Translations under genes and position numbers: made by a program
Notes under the pieces: model-generated
Seen by the model: the letters and a program-made list of their open reading frames with translations, nothing else
What the model was told of the DNA's origin: nothing
The model's database searches: none
DNA from: Sphingomonadales bacterium
Lineage (GTDB): Bacteria > Pseudomonadota > Alphaproteobacteria > Sphingomonadales > Sphingomonadaceae
NCBI GenBank assembly: GCA_017309275.1
Contig: JAFKLT010000059.1
Span: forward strand, 1 to 61,642
Length of the DNA: 61,642 nt
Direction: 5' to 3'
Shown: positions 1 to 61,642 of the stretch, one piece after another
Layout: every line of letters begins with the position of its first letter
Numbering within the stretch: position 1 is the first letter of the stretch

Positions 1-2
1 GG

Positions 3-56
3 GCGCCGGGTCGCATCCCGCCGAGGCTCCCGCACCTCATCCTGCCCGGCGTTTAG
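3..56 (+). CDS. 3' end of an unidentified gene (partial)
   Basis: The first bases read as 17 codons in frame 3 ending with TAG at 54-56. Almost every third position is G or C, as expected for coding DNA in this genome, and the other two frames look less coding. Frame 1 stops at 106-108 in an ATGA overlap with the next gene, so it cannot be fully excluded. The product is not recognisable from so few residues; an efflux-related gene would fit the context. Confidence 0.3.
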   Translation, partial: APGRIPPRLPHLILPGV

Positions 57-104
57 TGTATGTCCGGATCACAGTGCCGATGGCCAAGAGAAAAGGATGG
101 CATC

Positions 105-2645
<2,541 letters not shown>

Positions 2646-2689
2646 GGGCGCGCAGTCGCGGCGCGATCGAACCGGAAGGGGGAGAGAGG

Positions 2690-5600
2690 ATGAACTTCAA
2701 GAATATCTCGGCCTGGTCCATCCGGAACCCGATCCCGCCGCTCGTCATGTTCTTCGGTCTGACGGTGGCGGGCATCGTCTCCTTCCTCATGATGGGGGTC
2801 CAGAGCGATCCCGACATCGATTTTCCGGGCGCCATCGTCATCATCGCCCAGCCGGGCGCCGCGCCGACCGAACTCGAAACGCAGGTCACGCAGCGCGTCG
2901 AGGCGGCGGTGCGGACGATCGAGGGGATCGACGAGCTCAATTCGACGGTTACCGAAGGCCAGTCTCAGACCTTCGTCCAGTTCGCGATCGGCACACCGAT
3001 CGACCGGGCGGTGACCGATATCCGCGACAAGATCACCCAGATCCGCAGCAACCTGCCGAACGGCATCCTCGAACCGCAGGTCATCCGCCTGTCGACCTCG
3101 GGCAACACGCTTGCCTATTGGTCGGCCTCGGCCACCGACATGACGCTCGAGGAATTGAGCTGGTATGTCGATAATGTCGTCGCGAAGCGGCTGATCGCGG
3201 TCCCCGGTATGGGCGACGCCTACCGACGGGGCGGCGTCAGCCGCGAAATCCGGGTCATCCTCAACCCCGAGCGCATGCGTGCCTATGGTCTCACCGCCGC
3301 CGCGGTGAACACCCAGCTCGTCCAGCTCAACGTCAATGCGGCCGGCGGCCGGATGGAGGTCGCAGGCTCCGAGCAGGCGGTCCGCATCCTCGGCAACGCC
3401 AGCAGCGCCAACGCCCTCGGCGAGACGCTGATCTCGGTCGGAACGAACCGGACCGTGCGCCTCGCCGATATCGCCGAGGTCAAGGATCTCTACGCCGAGC
3501 AGCGCTCGGTCTCGAAGCAGGACGGGCGGCAGGTGCTGACCTTTGGGTTCGAGCGCGCCAAGGGCGCCTCGGATGTCACCGTTTACGACGCGGCGGTCGA
3601 GGAGCTGCGCAAGCTCGAGAAGGAGAATCCCAAGGTCAAATTCACCGAGCTGTTCAGCGATATCGAATATACCAAGGGCCAATATCATTCGGCGATCAAT
3701 GCGATGGTCGAAGGCGCGATCCTCGCGGTCGTCGTCGTCTTCCTTTTCTTGCGCGACTGGCGGGCGACGCTGATCTCGGCGCTTGCCATCCCGCTGTCGG
3801 CGGTACCGACCTTCCTGTTCATGGACCTCATGGGCTTCTCGCTCAACATGATGACCTTGCTCGCGCTTAGCCTCGTTGCCGGCGTGTTGGTCGACGATGC
3901 GATCGTCGAGATCGAGAATATCGTGCGCCACATGCGGATGGGCAAATCGGCCTATCAGGCCTCGATCGACGCCGCCGACGAGATCGGCCTCGCGGTGCTC
4001 GCCACGACGATGACGATCGTCGCGGTGTTTCTGCCGGTCGGGCTGATGCCGGGCGTCGCCGGGCAATATTTCAAGAATTTCGGGCTGACGGTCGTGGCCG
4101 CGGTGCTGATGAGCCTCGCGGTCGCGCGCATGATCACGCCCATGCTCGCTGCCTATTTTCTCTCTGCGCAGGGCCCGCAAAAGCATGGCGAGGGCCCGCT
4201 GATCGACACCTATATGCGCATCTTGCGCTGGAGCCTCGATACCAGCGGGGCCGCTGCCGCGCGTGCGCGCGGCGGGCGCTGGAAATGGCTCGGCTATTTA
4301 AAGGACCATCGCATCTGGGTGGTCGGCATCGGCGTGCTGGCGCTGTTCGCGACCATCTTCAGCTTCTCGCTGCTTCCCATGACCTTCCAGCCGTCGATCG
4401 ATTCCGATACGAGCCGCGTCGCCATCCAGCTCGCACCGGGTGCGACGCTCGAACAGACCGAGGCGGTGGCCGACGAAGTGACCGATCTCATGAAGCGCGA
4501 TCCGCTCGTCGAATCCGCCTTGTCGCGGATCGATGTCGGCACGGCGACGGTCTATCTGAAACTGCGCAAGGACCGTGAGCTCACCTCCACCGAGTTCGAA
4601 AAGGACCGCGCGCCGCGGCTGGCGCAGGTTCCCGATGCCCGCATCAACTTCCAATCGCAGCATGGCGGTGGCGGCGGGAGCAGCCGTGACATCTCGATCA
4701 CGCTAGGCAGCGACGACCCGAAGAAGCTCGAAGATATCGGCAACCGGCTGCTTGCCGAAATGGCCCGTGTGAAGGAGATTCGCTCGCCGCGTGTCGAAGG
4801 CAATCTCCAAAGGCCCGAGATCGTCATTCGCCCGCGCTTCGCGCTCGCGGCGCAGCTCGGCGTCACCACCCAGGCGCTCAGCCAGTCGATCCGCGTCGCG
4901 ACGCTTGGCGAGATCGACCAGAACAGCGCCAAATTCTCGCTGTCCGACCGGCAGATACCGGTGCGCGTCGCGCTAGCGGAAGCCGCGCGCGAGCGGCTCG
5001 ATACACTGCGCAACATGCCGGTTCCGACCCGGAACGGGGGAACGGTGCCGCTTTCTGTCGTCGCAGAGATTGGCTTCGGCGCCGGCCCCACCCAGATCAA
5101 TCGGACCAACCAGGTGCGCCAGCTCACCATAGGGGCCGACCTTGCTCCGGGTCTCGTGACCGGTCAGGCGATGGAGAAAGTCGAGGCGTTGCCGGCGCTG
5201 AAGACGTTACCCGCCGGGGTCGCCCGGCTGGTGCTCGGGAGTGCCAAATGGCAGGCCGAGATGCTGCGCAACTTCGCGATCGCGGTCGTTTCGGGGATAT
5301 TCCTCGTGCTGGCGGTCCTGATCCTGCTCTATCGCAAGATCATCCCACCCTTCGTCAACATGGGCTCGCTTCTGCTCGCCCCCCTCGGCGGGGCGATCGC
5401 GTTGCTGCTGACGGGCTATCCGCTCTCGCTTCCCGTGTTCATCGGCGTGCTGATGCTGCTCGGTATCGTCGGCAAGAACAGCATCTTGCTGGTCGATTTC
5501 GCGATCGAGGAAATGGCGTCCGGGGTGCCGCGCGACGAGGCGATCGTCGACGCCGGACACAAGCGCGCGCAGCCGATCCTGATGACCACGGTCGCGATGG

Positions 5601-5869
5601 TCGCGGGCATGATCCCGACCGCGCTATCACTGACCGGCGACGGCGCATGGCGCGCGCCGATGGCGGTCACGGTGATCGGCGGGCTTATCCTTTCGACGAT
5701 GCTGACGCTGCTGATCGTGCCGGCGTCCTTCAGCCTTGCGGCGGGCTTCGAACGCAGGATGGCACCGCGCCTGCGCCGCTGGTTCACCACGGGCGGCGCG
5801 CATGCCGACCCATCGCCTGCGGGCGTCACCGACATCGGCGCGGGGCAAAGCCCGGCGGCCGATCGATAG
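2690..5869 (+). CDS. RND efflux pump inner-membrane subunit (HAE-like)
   Basis: Proton-driven RND permease of 1059 residues, the normal length for AcrB-like proteins. The start follows GGGGGAGAGAGG. It has an N-terminal membrane helix, a large periplasmic loop, and the helix-4 acidic pair in LVDDAIVEIEN (D402, D403), which is typical of HAE-type drug/organic pumps. Heavy-metal (HME) pumps instead carry a NAHK-type signature, as the CusA encoded here at 13978-17112 does. A Gly-rich stretch sits at about residues 657-662. No periplasmic adaptor or outer-membrane channel is adjacent on the right, so the partners are either left of the window or shared. The substrate cannot be read from the sequence. 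Confidence 0.85.
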   Translation: MNFKNISAWSIRNPIPPLVMFFGLTVAGIVSFLMMGVQSDPDIDFPGAIVIIAQPGAAPTELETQVTQRVEAAVRTIEGIDELNSTVTEGQSQTFVQFAIGTPIDRAVTDIRDKITQIRSNLPNGILEPQVIRLSTSGNTLAYWSASATDMTLEELSWYVDNVVAKRLIAVPGMGDAYRRGGVSREIRVILNPERMRAYGLTAAAVNTQLVQLNVNAAGGRMEVAGSEQAVRILGNASSANALGETLISVGTNRTVRLADIAEVKDLYAEQRSVSKQDGRQVLTFGFERAKGASDVTVYDAAVEELRKLEKENPKVKFTELFSDIEYTKGQYHSAINAMVEGAILAVVVVFLFLRDWRATLISALAIPLSAVPTFLFMDLMGFSLNMMTLLALSLVAGVLVDDAIVEIENIVRHMRMGKSAYQASIDAADEIGLAVLATTMTIVAVFLPVGLMPGVAGQYFKNFGLTVVAAVLMSLAVARMITPMLAAYFLSAQGPQKHGEGPLIDTYMRILRWSLDTSGAAAARARGGRWKWLGYLKDHRIWVVGIGVLALFATIFSFSLLPMTFQPSIDSDTSRVAIQLAPGATLEQTEAVADEVTDLMKRDPLVESALSRIDVGTATVYLKLRKDRELTSTEFEKDRAPRLAQVPDARINFQSQHGGGGGSSRDISITLGSDDPKKLEDIGNRLLAEMARVKEIRSPRVEGNLQRPEIVIRPRFALAAQLGVTTQALSQSIRVATLGEIDQNSAKFSLSDRQIPVRVALAEAARERLDTLRNMPVPTRNGGTVPLSVVAEIGFGAGPTQINRTNQVRQLTIGADLAPGLVTGQAMEKVEALPALKTLPAGVARLVLGSAKWQAEMLRNFAIAVVSGIFLVLAVLILLYRKIIPPFVNMGSLLLAPLGGAIALLLTGYPLSLPVFIGVLMLLGIVGKNSILLVDFAIEEMASGVPRDEAIVDAGHKRAQPILMTTVAMVAGMIPTALSLTGDGAWRAPMAVTVIGGLILSTMLTLLIVPASFSLAAGFERRMAPRLRRWFTTGGAHADPSPAGVTDIGAGQSPAADR

Positions 5870-5882
5870 AGGAGTGAAGCTG

Positions 5883-6368
5883 ATGGAGTTCGAGCGGGAG
5901 CATGACCTCCCCTATAGTGCGGAACAAATATGGGCGGTCCTCGGCGATTTCGACAATCACCGGATCTGGAACCCTTATGTCCGGATCGAGCGGCTTGCCG
6001 AGGACCCGGTCGCGATCCGCTATTCGATGCGCATGGATCCGCAAAAGCCCAAGTTTCTTGAAGTTTCCGCGGCGGTGCTCTCCGCGCGCCCCGGGGAAGA
6101 GCTGATACTCGACGTAAAGCCGAGCTTCATCCTCCAGTTTGAGGAAAGCTATATCCTGACGCCGACGGCAAGCGGGACGAAGTTCGTTCACCGCTATCGC
6201 TGCCGCGGGCCTTTTGCCTGGCTCCCGCTTCCCGGCCTCCGCACCAGCTTTCAAAGAATGCTCGCCTCGATCGACGGCATCCTGCTCAGCTACCTGAAGT
6301 CCAAATACAGCAAGCCGCAATCGCCGCCGCGACGGCCCAAGTCCAAGTTCAAAGGTGGTCGGCGATGA
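5883..6368 (+). CDS. SRPBCC (START-like) family protein
   Basis: 161-residue cytosolic protein. The start at 5883 follows GAGGAG with good spacing. The opening reads as a polyketide cyclase/dehydrase (SRPBCC) fold: an ExxxxLPYSAEQIWAVLGDF-type first strand and helix, then alternating strands ending in a helix (SFQRMLASIDGILLSYL). The C-terminal tail is basic (Lys/Arg/Pro rich). Members bind hydrophobic ligands, and no specific reaction can be assigned. The gene ends in an ATGA overlap with dsbB and starts 13 bases after the RND gene, so it belongs to the same transcription unit. Confidence 0.7.
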   Translation: MEFEREHDLPYSAEQIWAVLGDFDNHRIWNPYVRIERLAEDPVAIRYSMRMDPQKPKFLEVSAAVLSARPGEELILDVKPSFILQFEESYILTPTASGTKFVHRYRCRGPFAWLPLPGLRTSFQRMLASIDGILLSYLKSKYSKPQSPPRRPKSKFKGGRR

Positions 6369-6799
6369 CGAGCTTTCCGCTGCTGGCACCGCACAAATGG
6401 CGTCCGCTCGGCGTAGCTTGGGCAATTGCCTTCCTGTCGAGCCTAGCCGTCCTCTTCGTCGGCGAGGTCATGGGCCAAGTGCCGTGTGATCTCTGTTGGT
6501 TCCAGCGCGCCTTCATGTTCCCGCTCTCGATCATTCTCGGCATCGCAGCGTTCAAGTCGGACCGCGCCGTTGTTCCTTATGGACTGGCGCTGGCGGCCGG
6601 CGGTGCTCTCGTCGCATTCTATCACAGCTTGCTCTATGTCGGCGTCATTCCGGCTCCGATCGTCCCCTGCACCGGCGGCCCGTCATGCTCGGGAGAGAGC
6701 ATGGCAGTCGGAGGCGTGCCGCTGCCCCTCCTGTCGCTGGCCGCCTTCGCGCTCATCCTGACCCTCTTGCTCAACTTCCAAAGGAGACTGAAATCATGA
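6365..6799 (+). CDS. dsbB: Disulfide bond formation protein DsbB
   Basis: 144-residue inner-membrane quinone reductase that reoxidises a periplasmic DsbA. Four membrane segments are visible. The first active pair is C41-x-x-C44 in PCDLCWFQR, the DsbB signature. The second periplasmic pair is C102/C108 in VPCTGGPSC. The gene overlaps the SRPBCC stop and the next start by four bases each (ATGA), so the pair with the DsbA-like protein is translationally coupled. In this metal cluster it probably supports folding or repair of thiol proteins in the envelope (inference). Confidence 0.93.
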   Translation: MTSFPLLAPHKWRPLGVAWAIAFLSSLAVLFVGEVMGQVPCDLCWFQRAFMFPLSIILGIAAFKSDRAVVPYGLALAAGGALVAFYHSLLYVGVIPAPIVPCTGGPSCSGESMAVGGVPLPLLSLAAFALILTLLLNFQRRLKS

Positions 6800-7440
6800 A
6801 CCGTCGAATCGGAGTGATGGCCACGCTTGCCCTGTCGGCGCTCGCCTTTACCGGTGGCGCGATGCTCTACAGCGGGAGCGCCGAGGGCGAACCCACCAAG
6901 AAGGTCGTGGCGGGACCCGTCGACAGCCTCATTCGCCCGCACTCGCCGATCATTGGGCCGAAAAATGCCCCGGTCACGATCGTCGAATTCTTCGACCCGT
7001 CGTGCGAGGCCTGCCGTGCCTTCTATCCGACAGTCAAGGGTATCGTCGCCAAATATCCCAAGGATGTGCGTCTCGTGATGCGCTACCTGCCGCTGCACCC
7101 CGGTTCGGCCGAGGCGATCGTGATCCTCGAAGCCGCGCGTGTCCAGGGCAAGCTCGAGCCGGTGACGGCGGCGCTGCTTGAGGCGCAGCCCGACTGGCAC
7201 GACGGCAAGATGGACGGCGCCTGGGCCGCGGCCGAGAAGGCCGGCCTCAATGTCGCGAAGGCGCGCGCGATGCCAACCGCCGATGCGATGGCGTGGATGG
7301 AGCAGGACATTGCCGACGCGCGCGCGGTCGGCGTCAAGGGCACCCCGACCTTCTTCGTCAATGGCGAGATGCTCGTCCAACCCAGCCCCGAACAGGTCGA
7401 GGCCCGAGTCCAGGCCGCGGTAGCGGCAAAGGGCAAATAA
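6796..7440 (+). CDS. DsbA-like periplasmic thiol oxidoreductase
   Basis: 214-residue thioredoxin-fold protein with an N-terminal membrane anchor or signal (residues 1-25). The start is set by AAGGAGA at 6781-6787 and the ATGA overlap with dsbB. The active site is C70-E-A-C73 in FFDPSCEACRAF, and a cis-Pro loop appears in KGTPTFFVNG. It belongs to the DsbA/DSBA-oxidoreductase (thioredoxin_4) family and is almost certainly the partner of the DsbB just upstream. A perfect 13-bp hairpin follows directly after the stop. Confidence 0.9.
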   Translation: MNRRIGVMATLALSALAFTGGAMLYSGSAEGEPTKKVVAGPVDSLIRPHSPIIGPKNAPVTIVEFFDPSCEACRAFYPTVKGIVAKYPKDVRLVMRYLPLHPGSAEAIVILEAARVQGKLEPVTAALLEAQPDWHDGKMDGAWAAAEKAGLNVAKARAMPTADAMAWMEQDIADARAVGVKGTPTFFVNGEMLVQPSPEQVEARVQAAVAAKGK

Positions 7441-7445
7441 GACCC

Positions 7446-7480
7446 GCACCCGTCCCGCTTCGTCCACGCGGGACGGGTGC
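7446..7480 (+). terminator. 13-bp perfect hairpin after the dsbBA operon
   Basis: GCACCCGTCCCGC (7446-7458) pairs perfectly with GCGGGACGGGTGC (7468-7480) around a 9-base loop, starting 5 bases after the stop of the DsbA-like gene. There is no T-run, as is common in high-GC genomes. It could end transcription or protect the 3' end. Confidence 0.65.
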
Positions 7481-7630
7481 CTAGCATCCGTCGCGATGCT
7501 GCCTCACTCGCCATCGGCCCGTCGCATGGAGATGCCGGGTCACCGTCGAATCGGGGAAGAAAGAGCTAATATTCACAGCGCATTCAACGACGAAGGGGGA
7601 GTTTGAACGCCACGCAAAGGAGAGACTGAC

Positions 7631-7936
7631 ATGCGAAAACTGATGACGATCGCGGCCGCGATGCTCGCCTTCGCGCTCCCCGGAACGGCGCTTGCCCAGC
7701 ACCATGGCGATCGCGGCGGATATAGCCGCGGCCATGATGCGCCGCGGGGCCATGATCGCGACTATCGTTCCAACCGGCACGACCGGCCCTATTATGGCAA
7801 TGACCGGGGCTATCGCGGTTACGACCCCTATTATCGCGGAAACGACCGCCGCTATGAACGCCGGGACCGCTACGAGCGGCGCTACCAGAAGCGCCGGATG
7901 CACCACCACCACCGTGGGCGTCACTGGCGCGGTTAG
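7631..7936 (+). CDS. Small secreted Arg/Tyr/His/Gly-rich protein
   Basis: 101-residue protein with a clear signal peptide (cut near ALAQ, residue 23) and a well-placed AAAGGAGAG site. The mature part is almost wholly His, Arg, Tyr, Gly and Asp, with repeated RGY/RDY/DRY units and a terminal HHHH block. No known enzyme domain is visible. The His clusters would allow metal binding in the periplasm, but that is inference. It is expressed on its own: 190 bases and a hairpin separate it from dsbBA, and the next gene is convergent. Confidence 0.7.
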   Translation: MRKLMTIAAAMLAFALPGTALAQHHGDRGGYSRGHDAPRGHDRDYRSNRHDRPYYGNDRGYRGYDPYYRGNDRRYERRDRYERRYQKRRMHHHHRGRHWRG

Positions 7937-7961
7937 CGGAATCCGCGCGCTGGGCGAGAGG

Positions 7962-8621
7962 CTACCGCCTCGCCCGGTAGATTGAGATCGAGCCGGTCGG
8001 TGTCGGGATGACCTTCACTTCCTCGACAGCCTCGAAACCCGCGGCTGTAAGGATTTCCGGGACGCAGCCCTTCGCGTTGGGTTCGGTATATTCGAACCCG
8101 TCGAGCAGCTGGATCTGTCGAAAAAGCATGCGCATCAGCAGCGAGCGCTGCTCGCCATAATCGGCTATGAAGAGAGTCCCGCCGGGCCTCAGGAGCCTGA
8201 ACATCTGCGCGGCAATCGCCTTCTTCACGTCCATTGGGCACTGGTGGAGAACGAGGCTCGATACGATCTTGTCGCATTGCCGGAGTGCGTCGATGCCGTC
8301 CAGCTCGTCCCCCATGGCCTCGAACCATTGGATCTCGGCTTCGGCAACCTTAGCCTTGGCGCGTGCGATTTCCAGTACGGCGGGATCGGGATCGACCCCG
8401 AGGACCATGCTCTCCGGCGCCGCCTGCTTAAGGGCGATTGCAAACGTCCCCGTGCCGCACCCGATATCGACGATCCGCTCGCCCGGCTGCGGTTCGGCGA
8501 AGCACAGCAAGTCGCTTCGCCATCTTTTCTCTCTGGTCATGAGGGCTATGGCGGCATCATAGCGGTCGAGCGATCCGCTCTTGCCGAGTGCCGGGACGAA
8601 GTCTCTGTGTGCGTCTGACAT
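7962..8621 (-). CDS. Class I SAM-dependent methyltransferase (copy 1)
   Basis: 219-residue cytosolic enzyme with the SAM-binding motif VDIGCGTG (residues 51-58), the acidic GVDPDP loop, and a post-motif LVLHQCP segment. A conserved-looking FIADYGEQRS stretch and a C-terminal PTGSI strand recur in a second methyltransferase encoded at 30127-30813, so the two are paralogues. It lacks the conserved Cys set of ArsM, so arsenite methylation is not supported. It lies 47 bases downstream of the AraC-type regulator on the same strand. The substrate is unknown. Confidence 0.78.
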   Translation of the reverse strand: MSDAHRDFVPALGKSGSLDRYDAAIALMTREKRWRSDLLCFAEPQPGERIVDIGCGTGTFAIALKQAAPESMVLGVDPDPAVLEIARAKAKVAEAEIQWFEAMGDELDGIDALRQCDKIVSSLVLHQCPMDVKKAIAAQMFRLLRPGGTLFIADYGEQRSLLMRMLFRQIQLLDGFEYTEPNAKGCVPEILTAAGFEAVEEVKVIPTPTGSISIYRARR

Positions 8622-8668
8622 GACGCCCCTCTACTAGGTGCCGTCACGCACCGGCTTGAACGGAGAGG

Positions 8669-9358
8669 CTATGGTTCGATGAAAAGGTCGCTTGCCCGAA
8701 TACCGAACATGACCTTGATCGTGCGGGCGAAATGCGCGCTGTCGCTGAACCCCGCCATATGTGCGGCCTCGGTCGCGCTGCGGCGCCTTCCCAAAACGTC
8801 GAAGGCGATGATCAAGCGTCGCCAGAGCACAAATCGCTGGAAAGGCATGCCGATCTCGGCGGCAAAGAGATGCCGGAATCGGCCGAGCGAAAGGCGGCTC
8901 TCCTCCGCCACATCCGCGAGCCGGACAGAGCCCGTGGGGATCAGGCGGTCAATCGAGGCGGCGGCGCGGGTGATGCGCGGATCGAGCGGGGGGCGGGCGC
9001 CTCGCGTGAGCCAGTTTTTCCAGAATGACTGCTGTCCCGGCATCGCGACATGAATCGGATCGGAGCAAATCAGCCGGTTTTTCAGTTCTACCGGCGGACC
9101 GAAGCCCACTGTCGGCTCGACGAACCATAGTTCGGCTGCGGGCGCGGGAAGCAGCCGGTGTGCGGCATCGGGTTCGATGAGCAAGCAGCGCCCCGAAAGG
9201 CGCGCACCAACGGCGTCGACCACCGTGAGCGGCTCGGAACAAAACACTGCTTGCGCTGCAAAATGGCGGTGCGCGGCGGCATCGCCAACCGAACCCGACC
9301 AGAGAGCATGATAGTCGCCGAGGCTAAGTCGGCCGTTCCAGTTGGACGTGTCGGGCAT
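8669..9358 (-). CDS. AraC-family transcriptional regulator (copy 1)
   Basis: 229 residues. The C-terminal third carries the double helix-turn-helix of AraC proteins (VRLADVAEESRLSLGRFRHL, then ATEAAHMAGFSDSAHFAR with the expected F-x-x-x-F/R pattern). The N-terminal half is a compact sensing domain with a HRHFAAQ segment like the HSHLAHQ of the AraC protein at 30938-31705. It probably controls the methyltransferase immediately downstream. The ligand is unknown. Confidence 0.83.
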   Translation of the reverse strand: MPDTSNWNGRLSLGDYHALWSGSVGDAAAHRHFAAQAVFCSEPLTVVDAVGARLSGRCLLIEPDAAHRLLPAPAAELWFVEPTVGFGPPVELKNRLICSDPIHVAMPGQQSFWKNWLTRGARPPLDPRITRAAASIDRLIPTGSVRLADVAEESRLSLGRFRHLFAAEIGMPFQRFVLWRRLIIAFDVLGRRRSATEAAHMAGFSDSAHFARTIKVMFGIRASDLFIEP

Positions 9359-9484
9359 CGGGTTTCGATAGCAGGCCTAACTCGTGTGCGTAACGGGCGC
9401 CGGGTAATCTCTCTGGCTCGGAGGCTCTTTTCGGGGGCCCCAGCACAGCCTGGGAGGAGCGCGCCGACCCCGTGATAATTACCC

Positions 9485-11431
9485 TCATCGACCGGGCGCT
9501 GTCTCGATCCGGCGATGCTGCCGACTGTTGTAACGATAGCCGATCCAGAGGACTGCAAGCGCGAGAAGCTGGAGCAACAACGGTTCGAGCGAAGGAAATA
9601 TTCCCATCGCCGGGAAGCGAGGAAAATGGGCGAGCGGTGTGATGCCGAGGAGGCCGGCTTCCTGTAGCGCGCCCGCGCCCTTGCCGGCCAGGACAACTGC
9701 CAGAATCGCGATCAGTACAGAGCTGTAAGCGAAAAATTTTCCGATCGGCAGGACCCGGCTGTAACGAAGCATAACCCATGCGATTGCTGCGAGGATCACC
9801 AGCGCAGTTCCGGCTCCGGCGGCGATCGCGCCGCTACTGCCTTGCGTCGCCAGCGCGGTGAAAAACAGGATGGTCTCAAAGACCTCCCGGTAGACCACGA
9901 GGAATGCGAGCCCAAACAGAAACCAGGCCGAGCGGCGCGAAAGCGCCTTGCCCATTGCGTCACGAATATAGCGCTGCCAGCTATTGGCATGCGACTTGCC
10001 ATGCATCCAGATGCCGACCCAGACCAGAACCACGGCGGCGAAGAGCGAGCCAAATCCCTCGGTCAGCTCCCTGTTCGCGCCGCTGACAGAGATTGCATAG
10101 GTTGCGACGGCCCAGGTCGCGCCGCCGGCGACCAACGCTGCGATCCAGCCGCCATGGACATAGGACAGAACTTCGGGCCGCTCGGCCTTCCGCAAGAAAG
10201 CGATCATCGCCACCACGATGAGCAGAGCTTCGAGCCCCTCGCGCAGCAATATGGTCAGCGCCCCGACAAAGGTTGATGCATCGCTCGCTGCATCGGGGGA
10301 TAGCGCGGCCTCGGCATCGGCGAACAGGGCTTCGACCGTGGAGGCCTTGCCCGCAACCACGTCGACCGGCAAACCGCGCGCGATGGACACGCGATAGTCG
10401 GCCATCGCGGATTCTATCCGCGCCATCAGCGCAGAATCGCGCGTCGTCAGAATCGGCTCGACAGGTTCAAAACCGTCGAGATAGGCAGAGAGCGCGAGGC
10501 GCTCTGCTTCGTCTCGTTCTCCCTTGCGGTACGCGGCGACGCTTTGCACCAATTTGTCGCGTGCAACCGCAAGCTTTGCGGGCGACGCCGCGCTCAATGC
10601 CTTGGGGTTGGATCGCAAATAGGCCGTCAATGCGTCGGCCTGCTTCGTTCCGAGCGTGCGGCCAAGTGCTTCGGGGCTGAGACTTGTGAAGGCCTGCAGG
10701 TCTGGAACCAGCTTGCGAGCGGACGGAGTCTGGTCCCAGATTTGTTGGCCGGTCGAAACATCGCGAAAGGCAAAGCCGCCGGCATAGGCAGCGACCGCCC
10801 ACCGGTCGTCTGAGGGCAGCTGGGCAAAACTCGGCATGGACGTACCCTCGAGCCCTTGGCCTATGACCTGATAGAGTGCGAACAGGCTGCGTTTGCGAGC
10901 GCGACCGATATCGGTGAAATCAATGGGTGCGGGATCGAGGCCCTTCGCCTGAGGTCCCTTGCCATCGCCGCGCGAGCCGTGACAGCTGGCGCAATTTTCC
11001 AGAAACACCTGGGCCCCACGCAGCGGATCGGGGGCTTTGCGCGGGGCGAGGGGCACCGGATAGGCTGCGAGCAGGTCCGCTGCGAGTCCGCGCGCGTTGC
11101 CGGCCACTTTCCCGGGGTCGGACTTCGATGCGATCGCCGCTTCGAGTTTCCCCGCTTCGGCGACAAGGCCAGCCCGTGCGGGTGACGCCGGGAGGGTCGC
11201 GATGCCTTTGCGCACGGTGGCCGAAAACTCGGTCATCTCGGCATATTCAACCGTGCTCGCCACTTCGCCGTTCGCGACGGCGCCGCCATAATCGACGGCG
11301 AGATAATCCAGCAGGCGCCAGATGGTCTGGACTTCGTCGGCAGCGCTGCGCGCCTCTGCCGTCTGCACGGTGAAGCCGCCGATGGTGGCCAGCAGGATCA
11401 GCAGGAAGCGAAAGCGGCGAGCGGTCTGCAT
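9485..11431 (-). CDS. Cytochrome c-FTR1 iron permease fusion
   Basis: 648-residue protein. A signal peptide is followed by a helical segment, then a cytochrome c domain with CASCH (C147, C150, H151) and a distal Met in MPSF. The C-terminal half (about residues 385-640) is an FTR1 permease with the REGLE iron motif at 397-401 and about seven membrane helices. FTR1 moves Fe(III) coupled to Fe(II) oxidation, so the fused heme domain could serve as the electron acceptor (inference from the fusion). The start is only 5 bases after the CDF gene, so the two form an operon under the MerR-type promoter at 12158-12188. Confidence 0.88.
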   Translation of the reverse strand: MQTARRFRFLLILLATIGGFTVQTAEARSAADEVQTIWRLLDYLAVDYGGAVANGEVASTVEYAEMTEFSATVRKGIATLPASPARAGLVAEAGKLEAAIASKSDPGKVAGNARGLAADLLAAYPVPLAPRKAPDPLRGAQVFLENCASCHGSRGDGKGPQAKGLDPAPIDFTDIGRARKRSLFALYQVIGQGLEGTSMPSFAQLPSDDRWAVAAYAGGFAFRDVSTGQQIWDQTPSARKLVPDLQAFTSLSPEALGRTLGTKQADALTAYLRSNPKALSAASPAKLAVARDKLVQSVAAYRKGERDEAERLALSAYLDGFEPVEPILTTRDSALMARIESAMADYRVSIARGLPVDVVAGKASTVEALFADAEAALSPDAASDASTFVGALTILLREGLEALLIVVAMIAFLRKAERPEVLSYVHGGWIAALVAGGATWAVATYAISVSGANRELTEGFGSLFAAVVLVWVGIWMHGKSHANSWQRYIRDAMGKALSRRSAWFLFGLAFLVVYREVFETILFFTALATQGSSGAIAAGAGTALVILAAIAWVMLRYSRVLPIGKFFAYSSVLIAILAVVLAGKGAGALQEAGLLGITPLAHFPRFPAMGIFPSLEPLLLQLLALAVLWIGYRYNSRQHRRIETAPGR

Positions 11432-11436
11432 CGGTC

Positions 11437-12090
11437 CTATTGTCCGGCCACAGTCGATAACTCTCGCAACTCGACACGAGCGCTGCGCAGAATCTCATAA
11501 GCCGAATGCAGGAAGAGCGCGGCGATGATGGCTGCAACCGCGAGGTCAGGCCAGGCCTGGCCGGTCCATGCGACGAGGCCAGCCGCGATGATCACCGCCA
11601 CATTGGCGACCGCATCATTGCGGCTGAACAGCCATACCGCGCGGACATTGGCGTCGCCTTCGCGAAACCGCGAGAGGACTGCGGCCGAGGTGAGATTGAC
11701 GAGCAGCGCAACGATGCCGATGCCGCCCATCAGTTCGGCTTCGGGCGGAACAGCGGTCAGCGCGCGCCATAGCGCGACCCCGATCACGCCGAGCCCGAGT
11801 GTCAGAAGAAACAGCCCTTGCGCAAAGGCGATGCGGGTCCGTGCCAGTGCTGTCCAGCCGATCGCCACCAGCCCCGCGAGCGTGATCGTGCCGTCGCCGA
11901 TGAAGTCGAGCGAGTCGGCCTTCAGCGCCTGGCTGTTCGCGATAAAGCCGCCAACGATTTCGATCGCGCCGAACCCCAGATTGAGAAGCACGACAATCCA
12001 CAAGGCGCGACGATAGGCTGGATCCTTTTCCGCGCGAACCGGGTCGCCCGTGCAGCCGCAGCCATCGCCACTTTCAGAACCTGCTGTCAT
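11437..12090 (-). CDS. CDF-family cation efflux transporter (short form)
   Basis: 217 residues, six membrane segments and no C-terminal cytoplasmic domain. Metal-site sequences are visible in helix 2 (ADSLDFIGDG) and helix 5 (SRNDAVANV), which replace the HD/HD of ZitB-like proteins. The N-terminus carries a Cys pair (GCGC) that could bind metal. It exports a divalent cation such as Zn, Cd, Co or Fe. The divergent MerR protein and a MerR-style promoter lie directly upstream, so metal induction is expected. It is followed by the FTR1 fusion in the same operon. Confidence 0.85.
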   Translation of the reverse strand: MTAGSESGDGCGCTGDPVRAEKDPAYRRALWIVVLLNLGFGAIEIVGGFIANSQALKADSLDFIGDGTITLAGLVAIGWTALARTRIAFAQGLFLLTLGLGVIGVALWRALTAVPPEAELMGGIGIVALLVNLTSAAVLSRFREGDANVRAVWLFSRNDAVANVAVIIAAGLVAWTGQAWPDLAVAAIIAALFLHSAYEILRSARVELRELSTVAGQ

Positions 12091-12157
12091 CGCGTCTTCA
12101 TCCCCGTGCCGCTGTCATGGCGTTCCATTTCACGCCTTCAACTCTGGACTGGGTCGC

Positions 12158-12188
12158 CCTATACAACCTCCAGTCACTGGAGGATCAA
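12158..12188 (-). promoter_or_regulatory. MerR-type promoter and operator for the CDF-FTR1 operon
   Basis: Read on the minus strand, a -35 TTGATC (12183-12188) and a -10 TATAGG (12158-12163) are 19 bases apart, the long spacer that MerR activators correct by twisting DNA. The spacer is filled by the dyad CCTCCAGTCACTGGAGG (12167-12183), 8-bp arms around one base. It faces the CDF gene and sits just upstream of the divergent merR start. Confidence 0.85.
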
Positions 12189-12195
12189 GAGATTT

Positions 12196-12618
12196 ATGGC
12201 CAAGAGGCTCGCGATCGGCGACCTTGCCCGGCAGACCGGCACCAAGGTCAACACGATCCGCTTTTACGAGGATATCGGGCTCTTGCCCGAGGCGCTGCGC
12301 ACCGCCTCAGGCCGGCGCAGCTATGAAGCGTCCGACGTTCGCCGCCTCGCCTTCATTCGCCACGGTCGGCAGCTGGGTTTTTCGATCCCCGAAATCCGTT
12401 CGCTGCTTGCGCTTTCGGACCAGCCCGACCGCGATTGCGGCGAGGCGGCGGCGATTGCTCGCGCGCATCTTGCCGATATCGGCATTCGCATCGCGCGGCT
12501 TGAAACCTTGCGGTCGGCCCTCACCGAGGTTGCGACCTCCTGCGAGGGCGGCCGGGCTGCGGAATGCCGGGTGATAGAGGCGATCGCGGGCACCGAACTG
12601 GCCGGGACAGGAATATGA
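12196..12618 (+). CDS. MerR-family regulator, ZntR/CadR-like
   Basis: 140 residues. The start at 12196 gives a canonical MerR N-terminus (MAKRLAIGDLARQTG) with the winged helix-turn-helix, then a dimerisation helix. Cys residues lie at the domain junction (DRDCGE) and in the C-terminal loop (SCEGG, AEC), the arrangement used by ZntR/CadR/PbrR to bind divalent metal. It is divergent from the CDF gene and the dyad between them is its expected operator. The ligand is probably Zn, Cd or Pb. Confidence 0.88.
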   Translation: MAKRLAIGDLARQTGTKVNTIRFYEDIGLLPEALRTASGRRSYEASDVRRLAFIRHGRQLGFSIPEIRSLLALSDQPDRDCGEAAAIARAHLADIGIRIARLETLRSALTEVATSCEGGRAAECRVIEAIAGTELAGTGI

Positions 12619-12697
12619 CCACGGGGGTTTCGCATGACGGTGGCGATGGCGTCCCAGCTTGGCGGTTCGCTGCGCCCCCTTCCGAGGCTTGCCGATC

Positions 12698-13507
12698 ATG
12701 AAAGCCGACGCGCACGTTACTCGCGGTCCGGTCCGTGCATTTGCCGCCGGTGGCGTGATCGGCGTGCTCGGCGGGCTCATCGGCCTCGGTGGCGCGGAGT
12801 TCCGGCTACCGCTGCTTGTCGGGTTGTTCCGCTTTCCGCCGCTAGAGGCGATTATCCTGAACAAGGCGATGAGCCTAATCGTTGTGGCGACAGCGCTTAT
12901 CTTTCGCAGCGGCACGATATCCTTCTCCGAGATCGGCGCTCACTGGCCGATCATCGTCAATCTTCTGACCGGCAGCATCGTGGGTGCCTGGTTCGGTGCT
13001 GGCTGGGCAACCCGGATCAGCGCGGGGGCGCTGCACCGGATTATCGGCATACTCCTTGTGCTGATTGCGCTGATTCTGGCTTTCGGTCACGACCTGACCG
13101 GGGGACACCCCATTTTTGGGGACGCCATGTTGCGCATTGCGGCCGGCGTCATCGCGGGCTTCGCGATCGGTATCGTCGCCTCCTTGCTCGGCGTCGCCGG
13201 GGGCGAGCTGTTGATCCCGACGCTGATCCTGTTGTTCGGGCTCGACGTGAAGCTTGCAGGCAGCCTGTCGCTTGCGATCAGCTTGCCGACGATGATTACG
13301 GGATTCGCACGCTACAGCCGCGACCGAAGTTTCTCGGTTATCGGCAGCCATCGCAATTTTGTGCTGATTATGGCGCTTGGTTCGATCGCCGGCGGCATGA
13401 TCGGCGGGCTGCTGCTTGGCATTGTGCCGGAAAGGGTGCTGCTGCCGATGCTGGCGGCGATATTGATCCTGTCCGCGATGAAGATGCTGATGGCGAAGCC
13501 GCACTAG
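12698..13507 (+). CDS. TauE/SafE-family membrane permease
   Basis: 269 residues with about eight hydrophobic segments and the two GGxxGLGG/GVAGGE turns of the TauE/SafE (DUF81) fold, at IGVLGGLIGLGGAEFRLP and LLGVAGGELLIP. The start at 12698 has a GAGG 10 bases upstream; an in-frame start at 12659 is possible. Family members export sulfite, sulfoacetate or other anions. It lies 79 bases after merR on the same strand and convergent with the cus operon, so it may be co-expressed with merR. Confidence 0.82.
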   Translation: MKADAHVTRGPVRAFAAGGVIGVLGGLIGLGGAEFRLPLLVGLFRFPPLEAIILNKAMSLIVVATALIFRSGTISFSEIGAHWPIIVNLLTGSIVGAWFGAGWATRISAGALHRIIGILLVLIALILAFGHDLTGGHPIFGDAMLRIAAGVIAGFAIGIVASLLGVAGGELLIPTLILLFGLDVKLAGSLSLAISLPTMITGFARYSRDRSFSVIGSHRNFVLIMALGSIAGGMIGGLLLGIVPERVLLPMLAAILILSAMKMLMAKPH

Positions 13508-13566
13508 GGTCCAGGCGGCGGCCCCCACACTCGGACAGCGCCAGCCGTCATCGCCCCGGATGGAAT

Positions 13567-13594
13567 GCGGGCGCCGGGATCGACCGACGCCCGC
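13567..13594. terminator. Hairpin between convergent TauE and cusF genes
   Basis: GCGGGCG (13567-13573) pairs with CGCCCGC (13588-13594) across a 14-base loop in the 105-base gap between two converging genes. It could stop transcription from either side. Confidence 0.4.
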
Positions 13595-13612
13595 CACGAC
13601 GGCGCTGCTGCT

Positions 13613-13981
13613 TTACGGCGCCTTGTCGAGCTTGGTGATCGTTCCGGCCTTGCCGTCCCAGTCGAGCTCGAACGCGACCTTGTCGCCGACCTTGATATCT
13701 TTCAGCAGCTCAGGTTTTGCCGCGAAGCCCATGGTCATCGGCGGCCAATCGAGCTCGGCGATCGCGCCATGATCGAGCGTGACCTGTCCTTTCACGTTAT
13801 CGATCGCGGTCACAGTTGCCGTACCCTTGCCATGCTTGGTTTCGGCAGGCGCCACCATGGCGCCGCTGTCGTCGGCCATGGCAGCCTTTTCTTCGGTCTT
13901 CGGCGCTTCGGCTTGCTCGCCGCAGCCGGAAAGTGCCGCGCTCAGCGCAAGGCCGAGTGCGAGGGTCGTCAGTTTCTTCAT
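13613..13981 (-). CDS. cusF: CusF-domain copper-binding lipoprotein
   Basis: 122 residues. An N-terminal lipobox (LSGC) gives a lipid-anchored periplasmic protein, followed by an acidic/Ala linker and a CusF_Ec fold: [30 protein letters not shown]. The W and the MxM pair are the Cu(I)/Ag(I) ligands of CusF. It delivers metal to the CusB/CusA pump. It is the last gene of the operon and starts in an ATGA overlap with cusA. Confidence 0.9.
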
Positions 13982-16900
13982 GTCTTTTCTCCTTCGGGTT
14001 GAATGGGTTTTGCCGCGCGCCTGCGCATCAGCAGATAGGCGGCGGGAATGATCAGCATCGACAGCAGCGGCGCGGTGAGCATGCCGCCGATCATTGGCGC
14101 GGCGATCCGGCTCATGACTTCCGAGCCGGTGCCGGTCCCGACGAGGATCGGGAACAGGCCCGCGAGGATCACCGCGACCGTCATCGCCTTCGGCCGGACG
14201 CGGAGCAGCGCGCCCTCGCGAACCGCGGCCAGTACGTCACCATCGCTGCGATCGGCGAGCGCATGCTTGAGGTAGATGAGCATGACGACCCCGAACTCGG
14301 CGGCAACGCCCGCGAGCGCGATGAACCCGACCGCGCTCGCGACCGACTGGTTGTAGCCGAGCAGATAGAGGAGCCAGAGCCCGCCGGTGAGCGCGAAGGG
14401 CAGGGTCGCCATGATGAGCAGGGCCTCGTCCCAGCGGCGGAAGGTGAGGTAGAGCAGGACGAAGATGATCGCGAGCGTGACCGGCACGACGACCTTCATC
14501 CGCTCGGTCGCCCGGACGAGGAACTCGAACTGTCCGGTGAAAGAGACGCTGACGCCGGGGGGCAGCTCGACTTCGCGCGCGATGGCCTGCTGGATGTCCT
14601 GCACGAGGCCCTGCAGGTCGCGGCCGCGGCTGTCGACATAGATGAAGGTGACGGGCCGGGCATTCTCGCTGCGCAGCATCGGCGGGCCGTCGCTGACCTT
14701 GACGCTTGCCACGGTCCCCAGCGTGATCTGCTGGCGCGATGGCGTCAGGATCGGGAGGCTCGCGAGGTCACCGATGCTGTCGCGCAGCTCGCGCGGATAG
14801 CGGACGCTGATCGGGTAGCGCGCGAGCCCTTCGACCGTCTGACCAATCGTCTCGCCGCCGATCGCGCCCGAGACGATCGCCTGCACGTCGGCGACGTTGA
14901 GGCCGTAGCGCGCCGCCGCGGCGCGATCGATGTCGACATCGATATAGCGCCCGCCGGCCAGTCGCTCGGCCAGCGCCGACGCCACGCCGGGTACAGTCTT
15001 GACCACCGCTTCGATGCGCTTGGCGGTGCGGTCGATCCCGGCAAGGTCGGAGCCTGCGACCTTGATGCCGATCGGGCTCTTGATCCCGGTCGCGAGCATG
15101 TCGATGCGGTTGCGGATCGGCGGAATCCAGAAATTGGCGAGCCCGGGGACGCGGACGCGCGCATCCAGTTCCTCGATCAATTTCTCCTCGGTCATTCCGG
15201 GGCGCCACTGGTCCTTCGGCTTGAAACGGATCGTCGTCTCGAACATCTCGAGCGGCGCGGGATCGGTCGCGCTGTCGGCGCGGCCCGCCTTGCCGAACAC
15301 GGTCTCGACTTCGGGCATAGTCTTGATCAGCCGGTCGGTCTGCTGGAGCAGGCTCGATGCCTTGGCCGCCGAAATGCCGGGCAGCGCCGAGGGCATGTAG
15401 AGGAGGTCGCCTTCGTGCATCTGCGGCATGAACTCGCCGCCGATCTGGGTCATCGGCCACAGGCTGGTGGCGAAGACAAGACCAGCGATCACCAGTGCCT
15501 TTTTCGGCCGTTCGAGCACCCAGTCGAGCGCCGGGCGATAGACGCGGGTGAGCCAGCGGTTGACCGGATTACTCTGTTCGGCGGGGATCTTTCCGCGGAT
15601 CAACCAACCCATCAGCACCGGGATCAGAGTGATCGAAAGGATTGCGGCGGCCGCCATCGCATAGGTTTTGGTGAAGGCAAGCGGCGCGAAGAGCCGCCCT
15701 TCCTGGCCTTCGAGCGTGAAGATGGGGATGAAGGAGAAGGTGATGATGAGGAGGCTGAGGAAGAGCGCGGGGCCGACTTCGGCGGCGGCGTCGGTGATCA
15801 CGCGCCAGCGCTCGGCGCCCTTCAATTCCTCGCCCGGATGGTCGCGCTCCCAATGTTCGAGATGCTTGTGGGCATTTTCGATCATCACCACCGCCGCGTC
15901 GACCATCGCGCCGACCGCGATCGCGATGCCCCCCAGGGACAGGATATTGGCGTTGAGCCCCTGCAGCCGCATCACGATGAAGGCGATGAGGATACCGAGC
16001 GGCAGGGTCAGGATCGCGACCAGCGCCGAGCGCGCGTGCCAGAGGAAGAGCGCGCAGACGAGCCCGACGATGATGAACTCTTCGACGAGCTTCGACGTCA
16101 GATTGTCGACCGCGCGGTCGATCAGCCCCGAGCGGTCATAGGTGGTGACGATCTCGACCCCGGGGGGCAGGCTGCGCTTGAGCTCGGCGAGCTTGGTGCG
16201 CACCCCCTCGATGACCTCGCGGGCATTCTTGCCTTCGCGCATCACGATCACGCCGCCCGCGACCTCTCCCTCGCCATTGAGTTCGGCGATGCCGCGCCGT
16301 GTGTCGGGACCCATCTGGACCGTCGCGACATCGCCGACCGTCACCGGAATCCCGCCACCCGCGGTGCGGATCGGGACGCTGCGGAAGTCGTCGAGCGACT
16401 TCAGATAGCCGCTCGCGCGGACGATATATTCGGCCTCCGCAAGTTCGATGCTCCCGCCGCCGCTTTCCTGATTGGCGCGCTTGAGGGCGTCAGACACTTC
16501 GGCTGCGGTCACGCCGAAGGCGGCAAGCTTCTGCGGATCGACGATGATCTGATACTGGCGCACCATGCCGCCGATGCTCGCGACCTCGGCGACGCCTGGA
16601 ACCGACTTGAGCTCGAAGCGGAGGAACCAGTCCTGGAGACTGCGGAGCTCGGCCAGATCGTGGCGGCCGCTCTTGTCGACGAGCGCATATTCATAGATCC
16701 AGCCGACCCCGGTCGCGTCGGGCCCGAGGCTCGCTTGCGCGCCCTCGGGGAGACGGCTCTGCACCTGGCTCAGATATTCGAGCACGCGGCTGCGCGCCCA
16801 ATAGGGATCGGTGCCGTCGTCGAAGAGCACATAGACGAAGCTGTCGCCGACGAAGCTGTAGCCGCGCACGACGCGCGCGCCGGGCACCGAGAGCATTGTC

Positions 16901-17112
16901 GTCGTGATCGGATAGGTGACCTGATCCTCGACGATCCGCGGCGCCTGACCCGCATAGGTGGTGCGGATGATGACCTGGACGTCGGAGAGATCGGGCAGGG
17001 CATCGACCGGCGTCGTGCGCACCGCGGCGATCCCGAGCAGGGTCAGGATCAGCGCCGCCGCGACGACGAGCCCGCGCGCCGCGACCGAAGCGCGAATGAT
17101 CTTCGCGATCAT
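13978..17112 (-). CDS. cusA: CusA-type Cu(I)/Ag(I) RND efflux pump
   Basis: 1044-residue heavy-metal RND transporter. The start at 17112 overlaps the cusB stop (ATGA). The helix-4 signature reads [17 protein letters not shown] with D405 and N413-A-H-K, the subtype associated with Cu/Ag pumps rather than CzcA. D405 matches the proton-relay position known for E. coli CusA. The usual two large periplasmic loops and twelve membrane helices are present. It exports monovalent copper and silver from periplasm or cytoplasm through CusB and the TolC partner encoded upstream in the same operon. Confidence 0.95.
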
Positions 17113-18338
17113 TGCGCGGGCTCCAGCGGACGGACGGTGAGGCCGGTCAGGCTCGCCTCGGAATCGAGCAGGAACTGGCCCGACGCGACGACCTTTTCGC
17201 CGGGAGCGAGCCCCTGCAATATCTCGGTCTTGCCACCACCTTCGCGTCCAGTGATCACTTCGGCGGGATGGTAGCGCCCGTCGCCCTTCTCGAGCATCAC
17301 GATGCTGCGCGTGCCGGTGCGGATCACCGCTTCGCTCGGCACCAGCAGCGCCGGTTTGGCATCGCCCCCGAGCGCCACCACCGCGAACATGCCGGGGCGG
17401 AGACGCCCGCCGCGATTGGCGAGTTCGACGCGCACCGTCAGCGTCCGGCTGTCGGCCGATGCAGTGGGCAGGATCGCAATGATCCTGCCGGTGAATGCTT
17501 CGCCGGGAAAGGCGGTGAGCGTCGCGGTCGCGCGCTGGCCGACCTGTACGAGTCCCGCCTGCGCTTCGGGGAGCGCGGCGTTGAGCCACACCGTGCCGAG
17601 CCCCGAGATTTCGGCGAGCGTCTGCCCCGCGGCAAGCGTCACGCCCGCACGCGCGCCCAGCGTCTGGACTACGCCGCCGATCGGCGCGCGGACGGTCATC
17701 CGGCCGCCGGTGCGTCCGGTCCGGTCGACTTCGACAATCACGCCTTCGGGCATGCCCATCAACCGCAGCCGCTGCCGCGCCGCCGCAGTGAGGTCGGGAC
17801 GTCCGAGTTTCTTGACGCTCAGATATTCGGTCTGCGCGCCGCCCCATTCGGGCAATTGCAGGTCGGCGATCGGCGTGCCGGCGCCGATGACGTCGCCGGG
17901 CGCGAGGCGATAGACGCGCTCGACGAATCCGCCCGAGCGCGCCTGGACGATCGTGACGTCGCGCTGGTTGAAATCGATGCTGCCGTTGACGTCGAAGGTC
18001 GCCGCGAGGCTGCCCATTTCGGCCACGACCACCCTTATGCCGAGGCTCTGCCGCGCGGCAGGATCGACCGACACGCCCGGTGCCGCGCCGCTGCCCTCGT
18101 CGGCATATTTGGGCTCGAGCTGCATGTCCATGAAGGGCGACTTGCCGGGCTTGTCGAATTTCTGGTTCGGGAACATCGGATCATAATAATAGAGGATCTT
18201 GCGCCCGCCGCTGCCTGCCGCTTCGCTTGGCGCATCGCTCTGACCGCTCTGTCCCAGCCAGTAACCGCTGCCGCCCGCGATCAGCACCGCGGCCAATATT
18301 CCGGCGCGCCAACGCGCCGCTGATGTTGCATCGGTCAT
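17109..18338 (-). CDS. cusB: CusB-type periplasmic adaptor
   Basis: 409-residue membrane-fusion protein linking CusA to the outer-membrane channel. After the N-terminal anchor it has a YYYDPMFPN[12 protein letters not shown] segment, the heavy-metal-binding domain of CusB proteins with Met ligands, then barrel-sandwich and beta-barrel domains. It overlaps both neighbours by four bases (ATGA), showing tight coupling in the order TolC-CusB-CusA-CusF. Confidence 0.93.
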
Positions 18339-19564
18339 CGACCTGCCTCCCCATAAATAGTGTTGATCCGGATCGCGTCGCGCGCGACCTCGGCTTCGCG
18401 AGCGAGCGCATCGACTTCGGCCTCGGCGAGCGCGAGTGTCGACAGGAGTGCGGTCCCGAGATCGAGCTTTCCGGCGGCGTAGCTGGCGAGATCGAGCTCG
18501 GCGCGCTTCTTCGCGAGCGGCACGAGCCGCGTGCGCGCATTGGCGAGTTGTTCATGATGCATGCGGTGATCGGCGAGATCGGCGTCGAGCCCCGCCGCGA
18601 TGTCGCGCTTGGCGGCCTCACGGTCGAGCCGGGCGCGCGTCGCCTCGCTGGCGCGCGCGGCGATCTTGGGATCCTGCCGCCTTTTCGAGAAGAAGGGCAG
18701 ATCTACGGTGACGCCAACCGTGACGAGGTCGCCAAAATTGGGCTCGCGCCGCCCATAGGCCGCGTTGACGCTCCAGTCGGGGCGCTTGTCTGCGCGGGCG
18801 AGACCGGTCTCGGCATCGGCGGCGAGGGCGCGGGCATCGAGCGCGCGCAGCCTTGGCAGGGCGTCGATTCCGGAGCGCAATCCTTGCTCGTCGATCATTT
18901 GCGGCGGCAAGTCTCCCAGCGTGTCGGCGGCTGCGTCGCCGGTAAAGCGCGCGAGCTGCGCGCGGGCGCGGGCAATCTCGGCGGCGAGTGCGCTGCGGCG
19001 ATCATTGATCGCGGCGCGAAGCTGATCGGGTTCAAGCGCCTGTGCCGGGCGCGCAGCGCCGCTGGCCAGCCGCGCGGTCACCGTCGCTTGAAGGTCTTCA
19101 AGACCAGAATCGAGCAGGTCGAGTTCCTTGAGACGCTTCTTGGCGTAGTAAAGGTCGACCCAGGCAAGCGCGGTCGCGAGCCTGATATCCTGCGCGGTGA
19201 CCGCCTCGTCGGCGCGGGCGATTCCGATGTCGGCCTGCGCACGCGTTGCGCGCGCGCGGCGCTTGGCGGGGTTCGGGAACTCCTGGCTGACGCCGACGAC
19301 CTGCATCGTGAAGTCGTCGCGATTGAACCGGCCCGCGTCGGGCCCGGTCACCGGGAAATCCTGCAGGACGATATTGAGTTTCGGGTCGGGCAGCCGGTCG
19401 GCGGCGATCGCCGCCGATTGGGCAGCATCGATGCCGGCTTCGCGACCCTGCAATTCGGGCGCCTCTGATGCCGCGCGGTCGAGCGCCGTATCGAGCGTCA
19501 TCGGCTCGGCATGTAGCGCCGCGGGCGTCGGGATAAGCAAAACTGCCGCAAGATATATGCGCAT
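18335..19564 (-). CDS. TolC-family outer-membrane channel (CusC-like)
   Basis: 409 residues with a signal peptide (cut near LHAEP) and two repeated helical halves rich in Ala and Arg, as in TolC/OEP proteins. It is about 50 residues shorter than E. coli CusC and has no lipobox, so CusC-like is by context. It overlaps the cusB start by four bases and heads the efflux operon. Confidence 0.88.
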   Translation of the reverse strand: MRIYLAAVLLIPTPAALHAEPMTLDTALDRAASEAPELQGREAGIDAAQSAAIAADRLPDPKLNIVLQDFPVTGPDAGRFNRDDFTMQVVGVSQEFPNPAKRRARATRAQADIGIARADEAVTAQDIRLATALAWVDLYYAKKRLKELDLLDSGLEDLQATVTARLASGAARPAQALEPDQLRAAINDRRSALAAEIARARAQLARFTGDAAADTLGDLPPQMIDEQGLRSGIDALPRLRALDARALAADAETGLARADKRPDWSVNAAYGRREPNFGDLVTVGVTVDLPFFSKRRQDPKIAARASEATRARLDREAAKRDIAAGLDADLADHRMHHEQLANARTRLVPLAKKRAELDLASYAAGKLDLGTALLSTLALAEAEVDALAREAEVARDAIRINTIYGEAGR

Positions 19565-19628
19565 ATGTCCCCCTCTTTCGAGTCAGGCGGAAATGTCCCC
19601 CGGCACGTCGGCCGGGGGACGGAAGCCG

Positions 19629-19895
19629 TCAGCCCTTGGAGGGCGACATGCGATGTCCGGGCATGTCGTGCATGCAGCCCGCTGCGTCGGTCTTCATCAT
19701 GGTGCAGTCGCAGGCCGCCATATTCATTGATGCGTCTTTGACCCACACGCGAACGCGCGGGTTGATATTGGACTTGTTCGGTCCCGGCACCTGGCGGGTC
19801 TGCCATTCATAATGACCGCCGCTCGCGTCCTGCGCGGACACGGGAGCGGCAAGGGTTGCGGCCGCGAGCGCGGCAACGACAAAAATCGTCTTCAT
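19629..19895 (-). CDS. Small exported Met/His/Cys protein in the cus operon
   Basis: 88 residues. The start at 19895 follows GAGGA and gives a clean signal peptide (ending APVSAQ). The mature part has a YEWQTRQVPGPNKS stretch and a C-terminal metal-ligand cluster: MNMAACDC, MMK, CMHDMPGHRM. No characterised family is recognised. The cluster suggests a periplasmic Cu-binding role next to cusCBAF. It lies 64 bases upstream of the TolC gene on the same strand. Confidence 0.75.
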   Translation of the reverse strand: MKTIFVVAALAAATLAAPVSAQDASGGHYEWQTRQVPGPNKSNINPRVRVWVKDASMNMAACDCTMMKTDAAGCMHDMPGHRMSPSKG

Positions 19896-19960
19896 GGTGA
19901 AATTCCTCGGTTGAAAAGCTGGGAGACACGCGCCGGGGAGACCGGCGCGCATCGCGCGTT

Positions 19961-20323
19961 TCAGCCGCGGAATAGAGGCGGTTCGGGCTCGGGACCGACG
20001 ATTCGGCCCGTCAAGCGAACGGCAGGCCGCGCGTCTACCGGCGCCGGCCGATAGGCGGCCGCCTCCAGCGAGGCGGCGGGCGCCGCGACCGCCAGCGGCA
20101 GCGCGCAGCCCATCTTGGCGATGCAATCGAGGGTCAGGCCCTTGCAGGGTGCGCTATCTTGGGACTTGTCGATTCCCATCATCTCGGCGCATTCGTCGCT
20201 CATCGCCGCGGTAGTCGTGGTTGCGGCTGCCGGGATCGCCGGCGCGGAGGCGAACGCGGCTTCCTGTGCCAGGAGGCCGAGGACGGCTCCGACAAGAAGC
20301 AGGAAGGTGAGCCAGCGTTTCAC
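19961..20323 (-). CDS. Small exported four-Cys protein
   Basis: 120 residues with a GTG start, signal peptide or anchor (MKRWLTFLLLVGAVLGLLAQ) and a mature region carrying four Cys (DECAEMM, APCKG, DCIAKMGC) and a Pro-rich C-terminus (PEPEPPLF). The start is supported by frame and signal peptide only; an AAGGA lies 13 bases upstream. Function unknown. Its position ahead of the cus genes suggests a role in copper handling. Confidence 0.6.
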   Translation of the reverse strand: MKRWLTFLLLVGAVLGLLAQEAAFASAPAIPAAATTTTAAMSDECAEMMGIDKSQDSAPCKGLTLDCIAKMGCALPLAVAAPAASLEAAAYRPAPVDARPAVRLTGRIVGPEPEPPLFRG

Positions 20324-20426
20324 GGTAAAAGCATGATCCTTGTCAAACTTGGCGTCAATTCGAAACTGGAGGAAGATCCCGCCGACCTGTTCGCCGGCGG
20401 TCCCCTCACGGTTACACCGGGCCCGG

Positions 20427-21248
20427 TTAATTATGGCCCATCGTCATGGCAGCGGGCGCGAGCAGCATCCACAGCGCCATGGCGATCATCATCAGATTCT
20501 CGGTCAGCGATATGAAGCCCAGCGGCACATTGCTGTCGCCGCCGACGCAGGCGCATTTAAGTTCGCGCTTGTCGATATAGACCGCCTTGAAGACAGAGAC
20601 GGCGCCGATGCTCCCTATGAAGAGCGCGACCGGGATCGAAATCCAGCTCAGCGCGCCGGAAATCATCAGGATGCCCGCGAGCGCCTCGGCGAACGGATAG
20701 ATGGTGGCGTAGGGCACCCACCGCTTGGCGAGCAGGTCATAGTTCAGGAACATGCTCGAGAAGCTCTCGATGTCGCGGAGCTTGAGGAAGGCAAGCAACG
20801 CCATGCTGAACCCGATAAACCATTCGGCGGCACGGATTGTGAAGGGCGTGCCCGACACCGCTTGGCTGGCGGCCAGCGCCATCAGCGCGGTGATAGAGAA
20901 GAGCGCGATGACGGGCTTATAGGTAAGCGCCTTAGGATCGCGGACTTTCAGACCGAGATGGCGCCTCAGATCGTCAAGACCGCCGATCCGCTCGCCTTCG
21001 ATGAAGGTCTGCGGCGTCGTCGCGACGCCATGTTTCGCCTTGAATGCGTCGGTTTCCTCGCGGGTCGTCAGCCAGACATCCTCGACGTCATAGCCGCGGC
21101 TGCGCAACAGATGCAGCGCCTTCAGGCCATAGGGGCAGATATGCTGCTCCATCACCATGCGATAGATGGTCGCCCGCGGCTTGCCCGAAACCGCCGCACC
21201 AGTGTGCGCTGGCGCGCTTTCGTTCGCGCGCTGAACCTGCATATTCAT
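20427..21248 (-). CDS. Glutaredoxin-MauE fusion membrane protein
   Basis: 273 residues. The start at 21248 is chosen for its AAAGGCG site. An N-terminal glutaredoxin-like domain has a single-Cys site (HICPYG), a TTPQTF cis-Pro loop and a GGLDDL turn. The C-terminal half has four membrane helices of the MauE/DoxX type with a CAC site (LKCACVGGDS) after helix 3. Such proteins pass reducing power across the membrane. It is divergent from a MerR gene, and a mer-like operator lies between them, so metal or thiol stress induction is expected. Confidence 0.85.
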   Translation of the reverse strand: MNMQVQRANESAPAHTGAAVSGKPRATIYRMVMEQHICPYGLKALHLLRSRGYDVEDVWLTTREETDAFKAKHGVATTPQTFIEGERIGGLDDLRRHLGLKVRDPKALTYKPVIALFSITALMALAASQAVSGTPFTIRAAEWFIGFSMALLAFLKLRDIESFSSMFLNYDLLAKRWVPYATIYPFAEALAGILMISGALSWISIPVALFIGSIGAVSVFKAVYIDKRELKCACVGGDSNVPLGFISLTENLMMIAMALWMLLAPAAMTMGHN

Positions 21249-21283
21249 CGATTCGCCTTTCTTGATTCCCGATCGCTTCCCGC

Positions 21284-21315
21284 TATATAGGCTCCGTACC
21301 ATAGTACGGAGTCAA
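21284..21315 (-). promoter_or_regulatory. mer-like MerR promoter/operator upstream of glutaredoxin-MauE
   Basis: On the minus strand TTGACT (21310-21315) and TATATA (21284-21289) are 20 bases apart (19 if the -10 is read as CTATAT). The spacer holds the inverted repeat CTCCGTAC-N4-GTACGGAG (21292-21311), almost identical to the operator of classical mercury mer operons. Confidence 0.82.
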
Positions 21316-21328
21316 GGCCTTGCGTGAC

Positions 21329-21727
21329 ATGACCATCGGCCAGCTTGCCCGGCAGGGCGGCGTCAATGTCGAGACGATCCGCTATTACCAACGCCGCGGC
21401 CTGTTGCCCGTTCCGCCTCAGTCGGCCAGCGCCCCGTCGGAAGGCCGAGTCCGGCGTTACGACGAGGCGGTTCTGCGCCGTCTGCGCTTCATCAAATCGG
21501 CACAGGCAGCGGGATTTACGCTCACCGAGATCGCCGAACTGCTCGAACTCGACGCGTCGAGCGATCGCGCGCGAGCGCGCGAACTGGCCGACGCGCGCAT
21601 CGCGGCGATCGAAAAGACGATCGCCGAACTCGATGTGGCGCGGCGCGCGCTCATGGGCCTGTCGCGCCAATGCGCTGCCGCCGACACGCTCCACTGCCCG
21701 ATCATAGCGGCGTTCGAGCAGATCTAG
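21329..21727 (+). CDS. MerR-family regulator with only two conserved Cys
   Basis: 132 residues from the ATG at 21329; a TTG at 21320 is also possible. The N-terminal helix-turn-helix (MTIGQLARQGGVNVETIRYYQRRGLL) is very like mercuric MerR. The C-terminal loop keeps two Cys (C115, C123), matching MerR Cys117 and Cys126. The position of MerR Cys82 is occupied by a non-Cys residue in DASSDRARAR. It therefore cannot form the usual three-thiolate Hg site. It is divergent from the glutaredoxin-MauE gene and probably controls it. Confidence 0.85.
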   Translation: MTIGQLARQGGVNVETIRYYQRRGLLPVPPQSASAPSEGRVRRYDEAVLRRLRFIKSAQAAGFTLTEIAELLELDASSDRARARELADARIAAIEKTIAELDVARRALMGLSRQCAAADTLHCPIIAAFEQI

Positions 21728-21866
21728 CCCGACTGGTCTTGGGGGCGGATGGTGCTGACGGCCCGTCTCACCTCCCTCAAACTGGTGTCAATCGGTCGCA
21801 AATGGTTCCAGCATCCCGGCTACAAGCGATGGGATGGTAACTCCGGCTGCGACATCGAGCTGAAGG

Positions 21867-22106
21867 CTAGCGCGGATCGCAGCCGCAGTGTCTCGCCGCT
21901 GCCGCGTCCGGAGTTGCGACGGCCGTCCGAAGTGCCTGGGTCAGGCGCCATCGAATCTCCGCGGCTAGGACCGGCATCAGAGCGAACAAATAGGCTTCCA
22001 CGGGGAAGACCTGACCATAGGGTCAAGCGAGCGATTGCGTCACGTGCACGGCGCCGACCAAGGCTCCGACGAGGGGCAGAAGCGAAAAGCGCCGCTTCTG
22101 GATGAA
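21867..22106 (-). pseudogene. Decayed membrane-protein gene fragment
   Basis: In the 646-base gap between merR and TonB receptor A, one minus-strand frame reads as protein on both sides of an in-frame TGA (22023-22025): FSLLPLVGALVGAVHV before it and PVEAYLFALMPVLAAEIRW after it, ending at TAG (21867-21869) after HCGCDPR. There is no convincing start. I read it as a remnant of a hydrophobic protein. The family is not recognised. Confidence 0.35.
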
Positions 22107-22204
22107 GGTAGGAGCCTTTGGGCGTTCCGGATCAACTTCATCCTGGCGATCTGAACAAATCGGGGAGCCCAATTCCGATGGTTTTACGTCGCCCGAACCA
22201 TTTT

Positions 22205-22232
22205 TGAGGGATGAGTCGTTCTGGTGCGTAAT
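22205..22232 (+). promoter_or_regulatory. ECF-type promoter for TonB receptor A
   Basis: TGAGGG (22205-22210), exactly 16 bases, then CGTAAT (22227-22232) with TG before it. This is the same architecture as the promoter of the ECF sigma operon at 33096-33123. It lies 141 bases upstream of the receptor start and points to it. Confidence 0.72.
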
Positions 22233-22264
22233 CAATGTCAGTAGGGGATGTTGGGTGCTTGAAC

Positions 22265-22291
22265 CCGGAAGCCGTAAGCAGCGGTTTCCGG
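22265..22291 (+). promoter_or_regulatory. Leader hairpin of TonB receptor A
   Basis: CCGGAAGCCG (22265-22274) pairs with CGGTTTCCGG (22282-22291), ten pairs with one G-U, around a 7-base loop. It lies in the predicted 5' leader between the ECF promoter and the receptor start. It could be an attenuator or an RNA-stability element. Confidence 0.4.
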
Positions 22292-22373
22292 GCATGCATG
22301 TTTTTGTCCTCGACTTCCCCGAAACTCATTTGGGCTGCGCGAAAGGGCAGTTCTTCGAAACAGGGGAAGCATA

Positions 22374-24488
22374 ATGAACAAATTATACTGTTATTCGTCG
22401 ACGAAGCGCGCAATGCAGCGAAGCTCGATGGCGGCGATTGCGGTGGCGGTCGCGTTTCCCGCGCAGGCTCAGGAAGCCCAGTCGGACGGCCTCGCCGAGA
22501 TCATCGTAACGGCGGAGAAGCGCGAGGAAAATCTGCAGTCCGTTCCCGTCTCGGTGACAGCGATGACCGGCGAGGCGCTTACGGCAACGGGCATATCAAA
22601 CGTCGAAGACCTCCAATTTTTTGTGCCGGGCGTGTCGATCACCAACGATTCCATGGCGATCATCAATATTCGTGGAATTGGCACCTCGGCGTTCGGCGTT
22701 GCGACCGACCCCAGCACGACAGTCCATTATGACGGCGTCTACATCTCGCGCCCGACCACAAGCTATCAGGATTTGTTCGACGTCGAACGCATCGAGGTGC
22801 TGCGCGGACCGCAAGGCGTTCTCTTCGGTCGCAACTCCGCCGGCGGCACACTCAACATCATTTCCAAAATGCCTACGGAGGATTTGACTGGCGCGCTGGG
22901 ACTCACCGTCGGAAATTACGAGAAGCGCTCGCTGAGCGGCACGATTTCTGGACCGCTTGGAGCGGGCGTCCGAGGCCGCCTCACCTTGCTTGCCAACCAG
23001 CGCGACGGCATCTACCGCGACGTCGTCTCGGGACGGCGATACCAAAACGAAGATAATCTCGCTGGACGACTGACGCTTGCGATTGACGCGAGCGACCGTC
23101 TTGAGATCGTGTTGCGGGCGGATGCCAGCCGTGATCGCGAGACCGGCGCGCGGTCTGTTCGGCCCTTTTATCCGCAAGGCTTCGTCGATGCGGGGGCGAC
23201 GATCCCGGCCAATGACAAAGAGGCCGCACTCGACCGCCTGCCGCGTTACGATGTCGATGCCTGGGGCGTGTCCTCGACCATGAACTGGGACGGCGGCCCG
23301 GTCACGCTCCGCTCGATTACGGCGCTGCGCAAGAGCAAGGTCGTCCAGGCGCTCGACGTTGACTCGACTGACCTCTTCCTCCGCGATATCGAATTTTACG
23401 AACGTTCCCGCAGTTTCACGCAAGAGTTCCAACTTCTCAACAACGATGCGGACAAGCTGCGCTGGATCGTCGGAGCATTCTATCTGAATGAAAAGGGCAA
23501 CGACGAAATACGGATCATCGAACCGGGTCGTCGGCTCGCGATCCCGGAAAACAATACGACGAATGCATTCGCGCTCTTCGGACAAGCAAGCTACGAACTC
23601 ATCGACCGCCTGCGATTGACCGGAGGGCTTCGATACTCATACGAAAAAAAGGATTTCGGATATCGTGTCCTGCTGAACGGAAATCAGGTCGATGCCGGTC
23701 AGCCCAAATCATCCTGGACCGCCTGGACTCCGAAAATTGGGATCGATTACGACCTTGCCGATGACGTCATGGCTTATGCGTCGGCAACCCGCGGGTTCAA
23801 ATCGGGTGGATTCCAGCTGGGAGACGGGCGGCCTTTCCTCCCGGAGTATGTCTGGAGCTACGAAGTCGGCCTGAAGTCGACGCTCCTCGATCGCCGGCTT
23901 CGAGCTAATTTTTCGGCCTTCTATTATGATTACACCAATCTTCAGGTGGTCGAGTATAATAATGGCGTTGCCAGTACCACCAACGCCGGCAAGGCGACGA
24001 TCAAGGGCGTTGAAGCGGAACTGATGGCACGGCCGTTCGATCGCCTGACGCTTACATCCACGATCGCTTATCTCGATGCGCGCTACGATGTCTATTTTGA
24101 CGACGTCGGCGCAAGCCTCAAGGGCAAGCGGCTGCCGAACGCGCCGAAGTGGAACATCACTCTCGGCGGAGAATATAAGGCCTCCCTGGGCGGCGGAATG
24201 CTGACATTACGGACCGATATCTCCTGGCGCGACAGCATCTTTTTCAAGCCCAGCAACAATCCGCTTTTTTCCGGAAACGCCACGACCCTTATAAATGGGC
24301 GTGTCGCATGGCAGCCGGCGAGCGAAGCGTGGGAAATTGCGCTTTATGGCCGAAATCTCACCAACGAGCGCTATGTGAGCTATAGTACGATCGGGACGGA
24401 CGCGACGGGTGTCTCGAACCCTACTCTTCCGCTCTACATCTACGGCGAGCCGCGCCAGTACGGATTGCAGCTGCGCTACTTTTTCTGA
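22374..24488 (+). CDS. TonB-dependent receptor A
   Basis: 704-residue outer-membrane receptor. It has a signal peptide (cut near PAQAQ), a TonB-box-like IIVTAEKREENLQSVPVSV, a plug domain with RGPQGVLFGRNSAGG, and a 22-strand barrel ending in LQLRYFF with the required terminal aromatic. It imports a siderophore, metal complex or other bulky ligand; the substrate cannot be read. The start follows AGGGGAAG. The gene stands alone and has the ECF-type promoter upstream, linking it to the copper regulon. Its GC is lower than the neighbouring cus genes, suggesting separate acquisition. Confidence 0.92.
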   Translation: MNKLYCYSSTKRAMQRSSMAAIAVAVAFPAQAQEAQSDGLAEIIVTAEKREENLQSVPVSVTAMTGEALTATGISNVEDLQFFVPGVSITNDSMAIINIRGIGTSAFGVATDPSTTVHYDGVYISRPTTSYQDLFDVERIEVLRGPQGVLFGRNSAGGTLNIISKMPTEDLTGALGLTVGNYEKRSLSGTISGPLGAGVRGRLTLLANQRDGIYRDVVSGRRYQNEDNLAGRLTLAIDASDRLEIVLRADASRDRETGARSVRPFYPQGFVDAGATIPANDKEAALDRLPRYDVDAWGVSSTMNWDGGPVTLRSITALRKSKVVQALDVDSTDLFLRDIEFYERSRSFTQEFQLLNNDADKLRWIVGAFYLNEKGNDEIRIIEPGRRLAIPENNTTNAFALFGQASYELIDRLRLTGGLRYSYEKKDFGYRVLLNGNQVDAGQPKSSWTAWTPKIGIDYDLADDVMAYASATRGFKSGGFQLGDGRPFLPEYVWSYEVGLKSTLLDRRLRANFSAFYYDYTNLQVVEYNNGVASTTNAGKATIKGVEAELMARPFDRLTLTSTIAYLDARYDVYFDDVGASLKGKRLPNAPKWNITLGGEYKASLGGGMLTLRTDISWRDSIFFKPSNNPLFSGNATTLINGRVAWQPASEAWEIALYGRNLTNERYVSYSTIGTDATGVSNPTLPLYIYGEPRQYGLQLRYFF

Positions 24489-24537
24489 GGTTCCTCGTCC
24501 TGCGAGGTCCCCCGGCGACTCCCCTACGGTCGTCGGT

Positions 24538-24563
24538 CCCCCTGGGCGCTTGCGCCCGGGGGG
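24538..24563 (+). terminator. Strong GC hairpin after TonB receptor A
   Basis: CCCCCTGGGCGC and GCGCCCGGGGGG form a 12-pair stem (one G-U) with a tight turn, 50 bases past the receptor stop. The rest of this 307-base gap (24489-24795) holds nothing I can assign. Confidence 0.6.
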
Positions 24564-24795
24564 AATACTTCCTCTGAACGCAGGACATGATATGTCCCTG
24601 TTCTCACCGGCGCCGTTACTTGAACGGCCCTGCTGATGGCACGATGAGCCGGACAGTAAGATGGCACGAACAGATACGGGCTAGTCCCATCCTGAACGTC
24701 GGTAGCGCGCGCGATTTCGATGCCCGGCTTTCCCTGTGACGCCGCGAGGATGCAAAGACCAACTGCTTTCGGAGGCCTACGCGTCGTCGGCTGCC

Positions 24796-26097
24796 TCACG
24801 GCAATGGATGGGAGATCGCCTTGATCGCCTTCAGGCCCGTACCGAAGCGGGCAATGGCGACCCTGTTCTGTTCGAGCTCGGCGTAGGGCAGGTAGGAAAT
24901 GTCGAGATCACCGATCCGGCTGAAAGCCGGGCGTCGGAGCTGAGCGCGGACATCGGCTTCTCGCGCATCGGGTGCAACCAGGAAAAGTGGCGTCGACAAA
25001 TGAAGATTCTCGCTGCTCAGCGCGAGATCAAGCATGCGGACAATTCCGGAATAAATGGATGTCGAATGCTCGACTTCGAATGCCGCCGCGACCGTAGCCG
25101 TCGATTGCTCGAGCCATAAGATGTCGATCAGTCTTATGGCATCGCTTCCTTGAGCGGTTGCGATGGCATGCGGCAAGCTATCGAGGCATCGAGACCCGAG
25201 CGGTACACCCTCATGAAGGCGCCCCCGGTCATTTGCCGCTACCCAGACGTCATATCCAAGTGCAAGGCCGAGGTCCCGAAGCCAGGATTGGACTTCGCTA
25301 TGCGTCCGGTCGCTCTCTTTCTGATTTGCAAGCCCCTTATCGAACTTGTCGGACTGTGAGCGCGTTTCATTCAGCAAGGCCATCCAATCGCGAGCATTTT
25401 CGCTCGAACCGCTGAGCGGTGGGGCTGGAAACCGTCCCGATCCGATATCGAACAGCAGCCCTCCTATCGCGCCCAAATCGTTGGAGAGAAGATCCCGGTA
25501 GCAATCGTTGAGATCCAGAATGCCCGCGCGCATCGCGAGAAAATGCTCCCAGCTGCCAAGCTTCACATTCGCACCCGTCAGCGCGTTGTAGCCCTTTACG
25601 ATTGCCGTATTGAACGGAGGCACAAGGGTGGGATGCAGAAAATAGAGAATGTTGGCTACCGCAGGACCCAACCCCTTGATCTTCTGTCTGTCGATTGCGA
25701 GGATCCCGGCGACGACCTCCTCGGCGGTATCGCAACAGGAGCAATGGTGAAGAAGTCTGCCAAAAGCTCGTTGATTGTCGGCGTTCTCGTAGATGTCCGG
25801 GATTCGGAGTTTGGGCTTCCACAAGAAAGCATGATCCGCACCTTTGAAAATCTGTCGTTGCTCGGCGATTGAATGAACAATGATCTCCAATGACGAGCCC
25901 CGATATGCCGCTCCGAAGGTGCCGGCCTCAATTTCGGCGACGACCTGCGAGATTCCTCTTCTGATCGACCGAAAATTCTTCAGTCGTTCCTCCCACAGGA
26001 ACCAGCTTTGATAGGTCGAGCCGGAATCGCCGCGCCAGCGCTCGATCAGTTCGCGAACAAGATCGCGCTTCATGTTTATAGCCCCCGCTTGATCCAT
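24796..26097 (-). CDS. HhH-domain protein with PD-(D/E)XK-like C-terminus, unknown
   Basis: 433 residues, not a recognised family. Residues 139-152 (KIKGLGPAVANIL) look like the helix-hairpin-helix of DNA glycosylases, followed by LVPPFNTAIVKGYN. The C-terminal part has D325 in RLIDILWLE, then FEVEHSTSIYSGIVRMLDL with E341-V-E343, a pattern like PD-(D/E)XK nuclease domains. Internal Cys (HHCSCCD) are also present. It could be a restriction-like or DNA-repair protein. ATG at 26073 is an alternative start. The gene has visibly lower GC than its neighbours and no metal link, so it is probably a recent arrival. Confidence 0.55.
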   Translation of the reverse strand: MDQAGAINMKRDLVRELIERWRGDSGSTYQSWFLWEERLKNFRSIRRGISQVVAEIEAGTFGAAYRGSSLEIIVHSIAEQRQIFKGADHAFLWKPKLRIPDIYENADNQRAFGRLLHHCSCCDTAEEVVAGILAIDRQKIKGLGPAVANILYFLHPTLVPPFNTAIVKGYNALTGANVKLGSWEHFLAMRAGILDLNDCYRDLLSNDLGAIGGLLFDIGSGRFPAPPLSGSSENARDWMALLNETRSQSDKFDKGLANQKESDRTHSEVQSWLRDLGLALGYDVWVAANDRGRLHEGVPLGSRCLDSLPHAIATAQGSDAIRLIDILWLEQSTATVAAAFEVEHSTSIYSGIVRMLDLALSSENLHLSTPLFLVAPDAREADVRAQLRRPAFSRIGDLDISYLPYAELEQNRVAIARFGTGLKAIKAISHPLP

Positions 26098-26173
26098 TCC
26101 GAATTGCTGTTTTCCACCTGCGGCTTGCCGGCCAAGACAGTTCGCTCGATCCGGCCCTTAGCGAAAGGCGAAA

Positions 26174-26211
26174 CCTTCCGTCCCACCGGCAAGGTGGGCG
26201 GGAATGGAAGG
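26174..26211 (-). terminator. Imperfect hairpin downstream of the cytochrome c operon
   Basis: CCCACC (26182-26187) pairs with GGTGGG (26193-26198) around GGCAA, and outer CCTTCC (26174-26179) pairs with GGAAGG (26206-26211). It lies 48 bases after the cytochrome c stop on the minus strand. Confidence 0.4.
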
Positions 26212-26258
26212 TCGAAACGAGCCCGTTCACGCCCGGCGCTGCATAATTGTCGACGACC

Positions 26259-26888
26259 TCAGTGCCCTGCGTGTTCGCCCGCTCCGCTTGGTTTCTGACT
26301 CGCGCCTTCCGCCTCTGTCATGCCCTTCATCATCGCGTCATGGTCCATTGGCGCATTCTGCGTAATAGCCTGATATTGTGCCGGCGACAGGCCAGGGAGT
26401 TTTCGGACAAACGCGACCATATCCCAGATGAGACGATCATCATGCGTTTTCCCCCAGGCCGGCATGGCGGTCATCTTGATGCCATGCTTGATGATCCAGA
26501 ATTGCTCCGCAGCCGAACGTTCCGAACCTTTGAACAAGACGGGCGCTTGCGGATACAGCCCTTGACTCATTTCGGTCTTTTCCATCCCGGGCGCGAGATG
26601 GCAGCCGCTGCACATCTCGGTATAGAGACCTGCGCCCGACGCGATCCGCGCCGGAGCCGCCAAATCTGCCGGCACCGCGATCGATCCGGATCGCGCTGCG
26701 ATGGACTTCTCCCTGAATGTTTCGATGACGCTGTAAGTCAGCCGGTTATGGGGGGCATCGGCCGCTATATTATATAGGCCGAGATAGACGGTGATCGCAC
26801 CCGCGCCCGCTATCAGGGCAACCGCCAGCAGCGTGAACGTCACGCTCGGCATATGCTTTCGGAAATCGAAAGTTCGAAATCGCTCCAT
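26259..26888 (-). CDS. Membrane-anchored cytochrome c
   Basis: 209 residues: N-terminal membrane helix (residues 16-36), then a class I cytochrome c domain with the heme motif CSGCH, and a distal Met in MTAMPAWG. The C-terminal tail is Met/His-rich (MDHDAMMKGM, GEHAGH), typical of copper-island proteins. It carries electrons in the periplasm. Its start overlaps the stop of the small Cys-rich ORF in TAATG, so it is translationally coupled to the Cu(I)-ATPase operon upstream. Confidence 0.88.
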   Translation of the reverse strand: MERFRTFDFRKHMPSVTFTLLAVALIAGAGAITVYLGLYNIAADAPHNRLTYSVIETFREKSIAARSGSIAVPADLAAPARIASGAGLYTEMCSGCHLAPGMEKTEMSQGLYPQAPVLFKGSERSAAEQFWIIKHGIKMTAMPAWGKTHDDRLIWDMVAFVRKLPGLSPAQYQAITQNAPMDHDAMMKGMTEAEGASQKPSGAGEHAGH

Positions 26889-27058
26889 TATCTATCTCCC
26901 GCATAACAGGCCTTGAGCTTTGCAGCCGAACGCAATGCGGCGGCTGTGCAACAGATGATACGCACCCCAACAGCTTTGCCCTTGTCACAGACGAGGCAGG
27001 CGTTTCCGTACTTGCCGCGACGAGCCATTTCAGGGTGCCCACACCCGCTCGGGCTCAT
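26888..27058 (-). CDS. 56-residue Cys-rich small protein
   Basis: A short ORF starting at 27058 with AGGA 7 bases upstream and ending in a TAATG overlap with the cytochrome c gene. It has six Cys (6, 21, 24, 36, 37, 51), including CLVC and a CC pair, and many Lys/Arg. No signal peptide, so it is probably cytosolic. A small metal-binding or zinc-ribbon-like protein is possible, but no family is recognised. An internal ATG at 27028 would give 46 residues and has no ribosome site. Confidence 0.5.
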   Translation of the reverse strand: MSPSGCGHPEMARRGKYGNACLVCDKGKAVGVRIICCTAAALRSAAKLKACYAGDR

Positions 27059-27116
27059 GCGTCCTGCTAGGTGTGGGTTCGGAGAGATCGTGAGGACTAG
27101 CCCCTTTTTTGCCCGC

Positions 27117-27593
27117 TCAGATGCCACCCGCCGGCCGCACCTTCGGCTTGCGTGAGGAGCTGTGGAGATTGAAGATCTGCCACTTTCCGTTGTCCTGTTT
27201 GAGGACACTCGTAGCGACGCCATCCCGTTCGATGGTCTCGCCGCTCGCGAGCACAATCGAGAAGCTGTAGGTCTCGGTTGCGATCGCGATATTTCCTTCG
27301 CCGCGAACCGAAATCTTGTAATTGCGGAAGGTGAAGGATTTGAATTCCTTGAGTTCGGGACCCATGTGATGGTCGCGATAGTGGGCGAAGTTCCCTTCAA
27401 CGCCGCCGGACTCGAATATCTGGGCGTCTGGCGAAAAGAGGGCCTCGACGCCGGTCAGGTCCAGTTTCTCCATCGCCGATTTATACTGCGCGAGCGCTGC
27501 CGCCGCGCCCTGATAATCCGCAGGCTCGGTCGCCTGAGCCGGGACGGCCACCAGCATGGCCAATGCGATTGCTGTAATCGTCAGTCGTCTCAT
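27117..27593 (-). CDS. Periplasmic DUF4440/SnoaL-like protein
   Basis: 158 residues from the ATG at 27593, set by AAGGGGA. A signal peptide (ending PAQATEP) precedes a compact NTF2-like alpha+beta fold: a helical start, FSPDAQIFESGGVEGN, HHMGPELKEF and a last strand GKWQIFNLHSSSRK. This matches DUF4440/SnoaL-like proteins of copper clusters. It has no assigned reaction. It lies 52 bases after the Cu(I)-ATPase gene, same strand. Confidence 0.75.
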   Translation of the reverse strand: MRRLTITAIALAMLVAVPAQATEPADYQGAAAALAQYKSAMEKLDLTGVEALFSPDAQIFESGGVEGNFAHYRDHHMGPELKEFKSFTFRNYKISVRGEGNIAIATETYSFSIVLASGETIERDGVATSVLKQDNGKWQIFNLHSSSRKPKVRPAGGI

Positions 27594-27645
27594 ATCATTT
27601 CCCCTTGTTGTGCCCACACTTCACGAGTGCCTCCGGTGGTTTCGA

Positions 27646-29964
27646 TCAGATTCTGGCAAAGCGCAGCCGCAAAGAATTGGCGATGACGCTGACGGACGAG
27701 AGTGCCATTGCAGCGGCGGCAATGACCGGCGAGAGCAATAGTCCGAAAATCGGATAGAGCACGCCCGCAGCGACGGGAATCCCGGCGACATTATAGGCGA
27801 AAGCGAAGAAGAGATTCTGACGGATGTTCGCCATCGTCGCATGGCTGAGATGCCGCGCCCGCACGATGCCCAGAAGGTCGCCGCGCAGTAGCGTCACACC
27901 CGCGCTTTCGATGGCGACATCGGTTCCCGAACCCATCGCGATGCCGACGTCGGCGGCGGCGAGCGCGGGGGCGTCGTTTACCCCGTCGCCGGCCATGGCG
28001 ACGATCCGGCCCTCTTCGCGCAGCCGCTGCACGACCGCACTCTTCTGGTCGGGGAGGACATCGGCCTCGACGTCGTCGATGCCGAGGCGCCGCGCGATCG
28101 CCTCGGCGGTGACGCGATTGTCGCCGGTTAGCATGATGACCTTGATTCCGGCTTCGCGCAGCGCCGCGAGTGCGTCGCCCGTCGTCTCCTTGACCGGATC
28201 GGCGATGGCGATGACGCCGGCCGCCTTGCCGCTGACCGCGATGTAGATCGCCGTTGCACCGTCTGTACGAAGCCGGTCAGCCGCCTCGGCGAGTGCGCCC
28301 AGATCGACGTCATATTCTTCGAGAAAGTTCGCATTGCCGAGGACGATCGCCTTGTCGTCGACGACCCCGACGATGCCCTTGCCGACCGGCTGGTCGACTC
28401 CCGATGGCTCGACGAGCGCGAGGGCGCGGTCTTCCGCCGCTTTGACGATTGCGGCGGCCAATGGATGTTCGCTGCTGCGCTCAAGGCTCGCGGCAATCCG
28501 GAGGAGGTCGTTTTCCTCGAACCCTTCGGCGACTTCGATGGCGACGACCGAGGGCCTGCCTTCTGTCAGCGTCCCGGTCTTATCGACGACGAGCGTGTCG
28601 ACCTTCTCCATCCGCTCAAGCGCCTCGGCATTTTTGATCAGCACGCCAACTTCGGCGCCGCGCCCCACGCCGACCATGATGGACATTGGCGTCGCGAGGC
28701 CGAGCGCGCAGGGACAGGCGATGATGAGCACCGAGACGGCGGCGATAAGGCCATAGGCCATGGCGGGCACGGGGCCCAGAAGCGACCAGACAACGAAAGC
28801 GGCAATGGCGACGACGATGACGCCGGGCACGAACCAGCCCGAAACGGCATCGGCGAGACGCTGGATCGGCGCGCGGCTGCGCTGCGCATCGGCGACCATC
28901 TGTACGATTCGCGCGAGCATCGTGTCGCGCCCGACCTTCTCGCTGCGCATGAGCAGGCCGCCCGTTTGATTGATCGTTCCGCCGACCAGCGCCGCCCCGG
29001 CCGCCTTGGTCACCGGCATCGATTCGCCCGTGACCATCGATTCGTCGACCGTGCCGCGGCCTTCTACGACGATGCCATCGACGGGGACTTTTTCGCCCGG
29101 ACGGATGCGTAGCATGTCACCGACCGCGACGTCCTCGAGCGCGACCTCCTCGTCGCTTCCATCGCTGCGGACGCGCCGGGCGAGCTTCGGTGTGAGGTCA
29201 AGGAGCGCGCGGATCGCGCCGCTCGTCGTTTCGCGGGCCCTGAGTTCGAGCACCTGCCCGAGTAGCACCAGCACCGTGATGACCGCCGCCGCCTCGAAAT
29301 AGACCGCGACCGAGCCATCATCGGCGCGGAACGCAGCCGGAAAGATTTGGGGGACGATCGCCGCGATCATGCTGTAGCCCCACGCGACCCCGGTCCCCAT
29401 CGCGATGAGGGTGAACATGTTGAGGCTTTTGTTGCGGATTGAGAGCCACGCGCGCTCGAAGAAGGGCCAGCCCGCCCATAGAACGACGGGAGTCGCGAGC
29501 AACATCTGGGTCCAGTTGTTCGTCTGGCGACCGACAAATTGATGAAGGCCTGTCAGATGGCCGCCCATTTCGAGCGCAACCACCGGGAGAGCGAGAAGGA
29601 GCCCGATCCAGAAGCGCCGCAGCATGTCGCGATATTCTTCGCTGGGGCCATCCGAGGCGGTTGGCATGACCGGCTCGAGTGCCATGCCGCAGATCGGGCA
29701 GCTGCCGGGGCCGGCGCGCTGAATCTCCGGATGCATTGGGCAGGTCCAGATGGCGCCCTCTGGTGGATCGATTACGGCCGGCCCGCTATTTCCGGCATAA
29801 AGATCGGGATTGGCTTCGAATTTGGAGAGACAACCCGCGCTGCAAAAATGATGATGCCCGTTATGCGTCGCTGTGTGGACGGTGGTCGCTGGGTCGACAG
29901 CCATGCCGCAGACCGGATCGGTAGCACTTCTCCTGCCTTTTTCTGCGTCCTGATGAGTGTGCAT
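27646..29964 (-). CDS. copA: Cu(I)-exporting P-type ATPase (CopA/ActP type)
   Basis: 772 residues from 29964, which follows GGGGAG. The N-terminus has a YHS-like DPVCGM site (C19) with a CSAGC pair instead of HMA CxxC, then a heavy-metal-binding segment TCPMHPEI...CPICGM (from C75). The pump core has TGES, the CPC ion site (417-419) and DKTGT (D461). CPC with the YHS/CPMHP head is typical of Cu(I) exporters in copper islands. An ECF-type promoter lies upstream. The symbol is shared with the multicopper oxidase at 34553-36424, which is unrelated. Confidence 0.94.
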
Positions 29965-30077
29965 CGCCGCCGCTCCCCGATGAATGCCCGCCTCTTGGCG
30001 GGCCAGTACAAACGCCACTGGTCGAATTCACCGTTGGCATCTTACTTGGCGGTTCCGGAACGGAAACCGCTTCTATC

Positions 30078-30105
30078 GATACGCAACAAGAGCGATTATC
30101 CCTTG
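30078..30105 (-). promoter_or_regulatory. ECF-type promoter for the Cu(I)-ATPase operon
   Basis: Minus strand: CAAGGG (30100-30105), 16 bases, CGTATC (30078-30083) preceded by TTG. It lies about 115 bases upstream of the ATPase start and matches the sigma-operon promoter in layout. The -35 differs from TGAGGG at two positions. Confidence 0.7.
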
Positions 30106-30126
30106 GATTTTCTTTGGCAGTTACCG

Positions 30127-30813
30127 TCAGGCCGTGGGCTTTCCGGCCTCGATGATCGCAATCGCACCGGTTGGCGTGCGAAACGTCTCAACTTCGCGCA
30201 CGTCGCGAAAGCCGGCCTCTCTCATCAGAACCGGGAGCAATCCATCGGCATTGGGCTGCGTATCATGAACGCCATCGAGCTGCTGGATGGTCAGACGGAA
30301 CAGTGTACGCATAAGGCGGCTGCGCTGTTCTCCATAGTCGGCAACAAAGAGCTTGCCGCCGGGCGCAAGCGCCTGACGGGCCTCGCGCAGCAGACGTGCC
30401 TTTTCTTCAAGTCCGACCTGATGCAGGACGAGGCAGATCGCGACTTTCGTTGGGGCCGGCCAGCAGGCAACGGCCGATGCCGAAAAGAAGCCGACACAAA
30501 ATTCCGGTACGGGGATAATCCGCGCGGTCTTGGTTCGCGCAATTCGCGTCGCCGCTTCGTCGGGATCGATACCAAGATAGCGGACACCGGAGCTGTGGCG
30601 CGCGACCGCCAACGAGAGATTGCCGGTGCCCGAACCGATGTCGAGAATGATGTCGCCTTCGGCGGGAGCCATATGGTCGACGAGGCGTTCGCGCCAGATG
30701 CGCTCGCGGGTCGTGACGGCAACCCCGAAATCATAAAGCGGCGTCAGCCAATGATAGCCTGCTGCCGGCGTATAGGAACGCATCGGGGGTTTCGGTTCGG
30801 ATATGGCGGCCAC
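30127..30813 (-). CDS. Class I SAM-dependent methyltransferase (copy 2)
   Basis: 228 residues with a GTG start; ATG at 30783 is an alternative. The SAM site is LDIGSGTG, followed by GIDPDE and CLVLHQ. The segment FVADYGEQRSRLMRTLF and the C-terminal PTGAI strand match the methyltransferase at 7962-8621. It lies 124 bases after the AraC gene at 30938-31705, so the AraC-methyltransferase order of the first locus is repeated here inside the copper region. Substrate unknown. Confidence 0.77.
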   Translation of the reverse strand: MAAISEPKPPMRSYTPAAGYHWLTPLYDFGVAVTTRERIWRERLVDHMAPAEGDIILDIGSGTGNLSLAVARHSSGVRYLGIDPDEAATRIARTKTARIIPVPEFCVGFFSASAVACWPAPTKVAICLVLHQVGLEEKARLLREARQALAPGGKLFVADYGEQRSRLMRTLFRLTIQQLDGVHDTQPNADGLLPVLMREAGFRDVREVETFRTPTGAIAIIEAGKPTA

Positions 30814-30937
30814 CTCATCGCGTTACGGCTTGCGGAACGATTGCGGCCGCGTGGCCGTCAAGACGGACCGTTTAAGGCCGGACAGGCTTAGCGGTCTTGA
30901 ATGTTTCGCCGGAAGCGCGATGCGCCGGGCGCCCCGC

Positions 30938-31705
30938 TCAGGATATGATTTCGAAAGCGAAAGCGCCGAGGCCTGCCGAGGGTGTCACGCCGAGCCATTG
31001 ACCGCAGCGCCTCGTGAAATGCGACTGGTCGGCAAAGCCGCCCGCCGCTGCGGCGTCGGCGAGGCCTCCGCCGGCCGCCAGCGCCCGCATGGCGCGCTGG
31101 AGCTGGAGCCATTGCAGCAATTTGGCCGGAGGCACGCCAAAGTCCCGGCCGACGATTTCGCGCAGGCGCGAGGGCGAAAGGCAGGCGACATCGGCCAGCG
31201 CCCGCGCCGTCGACAAATCGTCGGGAATCGCGAGCGCGGCGGACAAACGCGGGTCGAGCGGGTTTGTCGGCGATTGGTCGAGATAGTCGGACGCCCAGCG
31301 CTTTGCGTCCACCGCGTTCGCAATTTCGCCGAGGCCAGCCGCCGCTGCGGGCGCCAGCAAGACGGGCGCCGACCGGGCGGCGAGGCGCGCATCGGCGCGA
31401 AAAAGCGGGTCGAGATAGAAGGACCGCACAAGGGCGCCCTTGGGCCCAAGGCGATGGTGGACATGCGACGCGATGGCGACGGCCTGTCCGACGGGAAGCG
31501 TCATCGGTTCGTCGCCGCCAATATCGAGATCGCGTTCGACGGCGAGACTTATTTGATGCGCGAGATGGCTGTGGGGGCGGCTGTTCCCGATGCGCGCGTC
31601 GATCAAGGCCCAGCCGGTTCCCAGCATGATCGTGCCCGACCAGGAAGACACGTCGGCGCTCAAGCCGCGGCGATGCCGACGAACGGCTCGAGCGTACCGA
31701 ACCAT
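30938..31705 (-). CDS. AraC-family transcriptional regulator (copy 2)
   Basis: Up to 255 residues. The real start is uncertain: 31705 overlaps copD by 46 bases, while TTG at 31663 overlaps its stop (TTGA) and would leave a typical AraC sensing N-terminus (SSWSGTIMLGTGWAL, then HSHLAHQ). The C-terminal half has two helix-turn-helices (ADVACLSPSRLREIV; ADAAAAGGFADQSHFTRRC). It belongs to the same branch as the AraC protein at 8669-9358 and follows copCD on the same transcript. Confidence 0.8.
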   Translation of the reverse strand: MVRYARAVRRHRRGLSADVSSWSGTIMLGTGWALIDARIGNSRPHSHLAHQISLAVERDLDIGGDEPMTLPVGQAVAIASHVHHRLGPKGALVRSFYLDPLFRADARLAARSAPVLLAPAAAAGLGEIANAVDAKRWASDYLDQSPTNPLDPRLSAALAIPDDLSTARALADVACLSPSRLREIVGRDFGVPPAKLLQWLQLQRAMRALAAGGGLADAAAAGGFADQSHFTRRCGQWLGVTPSAGLGAFAFEIIS

Positions 31706-32625
31706 GCAACCAGCGCGAGGATGGCGAGCGCTGCCGATGCTTCGATCACAAGGCTCTTGCGCATCGCCGCCAGCGCCAGGTCGGGATCAGTAGCGACTCC
31801 CTCCGGATCGGCGCCCGGGATGGCGGCCATGAGCGCCGGGGTTAGCCTCCAGCGGTTCGCTGCCGCCAGCGCCAGCATCAGGCCGAACAGCGCGAGCTTG
31901 GCGAGGAGCAATTGTCCGTAGGGCGATTCGAGCGATCGTCCCAGATTTTCGGCCCCGACGATCATCTGGCTATTGATGAGGCCGGTCGCGGCAATGACGA
32001 GGACGCATATCGTGCCGACGCGCGAAAATTGATCGAGGCTTCGCGCCGCGAGGCGGACCCCATCCGGTATATTGCCGAGCCGCTTTCGCGAAATCAGCAG
32101 CAGGAAGGCACCGATGGCGCCGATCCAGACTGCCGCTGCGATCAGGTGCAACATGTCGCTGACCCGATGAATGGTTCCGGCCCCGCCCTCGGTCGCGCCC
32201 GCATGGCCGGACCAGACCAAACTGGCAACGGCGACCGAGCCGGCGAGCGTGAGGATCGCAGCGGCAGTTGTCGGCCAACGTGTCATCCAGACCGCAATCG
32301 CCAGCGCGAAAAGCAGCGCGGCGCTCCGAACGATCCAAGCCAAGCCCACTTCGGACTCGCGCACCAGGTCCCAGAATGGCTGGAACTCAAGCGAGAAGAG
32401 GCCGACGCCCTGCATTGACGCCGCGAGGACGGCCATTCCGAGGGTAGAGACGAGCAAGCCGGCGCCGCACAACCAACGCTCCGCGCGCCAGATCGCAGCC
32501 ATTGGCTCGAGGTCGGCCCGTTCGCTGCGTGTCAACGCGTAAAGCGAGAACGCCGCGAGGCCGACGACGAGCATCAGGTCCGCGTAAAGCGCGAACCTGA
32601 TGCCGATCAAAATCGGGTCGCCCAC
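31660..32625 (-). CDS. copD: CopD copper resistance membrane protein
   Basis: 321 residues, about eight membrane segments, with His and Met in the membrane helices (HAGATEG, HRVSDMLHLIAAAVWIG) as in the CopD/YcnJ family. It moves copper across the inner membrane together with CopC. It starts 4 bases after the copC stop, so copCD is an operon under the ECF-type promoter at 33044-33071. Confidence 0.9.
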   Translation of the reverse strand: MGDPILIGIRFALYADLMLVVGLAAFSLYALTRSERADLEPMAAIWRAERWLCGAGLLVSTLGMAVLAASMQGVGLFSLEFQPFWDLVRESEVGLAWIVRSAALLFALAIAVWMTRWPTTAAAILTLAGSVAVASLVWSGHAGATEGGAGTIHRVSDMLHLIAAAVWIGAIGAFLLLISRKRLGNIPDGVRLAARSLDQFSRVGTICVLVIAATGLINSQMIVGAENLGRSLESPYGQLLLAKLALFGLMLALAAANRWRLTPALMAAIPGADPEGVATDPDLALAAMRKSLVIEASAALAILALVAWFGTLEPFVGIAAA

Positions 32626-32629
32626 CGCC

Positions 32630-33013
32630 TTACTTTACGGTGAAGCTGAATTCGCTACCCATGCGGTGGGTGTCGGCACCTGCCGCCGACCATGTGACCT
32701 TGTAGGTTCCGGGCGAGAGCGGTCGCTTGACCATCAACATCGCCGACTTGCCTTCCTTGCCCATCATCGACGAGAAGGGGACCTTCATCGGAGCATGATT
32801 GGCCATGCCGGGCATCCCGGTCATGACCAACTCGGTCTTGAGGGTCGAGGCGACGATCTTTTCGTTGAACTGGAGATTGATCGACGTCACTTTCGAGACC
32901 GTCGAATTGGCCGTAGGCGTCGAAGCCACCAGCTTGGTGTGCGCGCTCGCCGTGATCGGCATAAGGAACAACGCGAAAGCGGCAGCCGTAGAGGGGAGAA
33001 ACGTCTTGAGCAT
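32630..33013 (-). CDS. copC: CopC periplasmic copper-binding protein
   Basis: 127 residues. Start 33013 follows GGAGG. The signal peptide ends in ASAHTKL, so the mature protein begins with His, the Cu(II) ligand known for CopC. A beta-barrel follows with Met-rich MTGMPGMANHAPM and a final ADTHRMGSEFSFTVK strand. It is a periplasmic copper carrier paired with CopD. Confidence 0.93.
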   Translation of the reverse strand: MLKTFLPSTAAAFALFLMPITASAHTKLVASTPTANSTVSKVTSINLQFNEKIVASTLKTELVMTGMPGMANHAPMKVPFSSMMGKEGKSAMLMVKRPLSPGTYKVTWSAAGADTHRMGSEFSFTVK

Positions 33014-33043
33014 GAAAACCTCCAATTGTGTGTCTGTCCTGCT

Positions 33044-33071
33044 AATACGCAGGGCATCGACATGGCCCTCA
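33044..33071 (-). promoter_or_regulatory. ECF-type promoter for copCD
   Basis: Minus strand: TGAGGG (33066-33071), 16 bases, CGTATT (33044-33049) preceded by CTG. The predicted leader to copC is about 25 bases. It is head to head with the sigma-operon promoter at 33096-33123. Confidence 0.8.
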
Positions 33072-33095
33072 TATTTCCTTGGGGAATATTCTGTG

Positions 33096-33123
33096 TGAGG
33101 GGTCCGACGTTTCGGCGCGTATG
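33096..33123 (+). promoter_or_regulatory. Autoregulatory ECF-type promoter of the sigma operon
   Basis: TGAGGG (33096-33101), 16 bases, CGTATG (33118-33123). It lies 29 bases upstream of the anti-sigma gene. ECF operons usually drive themselves, so this is the reference site for the motif. Confidence 0.8.
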
Positions 33124-33152
33124 TACAAGGACGGAAAGGTTCGAGACGATTG

Positions 33153-33419
33153 ATGGATGAGGAGCTTCGCATTTTGGACAGGGTTGATCTGCCCTCAGCA
33201 CTTGATGCGCTCGACGATCGCATCATGGGGGCGTTGGCGTTGCGACGACGCGAAGCTGCGGCGATGCCGCGGATGATGGCGTTGGCGGCGTTCATTTCGC
33301 TCGCAGGCGGCGTATTTGCGGGAAGCGCGATCTCTCAGCCGGCGGTCGCAGCGAGTCCGCTCGCGCCCTTTGGGCCGGCGAGCGCGCTGGCGCCCTCCAC
33401 CTTGCTGGACGTGCGGTAA
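33153..33419 (+). CDS. CnrY-like anti-sigma factor (small membrane protein)
   Basis: 88 residues: about 40 cytosolic residues with a helical, acidic/Leu-rich start (MDEELRILDRVDLPSALDALDDR), one membrane helix (about 41-62) and a short periplasmic Pro/Ala tail. There is no ZAS His/Cys zinc motif. This layout and its place ahead of a CnrX-like sensor and an ECF sigma match CnrY of CnrYXH. Sequence similarity alone would be too weak, so the call rests on order and topology. The sensor gene starts 2 bases after its stop. Confidence 0.72.
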   Translation: MDEELRILDRVDLPSALDALDDRIMGALALRRREAAAMPRMMALAAFISLAGGVFAGSAISQPAVAASPLAPFGPASALAPSTLLDVR

Positions 33420-33421
33420 AG

Positions 33422-33859
33422 ATGCCCTCACGCCGTCTACTTCTCGTGGCAATCATCGCTTTCGCGGCAGCCATAGCTGGCGTTTTCGTCGGGCGTGTGG
33501 TGTCCGATGCGCCGAAGGCGGATGAGACCGAACTGCACGCGTTGCTTCATGGTGAACTCGACTTGACCAAAGAGCAGCAAGCGAGGATCGAGCGGATCGA
33601 AGCTGATTTTACGAGCCGCCGTCGAGCGTTAGAGCTGGAAATGCGGGCTGCTAATGTCCGGCTCGCGCAGGCGATAGAGGCTGAACATGGCTATGGGCCG
33701 CAGGTCACCAAGGCGATCGACGAGACGCACGAAGTGATGGGCGATCTTCAAAAGGAAACGCTCCAGCATCTCTTCGCGATGCGAGGGGTCCTGAGCCCCG
33801 ATCAGGCAGAGATGTTCGACAAGAGCGTGGTCAAGGCGCTGACCGCCGATGCGCAGTGA
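33422..33859 (+). CDS. CnrX-like periplasmic heavy-metal sensor
   Basis: 145 residues: N-terminal membrane anchor (6-24), then a four-helix periplasmic domain. The five ligands known for Ni/Co in CnrX (H42, H46, E63, H119, M123) appear here as H39, H43, E60, H116 and M120, each shifted by exactly three residues, in LHALLH, RIERIEADF and QHLFAM. It should bind a metal ion in the periplasm and release the sigma factor through the anti-sigma protein. The copper-gene context suggests copper as inducer, but Ni or Co is equally allowed by the ligands. Confidence 0.85.
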   Translation: MPSRRLLLVAIIAFAAAIAGVFVGRVVSDAPKADETELHALLHGELDLTKEQQARIERIEADFTSRRRALELEMRAANVRLAQAIEAEHGYGPQVTKAIDETHEVMGDLQKETLQHLFAMRGVLSPDQAEMFDKSVVKALTADAQ

Positions 33860-34440
33860 GCGCCGACCTATCGCAATTCAGCGATCAGGACTTGGCAGCC
33901 TTCGCCCGCGCGCATCGAGAAGATGCATACCGCGAGTTGTTGCGGCGACATAAAACCGGTATCTACCGGCTCATCGTCAAGCAGATCGGCGATGCCGATG
34001 AAGCGATGGATCTGACGCAGGAAAGCTTCGTTGCTGGCTTCTCTGCGCTTGATCGCTACGATGGCGATCGGTCATTTCGCACCTGGATCGCACATATTGC
34101 ACTCAATAAATGCCGCGATTGGGCACGCCGGAGACGAGTGCGCGCCTTCTTTTCCCGAGCGCTTCCGCTGGAGAGCGCCCATCATGTCGCAAGCGATAAC
34201 CCGGGACCGGACGCCGAGACAACTGACAAGCGGGAGCTCGCGCGGGTTCGCGGAGCGATCGACCTCTTACCGCAAAATTTGCGTGAGGTGTTGCTTTTGC
34301 GCGGCGTCGATGAGGTCAGCCAAGCGGAAACTGCTATGATTTTGCGGGTCAGCGAGAAGACTGTCGAAACGCGACTCTATCGAGCGCGGAGCAGGCTCAG
34401 AGAATTGCTTGCGAGAACATCCGCGAGCGCAGGAGGTTGA
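33856..34440 (+). CDS. ECF RNA polymerase sigma factor (CnrH-like)
   Basis: 194 residues with a GTG start overlapping the sensor stop (GTGA). Region 2 is visible as YRLIVKQIGDADEAMDLTQESFVAGFSAL...FRTWIAHIALNKCRDW, and region 4 as LPQNLREVLLLRGVDEVSQAETAMILRVSEKTVETRLYRAR. It is the output of the sensor module and probably recognises the TGAGGG-N16-CGTAT promoters found in front of the copper genes. No other sigma factor is encoded in the window. Confidence 0.92.
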   Translation: MSADLSQFSDQDLAAFARAHREDAYRELLRRHKTGIYRLIVKQIGDADEAMDLTQESFVAGFSALDRYDGDRSFRTWIAHIALNKCRDWARRRRVRAFFSRALPLESAHHVASDNPGPDAETTDKRELARVRGAIDLLPQNLREVLLLRGVDEVSQAETAMILRVSEKTVETRLYRARSRLRELLARTSASAGG

Positions 34441-34490
34441 CGCATCGACCTCCAGAGCGGGTGGCTGTCCTGATCGTCGGGAATTTTCCT

Positions 34491-34518
34491 TGAGGGGAAG
34501 TCCTTTTGCCTGCGTATA
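34491..34518 (+). promoter_or_regulatory. ECF-type promoter for the copAB operon
   Basis: TGAGGG (34491-34496), 16 bases, CGTATA (34513-34518) preceded by CTG. It lies 34 bases upstream of the multicopper oxidase start. Its 3' half matches the copC site closely (CCTGCGTAT in both). Confidence 0.8.
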
Positions 34519-34552
34519 GCTTTATGAACAATCAGGAACGGTTAGAAAGAAA

Positions 34553-36424
34553 ATGCAGATGGAAAGGCGTCGGTTCGTCACTGGAGCTTTGGGAGGCGGC
34601 GCCGCCGCAGCGATGGCTGCATGGTTCCCCGCTTGGGCCCAGCCCGTCTCTTCAGGTATCACGGCACCCCTCCCCACTGTCGCCGGCAACGACATTACGC
34701 TCCGCATCGCGCGCCAGACGATGCGGATCGACGGCAAGCTCAGCCGCGCGATTGGTATAAATGGCACGGTTCCCGCCCCGCTCGTTCGGCTGAAGGAGGG
34801 GCAGACCGCCCGCTTGACTGTCGTCAATGACCTCGACGAGGACAGCTCGATCCACTGGCACGGGCTGATCCTGCCTTTCCAGATGGATGGCGTCCCGGGA
34901 GTCAGCTTTCCGGGCATCAAGCCGCGCTCAACCTTCGTTTACGAGTTCCCGGTCGTCCAGTCGGGCACCTATTGGTATCACAGCCACTCGGGTCTGCAGG
35001 AGCAACTCGGCCATTACGGCCCGATCGTCATCGATCCCGCTGGTGTCGATCCGATTGGCTACGATCGCGAGCATGTCGTCGTGCTCTCCGACCACAGCCA
35101 GCTGTCACCCGAAGCGGTCTTCCGCAAACTCAAGGTTAATCCCGGTCATTTCAACATGCAGCGCCAGACCCTTTCAGGCCTGCTTGCCGGGAAGGATCAG
35201 CCGCTCAAGGAGCGGATCGATTGGGGCAAGATGCGGATGGATCCCACCGACGTCGCCGACGTCAACGGCTCGACCTACACCTTCCTCGTCAACGGCCACG
35301 GGCCGCGCGACAACTGGACCGCGCTGTTCAATCCCGGCGAACGTGTGCGGCTGCGGATCGTCAACGCGTCGGCGATGACGATCTTCAACGTCCGTATCCC
35401 TGGCCTCAGAATGACCGTGGTGCAGGCTGACGGCCTCAATGTCGTGCCGACCGAGATCGACGAATTCCAGATTGCCGTTGCCGAGACCTACGACGTGATC
35501 GTGACCCCGGTCGAGGATCGCGCCTATACGATGGTCGCCGAGGCCAACGACCGCTCGGGCATGGGGCGCGCGACACTCGCACCGCGCGCCGGAATGGCCG
35601 CCGAGGTGCCTCCGCTGCGCGAGCGTCCGCTCGCAACGATGAAGGACATGGGCATGGGCGACATGAATATGTCGGGCGGTTCAATGACCGGCATGGACCA
35701 TAGCGGGATGGCAATGGGAGCCGAAAGCGGCGCGGCGCCGATGGAAATGCCTGCAGGCGAGACGATGCCGGGCATGGATATGCCCGGTGCAGCTGCACCG
35801 GCTGCGGGAGCCATGGCAGGCATGGATCATTCGTCCATGGTCGTCATGGCAGGCATGGATCATGGCAGCATGAAAATGCGCGATTTCTCGGTCGCACCGC
35901 AAGTTGATCGAAATCCGGGCGTTCAGACGATCTCTCCGATGCCGCCTGATCGCATGGGCGATCCGGGGCAAGGGCTTGAGGATGTGGGGCACAAGGTGCT
36001 GACGTACCATGACCTCATCGCGCTCGAGCGCAATCCCGATGTGCGCGCTGCCGAGCGGTCGCTCGACATTCATCTCACGGGCAACATGGAGCGCTTCATG
36101 TGGTCGTTCGACGGCGTGAAGATGTCCGACTATCATGAGCCGATTCCGTTCATCGAAGGCGAACGAGTGCGGATCAACCTCATCAACGATTCGATGATGA
36201 GCCACCCGATCCATTTGCACGGCCATTTTTTCGAGCTGGTCACGGGGAAGGGCGATCGTTCGCCGCGCAAGCATACGGTGCTGGTCCAGCCGGGCGGCAC
36301 CGCGAGCTTCGATTTCACCGCTGACGCGCTCGGTGACTGGGCGTTCCACTGCCATCTTCTCTATCATATGCACGCCGGGATGATGCGCGTCGTCAGCGTC
36401 CGTCCGAAAGGAGACGGCGAATGA
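34553..36424 (+). CDS. copA: CopA multicopper oxidase
   Basis: 623 residues with a Tat signal (ERRRFVTG, cut near AWAQ). Three cupredoxin domains carry the copper ligands HWHG (101-104), WYHSHS, HPIHLHGHFF and the type 1 site HCHLLYHMHAGMM (from H599). A Met-rich insert (about residues 363-440, many MGM/MDH units) is typical of CopA and stores or passes Cu(I). It oxidises Cu(I) to Cu(II) in the periplasm. It heads the operon and overlaps copB by ATGA. Confidence 0.96.
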   Translation: MQMERRRFVTGALGGGAAAAMAAWFPAWAQPVSSGITAPLPTVAGNDITLRIARQTMRIDGKLSRAIGINGTVPAPLVRLKEGQTARLTVVNDLDEDSSIHWHGLILPFQMDGVPGVSFPGIKPRSTFVYEFPVVQSGTYWYHSHSGLQEQLGHYGPIVIDPAGVDPIGYDREHVVVLSDHSQLSPEAVFRKLKVNPGHFNMQRQTLSGLLAGKDQPLKERIDWGKMRMDPTDVADVNGSTYTFLVNGHGPRDNWTALFNPGERVRLRIVNASAMTIFNVRIPGLRMTVVQADGLNVVPTEIDEFQIAVAETYDVIVTPVEDRAYTMVAEANDRSGMGRATLAPRAGMAAEVPPLRERPLATMKDMGMGDMNMSGGSMTGMDHSGMAMGAESGAAPMEMPAGETMPGMDMPGAAAPAAGAMAGMDHSSMVVMAGMDHGSMKMRDFSVAPQVDRNPGVQTISPMPPDRMGDPGQGLEDVGHKVLTYHDLIALERNPDVRAAERSLDIHLTGNMERFMWSFDGVKMSDYHEPIPFIEGERVRINLINDSMMSHPIHLHGHFFELVTGKGDRSPRKHTVLVQPGGTASFDFTADALGDWAFHCHLLYHMHAGMMRVVSVRPKGDGE

Positions 36425-37644
36425 CCCGGGTCGCGCTTCTCCTCGCGGGTATCGCCCCGCTTGCCTTTGCTGTGCCCGCCGCGGCGCAGTCGATGGATCA
36501 TTCGATGCATGGTGCGGCGCCTGCGCCAACATCTGCTCCTTCGCCAACGCCAACGCCGACGCCAGCGCCGGTTGCGCAGCCCGCGCCCGAAGCGCCGGCC
36601 GAAGGGTCGATGGAGCAGATGGACCATGGGAGCATGCAGGGCATGGACATGGCGCCTAAAACTTCGACCTGCCTGCCCGACCATGCGGCGATGGGTCATT
36701 GTACGCCCGAGGCGGAGACTGCGGACAAGGGCGCTTCAGACATGGACGCGATGGATCATGGCACGGTGGCGCCATCCGATCCCGATTGTCCGCCCGAACA
36801 TGCCAAAATGGGCCATTGCACCCCGAAGGGCGGGTCTGCGAACCCCATGGCGGGAATGGAAGGCATGGCGACCACGAGCAGCGGTAGCGGCACCGATTTG
36901 CCGCCGGGAGATGCTACCGCGCCTGCGCCACCCGGCGACTGGTATGCCGATCGCATCTACCCCAAGGCCGAAATGGAGCATTCGCGCCACGACATGATGA
37001 AGGAGAATGGCGCGCAGACCATCGCTTTCATCAGCTTCAATCTTGCCGAATATCAGGCGCGCAAGGGTCGCGACGGATTCCGCTGGGACGGTGAGGCTTG
37101 GTATGGCGGCGACATCAACCGGCTGACGCTCAAGAGCGAAGGCGAGGCCGTGTTCGGCGAAGGGGTTGAGGGCGCCGAGGTCCAGGCACTCTATAGCCGG
37201 GCGATCGGCCCCTATTTCAATGCGCAGGCGGGTATCAGACAGGATCTTGGATCCGGCCCCGATCGCACCTATGCGACGATCGGTTTCGAGGGGCTCGCGC
37301 CCTATTGGTTCGAAGTCGAGGGCGCCTTGTTTTTGTCCAACAAGGGTGATCTGCTCGCGCGACTGGAAGGCTATTACGACCAGCGTATTACCCAGAAGCT
37401 GATTTTGCAGCCGAGGGCCGAGTTCAATTTTGCGCTTCAGGACGTTCCCGAAACCGGAATTGGTTCGGGACTGTCGGATGTCGAGCTCGGACTGCGCCTC
37501 CGCTATGAAATTGTGAAAGAGTTCGCGCCTTATGTCGGTGTCGAATGGGCGCGGAAGGTCGGGGATACTGCGCGTTTTGCTCGCGCCGCCGGCGAAGATC
37601 CCGGCGGAGTCAACTTCGTGATGGGGGTGCGCGCCTGGTTCTAG
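36421..37644 (+). CDS. copB: CopB outer-membrane copper resistance protein
   Basis: 407 residues. A signal peptide (ending AAAQS) leads to a long disordered Met/His/Pro-rich region with repeated MDHGSM units and two related CLPDHAAMGHCTP / CPPEHAKMGHCTP copies, then a beta-barrel domain (WYADRIYPKAEM to VNFVMGVRAWF) ending in Phe. It is the standard partner of CopA and is thought to sequester or export copper at the outer membrane. Confidence 0.95.
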   Translation: MTRVALLLAGIAPLAFAVPAAAQSMDHSMHGAAPAPTSAPSPTPTPTPAPVAQPAPEAPAEGSMEQMDHGSMQGMDMAPKTSTCLPDHAAMGHCTPEAETADKGASDMDAMDHGTVAPSDPDCPPEHAKMGHCTPKGGSANPMAGMEGMATTSSGSGTDLPPGDATAPAPPGDWYADRIYPKAEMEHSRHDMMKENGAQTIAFISFNLAEYQARKGRDGFRWDGEAWYGGDINRLTLKSEGEAVFGEGVEGAEVQALYSRAIGPYFNAQAGIRQDLGSGPDRTYATIGFEGLAPYWFEVEGALFLSNKGDLLARLEGYYDQRITQKLILQPRAEFNFALQDVPETGIGSGLSDVELGLRLRYEIVKEFAPYVGVEWARKVGDTARFARAAGEDPGGVNFVMGVRAWF

Positions 37645-37682
37645 AAGTTGCGCGGGGCGTCGAATCGTCGAGGAGAAATACC

Positions 37683-38126
37683 GTGAAACCAGCCTATCGC
37701 AGTCTCGCAGTGCAGACGATCGTCAGCGGCGTCATCATGTATCTGGTGATGTTCGTGATGATCGACCGCCTGTCGAGTTTCTACAATAACCTCAATATGG
37801 TTTACATGACGCTGATGATGGTTTCCCCGATGGTTGTCCTGATGATCCTCGCGATGCCGGGCATGTTTCCGTCGAAGCGCCTCAATATGTTTCTGCTGCT
37901 GGGATCGGCAGTCGCCTTCTTCGGGAGCTTTGGGCTGATCCGGACGCAAACGACGATCGGAGACACGGCCTTCTTGCGTTCGATGATCCCGCACCATTCG
38001 GGCGCTATCCTCATGTGCGAACAGGCGTCCCTCAAGGATGCCGAAGTTCGCGCACTCTGCCACGGAATTATCACGGGGCAAAAGGCCGAAATCGAACAGA
38101 TGAAATCCATACTCGCGAGGAAATGA
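37683..38126 (+). CDS. DUF305 family membrane protein
   Basis: 147 residues with GTG start at 37683 set by AGGAGA. Three membrane helices precede a short C-terminal DUF305 segment with the HH pair (SMIPHHSGAILMCEQASL) and a later Cys. DUF305 proteins are ferritin-like and common in copper clusters. It lies 38 bases after copB in the same operon. Confidence 0.82.
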   Translation: MKPAYRSLAVQTIVSGVIMYLVMFVMIDRLSSFYNNLNMVYMTLMMVSPMVVLMILAMPGMFPSKRLNMFLLLGSAVAFFGSFGLIRTQTTIGDTAFLRSMIPHHSGAILMCEQASLKDAEVRALCHGIITGQKAEIEQMKSILARK

Positions 38127-38127
38127 T

Positions 38128-38652
38128 ATGACGGGTCGAATGACGCGCCGCTATCTTCTCGGGCTGATCGCGGCTGGATCGGGAGTGGCGCTGGTGGCAT
38201 GCAGTTCTGCTTCGGCTCCAACGGCGGCCGATACAAAGAATGAAAAGGCCGACCCGTCGCGCTCCGATGCGGCAAAGGTCAGACGGATTCTCGTTTATCG
38301 CGACCCACAATGCGGCTGCTGTGAAGCGTGGGCAGAGATTGCTCGCAAAGCGGGCTATGACGTGACAGTCGAGAACCGTGCCGACATGGCAGCCGTAAAG
38401 GCGCGATACGGAGTGCCCGATCAATTGACCTCCTGCCATACGGCGGTCGTTGGCGGCTATGCGATTGAGGGTCATGTGCCGATGCGCCATGTCGCCCGAC
38501 TGCTTGGCGACAATCCAAGCGATATTCGCGGAATTGCCGTACCCGGCATGCCGCGCGGTTCGCCGGGGATGGAAATGCCGGATGGAAGTTCCGACGCGTT
38601 CGAGGTGATGGCGTTCGGCGCGAACGGGAAGATTGCTCGATTCCACGCATGA
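38128..38652 (+). CDS. DUF411 copper-related exported protein
   Basis: 174 residues. A twin-Arg start (MTRRYLLG) runs into a lipobox-like VACSS. The mature DUF411 domain has DPQCGCCEAW, a thioredoxin-like Cys cluster, and TSCHTAVVGGYAIEGHVP. These proteins (CopG-like) bind copper in the periplasm, probably in an electron-transfer or chaperone role. It starts one base after the DUF305 stop. Confidence 0.85.
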   Translation: MTGRMTRRYLLGLIAAGSGVALVACSSASAPTAADTKNEKADPSRSDAAKVRRILVYRDPQCGCCEAWAEIARKAGYDVTVENRADMAAVKARYGVPDQLTSCHTAVVGGYAIEGHVPMRHVARLLGDNPSDIRGIAVPGMPRGSPGMEMPDGSSDAFEVMAFGANGKIARFHA

Positions 38653-38680
38653 CCGTTCAGCAGATATAGAGGAGACAGAT

Positions 38681-39025
38681 ATGACTCGGTTCATTTCCTT
38701 AGCAAGCGGCGCGGCGCTTATTCTCGTGCTTGCGGCGTGCAACGCTGAGCCGACGCAGGAGAGCGTTGCCGCTCCGGAACAGGCCGCGCCCGTCGCCGAC
38801 GAGGCTCCAGCAACGATGACCGAGACCGTGCCTGTCGAGGAAGCGACCAACGTCACGGCGCCGGTGGCGGCGCCCGCTCAGGAGAAGGCTCCGGAGACGG
38901 CGCGCGCCAAACAGGGACCTGCCGCTAAACCCGCGACGCCGGCAAAGGAGAAGCCTGTTCCAGCGGCACCCGCAGCGTCTGAACCGGATCCTCATGCCGG
39001 GCATGACATGGACAAAATGAAATAG
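38681..39025 (+). CDS. Ala/Pro-rich lipoprotein with His/Met tail
   Basis: 114 residues. Start 38681 follows GAGGAGA. A lipobox (LAAC) gives a lipid-anchored protein with a long low-complexity Ala/Pro/Glu/Lys region and a terminal metal-type tail (HAGHDMDKMK). It resembles no catalytic family. It closes the copA-copB operon and may act as a tether or copper scavenger. Confidence 0.7.
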   Translation: MTRFISLASGAALILVLAACNAEPTQESVAAPEQAAPVADEAPATMTETVPVEEATNVTAPVAAPAQEKAPETARAKQGPAAKPATPAKEKPVPAAPAASEPDPHAGHDMDKMK

Positions 39026-39353
39026 CGTGATCCCCCGCTCGCTTTTGGGAGAACGGCAGGTCGGAGATCGCCCCGATTCACCCAAATGACCACGCCGATT
39101 CTCCCGTCGAGCGGATCGTCAGCGCGGCGGCAGTGTAGCCGATCTTCGGAGTACGCAGCTCGTTTGCCAAAATCCTTGATGTCTTTGGCCAGCCGAAGAT
39201 CGATAACTGGTGATTGCCCCGACACCGAATGTTGTAGGAAGACCCTGCGACAAGTTTCAGCAGGCGACCGAGAAAAATCGGTCTCAATCCTCTTCAGATG
39301 GCAAGGCGACGCCACATCTGGGATTCGACCCTTCAGCGGTTGCCGGCCCCGCT
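39026..39353. other. 328-base gap without a supported gene
   Basis: Between the copper operon and the thioredoxin reductase-like gene, GC is lower and short frames exist on both strands. None has a ribosome site, coding-like third positions along its length, or a recognisable domain. It may hold decayed DNA. Confidence 0.4.
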
Positions 39354-40241
39354 TCAATCCGCCAAGCGATTATGTATTGCCGTCGCCGCCTTGGCAGCCT
39401 GACCAGACGCCACCGCAATTTGATCTAGCCCCTCGACCATATCGCCGGCAGCGAATATTCCGCTAATTGTTGTTTGTTGGTGTTCATCGACCAAAATGCA
39501 GCCTGAAGCACTTAGCTCTGCGCCTGCCATTCGCGCCAGACCGCAGTTCGCCGATGTCCCGAGGGCGGCATATAGCGTGTCAAACTGCAGCGACTCGCCA
39601 TCTGCCAACGTTATGCGCAAGTCCCGATCTTCGACCGCGATTTCTTGAACAGGCGCCGACCTTACGCTCACACCAATTTCCGAAAGATGTAATGCTTCGA
39701 TTTCCGAAAGTTGCGCCGCATTCTGTGCAAGCAGTGTCACGGCGCCGGTATAATGGCGGATGAATCTTGCCTCGGCTGCGCCATGGTCGGAACAGCCGAG
39801 GACCGCAACTCGTTTGCCTCGGACTTCATAGGCGTCACAGATTGGACAATATCGTATCAGCCCGTGCGCTACCCCTCGGTCATGAGCATCTTGCGCGATC
39901 CTGGGTCGATGGTTTGAAACGCCCTGCGCAAGCAATATTGTTCGCGCCTCGAAGGTTCTCGAACTTGTCCGTGCGGCAAAGCCGGCTTCCGTCCGCGCGA
40001 TGCCTTCGACGACGCCAGTCACCATTTCAGCCCCGTAACGGGAGGCGTGCTCCCGCATCCGATCAAGCAACTCGCGGCCCGAAATCCCGTCAGGGAATCC
40101 GAGAAGATTATGCGTTTGCGGGATTTGGGCCGCGCGGCCCGCTCCTTCGTCAATGACCAGTGTCGAGCGCAGAAATCTTCCCAGATAAGTGGCTGCTGTG
40201 AGTCCTGCCGGCCCACCCCCGATGATGATGCAGTCGTACAT
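39354..40241 (-). CDS. Thioredoxin reductase-like FAD/NAD(P) oxidoreductase
   Basis: 295 residues from 40241, which has GCGAGG upstream. The FAD motif GGGPAG (8-13) is followed by a redox pair C132-P-I-C135, a second nucleotide fold (VAVLGCSDHGAAEA) and GIFAAGDMVEG near the end. Size and CxxC fit the thioredoxin reductase/AhpF group; its thioredoxin partner is not adjacent. It probably repairs thiols damaged by copper. An ECF-type promoter lies 33 bases upstream. Confidence 0.86.
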   Translation of the reverse strand: MYDCIIIGGGPAGLTAATYLGRFLRSTLVIDEGAGRAAQIPQTHNLLGFPDGISGRELLDRMREHASRYGAEMVTGVVEGIARTEAGFAARTSSRTFEARTILLAQGVSNHRPRIAQDAHDRGVAHGLIRYCPICDAYEVRGKRVAVLGCSDHGAAEARFIRHYTGAVTLLAQNAAQLSEIEALHLSEIGVSVRSAPVQEIAVEDRDLRITLADGESLQFDTLYAALGTSANCGLARMAGAELSASGCILVDEHQQTTISGIFAAGDMVEGLDQIAVASGQAAKAATAIHNRLAD

Positions 40242-40273
40242 GCGAACCTCGCGCTGACGTGAGCCCTGCTTGT

Positions 40274-40301
40274 AATACGTCCCCCGGAGCGCCGACCCTT
40301 G
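40274..40301 (-). promoter_or_regulatory. ECF-type promoter for the thioredoxin reductase-like gene
   Basis: Minus strand: CAAGGG (40296-40301), 16 bases, CGTATT (40274-40279). The expected leader is about 26 bases. The -35 is the variant also seen for the Cu(I) ATPase. Confidence 0.68.
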
Positions 40302-40336
40302 GCCGTGCGTATCTTTCCTCGGAATATGGTCGGAGG

Positions 40337-40364
40337 CGAGGGGAAAACGTCTCGGATGCGTAGT
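40337..40364 (+). promoter_or_regulatory. ECF-type promoter for the orphan fliQ
   Basis: CGAGGG (40337-40342), 16 bases, CGTAGT (40359-40364) preceded by ATG. It is 36 bases upstream of the fliQ start and head to head with the thioredoxin reductase promoter. Confidence 0.62.
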
Positions 40365-40399
40365 ATTAACAGAGTCGAACGGCAAAGAGGGCGCATGGG

Positions 40400-40672
40400 T
40401 TGGGATTGGAGAACCGGTTCTCGATTTCGATGGGGCAGACGCTTTGGGTCGCCATCGTTGTAGCCGGCCCTCCGCTTCTATTGGTGCTGGTGATTGGGCT
40501 CATTATTTCCACCATTCAGACGGGGACGTCGGTCAATGAGCCGACGGTAAGCTTCATACCCAAAATTCTGGCATTGGTCCTGTTTCTTGCGCTCTACGGC
40601 GCGGTCGCGTTGGATGTTCTGGTTGATTTTACTCGCGACCTTTGGACCCATATCCCCGAAGACATAAGATGA
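40400..40672 (+). CDS. fliQ: Orphan FliQ-like export-apparatus protein
   Basis: 90 residues with a TTG start 8 bases after AGAGGG; ATG at 40430 would cut into the first helix. Two membrane helices and the diagnostic FliQ features are present: GLIISTIQTGTSVNEPTVSFIPK between them and VLVDFTRDLWTHIPE at the end. FliQ is part of the flagellar type III export gate with FliP and FliR, none of which is encoded nearby. Its role here is unknown; it may be displaced, or co-opted. It is full length. Confidence 0.8.
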   Translation: MGLENRFSISMGQTLWVAIVVAGPPLLLVLVIGLIISTIQTGTSVNEPTVSFIPKILALVLFLALYGAVALDVLVDFTRDLWTHIPEDIR

Positions 40673-41007
40673 TAGCCCGCCTGGTGAAAACTGGCGCAGA
40701 CCGTTGCGGGGCAGCCCATGTCCGTTTCAGAGAGAAGGTACCAGCGAACTCCAGATTATGCGGCCTTGTGAAGCCTTGGGTTCCGGGGTGATCCGCGCCG
40801 CTGTCCGAACTATCCGGCTCGAAATGCGGGTCAAACCCGGCGGCAAACGGGACGCGGTGCCGTGCGGCCCGCCAGCTATCGCAAATATATAACCATTTGG
40901 AATAACCATCACGTTTGTGGAGATGACTCGTGATTATTTCTGGTCATACCACGGCCTGACAGATAGCTCGCTAGCGAAGCCAAGCGCTTTCGCAACGGGA
41001 GGGAACC
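40673..41007 (+). promoter_or_regulatory. Upstream region of TonB receptor B with direct repeat
   Basis: This 335-base gap has no gene. It contains the direct repeat ATAACCAT at 40889-40896 and 40902-40909 (13 bases start to start) in an AT-rich block, possibly a LysR-type site. On the other strand the block resembles a stretch between the LysR gene and the ABC operon. Confidence 0.4.
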
Positions 41008-43479
41008 ATGAGGACATTGCTCCGCACAAGCGGCTCGATCATCGCGGTACTGGTTATGACTTCATCAGCTGCGGTCTTCGCGCAGGAAAGCGCCGCCTCG
41101 GAACCTGTAAAGGGGGCCGCACAAAGCGATATCGTGGTGACGGGCACGCGGCGGAACGATCTCAAGGCAGCCGATTCCGCTCAGCCGATCGACATCATCA
41201 CCGGTGCCGAACTGCTCGAAAAGGGCACGGCCGACATGAATGATCTCCTCCGCACCGAGGTCCCGTCGCTCAACGTCCAGCGCCTCGTCAGCAACGACGG
41301 TGCCGTCTTCACCCGGCCTTTCTCGCTCCGCGGCCTGCCGCCGGACCAGACGCTGGTGCTCGTGAACGGCAAGCGGCGCCATCGCGGCGCGACGGTTCAG
41401 TTCACCAATGTTCCCTATATCCGGGGATCGCAGGGGCCCGATCTTTCGGCGATCCCGTCGATCGCGATCGGCCAGCTCGAGGTTCTACGTGACGGCGCGT
41501 CGGCGCTCTATGGATCGGATGCGATCGCCGGCGTTCTCAATTTCGGTCTGCGCCGCGACCGCGAAGGCGGATTGCTGATTGCTCGCTATGGCCAATTCTA
41601 CAAGGGCGACGGTGAGGATTTCCTCGTTCAGGGCAATGTCGGGCTTTCCTTCACCGACGCGGGTTTCGTCAACATCAGCGGCGAATATGTGAACGCCAGC
41701 ACGACGTCGCGCGGTATCCAGCGCCCCGACGCGCAGGCGCTCATCGATGCCGGCGTTCAGGATGTCCCGGTCCCGGCGCAGCGCTGGGGAAATCCCGAAT
41801 CCGAGGCGGCGCGCATCTTCGTCAACGCAGGCATCGAACTGTCGGACGAGATGGTATTCTACACCTTCGGCAACTATAGCTGGAGCCGCGGCTCGACGGC
41901 CTTCTTCTACCGCAACCCCAATGCCAGCTTCATTTCAACCTCGATTCCGCTCACCAATACGCCCGGAGGACAGCGGTTCAGCTTCCGCCAGCTCTTTCCC
42001 GGCGGCTTTACCCCGGATTTCGGCGCCACAGTAACCGATGCGGCGCTCGCCGCCGGCCTCAAGGGCGAATTCTCCTCGGGCCTGACCTATGATCTCAGCG
42101 CTTCCTATGGTCAGAACCATGCTTCCTACCGGATCGACAATACGGTCAATCCGTCGCTTGGCCTCGCGTCGCCGACGTCGTTCAAGCCGGGGCAACTCGA
42201 GCAGCGCGAACTCGCTTTCAATCTCGATCTCACTTACCCCATCGCGATCGGCACCTCCGATCCGCTGACGCTTGCCGGCGGTCTTGAGTATCGGCGCGAG
42301 ACATATGAGATCACGGCTGGCGACATCGCATCGTGGCAGGTTGGGCCTTTCGCGTCGGTTATCGATCCCGATACCGGGAACCGCGTCGGACTGCCGGTCG
42401 GCTCGAACGGCTTCCCGGGCTTCAGTCCCATCCAGGCGGGCGAGTTCGCGCGCAGCAACTGGGCCGCCTATACGTCGCTCGAAGGCAATCTCACCGACGC
42501 GCTCCAGTTCGGCCTTGCCGGCCGCTACGAGAATTATTCGGACTTCGGCTCGAAATTCACCTGGAAGGTCAACGGGCGGTATGATTTCTCGGACGTCTTC
42601 GCGGTGCGCGGATCGGTCAACACCGGCTTTCGTGCGCCGACGCCGGGCCAGTCGAACGCCTCGCAGGTCCAGACCAACATCGACTCGATAACCGGGGCGC
42701 CGCTGACCGCAGGCATTATCGCGCCCAACAATCCGGTCGCGCAATTCTTCGGCGCGACGCCGCTTCGGCCCGAGAATTCGTTCAACTTCGCCGGCGGCAT
42801 CGTCGTGAAGCCCTCCAATCGCATCACCTTCACGCTCGACTATTTCAACATCAAGGTCGAAGACCGGATCGCCGTATCGGGCAATTTCAATCTCACCCCG
42901 GCGCAGCGCGCGCAGCTCGCGGCGCTTGGCATTCCCGGTGGGGATTCCTTCCAGCAGGTGAGCTTCTTCACCAACTCCTTCGACAGCCGCACCCAGGGCG
43001 TCGATGCGGTGCTCACCGTGGGCTTCGACCTCGGCGGCGGCAAGGCCACGCTCGGCCTCAACGGCAACTATACCAAAACCGATGTCATCAAGGCTTCGCC
43101 GGTGATCACTGCGGACCGCGAGCGGCTGCTCGAACTCGAGGGCTTCGTTCCGAAGTGGAAGGGCAATGCGTCCTTCACTTATGCGGGCGAGCGCTTCGGC
43201 TTCGTCGCGCGCGCGAACTATTATGGCAAATGGACCGACTATGGCGCCGCACCGGCTGCCGACCAGACGGGCGGCGCCGAACTGCTGGTCGATCTCGAGC
43301 TGTCCTACAAGGTCAGCGACATGCTCAAGCTCGCGGTCGGCGGCGAGAATATCTTCGACAATTACCCCGACGTCGAGGCGCGGCAATCCCAGATCAACAA
43401 CGGGATCCGATATCTCCGCTTCGCGCCGACCGGGTTCAACGGAGGCTTCTGGTACGTCCGTGCGACCGCCTCCTTCTGA
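41008..43479 (+). CDS. TonB-dependent receptor B
   Basis: 823 residues. Signal peptide ending AVFAQ, TonB box-like IVVTGTRRNDLKAADSAQPI, plug with RGLPPDQTLVLVNGKRRHRG and LRDGASALYGSDAIAGVLNF, and a barrel ending FWYVRATASF. The plug sequence is that of the large amino-acid/peptide-type receptors of sphingomonads and xanthomonads. A LysR gene, an amino-acid ABC transporter and a C-S lyase follow, so the ligand is probably an amino acid derivative (inference). No ECF-type promoter was found here. Confidence 0.92.
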   Translation: MRTLLRTSGSIIAVLVMTSSAAVFAQESAASEPVKGAAQSDIVVTGTRRNDLKAADSAQPIDIITGAELLEKGTADMNDLLRTEVPSLNVQRLVSNDGAVFTRPFSLRGLPPDQTLVLVNGKRRHRGATVQFTNVPYIRGSQGPDLSAIPSIAIGQLEVLRDGASALYGSDAIAGVLNFGLRRDREGGLLIARYGQFYKGDGEDFLVQGNVGLSFTDAGFVNISGEYVNASTTSRGIQRPDAQALIDAGVQDVPVPAQRWGNPESEAARIFVNAGIELSDEMVFYTFGNYSWSRGSTAFFYRNPNASFISTSIPLTNTPGGQRFSFRQLFPGGFTPDFGATVTDAALAAGLKGEFSSGLTYDLSASYGQNHASYRIDNTVNPSLGLASPTSFKPGQLEQRELAFNLDLTYPIAIGTSDPLTLAGGLEYRRETYEITAGDIASWQVGPFASVIDPDTGNRVGLPVGSNGFPGFSPIQAGEFARSNWAAYTSLEGNLTDALQFGLAGRYENYSDFGSKFTWKVNGRYDFSDVFAVRGSVNTGFRAPTPGQSNASQVQTNIDSITGAPLTAGIIAPNNPVAQFFGATPLRPENSFNFAGGIVVKPSNRITFTLDYFNIKVEDRIAVSGNFNLTPAQRAQLAALGIPGGDSFQQVSFFTNSFDSRTQGVDAVLTVGFDLGGGKATLGLNGNYTKTDVIKASPVITADRERLLELEGFVPKWKGNASFTYAGERFGFVARANYYGKWTDYGAAPAADQTGGAELLVDLELSYKVSDMLKLAVGGENIFDNYPDVEARQSQINNGIRYLRFAPTGFNGGFWYVRATASF

Positions 43480-43515
43480 TCGGTGGCCGTGAAGGCCGTG
43501 CCGCGACTTGTGTCT

Positions 43516-44421
43516 TCAGCTGGCGTCGGAGCCGAACATCGCGTCGCGGTGGGATTCGAGCACCGCGATAAAGGTCGCAGCGACTTTGGACATCGGCCTC
43601 AACTTCGGCGTGAAGAGCATATATTCGAAATGGACCTCCGGCGCGAAATCACGGACCGTAAGGCCCCGCTCGGCATAATCCGCTGCGGTCACGGGGTTGA
43701 GAATCGAACATCCGACCCCCTGCATGACAAGCGCGCAGATGGTCATCGCATATTGGGTTTCGATGACCATCTCGCGGTGGACGCCTGCGTCTTCGAAAAT
43801 GCGGTCGATGCGGTGACGCACACCGTCCTCGAGCGCGAGCGAAATGAAGGGCTCGCCCTCGAGATCGGCCGGCCTGATGACGTCCCTGGCCGCGAGCCGG
43901 TGACCGGCAGGGAGAACGCAGGCGCCGGGGCAGCGCAGGAAGCGCTCCATCCTTATGCCTGGCAGTTCGCGCGCCGGCGTTGCGAGGCCGATGTCGAACT
44001 GCTGGTTCGCCATCCATTGTCGCACCGTCGAGGAGCTGCGGGTCTGGAGCTGAACGGTGACGCCGGGATGTGTCTCGCGAAACGCCGCGATCACGCGCGG
44101 CAGGAAACTGACCGCGAGCGCCGGGAGGGCCGCGATCCGGAGCGTACCGGTCGCCATGTTGCGAATGTCTTCCGCTACCCGCTTCAGGGCCGCAATGCCC
44201 GAGAAACTCCGCTCGACTTCGTAGAAAAAGGCGTCGGCTTCGGGCGTCACAGTGAGCGCGCTGCCGCGCGAGCGCAGGAAGAGCTGAAAGCCCAGCTGAT
44301 GCTCGAGCTCGGCAAGCATCTTGCTCACTGCGGGTTGCGACAGGTTGAGCGACTGTGCGGCCTGGGTAACCGATCCGGAGAGCATTACGGCTCTGAAGGC
44401 TTCGAGGTGACGCAGGTTCAT
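43516..44421 (-). CDS. LysR-family transcriptional regulator
   Basis: 301 residues from 44421. The N-terminal winged helix reads MNLRHLEAFRAVMLSGSVTQAAQSLNLSQPAVSKMLAELE, a textbook LysR domain; the rest is a two-lobed sensing domain. It is divergent from the ABC operon with 55 bases between the starts, and probably controls both that operon and receptor B. Related LysR proteins respond to sulfur or basic amino acids. Confidence 0.9.
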   Translation of the reverse strand: MNLRHLEAFRAVMLSGSVTQAAQSLNLSQPAVSKMLAELEHQLGFQLFLRSRGSALTVTPEADAFFYEVERSFSGIAALKRVAEDIRNMATGTLRIAALPALAVSFLPRVIAAFRETHPGVTVQLQTRSSSTVRQWMANQQFDIGLATPARELPGIRMERFLRCPGACVLPAGHRLAARDVIRPADLEGEPFISLALEDGVRHRIDRIFEDAGVHREMVIETQYAMTICALVMQGVGCSILNPVTAADYAERGLTVRDFAPEVHFEYMLFTPKLRPMSKVAATFIAVLESHRDAMFGSDAS

Positions 44422-44476
44422 TGGACATCGCTCCCTATAGCTATTTCTTATGGCGCTAGCATCGAAAGCCTCGTTT

Positions 44477-45547
44477 ATGAATAGGTCGCACGCACTGCGC
44501 CGCTGGCTTCCGGCGCTGCTCGCCGCCGGCGCCCTGCTTCTTGGCGGCTGCGACCGCGAGCCGGCCGGCACCGGCGGATATGAGATTGCCGCGGCGAAGG
44601 GATCTACGCTCGCGCGGATTCGTGCGCGCGGAACGCTCAATTGCGCCATTCATACGGGGCAGCTCGGTATGTCCTATCTCGACAAGCGCGGGCGCTGGCA
44701 GGGGTTCTTCGTCGATTATTGCCGGGCGCTCGCCGCCGCGGTCCTCGGCGATGCTCGCAAGGTCCGGTTCATGCCGGTCGCCTCGAACAAGCGCTTCACG
44801 ATCGTGCAGACGGGCGAGGCCGACGTCCTGTCGCGGACGACGACATGGACGCTGACGCGCGACACCGACCTCGGGGTGAATTTCGTCGGCACCATGTATT
44901 ATGACGGGCAGAGTTTTCTGGTGCCGCGTCGGTCGGGCGTGCGGCTGCCCGCAGATCTTGACGGCGCGTCGATCTGCATCACCAAGGGAACGACTTCTGA
45001 ACTCAACACCGCCGAATATTTCGAGCGCAAGGGGCTGCGCTTCCAGTCGGTCGTGTTCGAGAATCCCGAGGAAGCCAAGCTCGCCTTCTTTGCCGGGCGG
45101 TGCGACGCGATGACCACCGATGCCTTCACGCTGACCGTGATCCGTCTCGCCGATACCGCGCATCCGGACGATTATGTTGTGCTGCCCGAACGACTCACCA
45201 AGGAGCCGGTAGGTCCCGTCGTGCGCAGCGACGACGAGCAATGGTATGAGATCAACAAATGGGTGCTGAACGCGCTCTTTGCTGCCGAGGAAATGGGGGT
45301 CACCCGCGCGAATGCAGCGCGCATGCGCATGGCCTCGCGTGACCCCGAAGTGCGCAAGATGCTCGGCGGCCTGCCCGGATTCGGCAAGTCGCTCGGCCTC
45401 GACGATGACTGGGCGTATCGCGCGATCGAGGCGACGGGCAATTATGGCGAAATCTTCGACCGGCACATTACGCCGCTCGGCGTCGAGCGCGGGCAAAATA
45501 AGCTCTATCGGGACGGCGGGCTGATCTACCCGTTGCCGATGCGATGA
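44477..45547 (+). CDS. AapJ-like amino-acid-binding protein
   Basis: 356 residues. Start 44477 gives a signal peptide with lipobox LGGC; ATG at 44450 is possible. The mature domain follows AapJ of general amino-acid ABC transporters: LARIRARGTLNCAIHTGQLGMSYLDKRGRWQGFFVDYCRA, later ICITKGTTSELNTAEYF and TTDAFTL. It binds an amino acid in the periplasm and hands it to the fused permease. It overlaps the permease start by ATGA. Being lipid-anchored is unusual for AapJ, which is normally soluble. Confidence 0.88.
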   Translation: MNRSHALRRWLPALLAAGALLLGGCDREPAGTGGYEIAAAKGSTLARIRARGTLNCAIHTGQLGMSYLDKRGRWQGFFVDYCRALAAAVLGDARKVRFMPVASNKRFTIVQTGEADVLSRTTTWTLTRDTDLGVNFVGTMYYDGQSFLVPRRSGVRLPADLDGASICITKGTTSELNTAEYFERKGLRFQSVVFENPEEAKLAFFAGRCDAMTTDAFTLTVIRLADTAHPDDYVVLPERLTKEPVGPVVRSDDEQWYEINKWVLNALFAAEEMGVTRANAARMRMASRDPEVRKMLGGLPGFGKSLGLDDDWAYRAIEATGNYGEIFDRHITPLGVERGQNKLYRDGGLIYPLPMR

Positions 45548-47736
45548 CCCATACGCAGAGGCGCCTTGCGATCGCTGCGTTGCCCTGGCTGCTTTTGGCG
45601 GGCGGACTTGTGGCCGCCTACGGGCTGTTTGCGACATTGGCGGACAATCTTGCGGACCGAAACATCCGGACGGGGTTCGGTTTCCTGTTCGACCGGGCGG
45701 GCTTCGCGATCGGTGAAACGCTGATCGACTACGCACCGGGCGATTCCTATGCCGCGGCGCTGGCGGTGGGTCTTCTCAACACGCTTCTGATATCGGCGCT
45801 CGGTATTATCTTCTCGACCTTGCTCGGCCTGGCAGTTTGTATGGCGCGCCTGTCGTCCAACTGGATGCTTGCGAGGCTCTCTGGCCTTTATATCGAGCTG
45901 GTTCGCAACATTCCGCTGCTACTCCAGATGTTCGTCTGGTACGCTGCGCTGCTGTTCGGTCTGCCCGGCCCCGGTTCTGGCGCCATCGGTGCGTTCGATC
46001 TCGACAATCGGGGGTTGCACCTCCCCGCGCTCACCCTGGCCGGTCCGGGAAGGGCGGCCCTGCTCATCGCTATCGTTGCCTGTGCGATCCTGCTGGGTGC
46101 CGTGCGGCGAGGAGCCGTTCGCACGCGCACCGCGCTGGCCTTCGCCGGCATCTCCCTGGTGCCGCTCTTGCTGTGGGGTGGGATTGATCTGCCGCGGGCG
46201 GGGCGCTTCGGAACCGTCGGCGGACTGTCCTTCTCAACGGAGTTTCTGACTCTGGTCACCAGCCTTTCGGTCTATGCCTCGGCCTATCTGGCCGAGATAT
46301 TCCGCAGCGCGATCCTCGCCGTTCCAGCAGGGCAGAGCGAGGCCGCCAAAGCGCTCGGCCTGTCGCCCGCGCAAACGATGGGACGGATCGTGATCCCGCA
46401 AGCGCTGCGCATTGCCATACCGCCGATGACGAGCTGGCATCTCAACACGATCAAGAACAGCTCCCTGGGCGTCGCGATCGGATATCCCGAATTTGTCTCG
46501 GTGGTCGATACCGTCATCAGCCAGACAGGTCAGGCGATCGAAGGCGTCGGTCTGATCGTCGCGACGTTTCTCCTGCTCTCGCTGTCCTTGGCGTTCGTTA
46601 CCGGCCGCTATGCCCGCCGGTTGGGCTGGACCGTTGCCGGGCAGCCCGGCCGCAGCATCCAGTCGGCGCCCCTCGAACCCTTTCCGCTACGCTCGGCGGC
46701 GGCCTGGCCGTCGTGGATGCGGCGCAATCTGTTCAGAGGAGGACGCCAGTCGATACTGACCATCGCGATCCTCGCCATGACCGCGGCTTTCGTCGGCAAG
46801 GGACTCTCGTGGCTGCTGTTTGAGGCGACATTCGCCGGGGGCGCGGCCGATTGCCGTTTGGCCAGCGGTGCCTGCTGGCCATTCCTCCGCGAAAATGCGC
46901 GGCTTATATTGTTCGGAACCTATCCCGAAGCCGAGCAGTGGCGGTCCGCAGCGGCGGCGGCGGCGCTGCTTTCCTGCCTCGCGTTCTCCTTCGTCCCGCG
47001 ATTTTGGCGTAGCCGCCTCGGCCTAGCCTGGCTCGGCGCGATCGCGGTGGCGGTACTTCTGCTGCGCGGCGGGTTCGCGGGCCTTTCCTATGTGCCGATG
47101 GAGAAGTGGAGCGGCCTGCCGGTCACATTGCTGCTCGCGAGCCTTGCGGTGGTCGGCGCGTTTCCGCTGGCCATACTCCTCGCATTCGGCCGCAGGTCGT
47201 CGCGGCGCGGGATTCGCTGGCCGAGCATCGCCTTCATCGAGCTGGTTCGTGGAACGCCGCTGATCGGCGTGCTCTTCCTCGCCGCGGTCCTGTTCCCGCT
47301 GTTCGTGCCCTCTTATCTCTCGATCGACAGCCTGCCGCGCGTCCAGCTCGCGCTCATATTCTTCACCGCCGCCTATATGGCGGAGGTCATCCGGGGCGGC
47401 CTGCTGGCGGTTCCCGCGGGGCAGGCCGAGGCCGCGCAGGCTCTTGGCCTCACCAAATGGCAGGCGCGGCGCCACATCCTGTTGCCGCAGGCCCTGAAAG
47501 TCAGCGTACCCGGACTGGTCAACACTTCGATCAGCGAGGTGAAGAACACGACGCTCGTCCTCATCGTCGGCGTCTTCGATTTGTTGCAGACGACCCGCCT
47601 CTCCTACGTCGAGGCGCAATGGCGACCCTATTTCGCCGAAGCCTATCTTTTTACCGGGACAATCTTCTTCCTCCTCTGTTTTTCCCTGTCCCGGCTCAGC
47701 ATGAAGATCGAACGGAAACTAAACTATGCAGGATAA
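45544..47736 (+). CDS. Fused amino-acid ABC permease (AapQ-AapM in one chain)
   Basis: 730 residues carrying two complete permease halves. Residues 1-355 are AapQ-like (long periplasmic loop, then ELVRNIPLLLQMFVW and the EAA loop QSEAAKALGLSPAQTMGRIVIPQALR). Residues 400-730 are AapM-like (IELVRGTPLIGVLF, EAA loop QAEAAQALGLTKWQARRHILLPQALK). In characterised aapJQMP operons these are separate proteins. The reading frame is continuous with no sign of frameshift. It forms the membrane channel with the ATPase at 48970-49722. Confidence 0.9.
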   Translation: MTHTQRRLAIAALPWLLLAGGLVAAYGLFATLADNLADRNIRTGFGFLFDRAGFAIGETLIDYAPGDSYAAALAVGLLNTLLISALGIIFSTLLGLAVCMARLSSNWMLARLSGLYIELVRNIPLLLQMFVWYAALLFGLPGPGSGAIGAFDLDNRGLHLPALTLAGPGRAALLIAIVACAILLGAVRRGAVRTRTALAFAGISLVPLLLWGGIDLPRAGRFGTVGGLSFSTEFLTLVTSLSVYASAYLAEIFRSAILAVPAGQSEAAKALGLSPAQTMGRIVIPQALRIAIPPMTSWHLNTIKNSSLGVAIGYPEFVSVVDTVISQTGQAIEGVGLIVATFLLLSLSLAFVTGRYARRLGWTVAGQPGRSIQSAPLEPFPLRSAAAWPSWMRRNLFRGGRQSILTIAILAMTAAFVGKGLSWLLFEATFAGGAADCRLASGACWPFLRENARLILFGTYPEAEQWRSAAAAAALLSCLAFSFVPRFWRSRLGLAWLGAIAVAVLLLRGGFAGLSYVPMEKWSGLPVTLLLASLAVVGAFPLAILLAFGRRSSRRGIRWPSIAFIELVRGTPLIGVLFLAAVLFPLFVPSYLSIDSLPRVQLALIFFTAAYMAEVIRGGLLAVPAGQAEAAQALGLTKWQARRHILLPQALKVSVPGLVNTSISEVKNTTLVLIVGVFDLLQTTRLSYVEAQWRPYFAEAYLFTGTIFFLLCFSLSRLSMKIERKLNYAG

Positions 47737-48973
47737 TCACGACAGAAAATGGCCCGGGGAGCCGGCAAGCCCGAAAGAGCACGCCTGGCAGGACCCGACG
47801 CGTGCCGTTCACGGCGGTCCCCGCCCGCGCGATCAGCGGGGCCTCATCAATCCGCCCGTCGATCGAGCCTCCACCATTATCTACGGCAGCGTCGAGGCCT
47901 ATATGGACCGGCACCAGGGTCTCTACGATGAGGTCATCTATGGCCTGTACGGAACGCGAACGACCTTTGCGCTCGCCGAGGCCGTCAGCGAACTCGAAGG
48001 CGGCTGCGCCACCGTCATCACCTCGTCTGGAACCAGCGCGATCGCGCTAGCCCTCACGGCTTTCGTGGCCGGGGGTGATCATCTGCTCGTTGCGGATTGC
48101 GTCTATGGGCCGACCCGCAAGTTTCTGACCGACGTTCTCGCGCGCTTCGGGGTCGAGGTGGAATATTTCCGGCCCGATATCGGAGCGGAGATTGCCGGGC
48201 TGTGCCGCAGCAACACCCGGCTCATCTACATGGAGACCCCGGGCTCGCAGACATTCGATATGATCGACGTCCCCGCGATCACGGCGGTTGCACGCAGCCG
48301 GGGCATATTGACCGCTCTCGACAACACCTGGGCGACGCCGCTTTTCTTCAAACCGTTGGCCCATGGGGTCGACATCTCGCTTGCTTCGGCAACCAAATAT
48401 CTCTCGGGGCACTCCGACTGTCTGCTCGGCACGATGACCGCCGCCAGCGATGCCGTCTACCGCCAGCTCAAGGATGCGGCGGCGCGCTGGGGCAACTGCG
48501 CGAGTCCCGACAATTGCTATCTCGTCCACCGGGGCATCAGGACGCTCGATGCCCGCCTTGAACGCCACCAGCGTACCGCGGCGACGCTGATCGAATGGTT
48601 CGCCCAGCAACCCGAAGTGGTCGCGGTCCGCTATCCGGCCCATCCTTCCGATCCCGGCCATGCGATCTGGAAGCGGGATTTCACCGGAGCGTCCGGATTG
48701 TTCGGTGTTCAGCTCGATGGTCTTACCCCTCCGGAAACCAGCGCCTTTTTCAACGAATTCTCGCTGTTCCAGCTCGGTTCGAGTTGGGGCGGCTTCGAAA
48801 GCCTCGCGGTTCCGGCGTGGCCCGCTCCGATCCGCGATTTTCCCAATGGCGAGGCAGATGGGGCGCTGATCCGTATTCACGCCGGCCTCGAAGCGCCGCA
48901 GGATCTGATCGCCGACCTCGCCGCAGCCTTCGCGCGGGTACGGGCGCTACGCGGCCGGGGGCAGGCGTCATGA
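47726..48973 (+). CDS. metC: PLP-dependent C-S lyase (cystathionine beta-lyase family)
   Basis: 415 residues, cytosolic Cys/Met-metabolism PLP enzyme. Visible are [53 protein letters not shown] and the PLP Lys K224 in [13 protein letters not shown] lyases cleave cystathionine and related thioethers to give homocysteine or thiols, pyruvate and ammonia. It overlaps the permease gene by 11 bases and the ATPase gene by ATGA, so it sits inside the transporter operon. This suggests the imported substrate is a sulfur amino acid such as a thioether or cystine (inference). Confidence 0.88.
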
Positions 48974-49722
48974 CCGATGCCTCGGGCCACGCGGCCGTCA
49001 GCTTGCGGCAGGTCGACAAATATTATGGCGCCTATCATGCCCTCCGCTCGATCGACCTCGAAATCGCCCCGCGCGAGCGGATCGTGATTTGCGGCCCTTC
49101 AGGCTCCGGCAAATCGACGCTCATTCGCTGCATGAACAGGCTCGAGGTGCCCGACTCCGGTGCCGTCCTGATCGAGGGAACCAGGATAACCGACGCGTCG
49201 CGAGAGGCCGTTGCGGCGCTCCGCGCCATTGGCATGGTTTTTCAGCAGTTCAATCTGTTCCCGCACAAGACGGTGCTGGAGAATTGCACCCTCGCGCCCG
49301 TCCTGCTCGGCGGCTTGTCTCTTCCGGAGGCGGAGGCGCGCGCCATATCCTATTTGGACAAGGTGAGGATTGGCGACCAGGCGGGCAAATATCCGGGGCA
49401 GCTCTCGGGAGGGCAGCAACAGCGGGCCGCGATAGCCCGCGCTCTGGCGATGGAGCCCCGGATTCTTCTCTTCGACGAGCCGACATCGGCGCTCGATCCC
49501 GAGATGATCAAGGAGGTACTCGATGTGATGACGTCCCTTGCCGGCGAAGGACGGACGATGGTGTGCGTGACGCACGAAATGGGATTCGCGCGCGAGGCGG
49601 CCGATCGCATGCTTTTCATGGATCAGGGCCAGATCATCGAAGACGCAAGGCCGGCAGATTTTTTCGCCGCGCCGAAAAGCGAACGCGCACGGACCTTTCT
49701 CGAACAGATACTTTCGCATTGA
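48970..49722 (+). CDS. aapP: AapP-like amino-acid ABC transporter ATPase
   Basis: 250 residues. Start 48970 overlaps the lyase stop. Walker A is GPSGSGKST (42-50), the signature LSGGQQQR, Walker [12 protein letters not shown] (D169, E170) and H-loop CVTHEMGF. It energises the fused permease and closes the operon. Confidence 0.93.
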
Positions 49723-49853
49723 GCGGCTCAAGTCGGTCGCGCCCCCAAGCTGTGCCGACCCACTTAATCATGTCATTTCATAAGCAAGCCGAGGGAGGGG
49801 CCCGCCGGCTCCTTGCGCGAAAAGGCTCAGGCCGGAAAAAATTTCAAAATTGA

Positions 49854-49881
49854 TGAGGGGTAGAGCTTTGGGGTGCGTATC
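49854..49881 (+). promoter_or_regulatory. ECF-type promoter for TonB receptor C
   Basis: TGAGGG (49854-49859), 16 bases, CGTATC (49876-49881) preceded by GTG. It is 126 bases upstream of the receptor start. The rest of the 285-base gap is AT-rich and holds the repressor-like palindrome at 49951-49960. Confidence 0.75.
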
Positions 49882-49950
49882 TAGTAAGTATCGTGCGCCC
49901 GGAATTTACTTCATAACCAATTGATATGATTCAATAAATTCCTATTGACC

Positions 49951-49960
49951 TGTATATACA
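49951..49960. promoter_or_regulatory. Candidate HutC-like operator upstream of TonB receptor C
   Basis: TGTATATACA is a perfect palindrome, the core of operators bound by HutC/GntR repressors. It lies 47 bases upstream of the receptor gene. A related CCTGTATAGA lies in front of the GntR gene at 54167-54967. Confidence 0.55.
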
Positions 49961-50007
49961 TTTGATGCTCTCTGAGGGGAATCAGCCAACCATCAGGGGG
50001 TTTCGCT

Positions 50008-52713
50008 ATGATGACCAGGACAATTTTGCTCGCCAGCGCCGCAGCGGTCGCGACCTTTGCAACGCCAGCGCTCGCGCAGAGCGATGCTGCGACGCAGTCA
50101 CCCGCCGCGGAGGATGCTCCGAACGGATCGGACATCGTCGTGACCGGCTCGCGCATTCGTCGCCAGGATCTCGCGGGCGTCGGCCCCGCGACCGTCGTGT
50201 CGGCCGAGCAGATCGAGAACACCGGCGTCGTCAATATCGAGACGGTGCTGCAGCGCCTTCCCGCCAACGCCGGCTTCGCAGGCAACCAGACCTCCGCCTA
50301 TTGGGCGAACAATGGATATGGCACGGCGCAGGTGAACCTGCGCGGTCTCGGCATCAAGCGCACGCTTGTTCTGCTCAACGGCCGCCGCCTCGTCGCGGGC
50401 GGCACCGGCGCGAACTCCTCGCCCGATCTTAACATGATTCCGGTCGCGGCGCTCGCGCGCACCGATGTGCTCAAGGACGGCGCCTCGGCGATCTATGGCG
50501 CCGACGCGATGGCGGGCGTGGTCAACCTCGTGACCCGCACTGACTATGAAGGCCTCGGCCTCAGCGTGCGCCAAGGCATCACCGAAAAGGGCGATGGCTC
50601 GGACTTCACCGCCGACCTCCTGTGGGGCGTCCGCAACGATCGCGGCGGTTTCATGGCGGCGGTCACCTATCAGAAGACGAGCGCGGTCAATATGGCAACG
50701 CGCGCGCCTTGCTCGCTTGCCGAAACCACGCCCGGCATGCTGAGCTGCGTGAACAGCGCCTCGACGATCGGCGGCCGCGCGGTGCTGCCGAACGGCCAGC
50801 AGATCAACTTCAATCAGGTGCTGGGCGGTAACGGCAACTTCTTCGAGCCGTACAGCGCTGCCAAGCACAACTTCAACTCGAACCCGTTCCTCAACGCGGT
50901 GAGCCCGGTCGAGCGCGTGAGCACGGCGTTTTTCGCCGACTATGACATCACTGACAATATCGAGGCGTTCGGCGAATTCCTTTACACCTTCCGCAAGTCG
51001 AATCAGATCGCGACGCCCGGAACGCTGCGCAACCTCTCGATCGCGGCGAGCAATCCCACCAATCCGACGGGGCAGAATATCGTCCTCATCCAGCGCCGCC
51101 TCGCCGAGCCCGGCCCGCGCCAATTCTTCCAGGAAACCGATACCTGGCAGGGTACGTTTGGCCTCCGCGGCAAGCTCTCGAACGATTGGGGATGGGAAAT
51201 CGCGGGCGCCTTCGGCCGCAACACCGCGGTCGATGGTTCGACCAACATCGCCAATCTCGAGCGAGTGGCGAATTCCCTCGATACGACCAAGTGCAGTCTT
51301 GCTGCCGGTGCCACGATCCCCTGCGCCGACTATCTCGGGTTCGGCGACCTGACCCCGGAGGTTCTCGACTATATCCTGTTCACGTCGCGCGACCGCGGCG
51401 GCAACGAGCTTGCGACGGTCACCGCCGATATCAACGGCGATCTCTTCAAGCTGCCCGCAGGCCCCGTCTCCTTCGCGGCGGGTGTCGTCTATCGCAAGGA
51501 AAAGGGTTGGCGCGATCCCGATCCGCTGACGGTGCTCGGTATTGCCAACACCAACCAGCAGGATCCGATCTCCGGAACGAGCACGGCGAAGGAAGCCTAT
51601 CTCGAACTGTCGGTGCCCGTTCTGGCCGACACACCCTTCTTCCAGTCGCTTACCCTCGACGGCGCGGTTCGCTACTCGAACTACGACCTGTTCGGCAGCG
51701 ACTGGAACTACAAGGGGAGCGTCGACTGGGTCATCAATGACAGCTTCCGCCTGCGCGGCACCTACGGCACCGGCTTTCGCATTCCGAACGTCCCCGAATT
51801 GTTCGGCGGCGTCTCCGAGGGCAATCTGACGACCACCGACCCCTGCTCGCGCTATTCGACCAGCGGCAATGCGACACTGATCGCCAATTGTCAGGCGTCG
51901 GGCGTGCCGGCCAATTATGTTCAGCTCGGTACAACGATCCTGACAACGGTCGGCGGCAACGAGAATCTGAAACCCGAAAGCTCGACGACCTGGACCGTCG
52001 GGACGGTGATTTCACCGAAGGGACTGGTTCCGGGACTCTCGCTCACTGCCGACTGGTTCGACATCAAGATCAAGGATGCGATCCGTGCTATTCCGGGCTC
52101 GACAAAGCTCAGCATTTGTTATGCGAGCCAGAATCTTTCGCATCCCTTCTGCGAAGATTTTACCCGCAGCCCGTTGACCGGCGAGGTTACCTTCCTCTCC
52201 GCGCAACCGATCAACACGGGCCGCGAAGAAATGAACGGCCTCGATCTGGGTCTCGTTTACAACAATGACATCGGCAGCGTGAACGTCTCGCTCGACGTCA
52301 ACGTGACCTATCTCAACAAATATGTGGTCCTGCCTTTCCCCGGCGGCGCGCCGATCGACTTCGACGGCTTTATCGGCGGCGGCAATGGCGGCTATCCGAA
52401 ATGGCGCGGCTATGGCGTGCTGACCGCTGAAAAGGACGGGGTCAGCGCGACCTGGTCGACCCAGTGGATCGGCAAGGCGACCGACTTCAATGCGGCCCCC
52501 GGCGACATCGGCTACAGCACGCCGAATGTCTTCTACCACAATCTCCAGGTCGCTTTCGAAATCGACGAGAAGACCCGGTTCCAGGTCGGTGTCGACAATC
52601 TTTTCGATCGCAAGGCGCCCTATATCCAGAGCTTCACCGATGCGAACACCGACACGATGACCTATGACCTGCTCGGACGGCGTTTCTACGTCGGCTTCCG
52701 CACCGCGTTCTGA
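50008..52713 (+). CDS. TonB-dependent receptor C
   Basis: 901 residues. Signal peptide ending PALAQ, IVVTGSRIRRQDL box, plug with RGLGIKRTLVLLNGRRL and LKDGASAIYGADAMAGVVNLVTR, barrel ending in FYVGFRTAF. It is the large receptor type. Two PepSY genes follow after 11 bases, which are often paired with TonB receptors for metal or amino-acid uptake. The upstream ECF site and palindrome suggest double control by the sigma factor and the HutC-like repressor. Confidence 0.92.
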   Translation: MMTRTILLASAAAVATFATPALAQSDAATQSPAAEDAPNGSDIVVTGSRIRRQDLAGVGPATVVSAEQIENTGVVNIETVLQRLPANAGFAGNQTSAYWANNGYGTAQVNLRGLGIKRTLVLLNGRRLVAGGTGANSSPDLNMIPVAALARTDVLKDGASAIYGADAMAGVVNLVTRTDYEGLGLSVRQGITEKGDGSDFTADLLWGVRNDRGGFMAAVTYQKTSAVNMATRAPCSLAETTPGMLSCVNSASTIGGRAVLPNGQQINFNQVLGGNGNFFEPYSAAKHNFNSNPFLNAVSPVERVSTAFFADYDITDNIEAFGEFLYTFRKSNQIATPGTLRNLSIAASNPTNPTGQNIVLIQRRLAEPGPRQFFQETDTWQGTFGLRGKLSNDWGWEIAGAFGRNTAVDGSTNIANLERVANSLDTTKCSLAAGATIPCADYLGFGDLTPEVLDYILFTSRDRGGNELATVTADINGDLFKLPAGPVSFAAGVVYRKEKGWRDPDPLTVLGIANTNQQDPISGTSTAKEAYLELSVPVLADTPFFQSLTLDGAVRYSNYDLFGSDWNYKGSVDWVINDSFRLRGTYGTGFRIPNVPELFGGVSEGNLTTTDPCSRYSTSGNATLIANCQASGVPANYVQLGTTILTTVGGNENLKPESSTTWTVGTVISPKGLVPGLSLTADWFDIKIKDAIRAIPGSTKLSICYASQNLSHPFCEDFTRSPLTGEVTFLSAQPINTGREEMNGLDLGLVYNNDIGSVNVSLDVNVTYLNKYVVLPFPGGAPIDFDGFIGGGNGGYPKWRGYGVLTAEKDGVSATWSTQWIGKATDFNAAPGDIGYSTPNVFYHNLQVAFEIDEKTRFQVGVDNLFDRKAPYIQSFTDANTDTMTYDLLGRRFYVGFRTAF

Positions 52714-52724
52714 GGGTAATCGAT

Positions 52725-53429
52725 ATGGCGATCCGTTGGCCGCTGCTCGTCCGGCGAACGCATAAATGGCTGGCCTTGGTGGTCGGCGTCCAGGCGCTGC
52801 TCTGGACGCTGACCGGCTTCTACATGGTGGTCGTGCATATCGACACCATCCATGGCGACCATCTCGTGCGCGCGCCGATGGTTCAGCCCTTCGACCTCGC
52901 GGGCCTCGCGCCGCCGTCGCGGATCGTTGCGGCCGCGCCCGGTGCGTCCGAGGTTCGCTTGCAGCGGTTCTTCGATCGCCCCGTCTGGCGCGCTGAAACT
53001 CCCGAAGGGGCGCGGCTGTTCGATGCCCGCTCGGGTGCGCCGCTGCCTGCGCTTACCGAGTCCCAGGTCCGCGAGCAGGCGCGGCGCATCTACACCGGCG
53101 ACGGCAAGATCGTGTCGGTGCGGCTGTTGACCGAAGCGCCACAGGAAATGCAGTCGCGCAAGCCGCCCTATTGGCAGGTCGAGTTCGAGGGCTGGAACCG
53201 CCCGACGCTCTATCTGTCGCCGACGACCGGTGAGCTTATCTCGCGCCGCCACGCATTGTGGCGCGTGTTCGACTTCGCGTGGATGCTCCACATCATGGAC
53301 TATGATGAGCGGACCGACGTCAACAACCCGTTGCTCCGCGTCGCGACCTGGAGCGTCTTCGCGATGGCGATCAGCGGGGCGTGGTTGCTGATCTGGTCCT
53401 TCAAACGCCGCAAGAGGAAGCAGGCATGA
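52725..53429 (+). CDS. PepSY-domain membrane protein 1
   Basis: 234 residues with an N-terminal membrane helix (RTHKWLALVVGVQALLWTLTGFYMVV), a periplasmic PepSY-like middle and a C-terminal helix (FAMAISGAWLLIWSF). Such PepSY/YpeB-like proteins with TonB receptors are linked to reduction of imported metal chelates. It overlaps the next PepSY gene by ATGA. Confidence 0.8.
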   Translation: MAIRWPLLVRRTHKWLALVVGVQALLWTLTGFYMVVVHIDTIHGDHLVRAPMVQPFDLAGLAPPSRIVAAAPGASEVRLQRFFDRPVWRAETPEGARLFDARSGAPLPALTESQVREQARRIYTGDGKIVSVRLLTEAPQEMQSRKPPYWQVEFEGWNRPTLYLSPTTGELISRRHALWRVFDFAWMLHIMDYDERTDVNNPLLRVATWSVFAMAISGAWLLIWSFKRRKRKQA

Positions 53430-54160
53430 AACGCATCCGACTGACGCCGCTCTTCTTCCGGCGCATCCACAAATGGGTCGGGCTGATCCTGGGTCTCCAG
53501 TTCCTGCTCTGGGCGCTCAGCGGATCGGTGATGGCGCTGCTCGACAAGGATAAGGTCGGCGGGCACGGCGGCGGGATGTCGCATGCGCATCCACTGCCAC
53601 CGGGGGAATATTTCGACGTGGCGGCCCTGCCGCGCGGCGAACCTGTCACGGGCGTGATCCTTCGCGATCTCGGAACCCGGCCGGTCTATGAAGTGCGCTC
53701 CGCAAAAGGCGTCCGTCTCGTCGACGCGACAAGCGGCGAGCACATCCGGGTCGACGAGGCCATGGCGCGCGAAGTCGCCTCCATGATGAACGAGGCGCCG
53801 ATCCGAGAGGTGAGCGTAATCGCCAAGCCGAACCTCGAATCGCGCGATCATGAGGGGGCGATGTGGCGCGTCGATTTCGCGGACGACGAGAACAGCAGCG
53901 CCTATGTCTCGCTCGACACCGCGCGCTTCCTCGTCATGCGCGGCGACACCTGGCGGACGTGGGACTTCTTCTGGATGCTCCACAACATGGATTACATCAA
54001 CCGGAAGAGCTTCAACCACCCGCTCATCATTTTCGTCGCCTTTGGCGCGCTCTGGCTCTCGGGCACCGGCTTCTATCTGCTGTTCAAGAGCTTCAGCCGC
54101 GCCGATTTCCGCTGGCTGCGCCGGCGCCGCAAACCGGTGGTCGTCACGCGCACCAGCTGA
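53426..54160 (+). CDS. PepSY-domain membrane protein 2
   Basis: 244 residues with the same layout as its neighbour: RRIHKWVGLILGLQFLLWALSG, then a His-rich loop (GGHGGGMSHAHP), a PepSY-like region and a final membrane helix. The RRxHKW...LQxLLW start and HxMDY near the end are shared with protein 1, so the pair is a tandem duplication. Convergent with the GntR gene, 6 bases apart. Confidence 0.8.
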   Translation: MKRIRLTPLFFRRIHKWVGLILGLQFLLWALSGSVMALLDKDKVGGHGGGMSHAHPLPPGEYFDVAALPRGEPVTGVILRDLGTRPVYEVRSAKGVRLVDATSGEHIRVDEAMAREVASMMNEAPIREVSVIAKPNLESRDHEGAMWRVDFADDENSSAYVSLDTARFLVMRGDTWRTWDFFWMLHNMDYINRKSFNHPLIIFVAFGALWLSGTGFYLLFKSFSRADFRWLRRRRKPVVVTRTS

Positions 54161-54166
54161 GCGGCG

Positions 54167-54967
54167 TCAATCGTCGATCGAGAAGGCCGCCGACAGCTCG
54201 AATCGCGATCCGGGATGCGTCAGCCAGGCATGGCTGACGAGGCGCGAATGGCTCCACGTCCGCCGCGTCATCCGCAACACGGGTTCGCCGTCCGAGAGCC
54301 CCAGCATGCTGTGGGTGTGCGCGTCGGGCATCTCGGCGCGAACCCGATGTTCGACGCGCTCGAGCGGCGCCGTCCGCGTCAGATATTCGTTCGGCGTCAT
54401 CTGGGTGAAGTCGATCTTCCCATAATCGGGAGCCGCCGACGCGAGCACGAAACGCTCCTCGAGCTGGATCGGGAACTCGGCTTCGTGATGAACGATGATC
54501 GAGTGGAAAAGCCTCGTGCCGACCGGAACCTCCAGTAGCGCCGCAAGGTCCGCATTGGCGCGTATCTCGTCATTCTGCACGACGCGGGCCCGATAGATGT
54601 GACCGCGCTCGCGGATCTCTTCGGCGATATTGCGAATTTCGATCATCTGGCCGATCGGCTTGGGCTCGGCGATGAACGATCCGCTACCCGCGCGGCGTAC
54701 AAGAACGCCTGCCGCCTGTAGTTCGCGAAGCGCCCGATTGGCGGTCATCCGTGACACGTCGAATTGTTGGACTAGCTCTGCTTCCGATGGAACCCGGTCG
54801 CCCGGCTTAAGAAGTCCGTCGCGAACGGCATCGCAAATGCTCTGCTTGATGGCGGCATAGCGAGGCGGAGACTTGTCATTTTCGTCATCGGAGTTGCCGG
54901 GCCGGGCGGCCGCAGATCCATTCGAGAGTTTTGATCCGCGTCCGGGGGTGCGAGTGGTAACATCCAT
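54167..54967 (-). CDS. GntR-family repressor of the HutC type (UTRA domain)
   Basis: 266 residues from ATG 54967; 55003 is possible but would place the operator-like site inside the gene. The N-terminus is disordered, then a GntR winged helix (AAIKQSICDAVRDGLLKPGDRVPSEAELVQQFDVSRMTANRAL) and a C-terminal UTRA ligand domain ending HAWLTHPGSRFELSAAFS. HutC binds urocanate in histidine utilisation, but no hut enzyme is here. It probably represses receptor C and itself. Confidence 0.88.
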   Translation of the reverse strand: MDVTTRTPGRGSKLSNGSAAARPGNSDDENDKSPPRYAAIKQSICDAVRDGLLKPGDRVPSEAELVQQFDVSRMTANRALRELQAAGVLVRRAGSGSFIAEPKPIGQMIEIRNIAEEIRERGHIYRARVVQNDEIRANADLAALLEVPVGTRLFHSIIVHHEAEFPIQLEERFVLASAAPDYGKIDFTQMTPNEYLTRTAPLERVEHRVRAEMPDAHTHSMLGLSDGEPVLRMTRRTWSHSRLVSHAWLTHPGSRFELSAAFSIDD

Positions 54968-54973
54968 AACCCG

Positions 54974-54983
54974 TCTATACAGG
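54974..54983 (-). promoter_or_regulatory. Candidate autoregulatory operator of the HutC-like gene
   Basis: Minus strand CCTGTATAGA lies directly upstream of the gene start. It shares CCTGTATA with the palindrome in front of receptor C. Confidence 0.4.
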
Positions 54984-55030
54984 TTGCTGCTCGCAGAAGC
55001 CAAGCATGCTGTTTGCGACCTGCGCCGGTT

Positions 55031-56356
55031 TCAGAAGCTGATGGTGGCATTGAAGGAATTATACAGCGTGTTGCCCCCGGCCGGTGCATTGGGCGCGTTT
55101 CGGAGAAACCGGCCCTTGCCGAGAAACAGGCCGCTCCATTCGAGGCGGAGGCGCTTCGGTACGAGCCAGTAGCGCAGGCGCGCTTCGACCTGGTGTCCCG
55201 CGAAGCGGCCGGAGGCGCCGGATGGATCGCGAACGCCGGTCGTCGAAAAACTGTCGAACCGCGAGGCCAGCCAGAGCGGCCGGTAGGCCGCAAAGGCATC
55301 GAGGCGCCTTGACGGTATTGTTTCGATACGGATCGCCGGGGACAGAAGATTGGCCCGTCCGACCGCATTATAGAGGCCCGCTGGCGCGAGTTCCGCGCGG
55401 CGCATGCCGAACAAGGTATCGAAGCGGCCGAAATCGCCTCCCCGGCCGTCGCCGCTCGCATAGTCGAATTCGAGCGATAGGCGCGGCGACCAAGGGTGGC
55501 GGAAGCTGTAACCCGCCTCGAGATGCGTGAACCACGCCGACACATCGGACTTGGCTGCCGAGGGAGCGAGGCTGCTGCTGATCGTACCGAACTGGTAGAA
55601 AGTCTCGCTCTCATAATCGAACCGGCCCGGCGCGGGATCGCGATAGGCGCGCAGTCCGATCGTTTCGAGCGAACGGTCGCGCGTCGGCCGCTGCGGCGCG
55701 TCGCGCTCGCCGAGATGGAAGTAGGAAATCTCGACCGAGCCGCGCGACCCGCCGAGCTTCTTCGTCGCGAGGCCGCCCCAGAGTTGCAGGTCAAAGCTCT
55801 CCTTGTCGAACTTGACCCGGTTGGCGTCGAGCGACGCGCGGTCGTCGGGCAGCCGCACCTGCGGAAGCGTATAGATAAAGGTCGCCGCGACACCTCCGCG
55901 CAGCGCCAGGTCGGCGCGGAGACCCGTATAGCCGCTGGTCGTATTGCGATAATCGTCCGCGGCCACCAGCCGCCGCGATCCCAGGTTCAGCGTGAAGCGG
56001 CCGGCCTGGAGATCGAGCTTCGTGCCTGCACCGAAGGCATCGCGCGCCTCATAGCCGACATAGGCCTGGACCAGTTCGAACGCGTTGACTTCGCCCGTCG
56101 TCACCGGGGTTCCCGCCTCGCTCCCATAGACGCGGCTGTCGTAGAGTTCGGCGCCCAAGCGAAATCCGTCGCTGCGATATTCGCCGCCGACGATCGTGCG
56201 GACATTGAGCAGGTCGTCCTTCTCGTCGAATCCCGTCCGCGCCTGTCCTTGGATCATTTCATAGCGCAGGCGCATGCTGCCCGTGATGGTCAGGCCATCT
56301 TCGGCGAGAGCGGGTGCGGGCAGGGCGAGTAAAGTCGCGGCAAGATACAGCCTCAA
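55031..56356 (-). CDS. Outer-membrane porin of the alginate-export type
   Basis: 441 residues with a signal peptide (ending ALAEDG) and an all-beta 18-strand-like barrel (LTITGSMRLRYEMIQGQARTGF, DLQAGRFTLNLGSRRLVAADDYRN) ending YNSFNATISF. The RYE and RF-x-LG-x-RR patterns are those of the AlgE/alginate-export family. The likely role is passage of an anionic solute. It lies on the minus strand, 64 bases upstream of the GntR gene. Confidence 0.78.
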   Translation of the reverse strand: MRLYLAATLLALPAPALAEDGLTITGSMRLRYEMIQGQARTGFDEKDDLLNVRTIVGGEYRSDGFRLGAELYDSRVYGSEAGTPVTTGEVNAFELVQAYVGYEARDAFGAGTKLDLQAGRFTLNLGSRRLVAADDYRNTTSGYTGLRADLALRGGVAATFIYTLPQVRLPDDRASLDANRVKFDKESFDLQLWGGLATKKLGGSRGSVEISYFHLGERDAPQRPTRDRSLETIGLRAYRDPAPGRFDYESETFYQFGTISSSLAPSAAKSDVSAWFTHLEAGYSFRHPWSPRLSLEFDYASGDGRGGDFGRFDTLFGMRRAELAPAGLYNAVGRANLLSPAIRIETIPSRRLDAFAAYRPLWLASRFDSFSTTGVRDPSGASGRFAGHQVEARLRYWLVPKRLRLEWSGLFLGKGRFLRNAPNAPAGGNTLYNSFNATISF

Positions 56357-56518
56357 GCAAACCTCCTGATCCCCGAAATCGAGGACGAACAGGCAACGCT
56401 TGAGCGCCGGGACGCTTTACCGGGAGGTTGCGCGGCCCCGGTAATCCGCCTCTAGATCGGAGGCGCCCCTGGTGCAAGATCGCTTCGGTGCCGACCTGGG
56501 CTGGACGTGGTCCCGGGC

Positions 56519-57274
56519 TCAGGCTCCCGGCAGCCCCGCCAATCGCGCCGGCGTCACGACGGGTTCGGCGCGGTCCTTGCGTTCCGAATAGCGGTCGACA
56601 AGCTGCGTGGCATGGCCGCGCGTCAGCACGGTGAAGCACACAAGTTCCTCCGCAACGTCGACGATCCGGTCGTAATAGCTCGACGGGAGCATCCGGCCCG
56701 CCTCGTCGAACTCGGCATAAGCCTTGGCGACGCTCGACTGGTTGGGGATGGTGATCATCCGCATCCAGCGGCCGAGGATGCGGAGCGTATTGACGCTGTT
56801 GAACGATTGCGACCCCGCCGACACCTGCATCACCGCGAGGGTGCGGCCCTGTGTCGGGCGTAGCCCTTTGTATGCGAGCGGCAGGTGATCGACCTGCGCC
56901 TTCATGATGCCGGTGATCTGGCCATGCCGTTCGGGGCTGCACCAGACCTGGCCCTCGGACCAGAGCGAATGCTGGCGCAGTTCCTCGACGGCCGGGTGGT
57001 CGTCGTCGGCGATCAAATCGGGCAGCGGCAGGTCCGACGGATCGAAGATGCGCGTCTCGCAGCCGAAGAGCTGGAGCAGGCGCGCGGTCTCTTCGACGAC
57101 GAGCCGCGAATAGGAGCGTTCGCGCAAGCTGCCGTAGAGCAGCAGGATGCGCGGCGCTGGGTCGAGCGGGCCGAGGCCGAGCGCGGGCTGCGAGCGGATA
57201 TATTCCGCGCTGAGCGCCGGAAGATGGGTGGGATCGGCGAGCGCGCGCAGGCGCGAAAAGGTGGGGGAAGCCAT
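56519..57274 (-). CDS. arsH: ArsH organoarsenical oxidase
   Basis: 251-residue NADPH-FMN flavoprotein with [12 protein letters not shown] (FMN phosphate loop), [21 protein letters not shown] and [14 protein letters not shown], all ArsH hallmarks. It oxidises trivalent organoarsenicals to less toxic pentavalent forms. It is the last gene of arsR-arsC-acr3-arsH, 5 bases after acr3. Confidence 0.95.
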
Positions 57275-57279
57275 GACAA

Positions 57280-58344
57280 TCAGTCTTTCGCGGGGGTGGA
57301 TGCCGGGAACCAGCGGCGTCCGAACCAGAAGGCGACGCTCACCAGCAGGATGAGCACGGGAACTTCGACGAGCGGGCCGATGACGGCGGCGAAGGCGACC
57401 GGCGAGGCGAGCCCGAAGGCGGCAATCGCAACCGCGATCGCAAGCTCGAAATTATTTCCGGCGGCGGTGAAGGCGACCGCGGTCGTGCGCGGATAATCGG
57501 CCTCGATCAGCTTGCCCATCCAGAAGCTGATGACGAACTGCACGACGAAATAGATGGTCAGCGGGACGGCGATGCGCACGACGTCGCCGGGAATGGTGAC
57601 GATCTCACCGCCCTTGAGGCTGAACATTGCGACGATCGTGAAGAGCAGCGCGACAAGCGTGATCGGCGCGATGCGCGGGAGGAAGCGCGTCTCATACCAT
57701 TCGTTGCCCTTGGCGTCTGCGAGCCACTTGCGAGTGAGATAGCCCGCCGCAAAGGGAACGCCGAGATAAATGAGGACGGCTTCGGCGACGGTCCAGAAGC
57801 TTACGTCGATAACGCTGCCTTCGAGACCGAACAGCGGCGGCAATATCGTCAGGAAGAACCAGGCATAGATGCTGAAGAACAGGATCTGGAAGATCGAGTT
57901 GAACGCCACCAGTGCCGCGACATATTGATTGTCGCCCTTCGCGAGCTGGTTCCAGACGATCACCATCGCGATGCAGCGCGCGAGGCCGATCAGGATCAGC
58001 CCGGTCATATATTCGGGCTTGTCTGACAGGAAGATCACCGCGAGCGCGAACATCAGCACGGGACCGATGATCCAGTTCTGGATGAGCGAGATGGCGAGCA
58101 CCCTTTTGTCCTCGAACACGCGCGGCAATTCCTCGTAGCGGACGCGCGCGAGCGGCGGATACATCATCAGGATAAGGCCGATCGCGATCGGGATGTTGGT
58201 CGAGCCCCACGAGAGGGCATCGATCGCGGCGGGCAGGCCGGTGAACACCGAACCGAGCAACACGCCGAGCGCCATCGCGAGGAAGATCCAGAGGGTGAGA
58301 TAGCGATCGAGGAACGACAGCCGTTCCCGCTTGGGCTCTGTCAT
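57280..58344 (-). CDS. acr3: ACR3-type arsenite efflux permease
   Basis: 354 residues, about ten membrane helices, with the ACR3 signature regions [26 protein letters not shown] (the conserved Cys in ARCIAMV) and [20 protein letters not shown]. It exports As(III) and Sb(III) by antiport. It lies 9 bases after arsC. Confidence 0.95.
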
Positions 58345-58353
58345 CGGCTTGGC

Positions 58354-58782
58354 TCAGGCGCCGACGCGGTTGCCAGCGGCGTCGATTACCTGTTCGCCGT
58401 CTTCCTTGGCGAAGGCGCCGCGTTGCCCCGCAGGGATGAGGTCGAGTACCGTTTCGGAGGGACGGCAGAGCTTCACGCCGAGCGGCGAGACCACCAACGG
58501 GCGGTTGATCAGGGCGGGATGCGCCATCATCGCGTCGATCAGCGCTTCGTCGCCAAGGGCCATGTCTCCGAGCCCCAGCTCCGCATAGGGCGTGCCTTTC
58601 TCTCGCAGGAGTTCGCGAGCCGTGATGCCGGCGCGGACGATCAACTGTTCGAGCAGCGCACGCGACGGCGGCGTCTTCAGATACTCGACGACATGCGGTT
58701 CGATCCCGGCATTGCGAATCATCGCGAGGGTGTTGCGGGAGGTCCCGCAGGCGGGGTTATGGTAGATGACGATGTCGGTCAT
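58354..58782 (-). CDS. arsC: Glutaredoxin-dependent arsenate reductase ArsC
   Basis: 142 residues. The active Cys is C12 in NPACGTSRNT, followed by the ArsC/Spx fold (VVEYLKTPPSRALLEQL, INRPLVVSPLGVKLCRP). It reduces arsenate to arsenite, which ACR3 then exports. It lies 13 bases after arsR. Confidence 0.95.
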   Translation of the reverse strand: MTDIVIYHNPACGTSRNTLAMIRNAGIEPHVVEYLKTPPSRALLEQLIVRAGITARELLREKGTPYAELGLGDMALGDEALIDAMMAHPALINRPLVVSPLGVKLCRPSETVLDLIPAGQRGAFAKEDGEQVIDAAGNRVGA

Positions 58783-58795
58783 AGCGCGCGTTCCT

Positions 58796-59125
58796 TCAGC
58801 AGCAGGCGAGTTCTGCGAGCAGCGGCTCGCACAGCTCCGCCCGGCCTTGGCAGCAGTCCTTCGCCAGGAAGAGCATCAGGCCGCGAAGCGCGTCGATATC
58901 CGCGCGCTGGATAATTTGACGCCCGCGCTTCTCGGATATCACGAGGCCGGCTTTGGCGAGCACCGCGAGATGGGTGGAGAAGGTACTCTGGGTGAGTCCC
59001 GACGCTTCGACAAGTTGACCCGTCGACAGGCCGTCGGGCTCATGTTTGACGAGCAGGCGAAAGGCATCGAGGCGTGTCGGGTGTCCCAGCGCGGCGAGAA
59101 TGGACAAGGCGGAATCGGTTTGCAT
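58796..59125 (-). CDS. arsR: ArsR arsenic-responsive repressor
   Basis: 109 residues. Winged helix with ALGHPTRLDAFRLLVKHEPDGLSTGQLVEASGLTQSTFSTHL. As(III) ligands are at the C-terminus: C91, C92, C99 and a terminal C108-C109, not the ELCVCDL helix of the R773 type. That resembles the C-terminal Cys site of AfArsR. It represses its own operon through the two palindromes just upstream. Confidence 0.93.
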   Translation of the reverse strand: MQTDSALSILAALGHPTRLDAFRLLVKHEPDGLSTGQLVEASGLTQSTFSTHLAVLAKAGLVISEKRGRQIIQRADIDALRGLMLFLAKDCCQGRAELCEPLLAELACC

Positions 59126-59127
59126 GC

Positions 59128-59181
59128 ATCGGAATTATCCGATGGAATCGCATCCGTCAATTCCAATCGGGAATATCCGAT
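59128..59181 (-). promoter_or_regulatory. ars promoter with two ArsR operator palindromes
   Basis: Two related inverted repeats, ATCGGAATTATCCGAT (59128-59143) and ATCGGGAATATCCGAT (59166-59181), are 38 bases apart. On the minus strand TTGACG (59155-59160) and TAATTC (59132-59137) are 17 bases apart. The near palindrome covers the -10 and the far one lies upstream of the -35. Confidence 0.82.
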
Positions 59182-59219
59182 TAGTTGGTCCGCTTGCGCG
59201 ATCGGGCTATAGCCTCGTC

Positions 59220-59645
59220 ATGGGTCGCGAACAGCAGAGCGAGATCGCCTTTCGGATCGTCATCGAACAGCCGGTGCCTGGCGTGCTTCACAGCTTGCAA
59301 GGCAAGGACGACGGGCCGCTCGATCCCAAAGCGTCCCGCATGGGTGAAGCCTTGGCCTTCGATTTCTCCGTGCGCGTCGGCCCGGGTCCCAAATTCTTCG
59401 GCGACCAGGTGCGGCGCGAGGGGCCGGAGCGCCGGTTCGTCTATATTCGTGTCGGGCAAATGGCGGGTGACGCGGCTTCGCCTTGGTCGCGGCGGATGAA
59501 GATCGACATACATGATATCGATCAGGAGCTGCTCGACGCGGCCGCGAAGGATATGCGGCCCATCGAGATTGCGATCATTGGCACGGGTAAGGATGGCACG
59601 CCCGCGTGCGCGACGGTGCGTCCGACGATGCGGCGCATCGCCTAG
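59220..59645 (+). CDS. DUF5990 family protein
   Basis: 141 residues from the ATG at 59220, a small soluble alpha/beta protein with IAFRIVIEQPVPGVLHSLQGKDD and a final GKDGTPACATVRP segment, as in DUF5990. Function unknown. It is divergent from arsR, so the far ArsR palindrome could also affect it. Confidence 0.7.
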   Translation: MGREQQSEIAFRIVIEQPVPGVLHSLQGKDDGPLDPKASRMGEALAFDFSVRVGPGPKFFGDQVRREGPERRFVYIRVGQMAGDAASPWSRRMKIDIHDIDQELLDAAAKDMRPIEIAIIGTGKDGTPACATVRPTMRRIA

Positions 59646-59671
59646 CAGAGCTCGTATCCTGTTCCGTCCCG

Positions 59672-60943
59672 TCAAGCGGCGTGTCGCATGGTCCCGAGCT
59701 TGGCCGCGCCGCTCGCCAGCAGCCGCTCGATTTCGTCCGAGGTCCGCCGGACAGCGAGTTTCAGCGCTTCATCGATGTGGACATAATCCTGGGTCACATT
59801 CTGCGAAGCATGTCCGAGCATTGCGCGGATCGTGAGTTCCGAGAATCCCAAATCTCCCGCGACGCTTCCGAAGGTGTGGCGAAGCGTATGGGGCGTCACA
59901 CCCTCTATACCTGCCAAAACGCACACGCGCCGGAGGCACTCGCTAACCGCCGTGAAGGGACCGTCGCCGATGGTCGAGGGAAACAGGTGCGGATTGCCCG
60001 CAATCTCTGCCTGGTCTTGCAGAACCCGCACCGCGGCCGGACCGATCGCTCGAATCTGTGCGCCGCCCTTCGTGTCGGGAAAAGCAACATAGCCGGCATC
60101 GGGATGAAGCCAGCTGCGGCGCATCGCTTGCCCTTCTTCCCGGCGATAGCCCGTCAGCAGCAAGGTGCGCAGGACGCCGAGAGCGACCGGATTCTCGCCG
60201 CTCGCCTCGGCATGAGCGATGGCCTTCCCCATCATCTCGATTTCAGCGACGCTGAGGCGCCGCGTCTTCTTTTTGCTCGCGAGCTTCTTGGCCCCGAGGG
60301 TCGGGTGTACTTCGAGCAGACCCTTGTGCTTCGCGTGACCGATGATCGCCTGAAGCGTGCCGAGGCAGCGGCCCGCCACGCCGGGCCCGCCCGTTGCCAT
60401 GCCGCCTCGCCCTCCCGTTCGGGGTTTGGCCGTCTTCCCGTTCTTTACGTCGGATTGCATCTGCTCGACGTCGGCGATCCGGAGATGCTTCACGATGCGA
60501 TTGCCAAGCAGGGGTACGATGTGGGTTCGAACCCGGCTCTCGTCCATATCGAGCGACGACGTTTTGATGGGAAGATTCTTGCGGCCTAGGATATTCCCGG
60601 CGCGAGCTTCCTCCAAATACCAGTCGCACATCTCCGCTACGGTCATTCCCTTGCGGACCTGCCTGACCTTGTCGGCGGGATCCTCGCCGACGATGACCTC
60701 GGCCAACTTGAGCTTTGCAAGATCGCGGGCCGTATCGACCGTCAGCACGCCGAACCGGCCGAGGTTCATCCGGCGTTTGATACCCTCGGCATTGCGATAT
60801 TGAACGACGAAAGTCTTGAGCCCCGAAGGGAGCACCCTCAGGCCGAAGCCCTTCACTTCGCTATCCCAATAGATGAGCTGCTTGCTGTCTGGCACGGCAA
60901 GCGCGTCGATCGCCCGTTTGGTCAGCTTGCCCGTCGGCATCAT
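59672..60943 (-). CDS. Tyrosine site-specific integrase
   Basis: 423 residues. Start 60943 follows AGGAGA. The N-terminal arm-binding domain is of the DUF4102 type (KLTKRAIDALAVPD, YWDSEVKGFGLRVLPSG), as in integrases of tRNA-targeting islands. The catalytic set is visible: R267 in TGYRREE, H352-x-x-R355 in HTLRH, GHAS and Y387 in DYVHI. It faces away from the tRNA-Gly fragment 178 bases upstream of its start, and should have moved this island. Confidence 0.95.
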   Translation of the reverse strand: MMPTGKLTKRAIDALAVPDSKQLIYWDSEVKGFGLRVLPSGLKTFVVQYRNAEGIKRRMNLGRFGVLTVDTARDLAKLKLAEVIVGEDPADKVRQVRKGMTVAEMCDWYLEEARAGNILGRKNLPIKTSSLDMDESRVRTHIVPLLGNRIVKHLRIADVEQMQSDVKNGKTAKPRTGGRGGMATGGPGVAGRCLGTLQAIIGHAKHKGLLEVHPTLGAKKLASKKKTRRLSVAEIEMMGKAIAHAEASGENPVALGVLRTLLLTGYRREEGQAMRRSWLHPDAGYVAFPDTKGGAQIRAIGPAAVRVLQDQAEIAGNPHLFPSTIGDGPFTAVSECLRRVCVLAGIEGVTPHTLRHTFGSVAGDLGFSELTIRAMLGHASQNVTQDYVHIDEALKLAVRRTSDEIERLLASGAAKLGTMRHAA

Positions 60944-60954
60944 GTCTCTCCTGC

Positions 60955-61025
60955 TGGAGACAAAACCAAAACCGAGCGGCTTTGTCTCCAAATTGTCTCC
61001 TGCAACCGTCAAACTGGAGACAAAA
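60955..61025. repeat. Four copies of a GGAGACAA repeat upstream of the integrase
   Basis: TGGAGACAAAA occurs at 60955-60965 and 61015-61025; the inverse TTTGTCTCCA is at 60981-60990 and TTGTCTCC at 60993-61000. They lie between the integrase start and the att copy. They could be arm-type integrase sites or an autoregulatory operator. Confidence 0.65.
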
Positions 61026-61120
61026 TTAGGATACGAGAGGGCAGAAAGAAAATCAAGAAATATAGGAAATATAGGGTTTTAGGATAGCATAGGAAGCTCT
61101 AGGAAAGCCCGAAGGTCAAG

Positions 61121-61165
61121 TTGCCAAGGTTGGGGTCGAGGGTTCGAATCCCTTCGCCCGCTCCA
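61121..61165 (+). other. att site: 3' half of tRNA-Gly(GCC)
   Basis: The 45 bases from TTGCCAAGG to CGCTCCA read as the anticodon loop (GCC), T-arm (GAGGG-TTCGAAT-CCCTT), 3' acceptor strand and CCA of tRNA-Gly. The 5' half of the tRNA is absent: bases just upstream do not pair. This is the usual leftover of island integration at a tRNA gene. The intact tRNA should lie at the other end, left of the window. Not a functional tRNA. Confidence 0.85.
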
Positions 61166-61572
61166 TCGTCGTTTGTACGATATTCTGTCCCCAGCTACCC
61201 TGCCGTACGACGTTGCCTTGCGCGAAATGCGTGATGTCACCACTGATTTTGACGAAAAGGTTTGATTCCGGAACGCTGGCTCTGCTGTAGATTTTTAGAA
61301 AAATAAGTTAAATCAATTCAATATGAGACTTCTCAGGCGAGTGCGCCCGTCTCTTTGTCCTCATATTGTCATCACAATGACGAATTTGATCGAAATACTG
61401 CGGGAGGCACGTCAACACTTTTTCTCCGCGCCCGATCGGACATTCTCCGGATGTCGGAATACGTCGGAGACGCGCGTTTCCGTGACAATCATCATGTCCG
61501 CAATTGATGACGTGGACGGCTCTCCAACCTCCTGCGGTATGATCTGCGGGATGAGCTGGAAGGAGAGCTACG
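61166..61572 (+). other. Non-coding region between the att site and the IS110 transposase
   Basis: 407 bases without a supported gene, AT-rich around 61285-61325. Part of it must be the left end of the IS110 element. In that family the left non-coding end can encode the bridge RNA. The left tip of the element cannot be fixed because the right end is outside the window. Confidence 0.45.
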
Positions 61573-61642
61573 ATGGAGAAGATCGCAACGGTCGGGTTGG
61601 ATATCGCGAAGTCGGTGTTTCAGGTTCACGGTGTTGATGCCT
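61573..61642 (+). mobile_element. IS110-family transposase, 5' end (cut by window)
   Basis: ATG at 61573 with AGGAGAG just upstream opens MEKIATVGLDIAKSVFQVHGVDA, the N-terminal DEDD RuvC-like strand of IS110 transposases, where the D in GLDIAK is catalytic. The rest lies beyond the window, so integrity is unknown. Confidence 0.85.

What the first reader, a model, noticed from the sequence alone, without database searches (positions are those of the whole stretch)
33044..33123. Eight matching TGAGGG-N16-CGTAT promoters define an island-wide ECF regulon
The ECF sigma operon and divergent copCD each have a TGAGGG box, exactly 16 bases, then CGTAT. I find the same layout at 22205-22232 (TonB receptor A), 30078-30105 minus (Cu(I) ATPase), 34491-34518 (copAB), 40274-40301 minus (thioredoxin reductase-like), 40337-40364 (fliQ) and 49854-49881 (TonB receptor C). 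All eight point to the next gene, and six have TG before CGTA. With base composition near 64% GC I estimate about 0.6 chance matches to [TC][GA]AGGG-N16-CGTA in both strands of a window this size. I checked gaps by eye, so the true count may be higher.
Basis: partly seen in the sequence, partly recalled or inferred. Interest (0 to 1): 0.93.

Follow-up and report, generated by a model that had tools for sequence, protein, structure and literature searches.

The report
Copper-island promoters for a CnrH-type sigma
Nine matching DNA switches in a bacterial copper-resistance island appear to be turned on together by one sigma protein related to a known nickel-sensing regulator, so the island probably answers to a single metal sensor.

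Summary
All eight sites exist with exactly 16 bases between YRAGGG and CGTA, each pointing at the next gene; a ninth, missed, precedes a cytochrome c gene. A weight matrix trained on 29 other genomes scores eight of the nine at 20.4-29.6; 30 randomised windows gave a mean best of 11.4 and a top of 19.7. The thioredoxin-reductase site (40276, minus) scores only 11.2, but four plasmids carry stronger counterparts before the same gene pair.

In 80 loci around sigma relatives, 279 sites in 79 loci have spacing 16, against 0-4 at other spacings and 5 for the reversed control.

Most likely this is a CnrYXH-type ECF system serving copper genes: this island, a paralogous island (contig C85) and a kinase gene (C102). 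The metal, the transcript starts and sigma dependence are untested, and Y is assigned by position and topology, not homology. New variant of a known kind.

The parts
33153..33419 (+). Y: putative anti-sigma, 88 aa, one predicted membrane helix (start ATG 33153; TTG 33150 also possible)
   Evidence: ORF; hydropathy peak 1.91 at residue 42, CnrY 2.02 at 46; sits before X and H as in cnrYXH. No family match; a profile without Cnr members does not find CnrY in the PDB.
33422..33859 (+). X: CnrX-like periplasmic metal sensor, 145 aa
   Evidence: PF13801 E 2.9e-19; alone finds NccX 4clv E 2.3e-20 and CnrX 4wwb E 1.3e-17 in the PDB; H39, H43, E60, H116, M120 invariant in 8 of 8 aligned.
33856..34440 (+). 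H: CnrH-like ECF sigma factor, 194 aa
   Evidence: PF04542 and PF08281; best PDB match CnrH 4cxf E 2e-30, next E 3.8e-19.
33096..33122 (+). Promoter of the YXH operon (autoregulation)
   Evidence: Exact motif, matrix 22.1; 30 bases to ATG of Y.
33045..33071 (-). Promoter of copC-copD, back to back with the YXH promoter
   Evidence: Exact motif, matrix 25.5; 31 bases to ATG of copC.
34491..34517 (+). Promoter of copA-copB
   Evidence: Exact motif, matrix 25.2; 35 bases to ATG.
30079..30105 (-). Promoter of the Cu(I) P-type ATPase gene
   Evidence: CAAGGG-N16-CGTAT, matrix 23.8.
22205..22231 (+). Promoter of TonB-dependent receptor A
   Evidence: TGAGGG-N16-CGTAA, matrix 28.3; 142 bases to ATG; identical site in G122, not independent.
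49854..49880 (+). Promoter of TonB-dependent receptor C and two PepSY genes
   Evidence: Exact motif, matrix 29.6; 127 bases to ATG; site also before the C85 and S. indica receptors.
40337..40363 (+). Promoter of the stand-alone fliQ-like gene
   Evidence: CGAGGG-N16-CGTAG, matrix 20.4; counterparts on 4 plasmids score 22.2-26.1.
40275..40301 (-). Probable promoter of the thioredoxin-reductase-like gene (weak)
   Evidence: CAAGGG-N16-CGTAT but matrix only 11.2, at background; counterparts on 4 plasmids score 19.4-24.1.
26958..26984 (-). Ninth promoter, not in the finding: cytochrome c gene
   Evidence: CAAGGG-N16-CGTAT, matrix 20.9; 69 bases to ATG.
31660..33013 (-). copC (32630-33013) and copD (31660-32625)
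   Evidence: PF04234 and PF05425; CopC start MLKTF.
34553..37644 (+). copA multicopper oxidase and copB
   Evidence: TIGR01480, 810 bits above its cut-off; PF05275, 301 bits.
37545..38652 (+). DUF305 and DUF411 genes after copB, probably in the same unit
   Evidence: PF03713, PF04214.
27646..30018 (-). Copper-translocating P-type ATPase
   Evidence: TIGR01511, 594 bits above its cut-off of 397.
26259..26888 (-). Cytochrome c (cbb3 type III domain)
   Evidence: PF13442 E 3.1e-14.
22374..24488 (+). TonB-dependent receptor A
   Evidence: PF00593, PF07715.
50008..54160 (+). TonB-dependent receptor C (50008-52713) and two downstream PepSY-type genes (52725-53429, 53381-54160)
   Evidence: PF00593 for the receptor; PepSY name from the annotated S. 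indica counterparts.
39354..40241 (-). Thioredoxin-reductase-like FAD oxidoreductase (start MYDCII)
   Evidence: PF07992 E 5.5e-33; TIGR01292 166.6 bits, below its cut-off.
40400..40672 (+). Stand-alone FliQ-like membrane protein, 90 aa
   Evidence: PF01313 E 6e-20; TIGR01402 67.5 bits, below its cut-off of 88.9.

Best explanation
The nine sites are promoters of one CnrH-type ECF sigma factor, encoded in the window as part of a Y-X-H operon. X, a periplasmic CnrX-like sensor with one membrane anchor, binds metal; by analogy with CnrYXH this makes the membrane-bound anti-sigma Y release the sigma H. RNA polymerase with H then recognises YRAGGG at -35 and GCGTAT at -10, 16 bases apart, and starts about 8 bases after CGTAT. 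Targets are its own operon, copCD, copAB, the Cu(I) ATPase, a cytochrome c, two TonB receptors and a FliQ-like / thioredoxin-reductase-like divergent pair. Copper is the likely signal. A paralogous YXH unit on C85 has the same kind of promoters, so the two sigmas probably share targets. Shown: the sites, their rarity, their tie to this sigma family, and the match to mapped CnrH promoters. Inferred: metal, release by X, Y as anti-sigma, recognition by H, cross-talk.
For: Sites and spacing. Genome control: 23 pattern matches against 30 reversed, 9 in this window; strict 7 against 1. Matrix from 29 other genomes ranks 8 of 9 sites above everything else in the window. Linkage to sigma relatives: 76 sites in 30 of 31 loci, none at spacings 12-15 or 17-20, control 2 at 16; 279 in 79 of 80, control 5 at 16. 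Position: a site in the right strand within 330 bases before CopA in 75 of 79, CopC 70 of 73, Y 36 of 36, TonB C 5 of 6, but CopD, an internal operon gene, 0 of 71. Co-occurrence over 199 genomes: 161 strict sites in 70 sigma-positive genomes, 71 in the other 129, controls 13 and 27; in 6 hand-picked stretches from those others, 5 had a weaker sigma and X relative beside the sites. Sigma nearest to CnrH, X to NccX/CnrX. pMOL28 cnrYp and cnrCp have the same boxes and starts on the 8th base after CGTAT. Second YXH island on C85: sigma 66% identical, sites before copC, YXH, copA and TonB.
Against: No expression data. 40276(-) is at background by the matrix. The matrix was trained on pattern-selected sites, so its box positions are fixed by construction. 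Accessory targets are poorly conserved: ATPase 17 of 44, cytochrome c 1 of 7, TonB A 0 of 2, FliQ 0 of 3. The degenerate pattern is not enriched genome-wide (23 against 30). Y has no detectable homology to CnrY once Cnr proteins are left out of the profile. X keeps the ligand set of a nickel/cobalt sensor, so copper is not proved. The two loci sets may share species and are not phylogenetically independent. Known CnrH promoters have a 17-base spacer.
Confidence: 0.87

Rival explanations
1. The regulon is real but its signal is not copper: X senses nickel, cobalt or several metals, and copper genes were simply recruited.
For: The five putative ligand residues are invariant between X and the Ni/Co sensor CnrX (residue roles recalled).
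Against: The target genes are copper genes by family, and copA, copC and X occur together in 73-79 of 80 loci; copper genes also flank the Asticcacaulis and Caulobacter relatives.
Confidence: 0.15
2. The boxes are operators or promoters of another regulator (sigma-70 with CueR, CopR or AraC), conserved because copper genes travel together.
For: CueR is encoded beside the ATPase in several relatives and an AraC-type gene lies between copD and the methyltransferase.
Against: Two boxes with a fixed 16-base gap and a fixed orientation; the same boxes at two promoters reported as CnrH-dependent; sites before Y itself in 36 of 36; CopD 0 of 71.
Confidence: 0.05
3. Only the core promoters (YXH, copCD, copAB, TonB C) are functional; 26959, 30080, 22205, 40276 and 40337 are partly chance or relics.
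For: Weak conservation of these targets in relatives; 40276 at background; the C89 match scoring 16.5 lies inside a TonB-receptor ORF.
Against: Four of these five score 20.4-28.3 with about 0.36 chance matches expected; fliQ and trxR sites recur on 4 of 4 plasmids; cytochrome c directly follows a site on 3 plasmids.
Confidence: 0.12

Closest known systems
CnrYXH of Cupriavidus metallidurans pMOL28 (nickel/cobalt)
   Same: Y-X-H gene order, CnrH-like sigma, CnrX-like sensor with the same putative ligands, autoregulated promoter and a second promoter right after H, same -35 and -10 boxes.
   Different: Drives copper genes instead of cnrCBAT; nine candidate promoters in one window against two; spacer 16 instead of 17; sigma 38% and X 32% identical.
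NccYXH and the Cupriavidus sp. USMAA2-4 relative
   Same: NccX is the best PDB match of X; USMAA2-4 has an annotated CnrY/NccY, X, sigma unit with two sites.
   Different: Spacer 17; efflux-pump genes follow.
CorE-type copper ECF sigma factors (Myxococcus)
   Same: Copper-linked ECF sigma (title and start of abstract of PMC3107203 seen).
   Different: Described as working without an anti-sigma (passage of PMC12153292); here a Y-X pair precedes the sigma.
SigAb-AabA-AabB of Acinetobacter
   Same: Copper-induced ECF sigma whose anti-sigma AabA is modelled to wrap it like CnrY (passages).
   Different: Direct regulon small (sigAb, relA, sabS), metal genes indirect (passages); no X sensor or copper island.
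SigF of Caulobacter crescentus
   Same: Alphaproteobacterial ECF sigma answering heavy metals (title and start of abstract of PMC3511200).
   Different: Not compared by sequence here; any promoter or anti-sigma details would be recalled.

Membership tests
CnrYXH-type ECF system | Sigma closest to CnrH | tested here: met
   4cxf E 2e-30, next best E 3.8e-19 among 23 PDB sequences.
CnrYXH-type ECF system | CnrX-like periplasmic sensor next to it | tested here: met
   All 7 PDB matches of X alone are CnrX or NccX; putative ligands invariant.
CnrYXH-type ECF system | Order Y-X-H in one operon | tested here: met
   33153-33419, 33422-33859, 33856-34440; same order in pMOL28.
CnrYXH-type ECF system | Y homologous to CnrY | tested here: inconclusive
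   15% identity; no CnrY match with a profile lacking Cnr members; a profile containing CnrY finds it, by construction. Size, place and one membrane helix agree.
CnrYXH-type ECF system | CnrH-like promoter boxes before Y and after H | tested here: met
   Same boxes at both places.
CnrYXH-type ECF system | 17-base spacer as in cnrYp and cnrCp | tested here: not met
   16 here. Spacer length differs within the wider family, so I treat it as a variant, not as a defining feature of the system.
CnrYXH-type ECF system | Metal-dependent release of the sigma | not testable with these tools
   Needs an experiment.
CorE-type ECF | Sigma with its own C-terminal metal-binding domain and no anti-sigma (recalled) | tested here: not met
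   194-aa sigma with only regions 2 and 4 in Pfam, preceded by Y and X.

The most novel reading that the evidence does not exclude
Sphingomonads run whole copper islands from a CnrYXH-type sigma in which a sensor with the unchanged nickel/cobalt ligand set reads copper, promoter spacing has shifted from 17 to 16, and the regulon has taken in a repurposed stand-alone FliQ paired with a thioredoxin-reductase-like enzyme as a new copper-stress membrane module.
Probability: 0.4. Interest if true: 0.72.

Novelty: new variant of a known kind. Interest (0 to 1): 0.55.

Why it matters
The held papers I saw describe CnrH control of cnr only (passages). Here a CnrH-type promoter is tied to copper genes in loci from many sphingomonad genomes, giving a motif that predicts copper-responsive genes, including ones not thought of as copper genes (fliQ, trxR, cytochrome c, TonB receptors, a PAS kinase). 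It offers natural 16- and 17-base spacer variants for testing how ECF polymerases measure spacing, and a sensor whose ligands match a nickel sensor although its neighbours are copper genes.

Tried and rejected
Sigma-70, CueR or AraC control as the meaning of the boxes: considered and rated low (see rivals). Y as a proven CnrY homologue: rejected as unproved. The TonB A, cytochrome c and ATPase sites as widely conserved: not borne out (0 of 2, 1 of 7, 17 of 44). The trxR-fliQ pair in the syntenic relative G122: not found in the 39.8 kb seen. Spacer history: a tree of 36 rows puts the Cupriavidus/G445 and the Caulobacter 17-spacer sigmas in separate small clades with 16-spacer rows between, but the joining forks have only 80/76 support and the label count compared labelled groups only, so two origins are a hint. 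A chance match at spacing 16 inside cnrB of pMOL28 and in-gene genome matches were not counted as sites. Literature: searches listed no title on a CnrH-type copper system in sphingomonads; the library holds only openly licensed PMC papers, and the listings were capped. The ECF group number was not found. tRNA scan of the window: 0. No structure prediction was run.

Full report
CHECK. All eight sites are present as described, with exactly 16 bases between YRAGGG and CGTA; the search finds a ninth at 26959-26984 (minus) before a cytochrome c gene. The genome-wide pattern search gives 23 matches against 30 for the reversed control, so the pattern as such is not enriched in the genome, but 9 of the 23 fall in this 61.6 kb contig (about 0.36 expected) and 4 in one 4.6 kb stretch of C85. 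The strict form gives 7 against 1. A weight matrix from 62 distinct sites at 29 loci of 29 other genomes ranks eight window sites first (20.4-29.6); 30 randomised windows (first-order Markov) had a mean best score of 11.4 and a top of 19.7; the next window match scores 13.1, inside a gene, and 40276(-) scores 11.2. The training sites were selected with the degenerate pattern, so the test is independent in sequence but not in the choice of boxes.

THE OPERON. Between the promoter and X lies an 88-89 aa ORF, Y, with one hydrophobic stretch. X carries PF13801 and alone finds only NccX and CnrX structures. H is nearest to CnrH. This is the cnrYXH layout of pMOL28. Y aligns with CnrY at 15% identity, and a profile of seven Y proteins without Cupriavidus members does not find CnrY, so Y rests on place, size and topology. 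Five residues of X (H39, H43, E60, H116, M120) are invariant in all eight X proteins aligned, two of them from Cupriavidus; they match by alignment the CnrX ligands H42, H46, E63, H119, M123, a list that I recall.

THE MOTIF IS A CnrH-TYPE PROMOTER. A paper on C. metallidurans gives starts at 53286 and 54660 of pMOL28 for cnrY and cnrC and calls these promoters non-RpoD and CnrH-controlled (passages of PMC9045368). Upstream of these bases stand CAAGGG-N17-CGTAT and CGAGGG-N17-CGTAT, and each start is the 8th base after CGTAT. The starts lie 24 and 25 bases before the annotated genes, as the passage says. The window motif has the same boxes with one base less between them.

LINKAGE ACROSS GENOMES. 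In 31 short loci around sigma relatives (2 own, 29 others) there are 76 sites in 30 loci at spacing 16, none at 12-15 and 17-20, one at 21; the reversed control has 2 at spacing 16. In 80 named loci (a capped list of the best 80; nearest a Sphingopyxis MAG at 98%) there are 279 sites in 79 loci at spacing 16; the other spacings from 12 to 21 give 0-4; the control has 5 at 16 and 1-17 at the other spacings. Of 79 loci with enough upstream DNA, 75 have the site before Y and 74 one downstream of the sigma gene start; 69 of 80 have the divergent site. Within 330 bases upstream and on the right strand: CopA 75 of 79, CopC 70 of 73, X (through Y) 75 of 79, Y 36 of 36, TonB C 5 of 6, ATPase 17 of 44, cytochrome c 1 of 7, TonB A 0 of 2, FliQ 0 of 3, CopD 0 of 71, PepSY 0 of 21. 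The two loci sets may overlap in species. Over 199 family genomes, the 70 with a sigma match at E 1e-25 or better hold 161 strict sites (62 of 70 have one), the other 129 hold 71 (49 of 129); controls 13 and 27. In six stretches that I chose from such other genomes, five hold a weaker sigma and X relative next to the sites; the sixth has copA and two sites but no sigma within 5 kb.

SPACER LENGTH. Spacing 17 is found at the cnr units (pMOL28, USMAA2-4), at G445 with a 65% identical CnrH, and at copper genes of two Caulobacter plasmids; spacing 16 at the sphingomonad loci, Asticcacaulis and G482. Upstream of Y in both Caulobacter plasmids the printed DNA reads TGCGGG-N17-CGTATA. Ten loci with more distant sphingomonad sigmas all have 16-spaced sites, and two of them (L188, L191) have a 17-spaced site where the autoregulatory site should be. 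So the gap is strict for most members but not absolute.

THE REGULON IN THIS GENOME. Window: YXH, copCD, copAB, ATPase, cytochrome c, TonB A, TonB C with PepSY genes, fliQ-like, and weakly trxR-like. C85: copC, YXH, copA and TonB, with products 67-89% identical to the window's CopC, CopA and TonB C and a sigma 66% identical. C102:27858 scores 28.3 before a PAS histidine kinase gene that follows copA- and copB-like genes. A match in C89 scores 16.5 but lies inside a TonB-receptor ORF; the remaining eight genome matches outside these places score 13.1 or less. The syntenic island of G122 has seven of the nine sites, some in nearly identical DNA, and lacks the trxR-fliQ pair.

THE FliQ MODULE. 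The 90 aa product has PF01313 and is 37% identical to the genome's other FliQ, which sits among FliP, FliR and FlhB genes. In PLSDB its matches are 5 records: four sphingomonad plasmids at 66-70% and one Pseudomonas partial match. On the four, a reductase 68-71% identical to the window's stands divergently beside it, next to a heavy-metal P-type ATPase; three also show copCD, a cytochrome c and YXH within 5-8 kb. Their shared intergenic region carries a site in each direction, 19.4-24.1 towards the reductase and 22.2-26.1 towards fliQ. In G027 a FliQ gene follows copC and copD relatives. No FliP or FliR partner was seen beside the island copies in the stretches listed, so a role in flagellar export is unlikely; its function is open.

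MECHANISM AND LIMITS. By analogy with CnrYXH: metal on X, release of H from Y, transcription from the boxes, autoregulation. Class II anti-sigma action of CnrY on CnrH is taken from passages. Metal identity, Y action, start sites, sigma dependence and cross-talk between the two H proteins are inferred. I rate the ECF-regulon reading at 0.87 and copper as its main signal at about 0.75.

Noticed in passing
49945-49960 (+), and L073:14020, L042:19493, L046:2420, L081, L113, L116-L119: The TonB C leader holds a 16-mer with an inner palindrome (TTGACC TGTATATACA) 90-91 bases after the start of the ECF site in 10 of 10 sequences printed; in this genome it occurs only twice with up to 1 mismatch, both in such leaders. 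It may be a second promoter or operator, or a leader element; unexplained.
   Followed up: partly
40400-40672 (+): Stand-alone FliQ-like gene in copper islands, paired with a thioredoxin-reductase-like gene on four sphingomonad plasmids.
   Followed up: partly
C102:27858-27883 (L077:2859): Strong site (28.3) outside the islands before a PAS histidine kinase with response-regulator-like ORFs after it; a PAS gene also follows copB and DUF305 on a Novosphingobium plasmid.
   Followed up: partly
56393-56441 (-): chrB-b RNA (RF03086), 43.3 bits, the only Rfam match of the window at gathering score.
   Followed up: no
59672-61012 (-): Integrase-like ORF near the contig end; no tRNA gene in the window. 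Name from reading the protein, not from a family search.
   Followed up: no
30127-31705 (-): AraC-type regulator and methyltransferase genes between copD and the ATPase, also present in S. indica pMC4; no site of their own was found.
   Followed up: no
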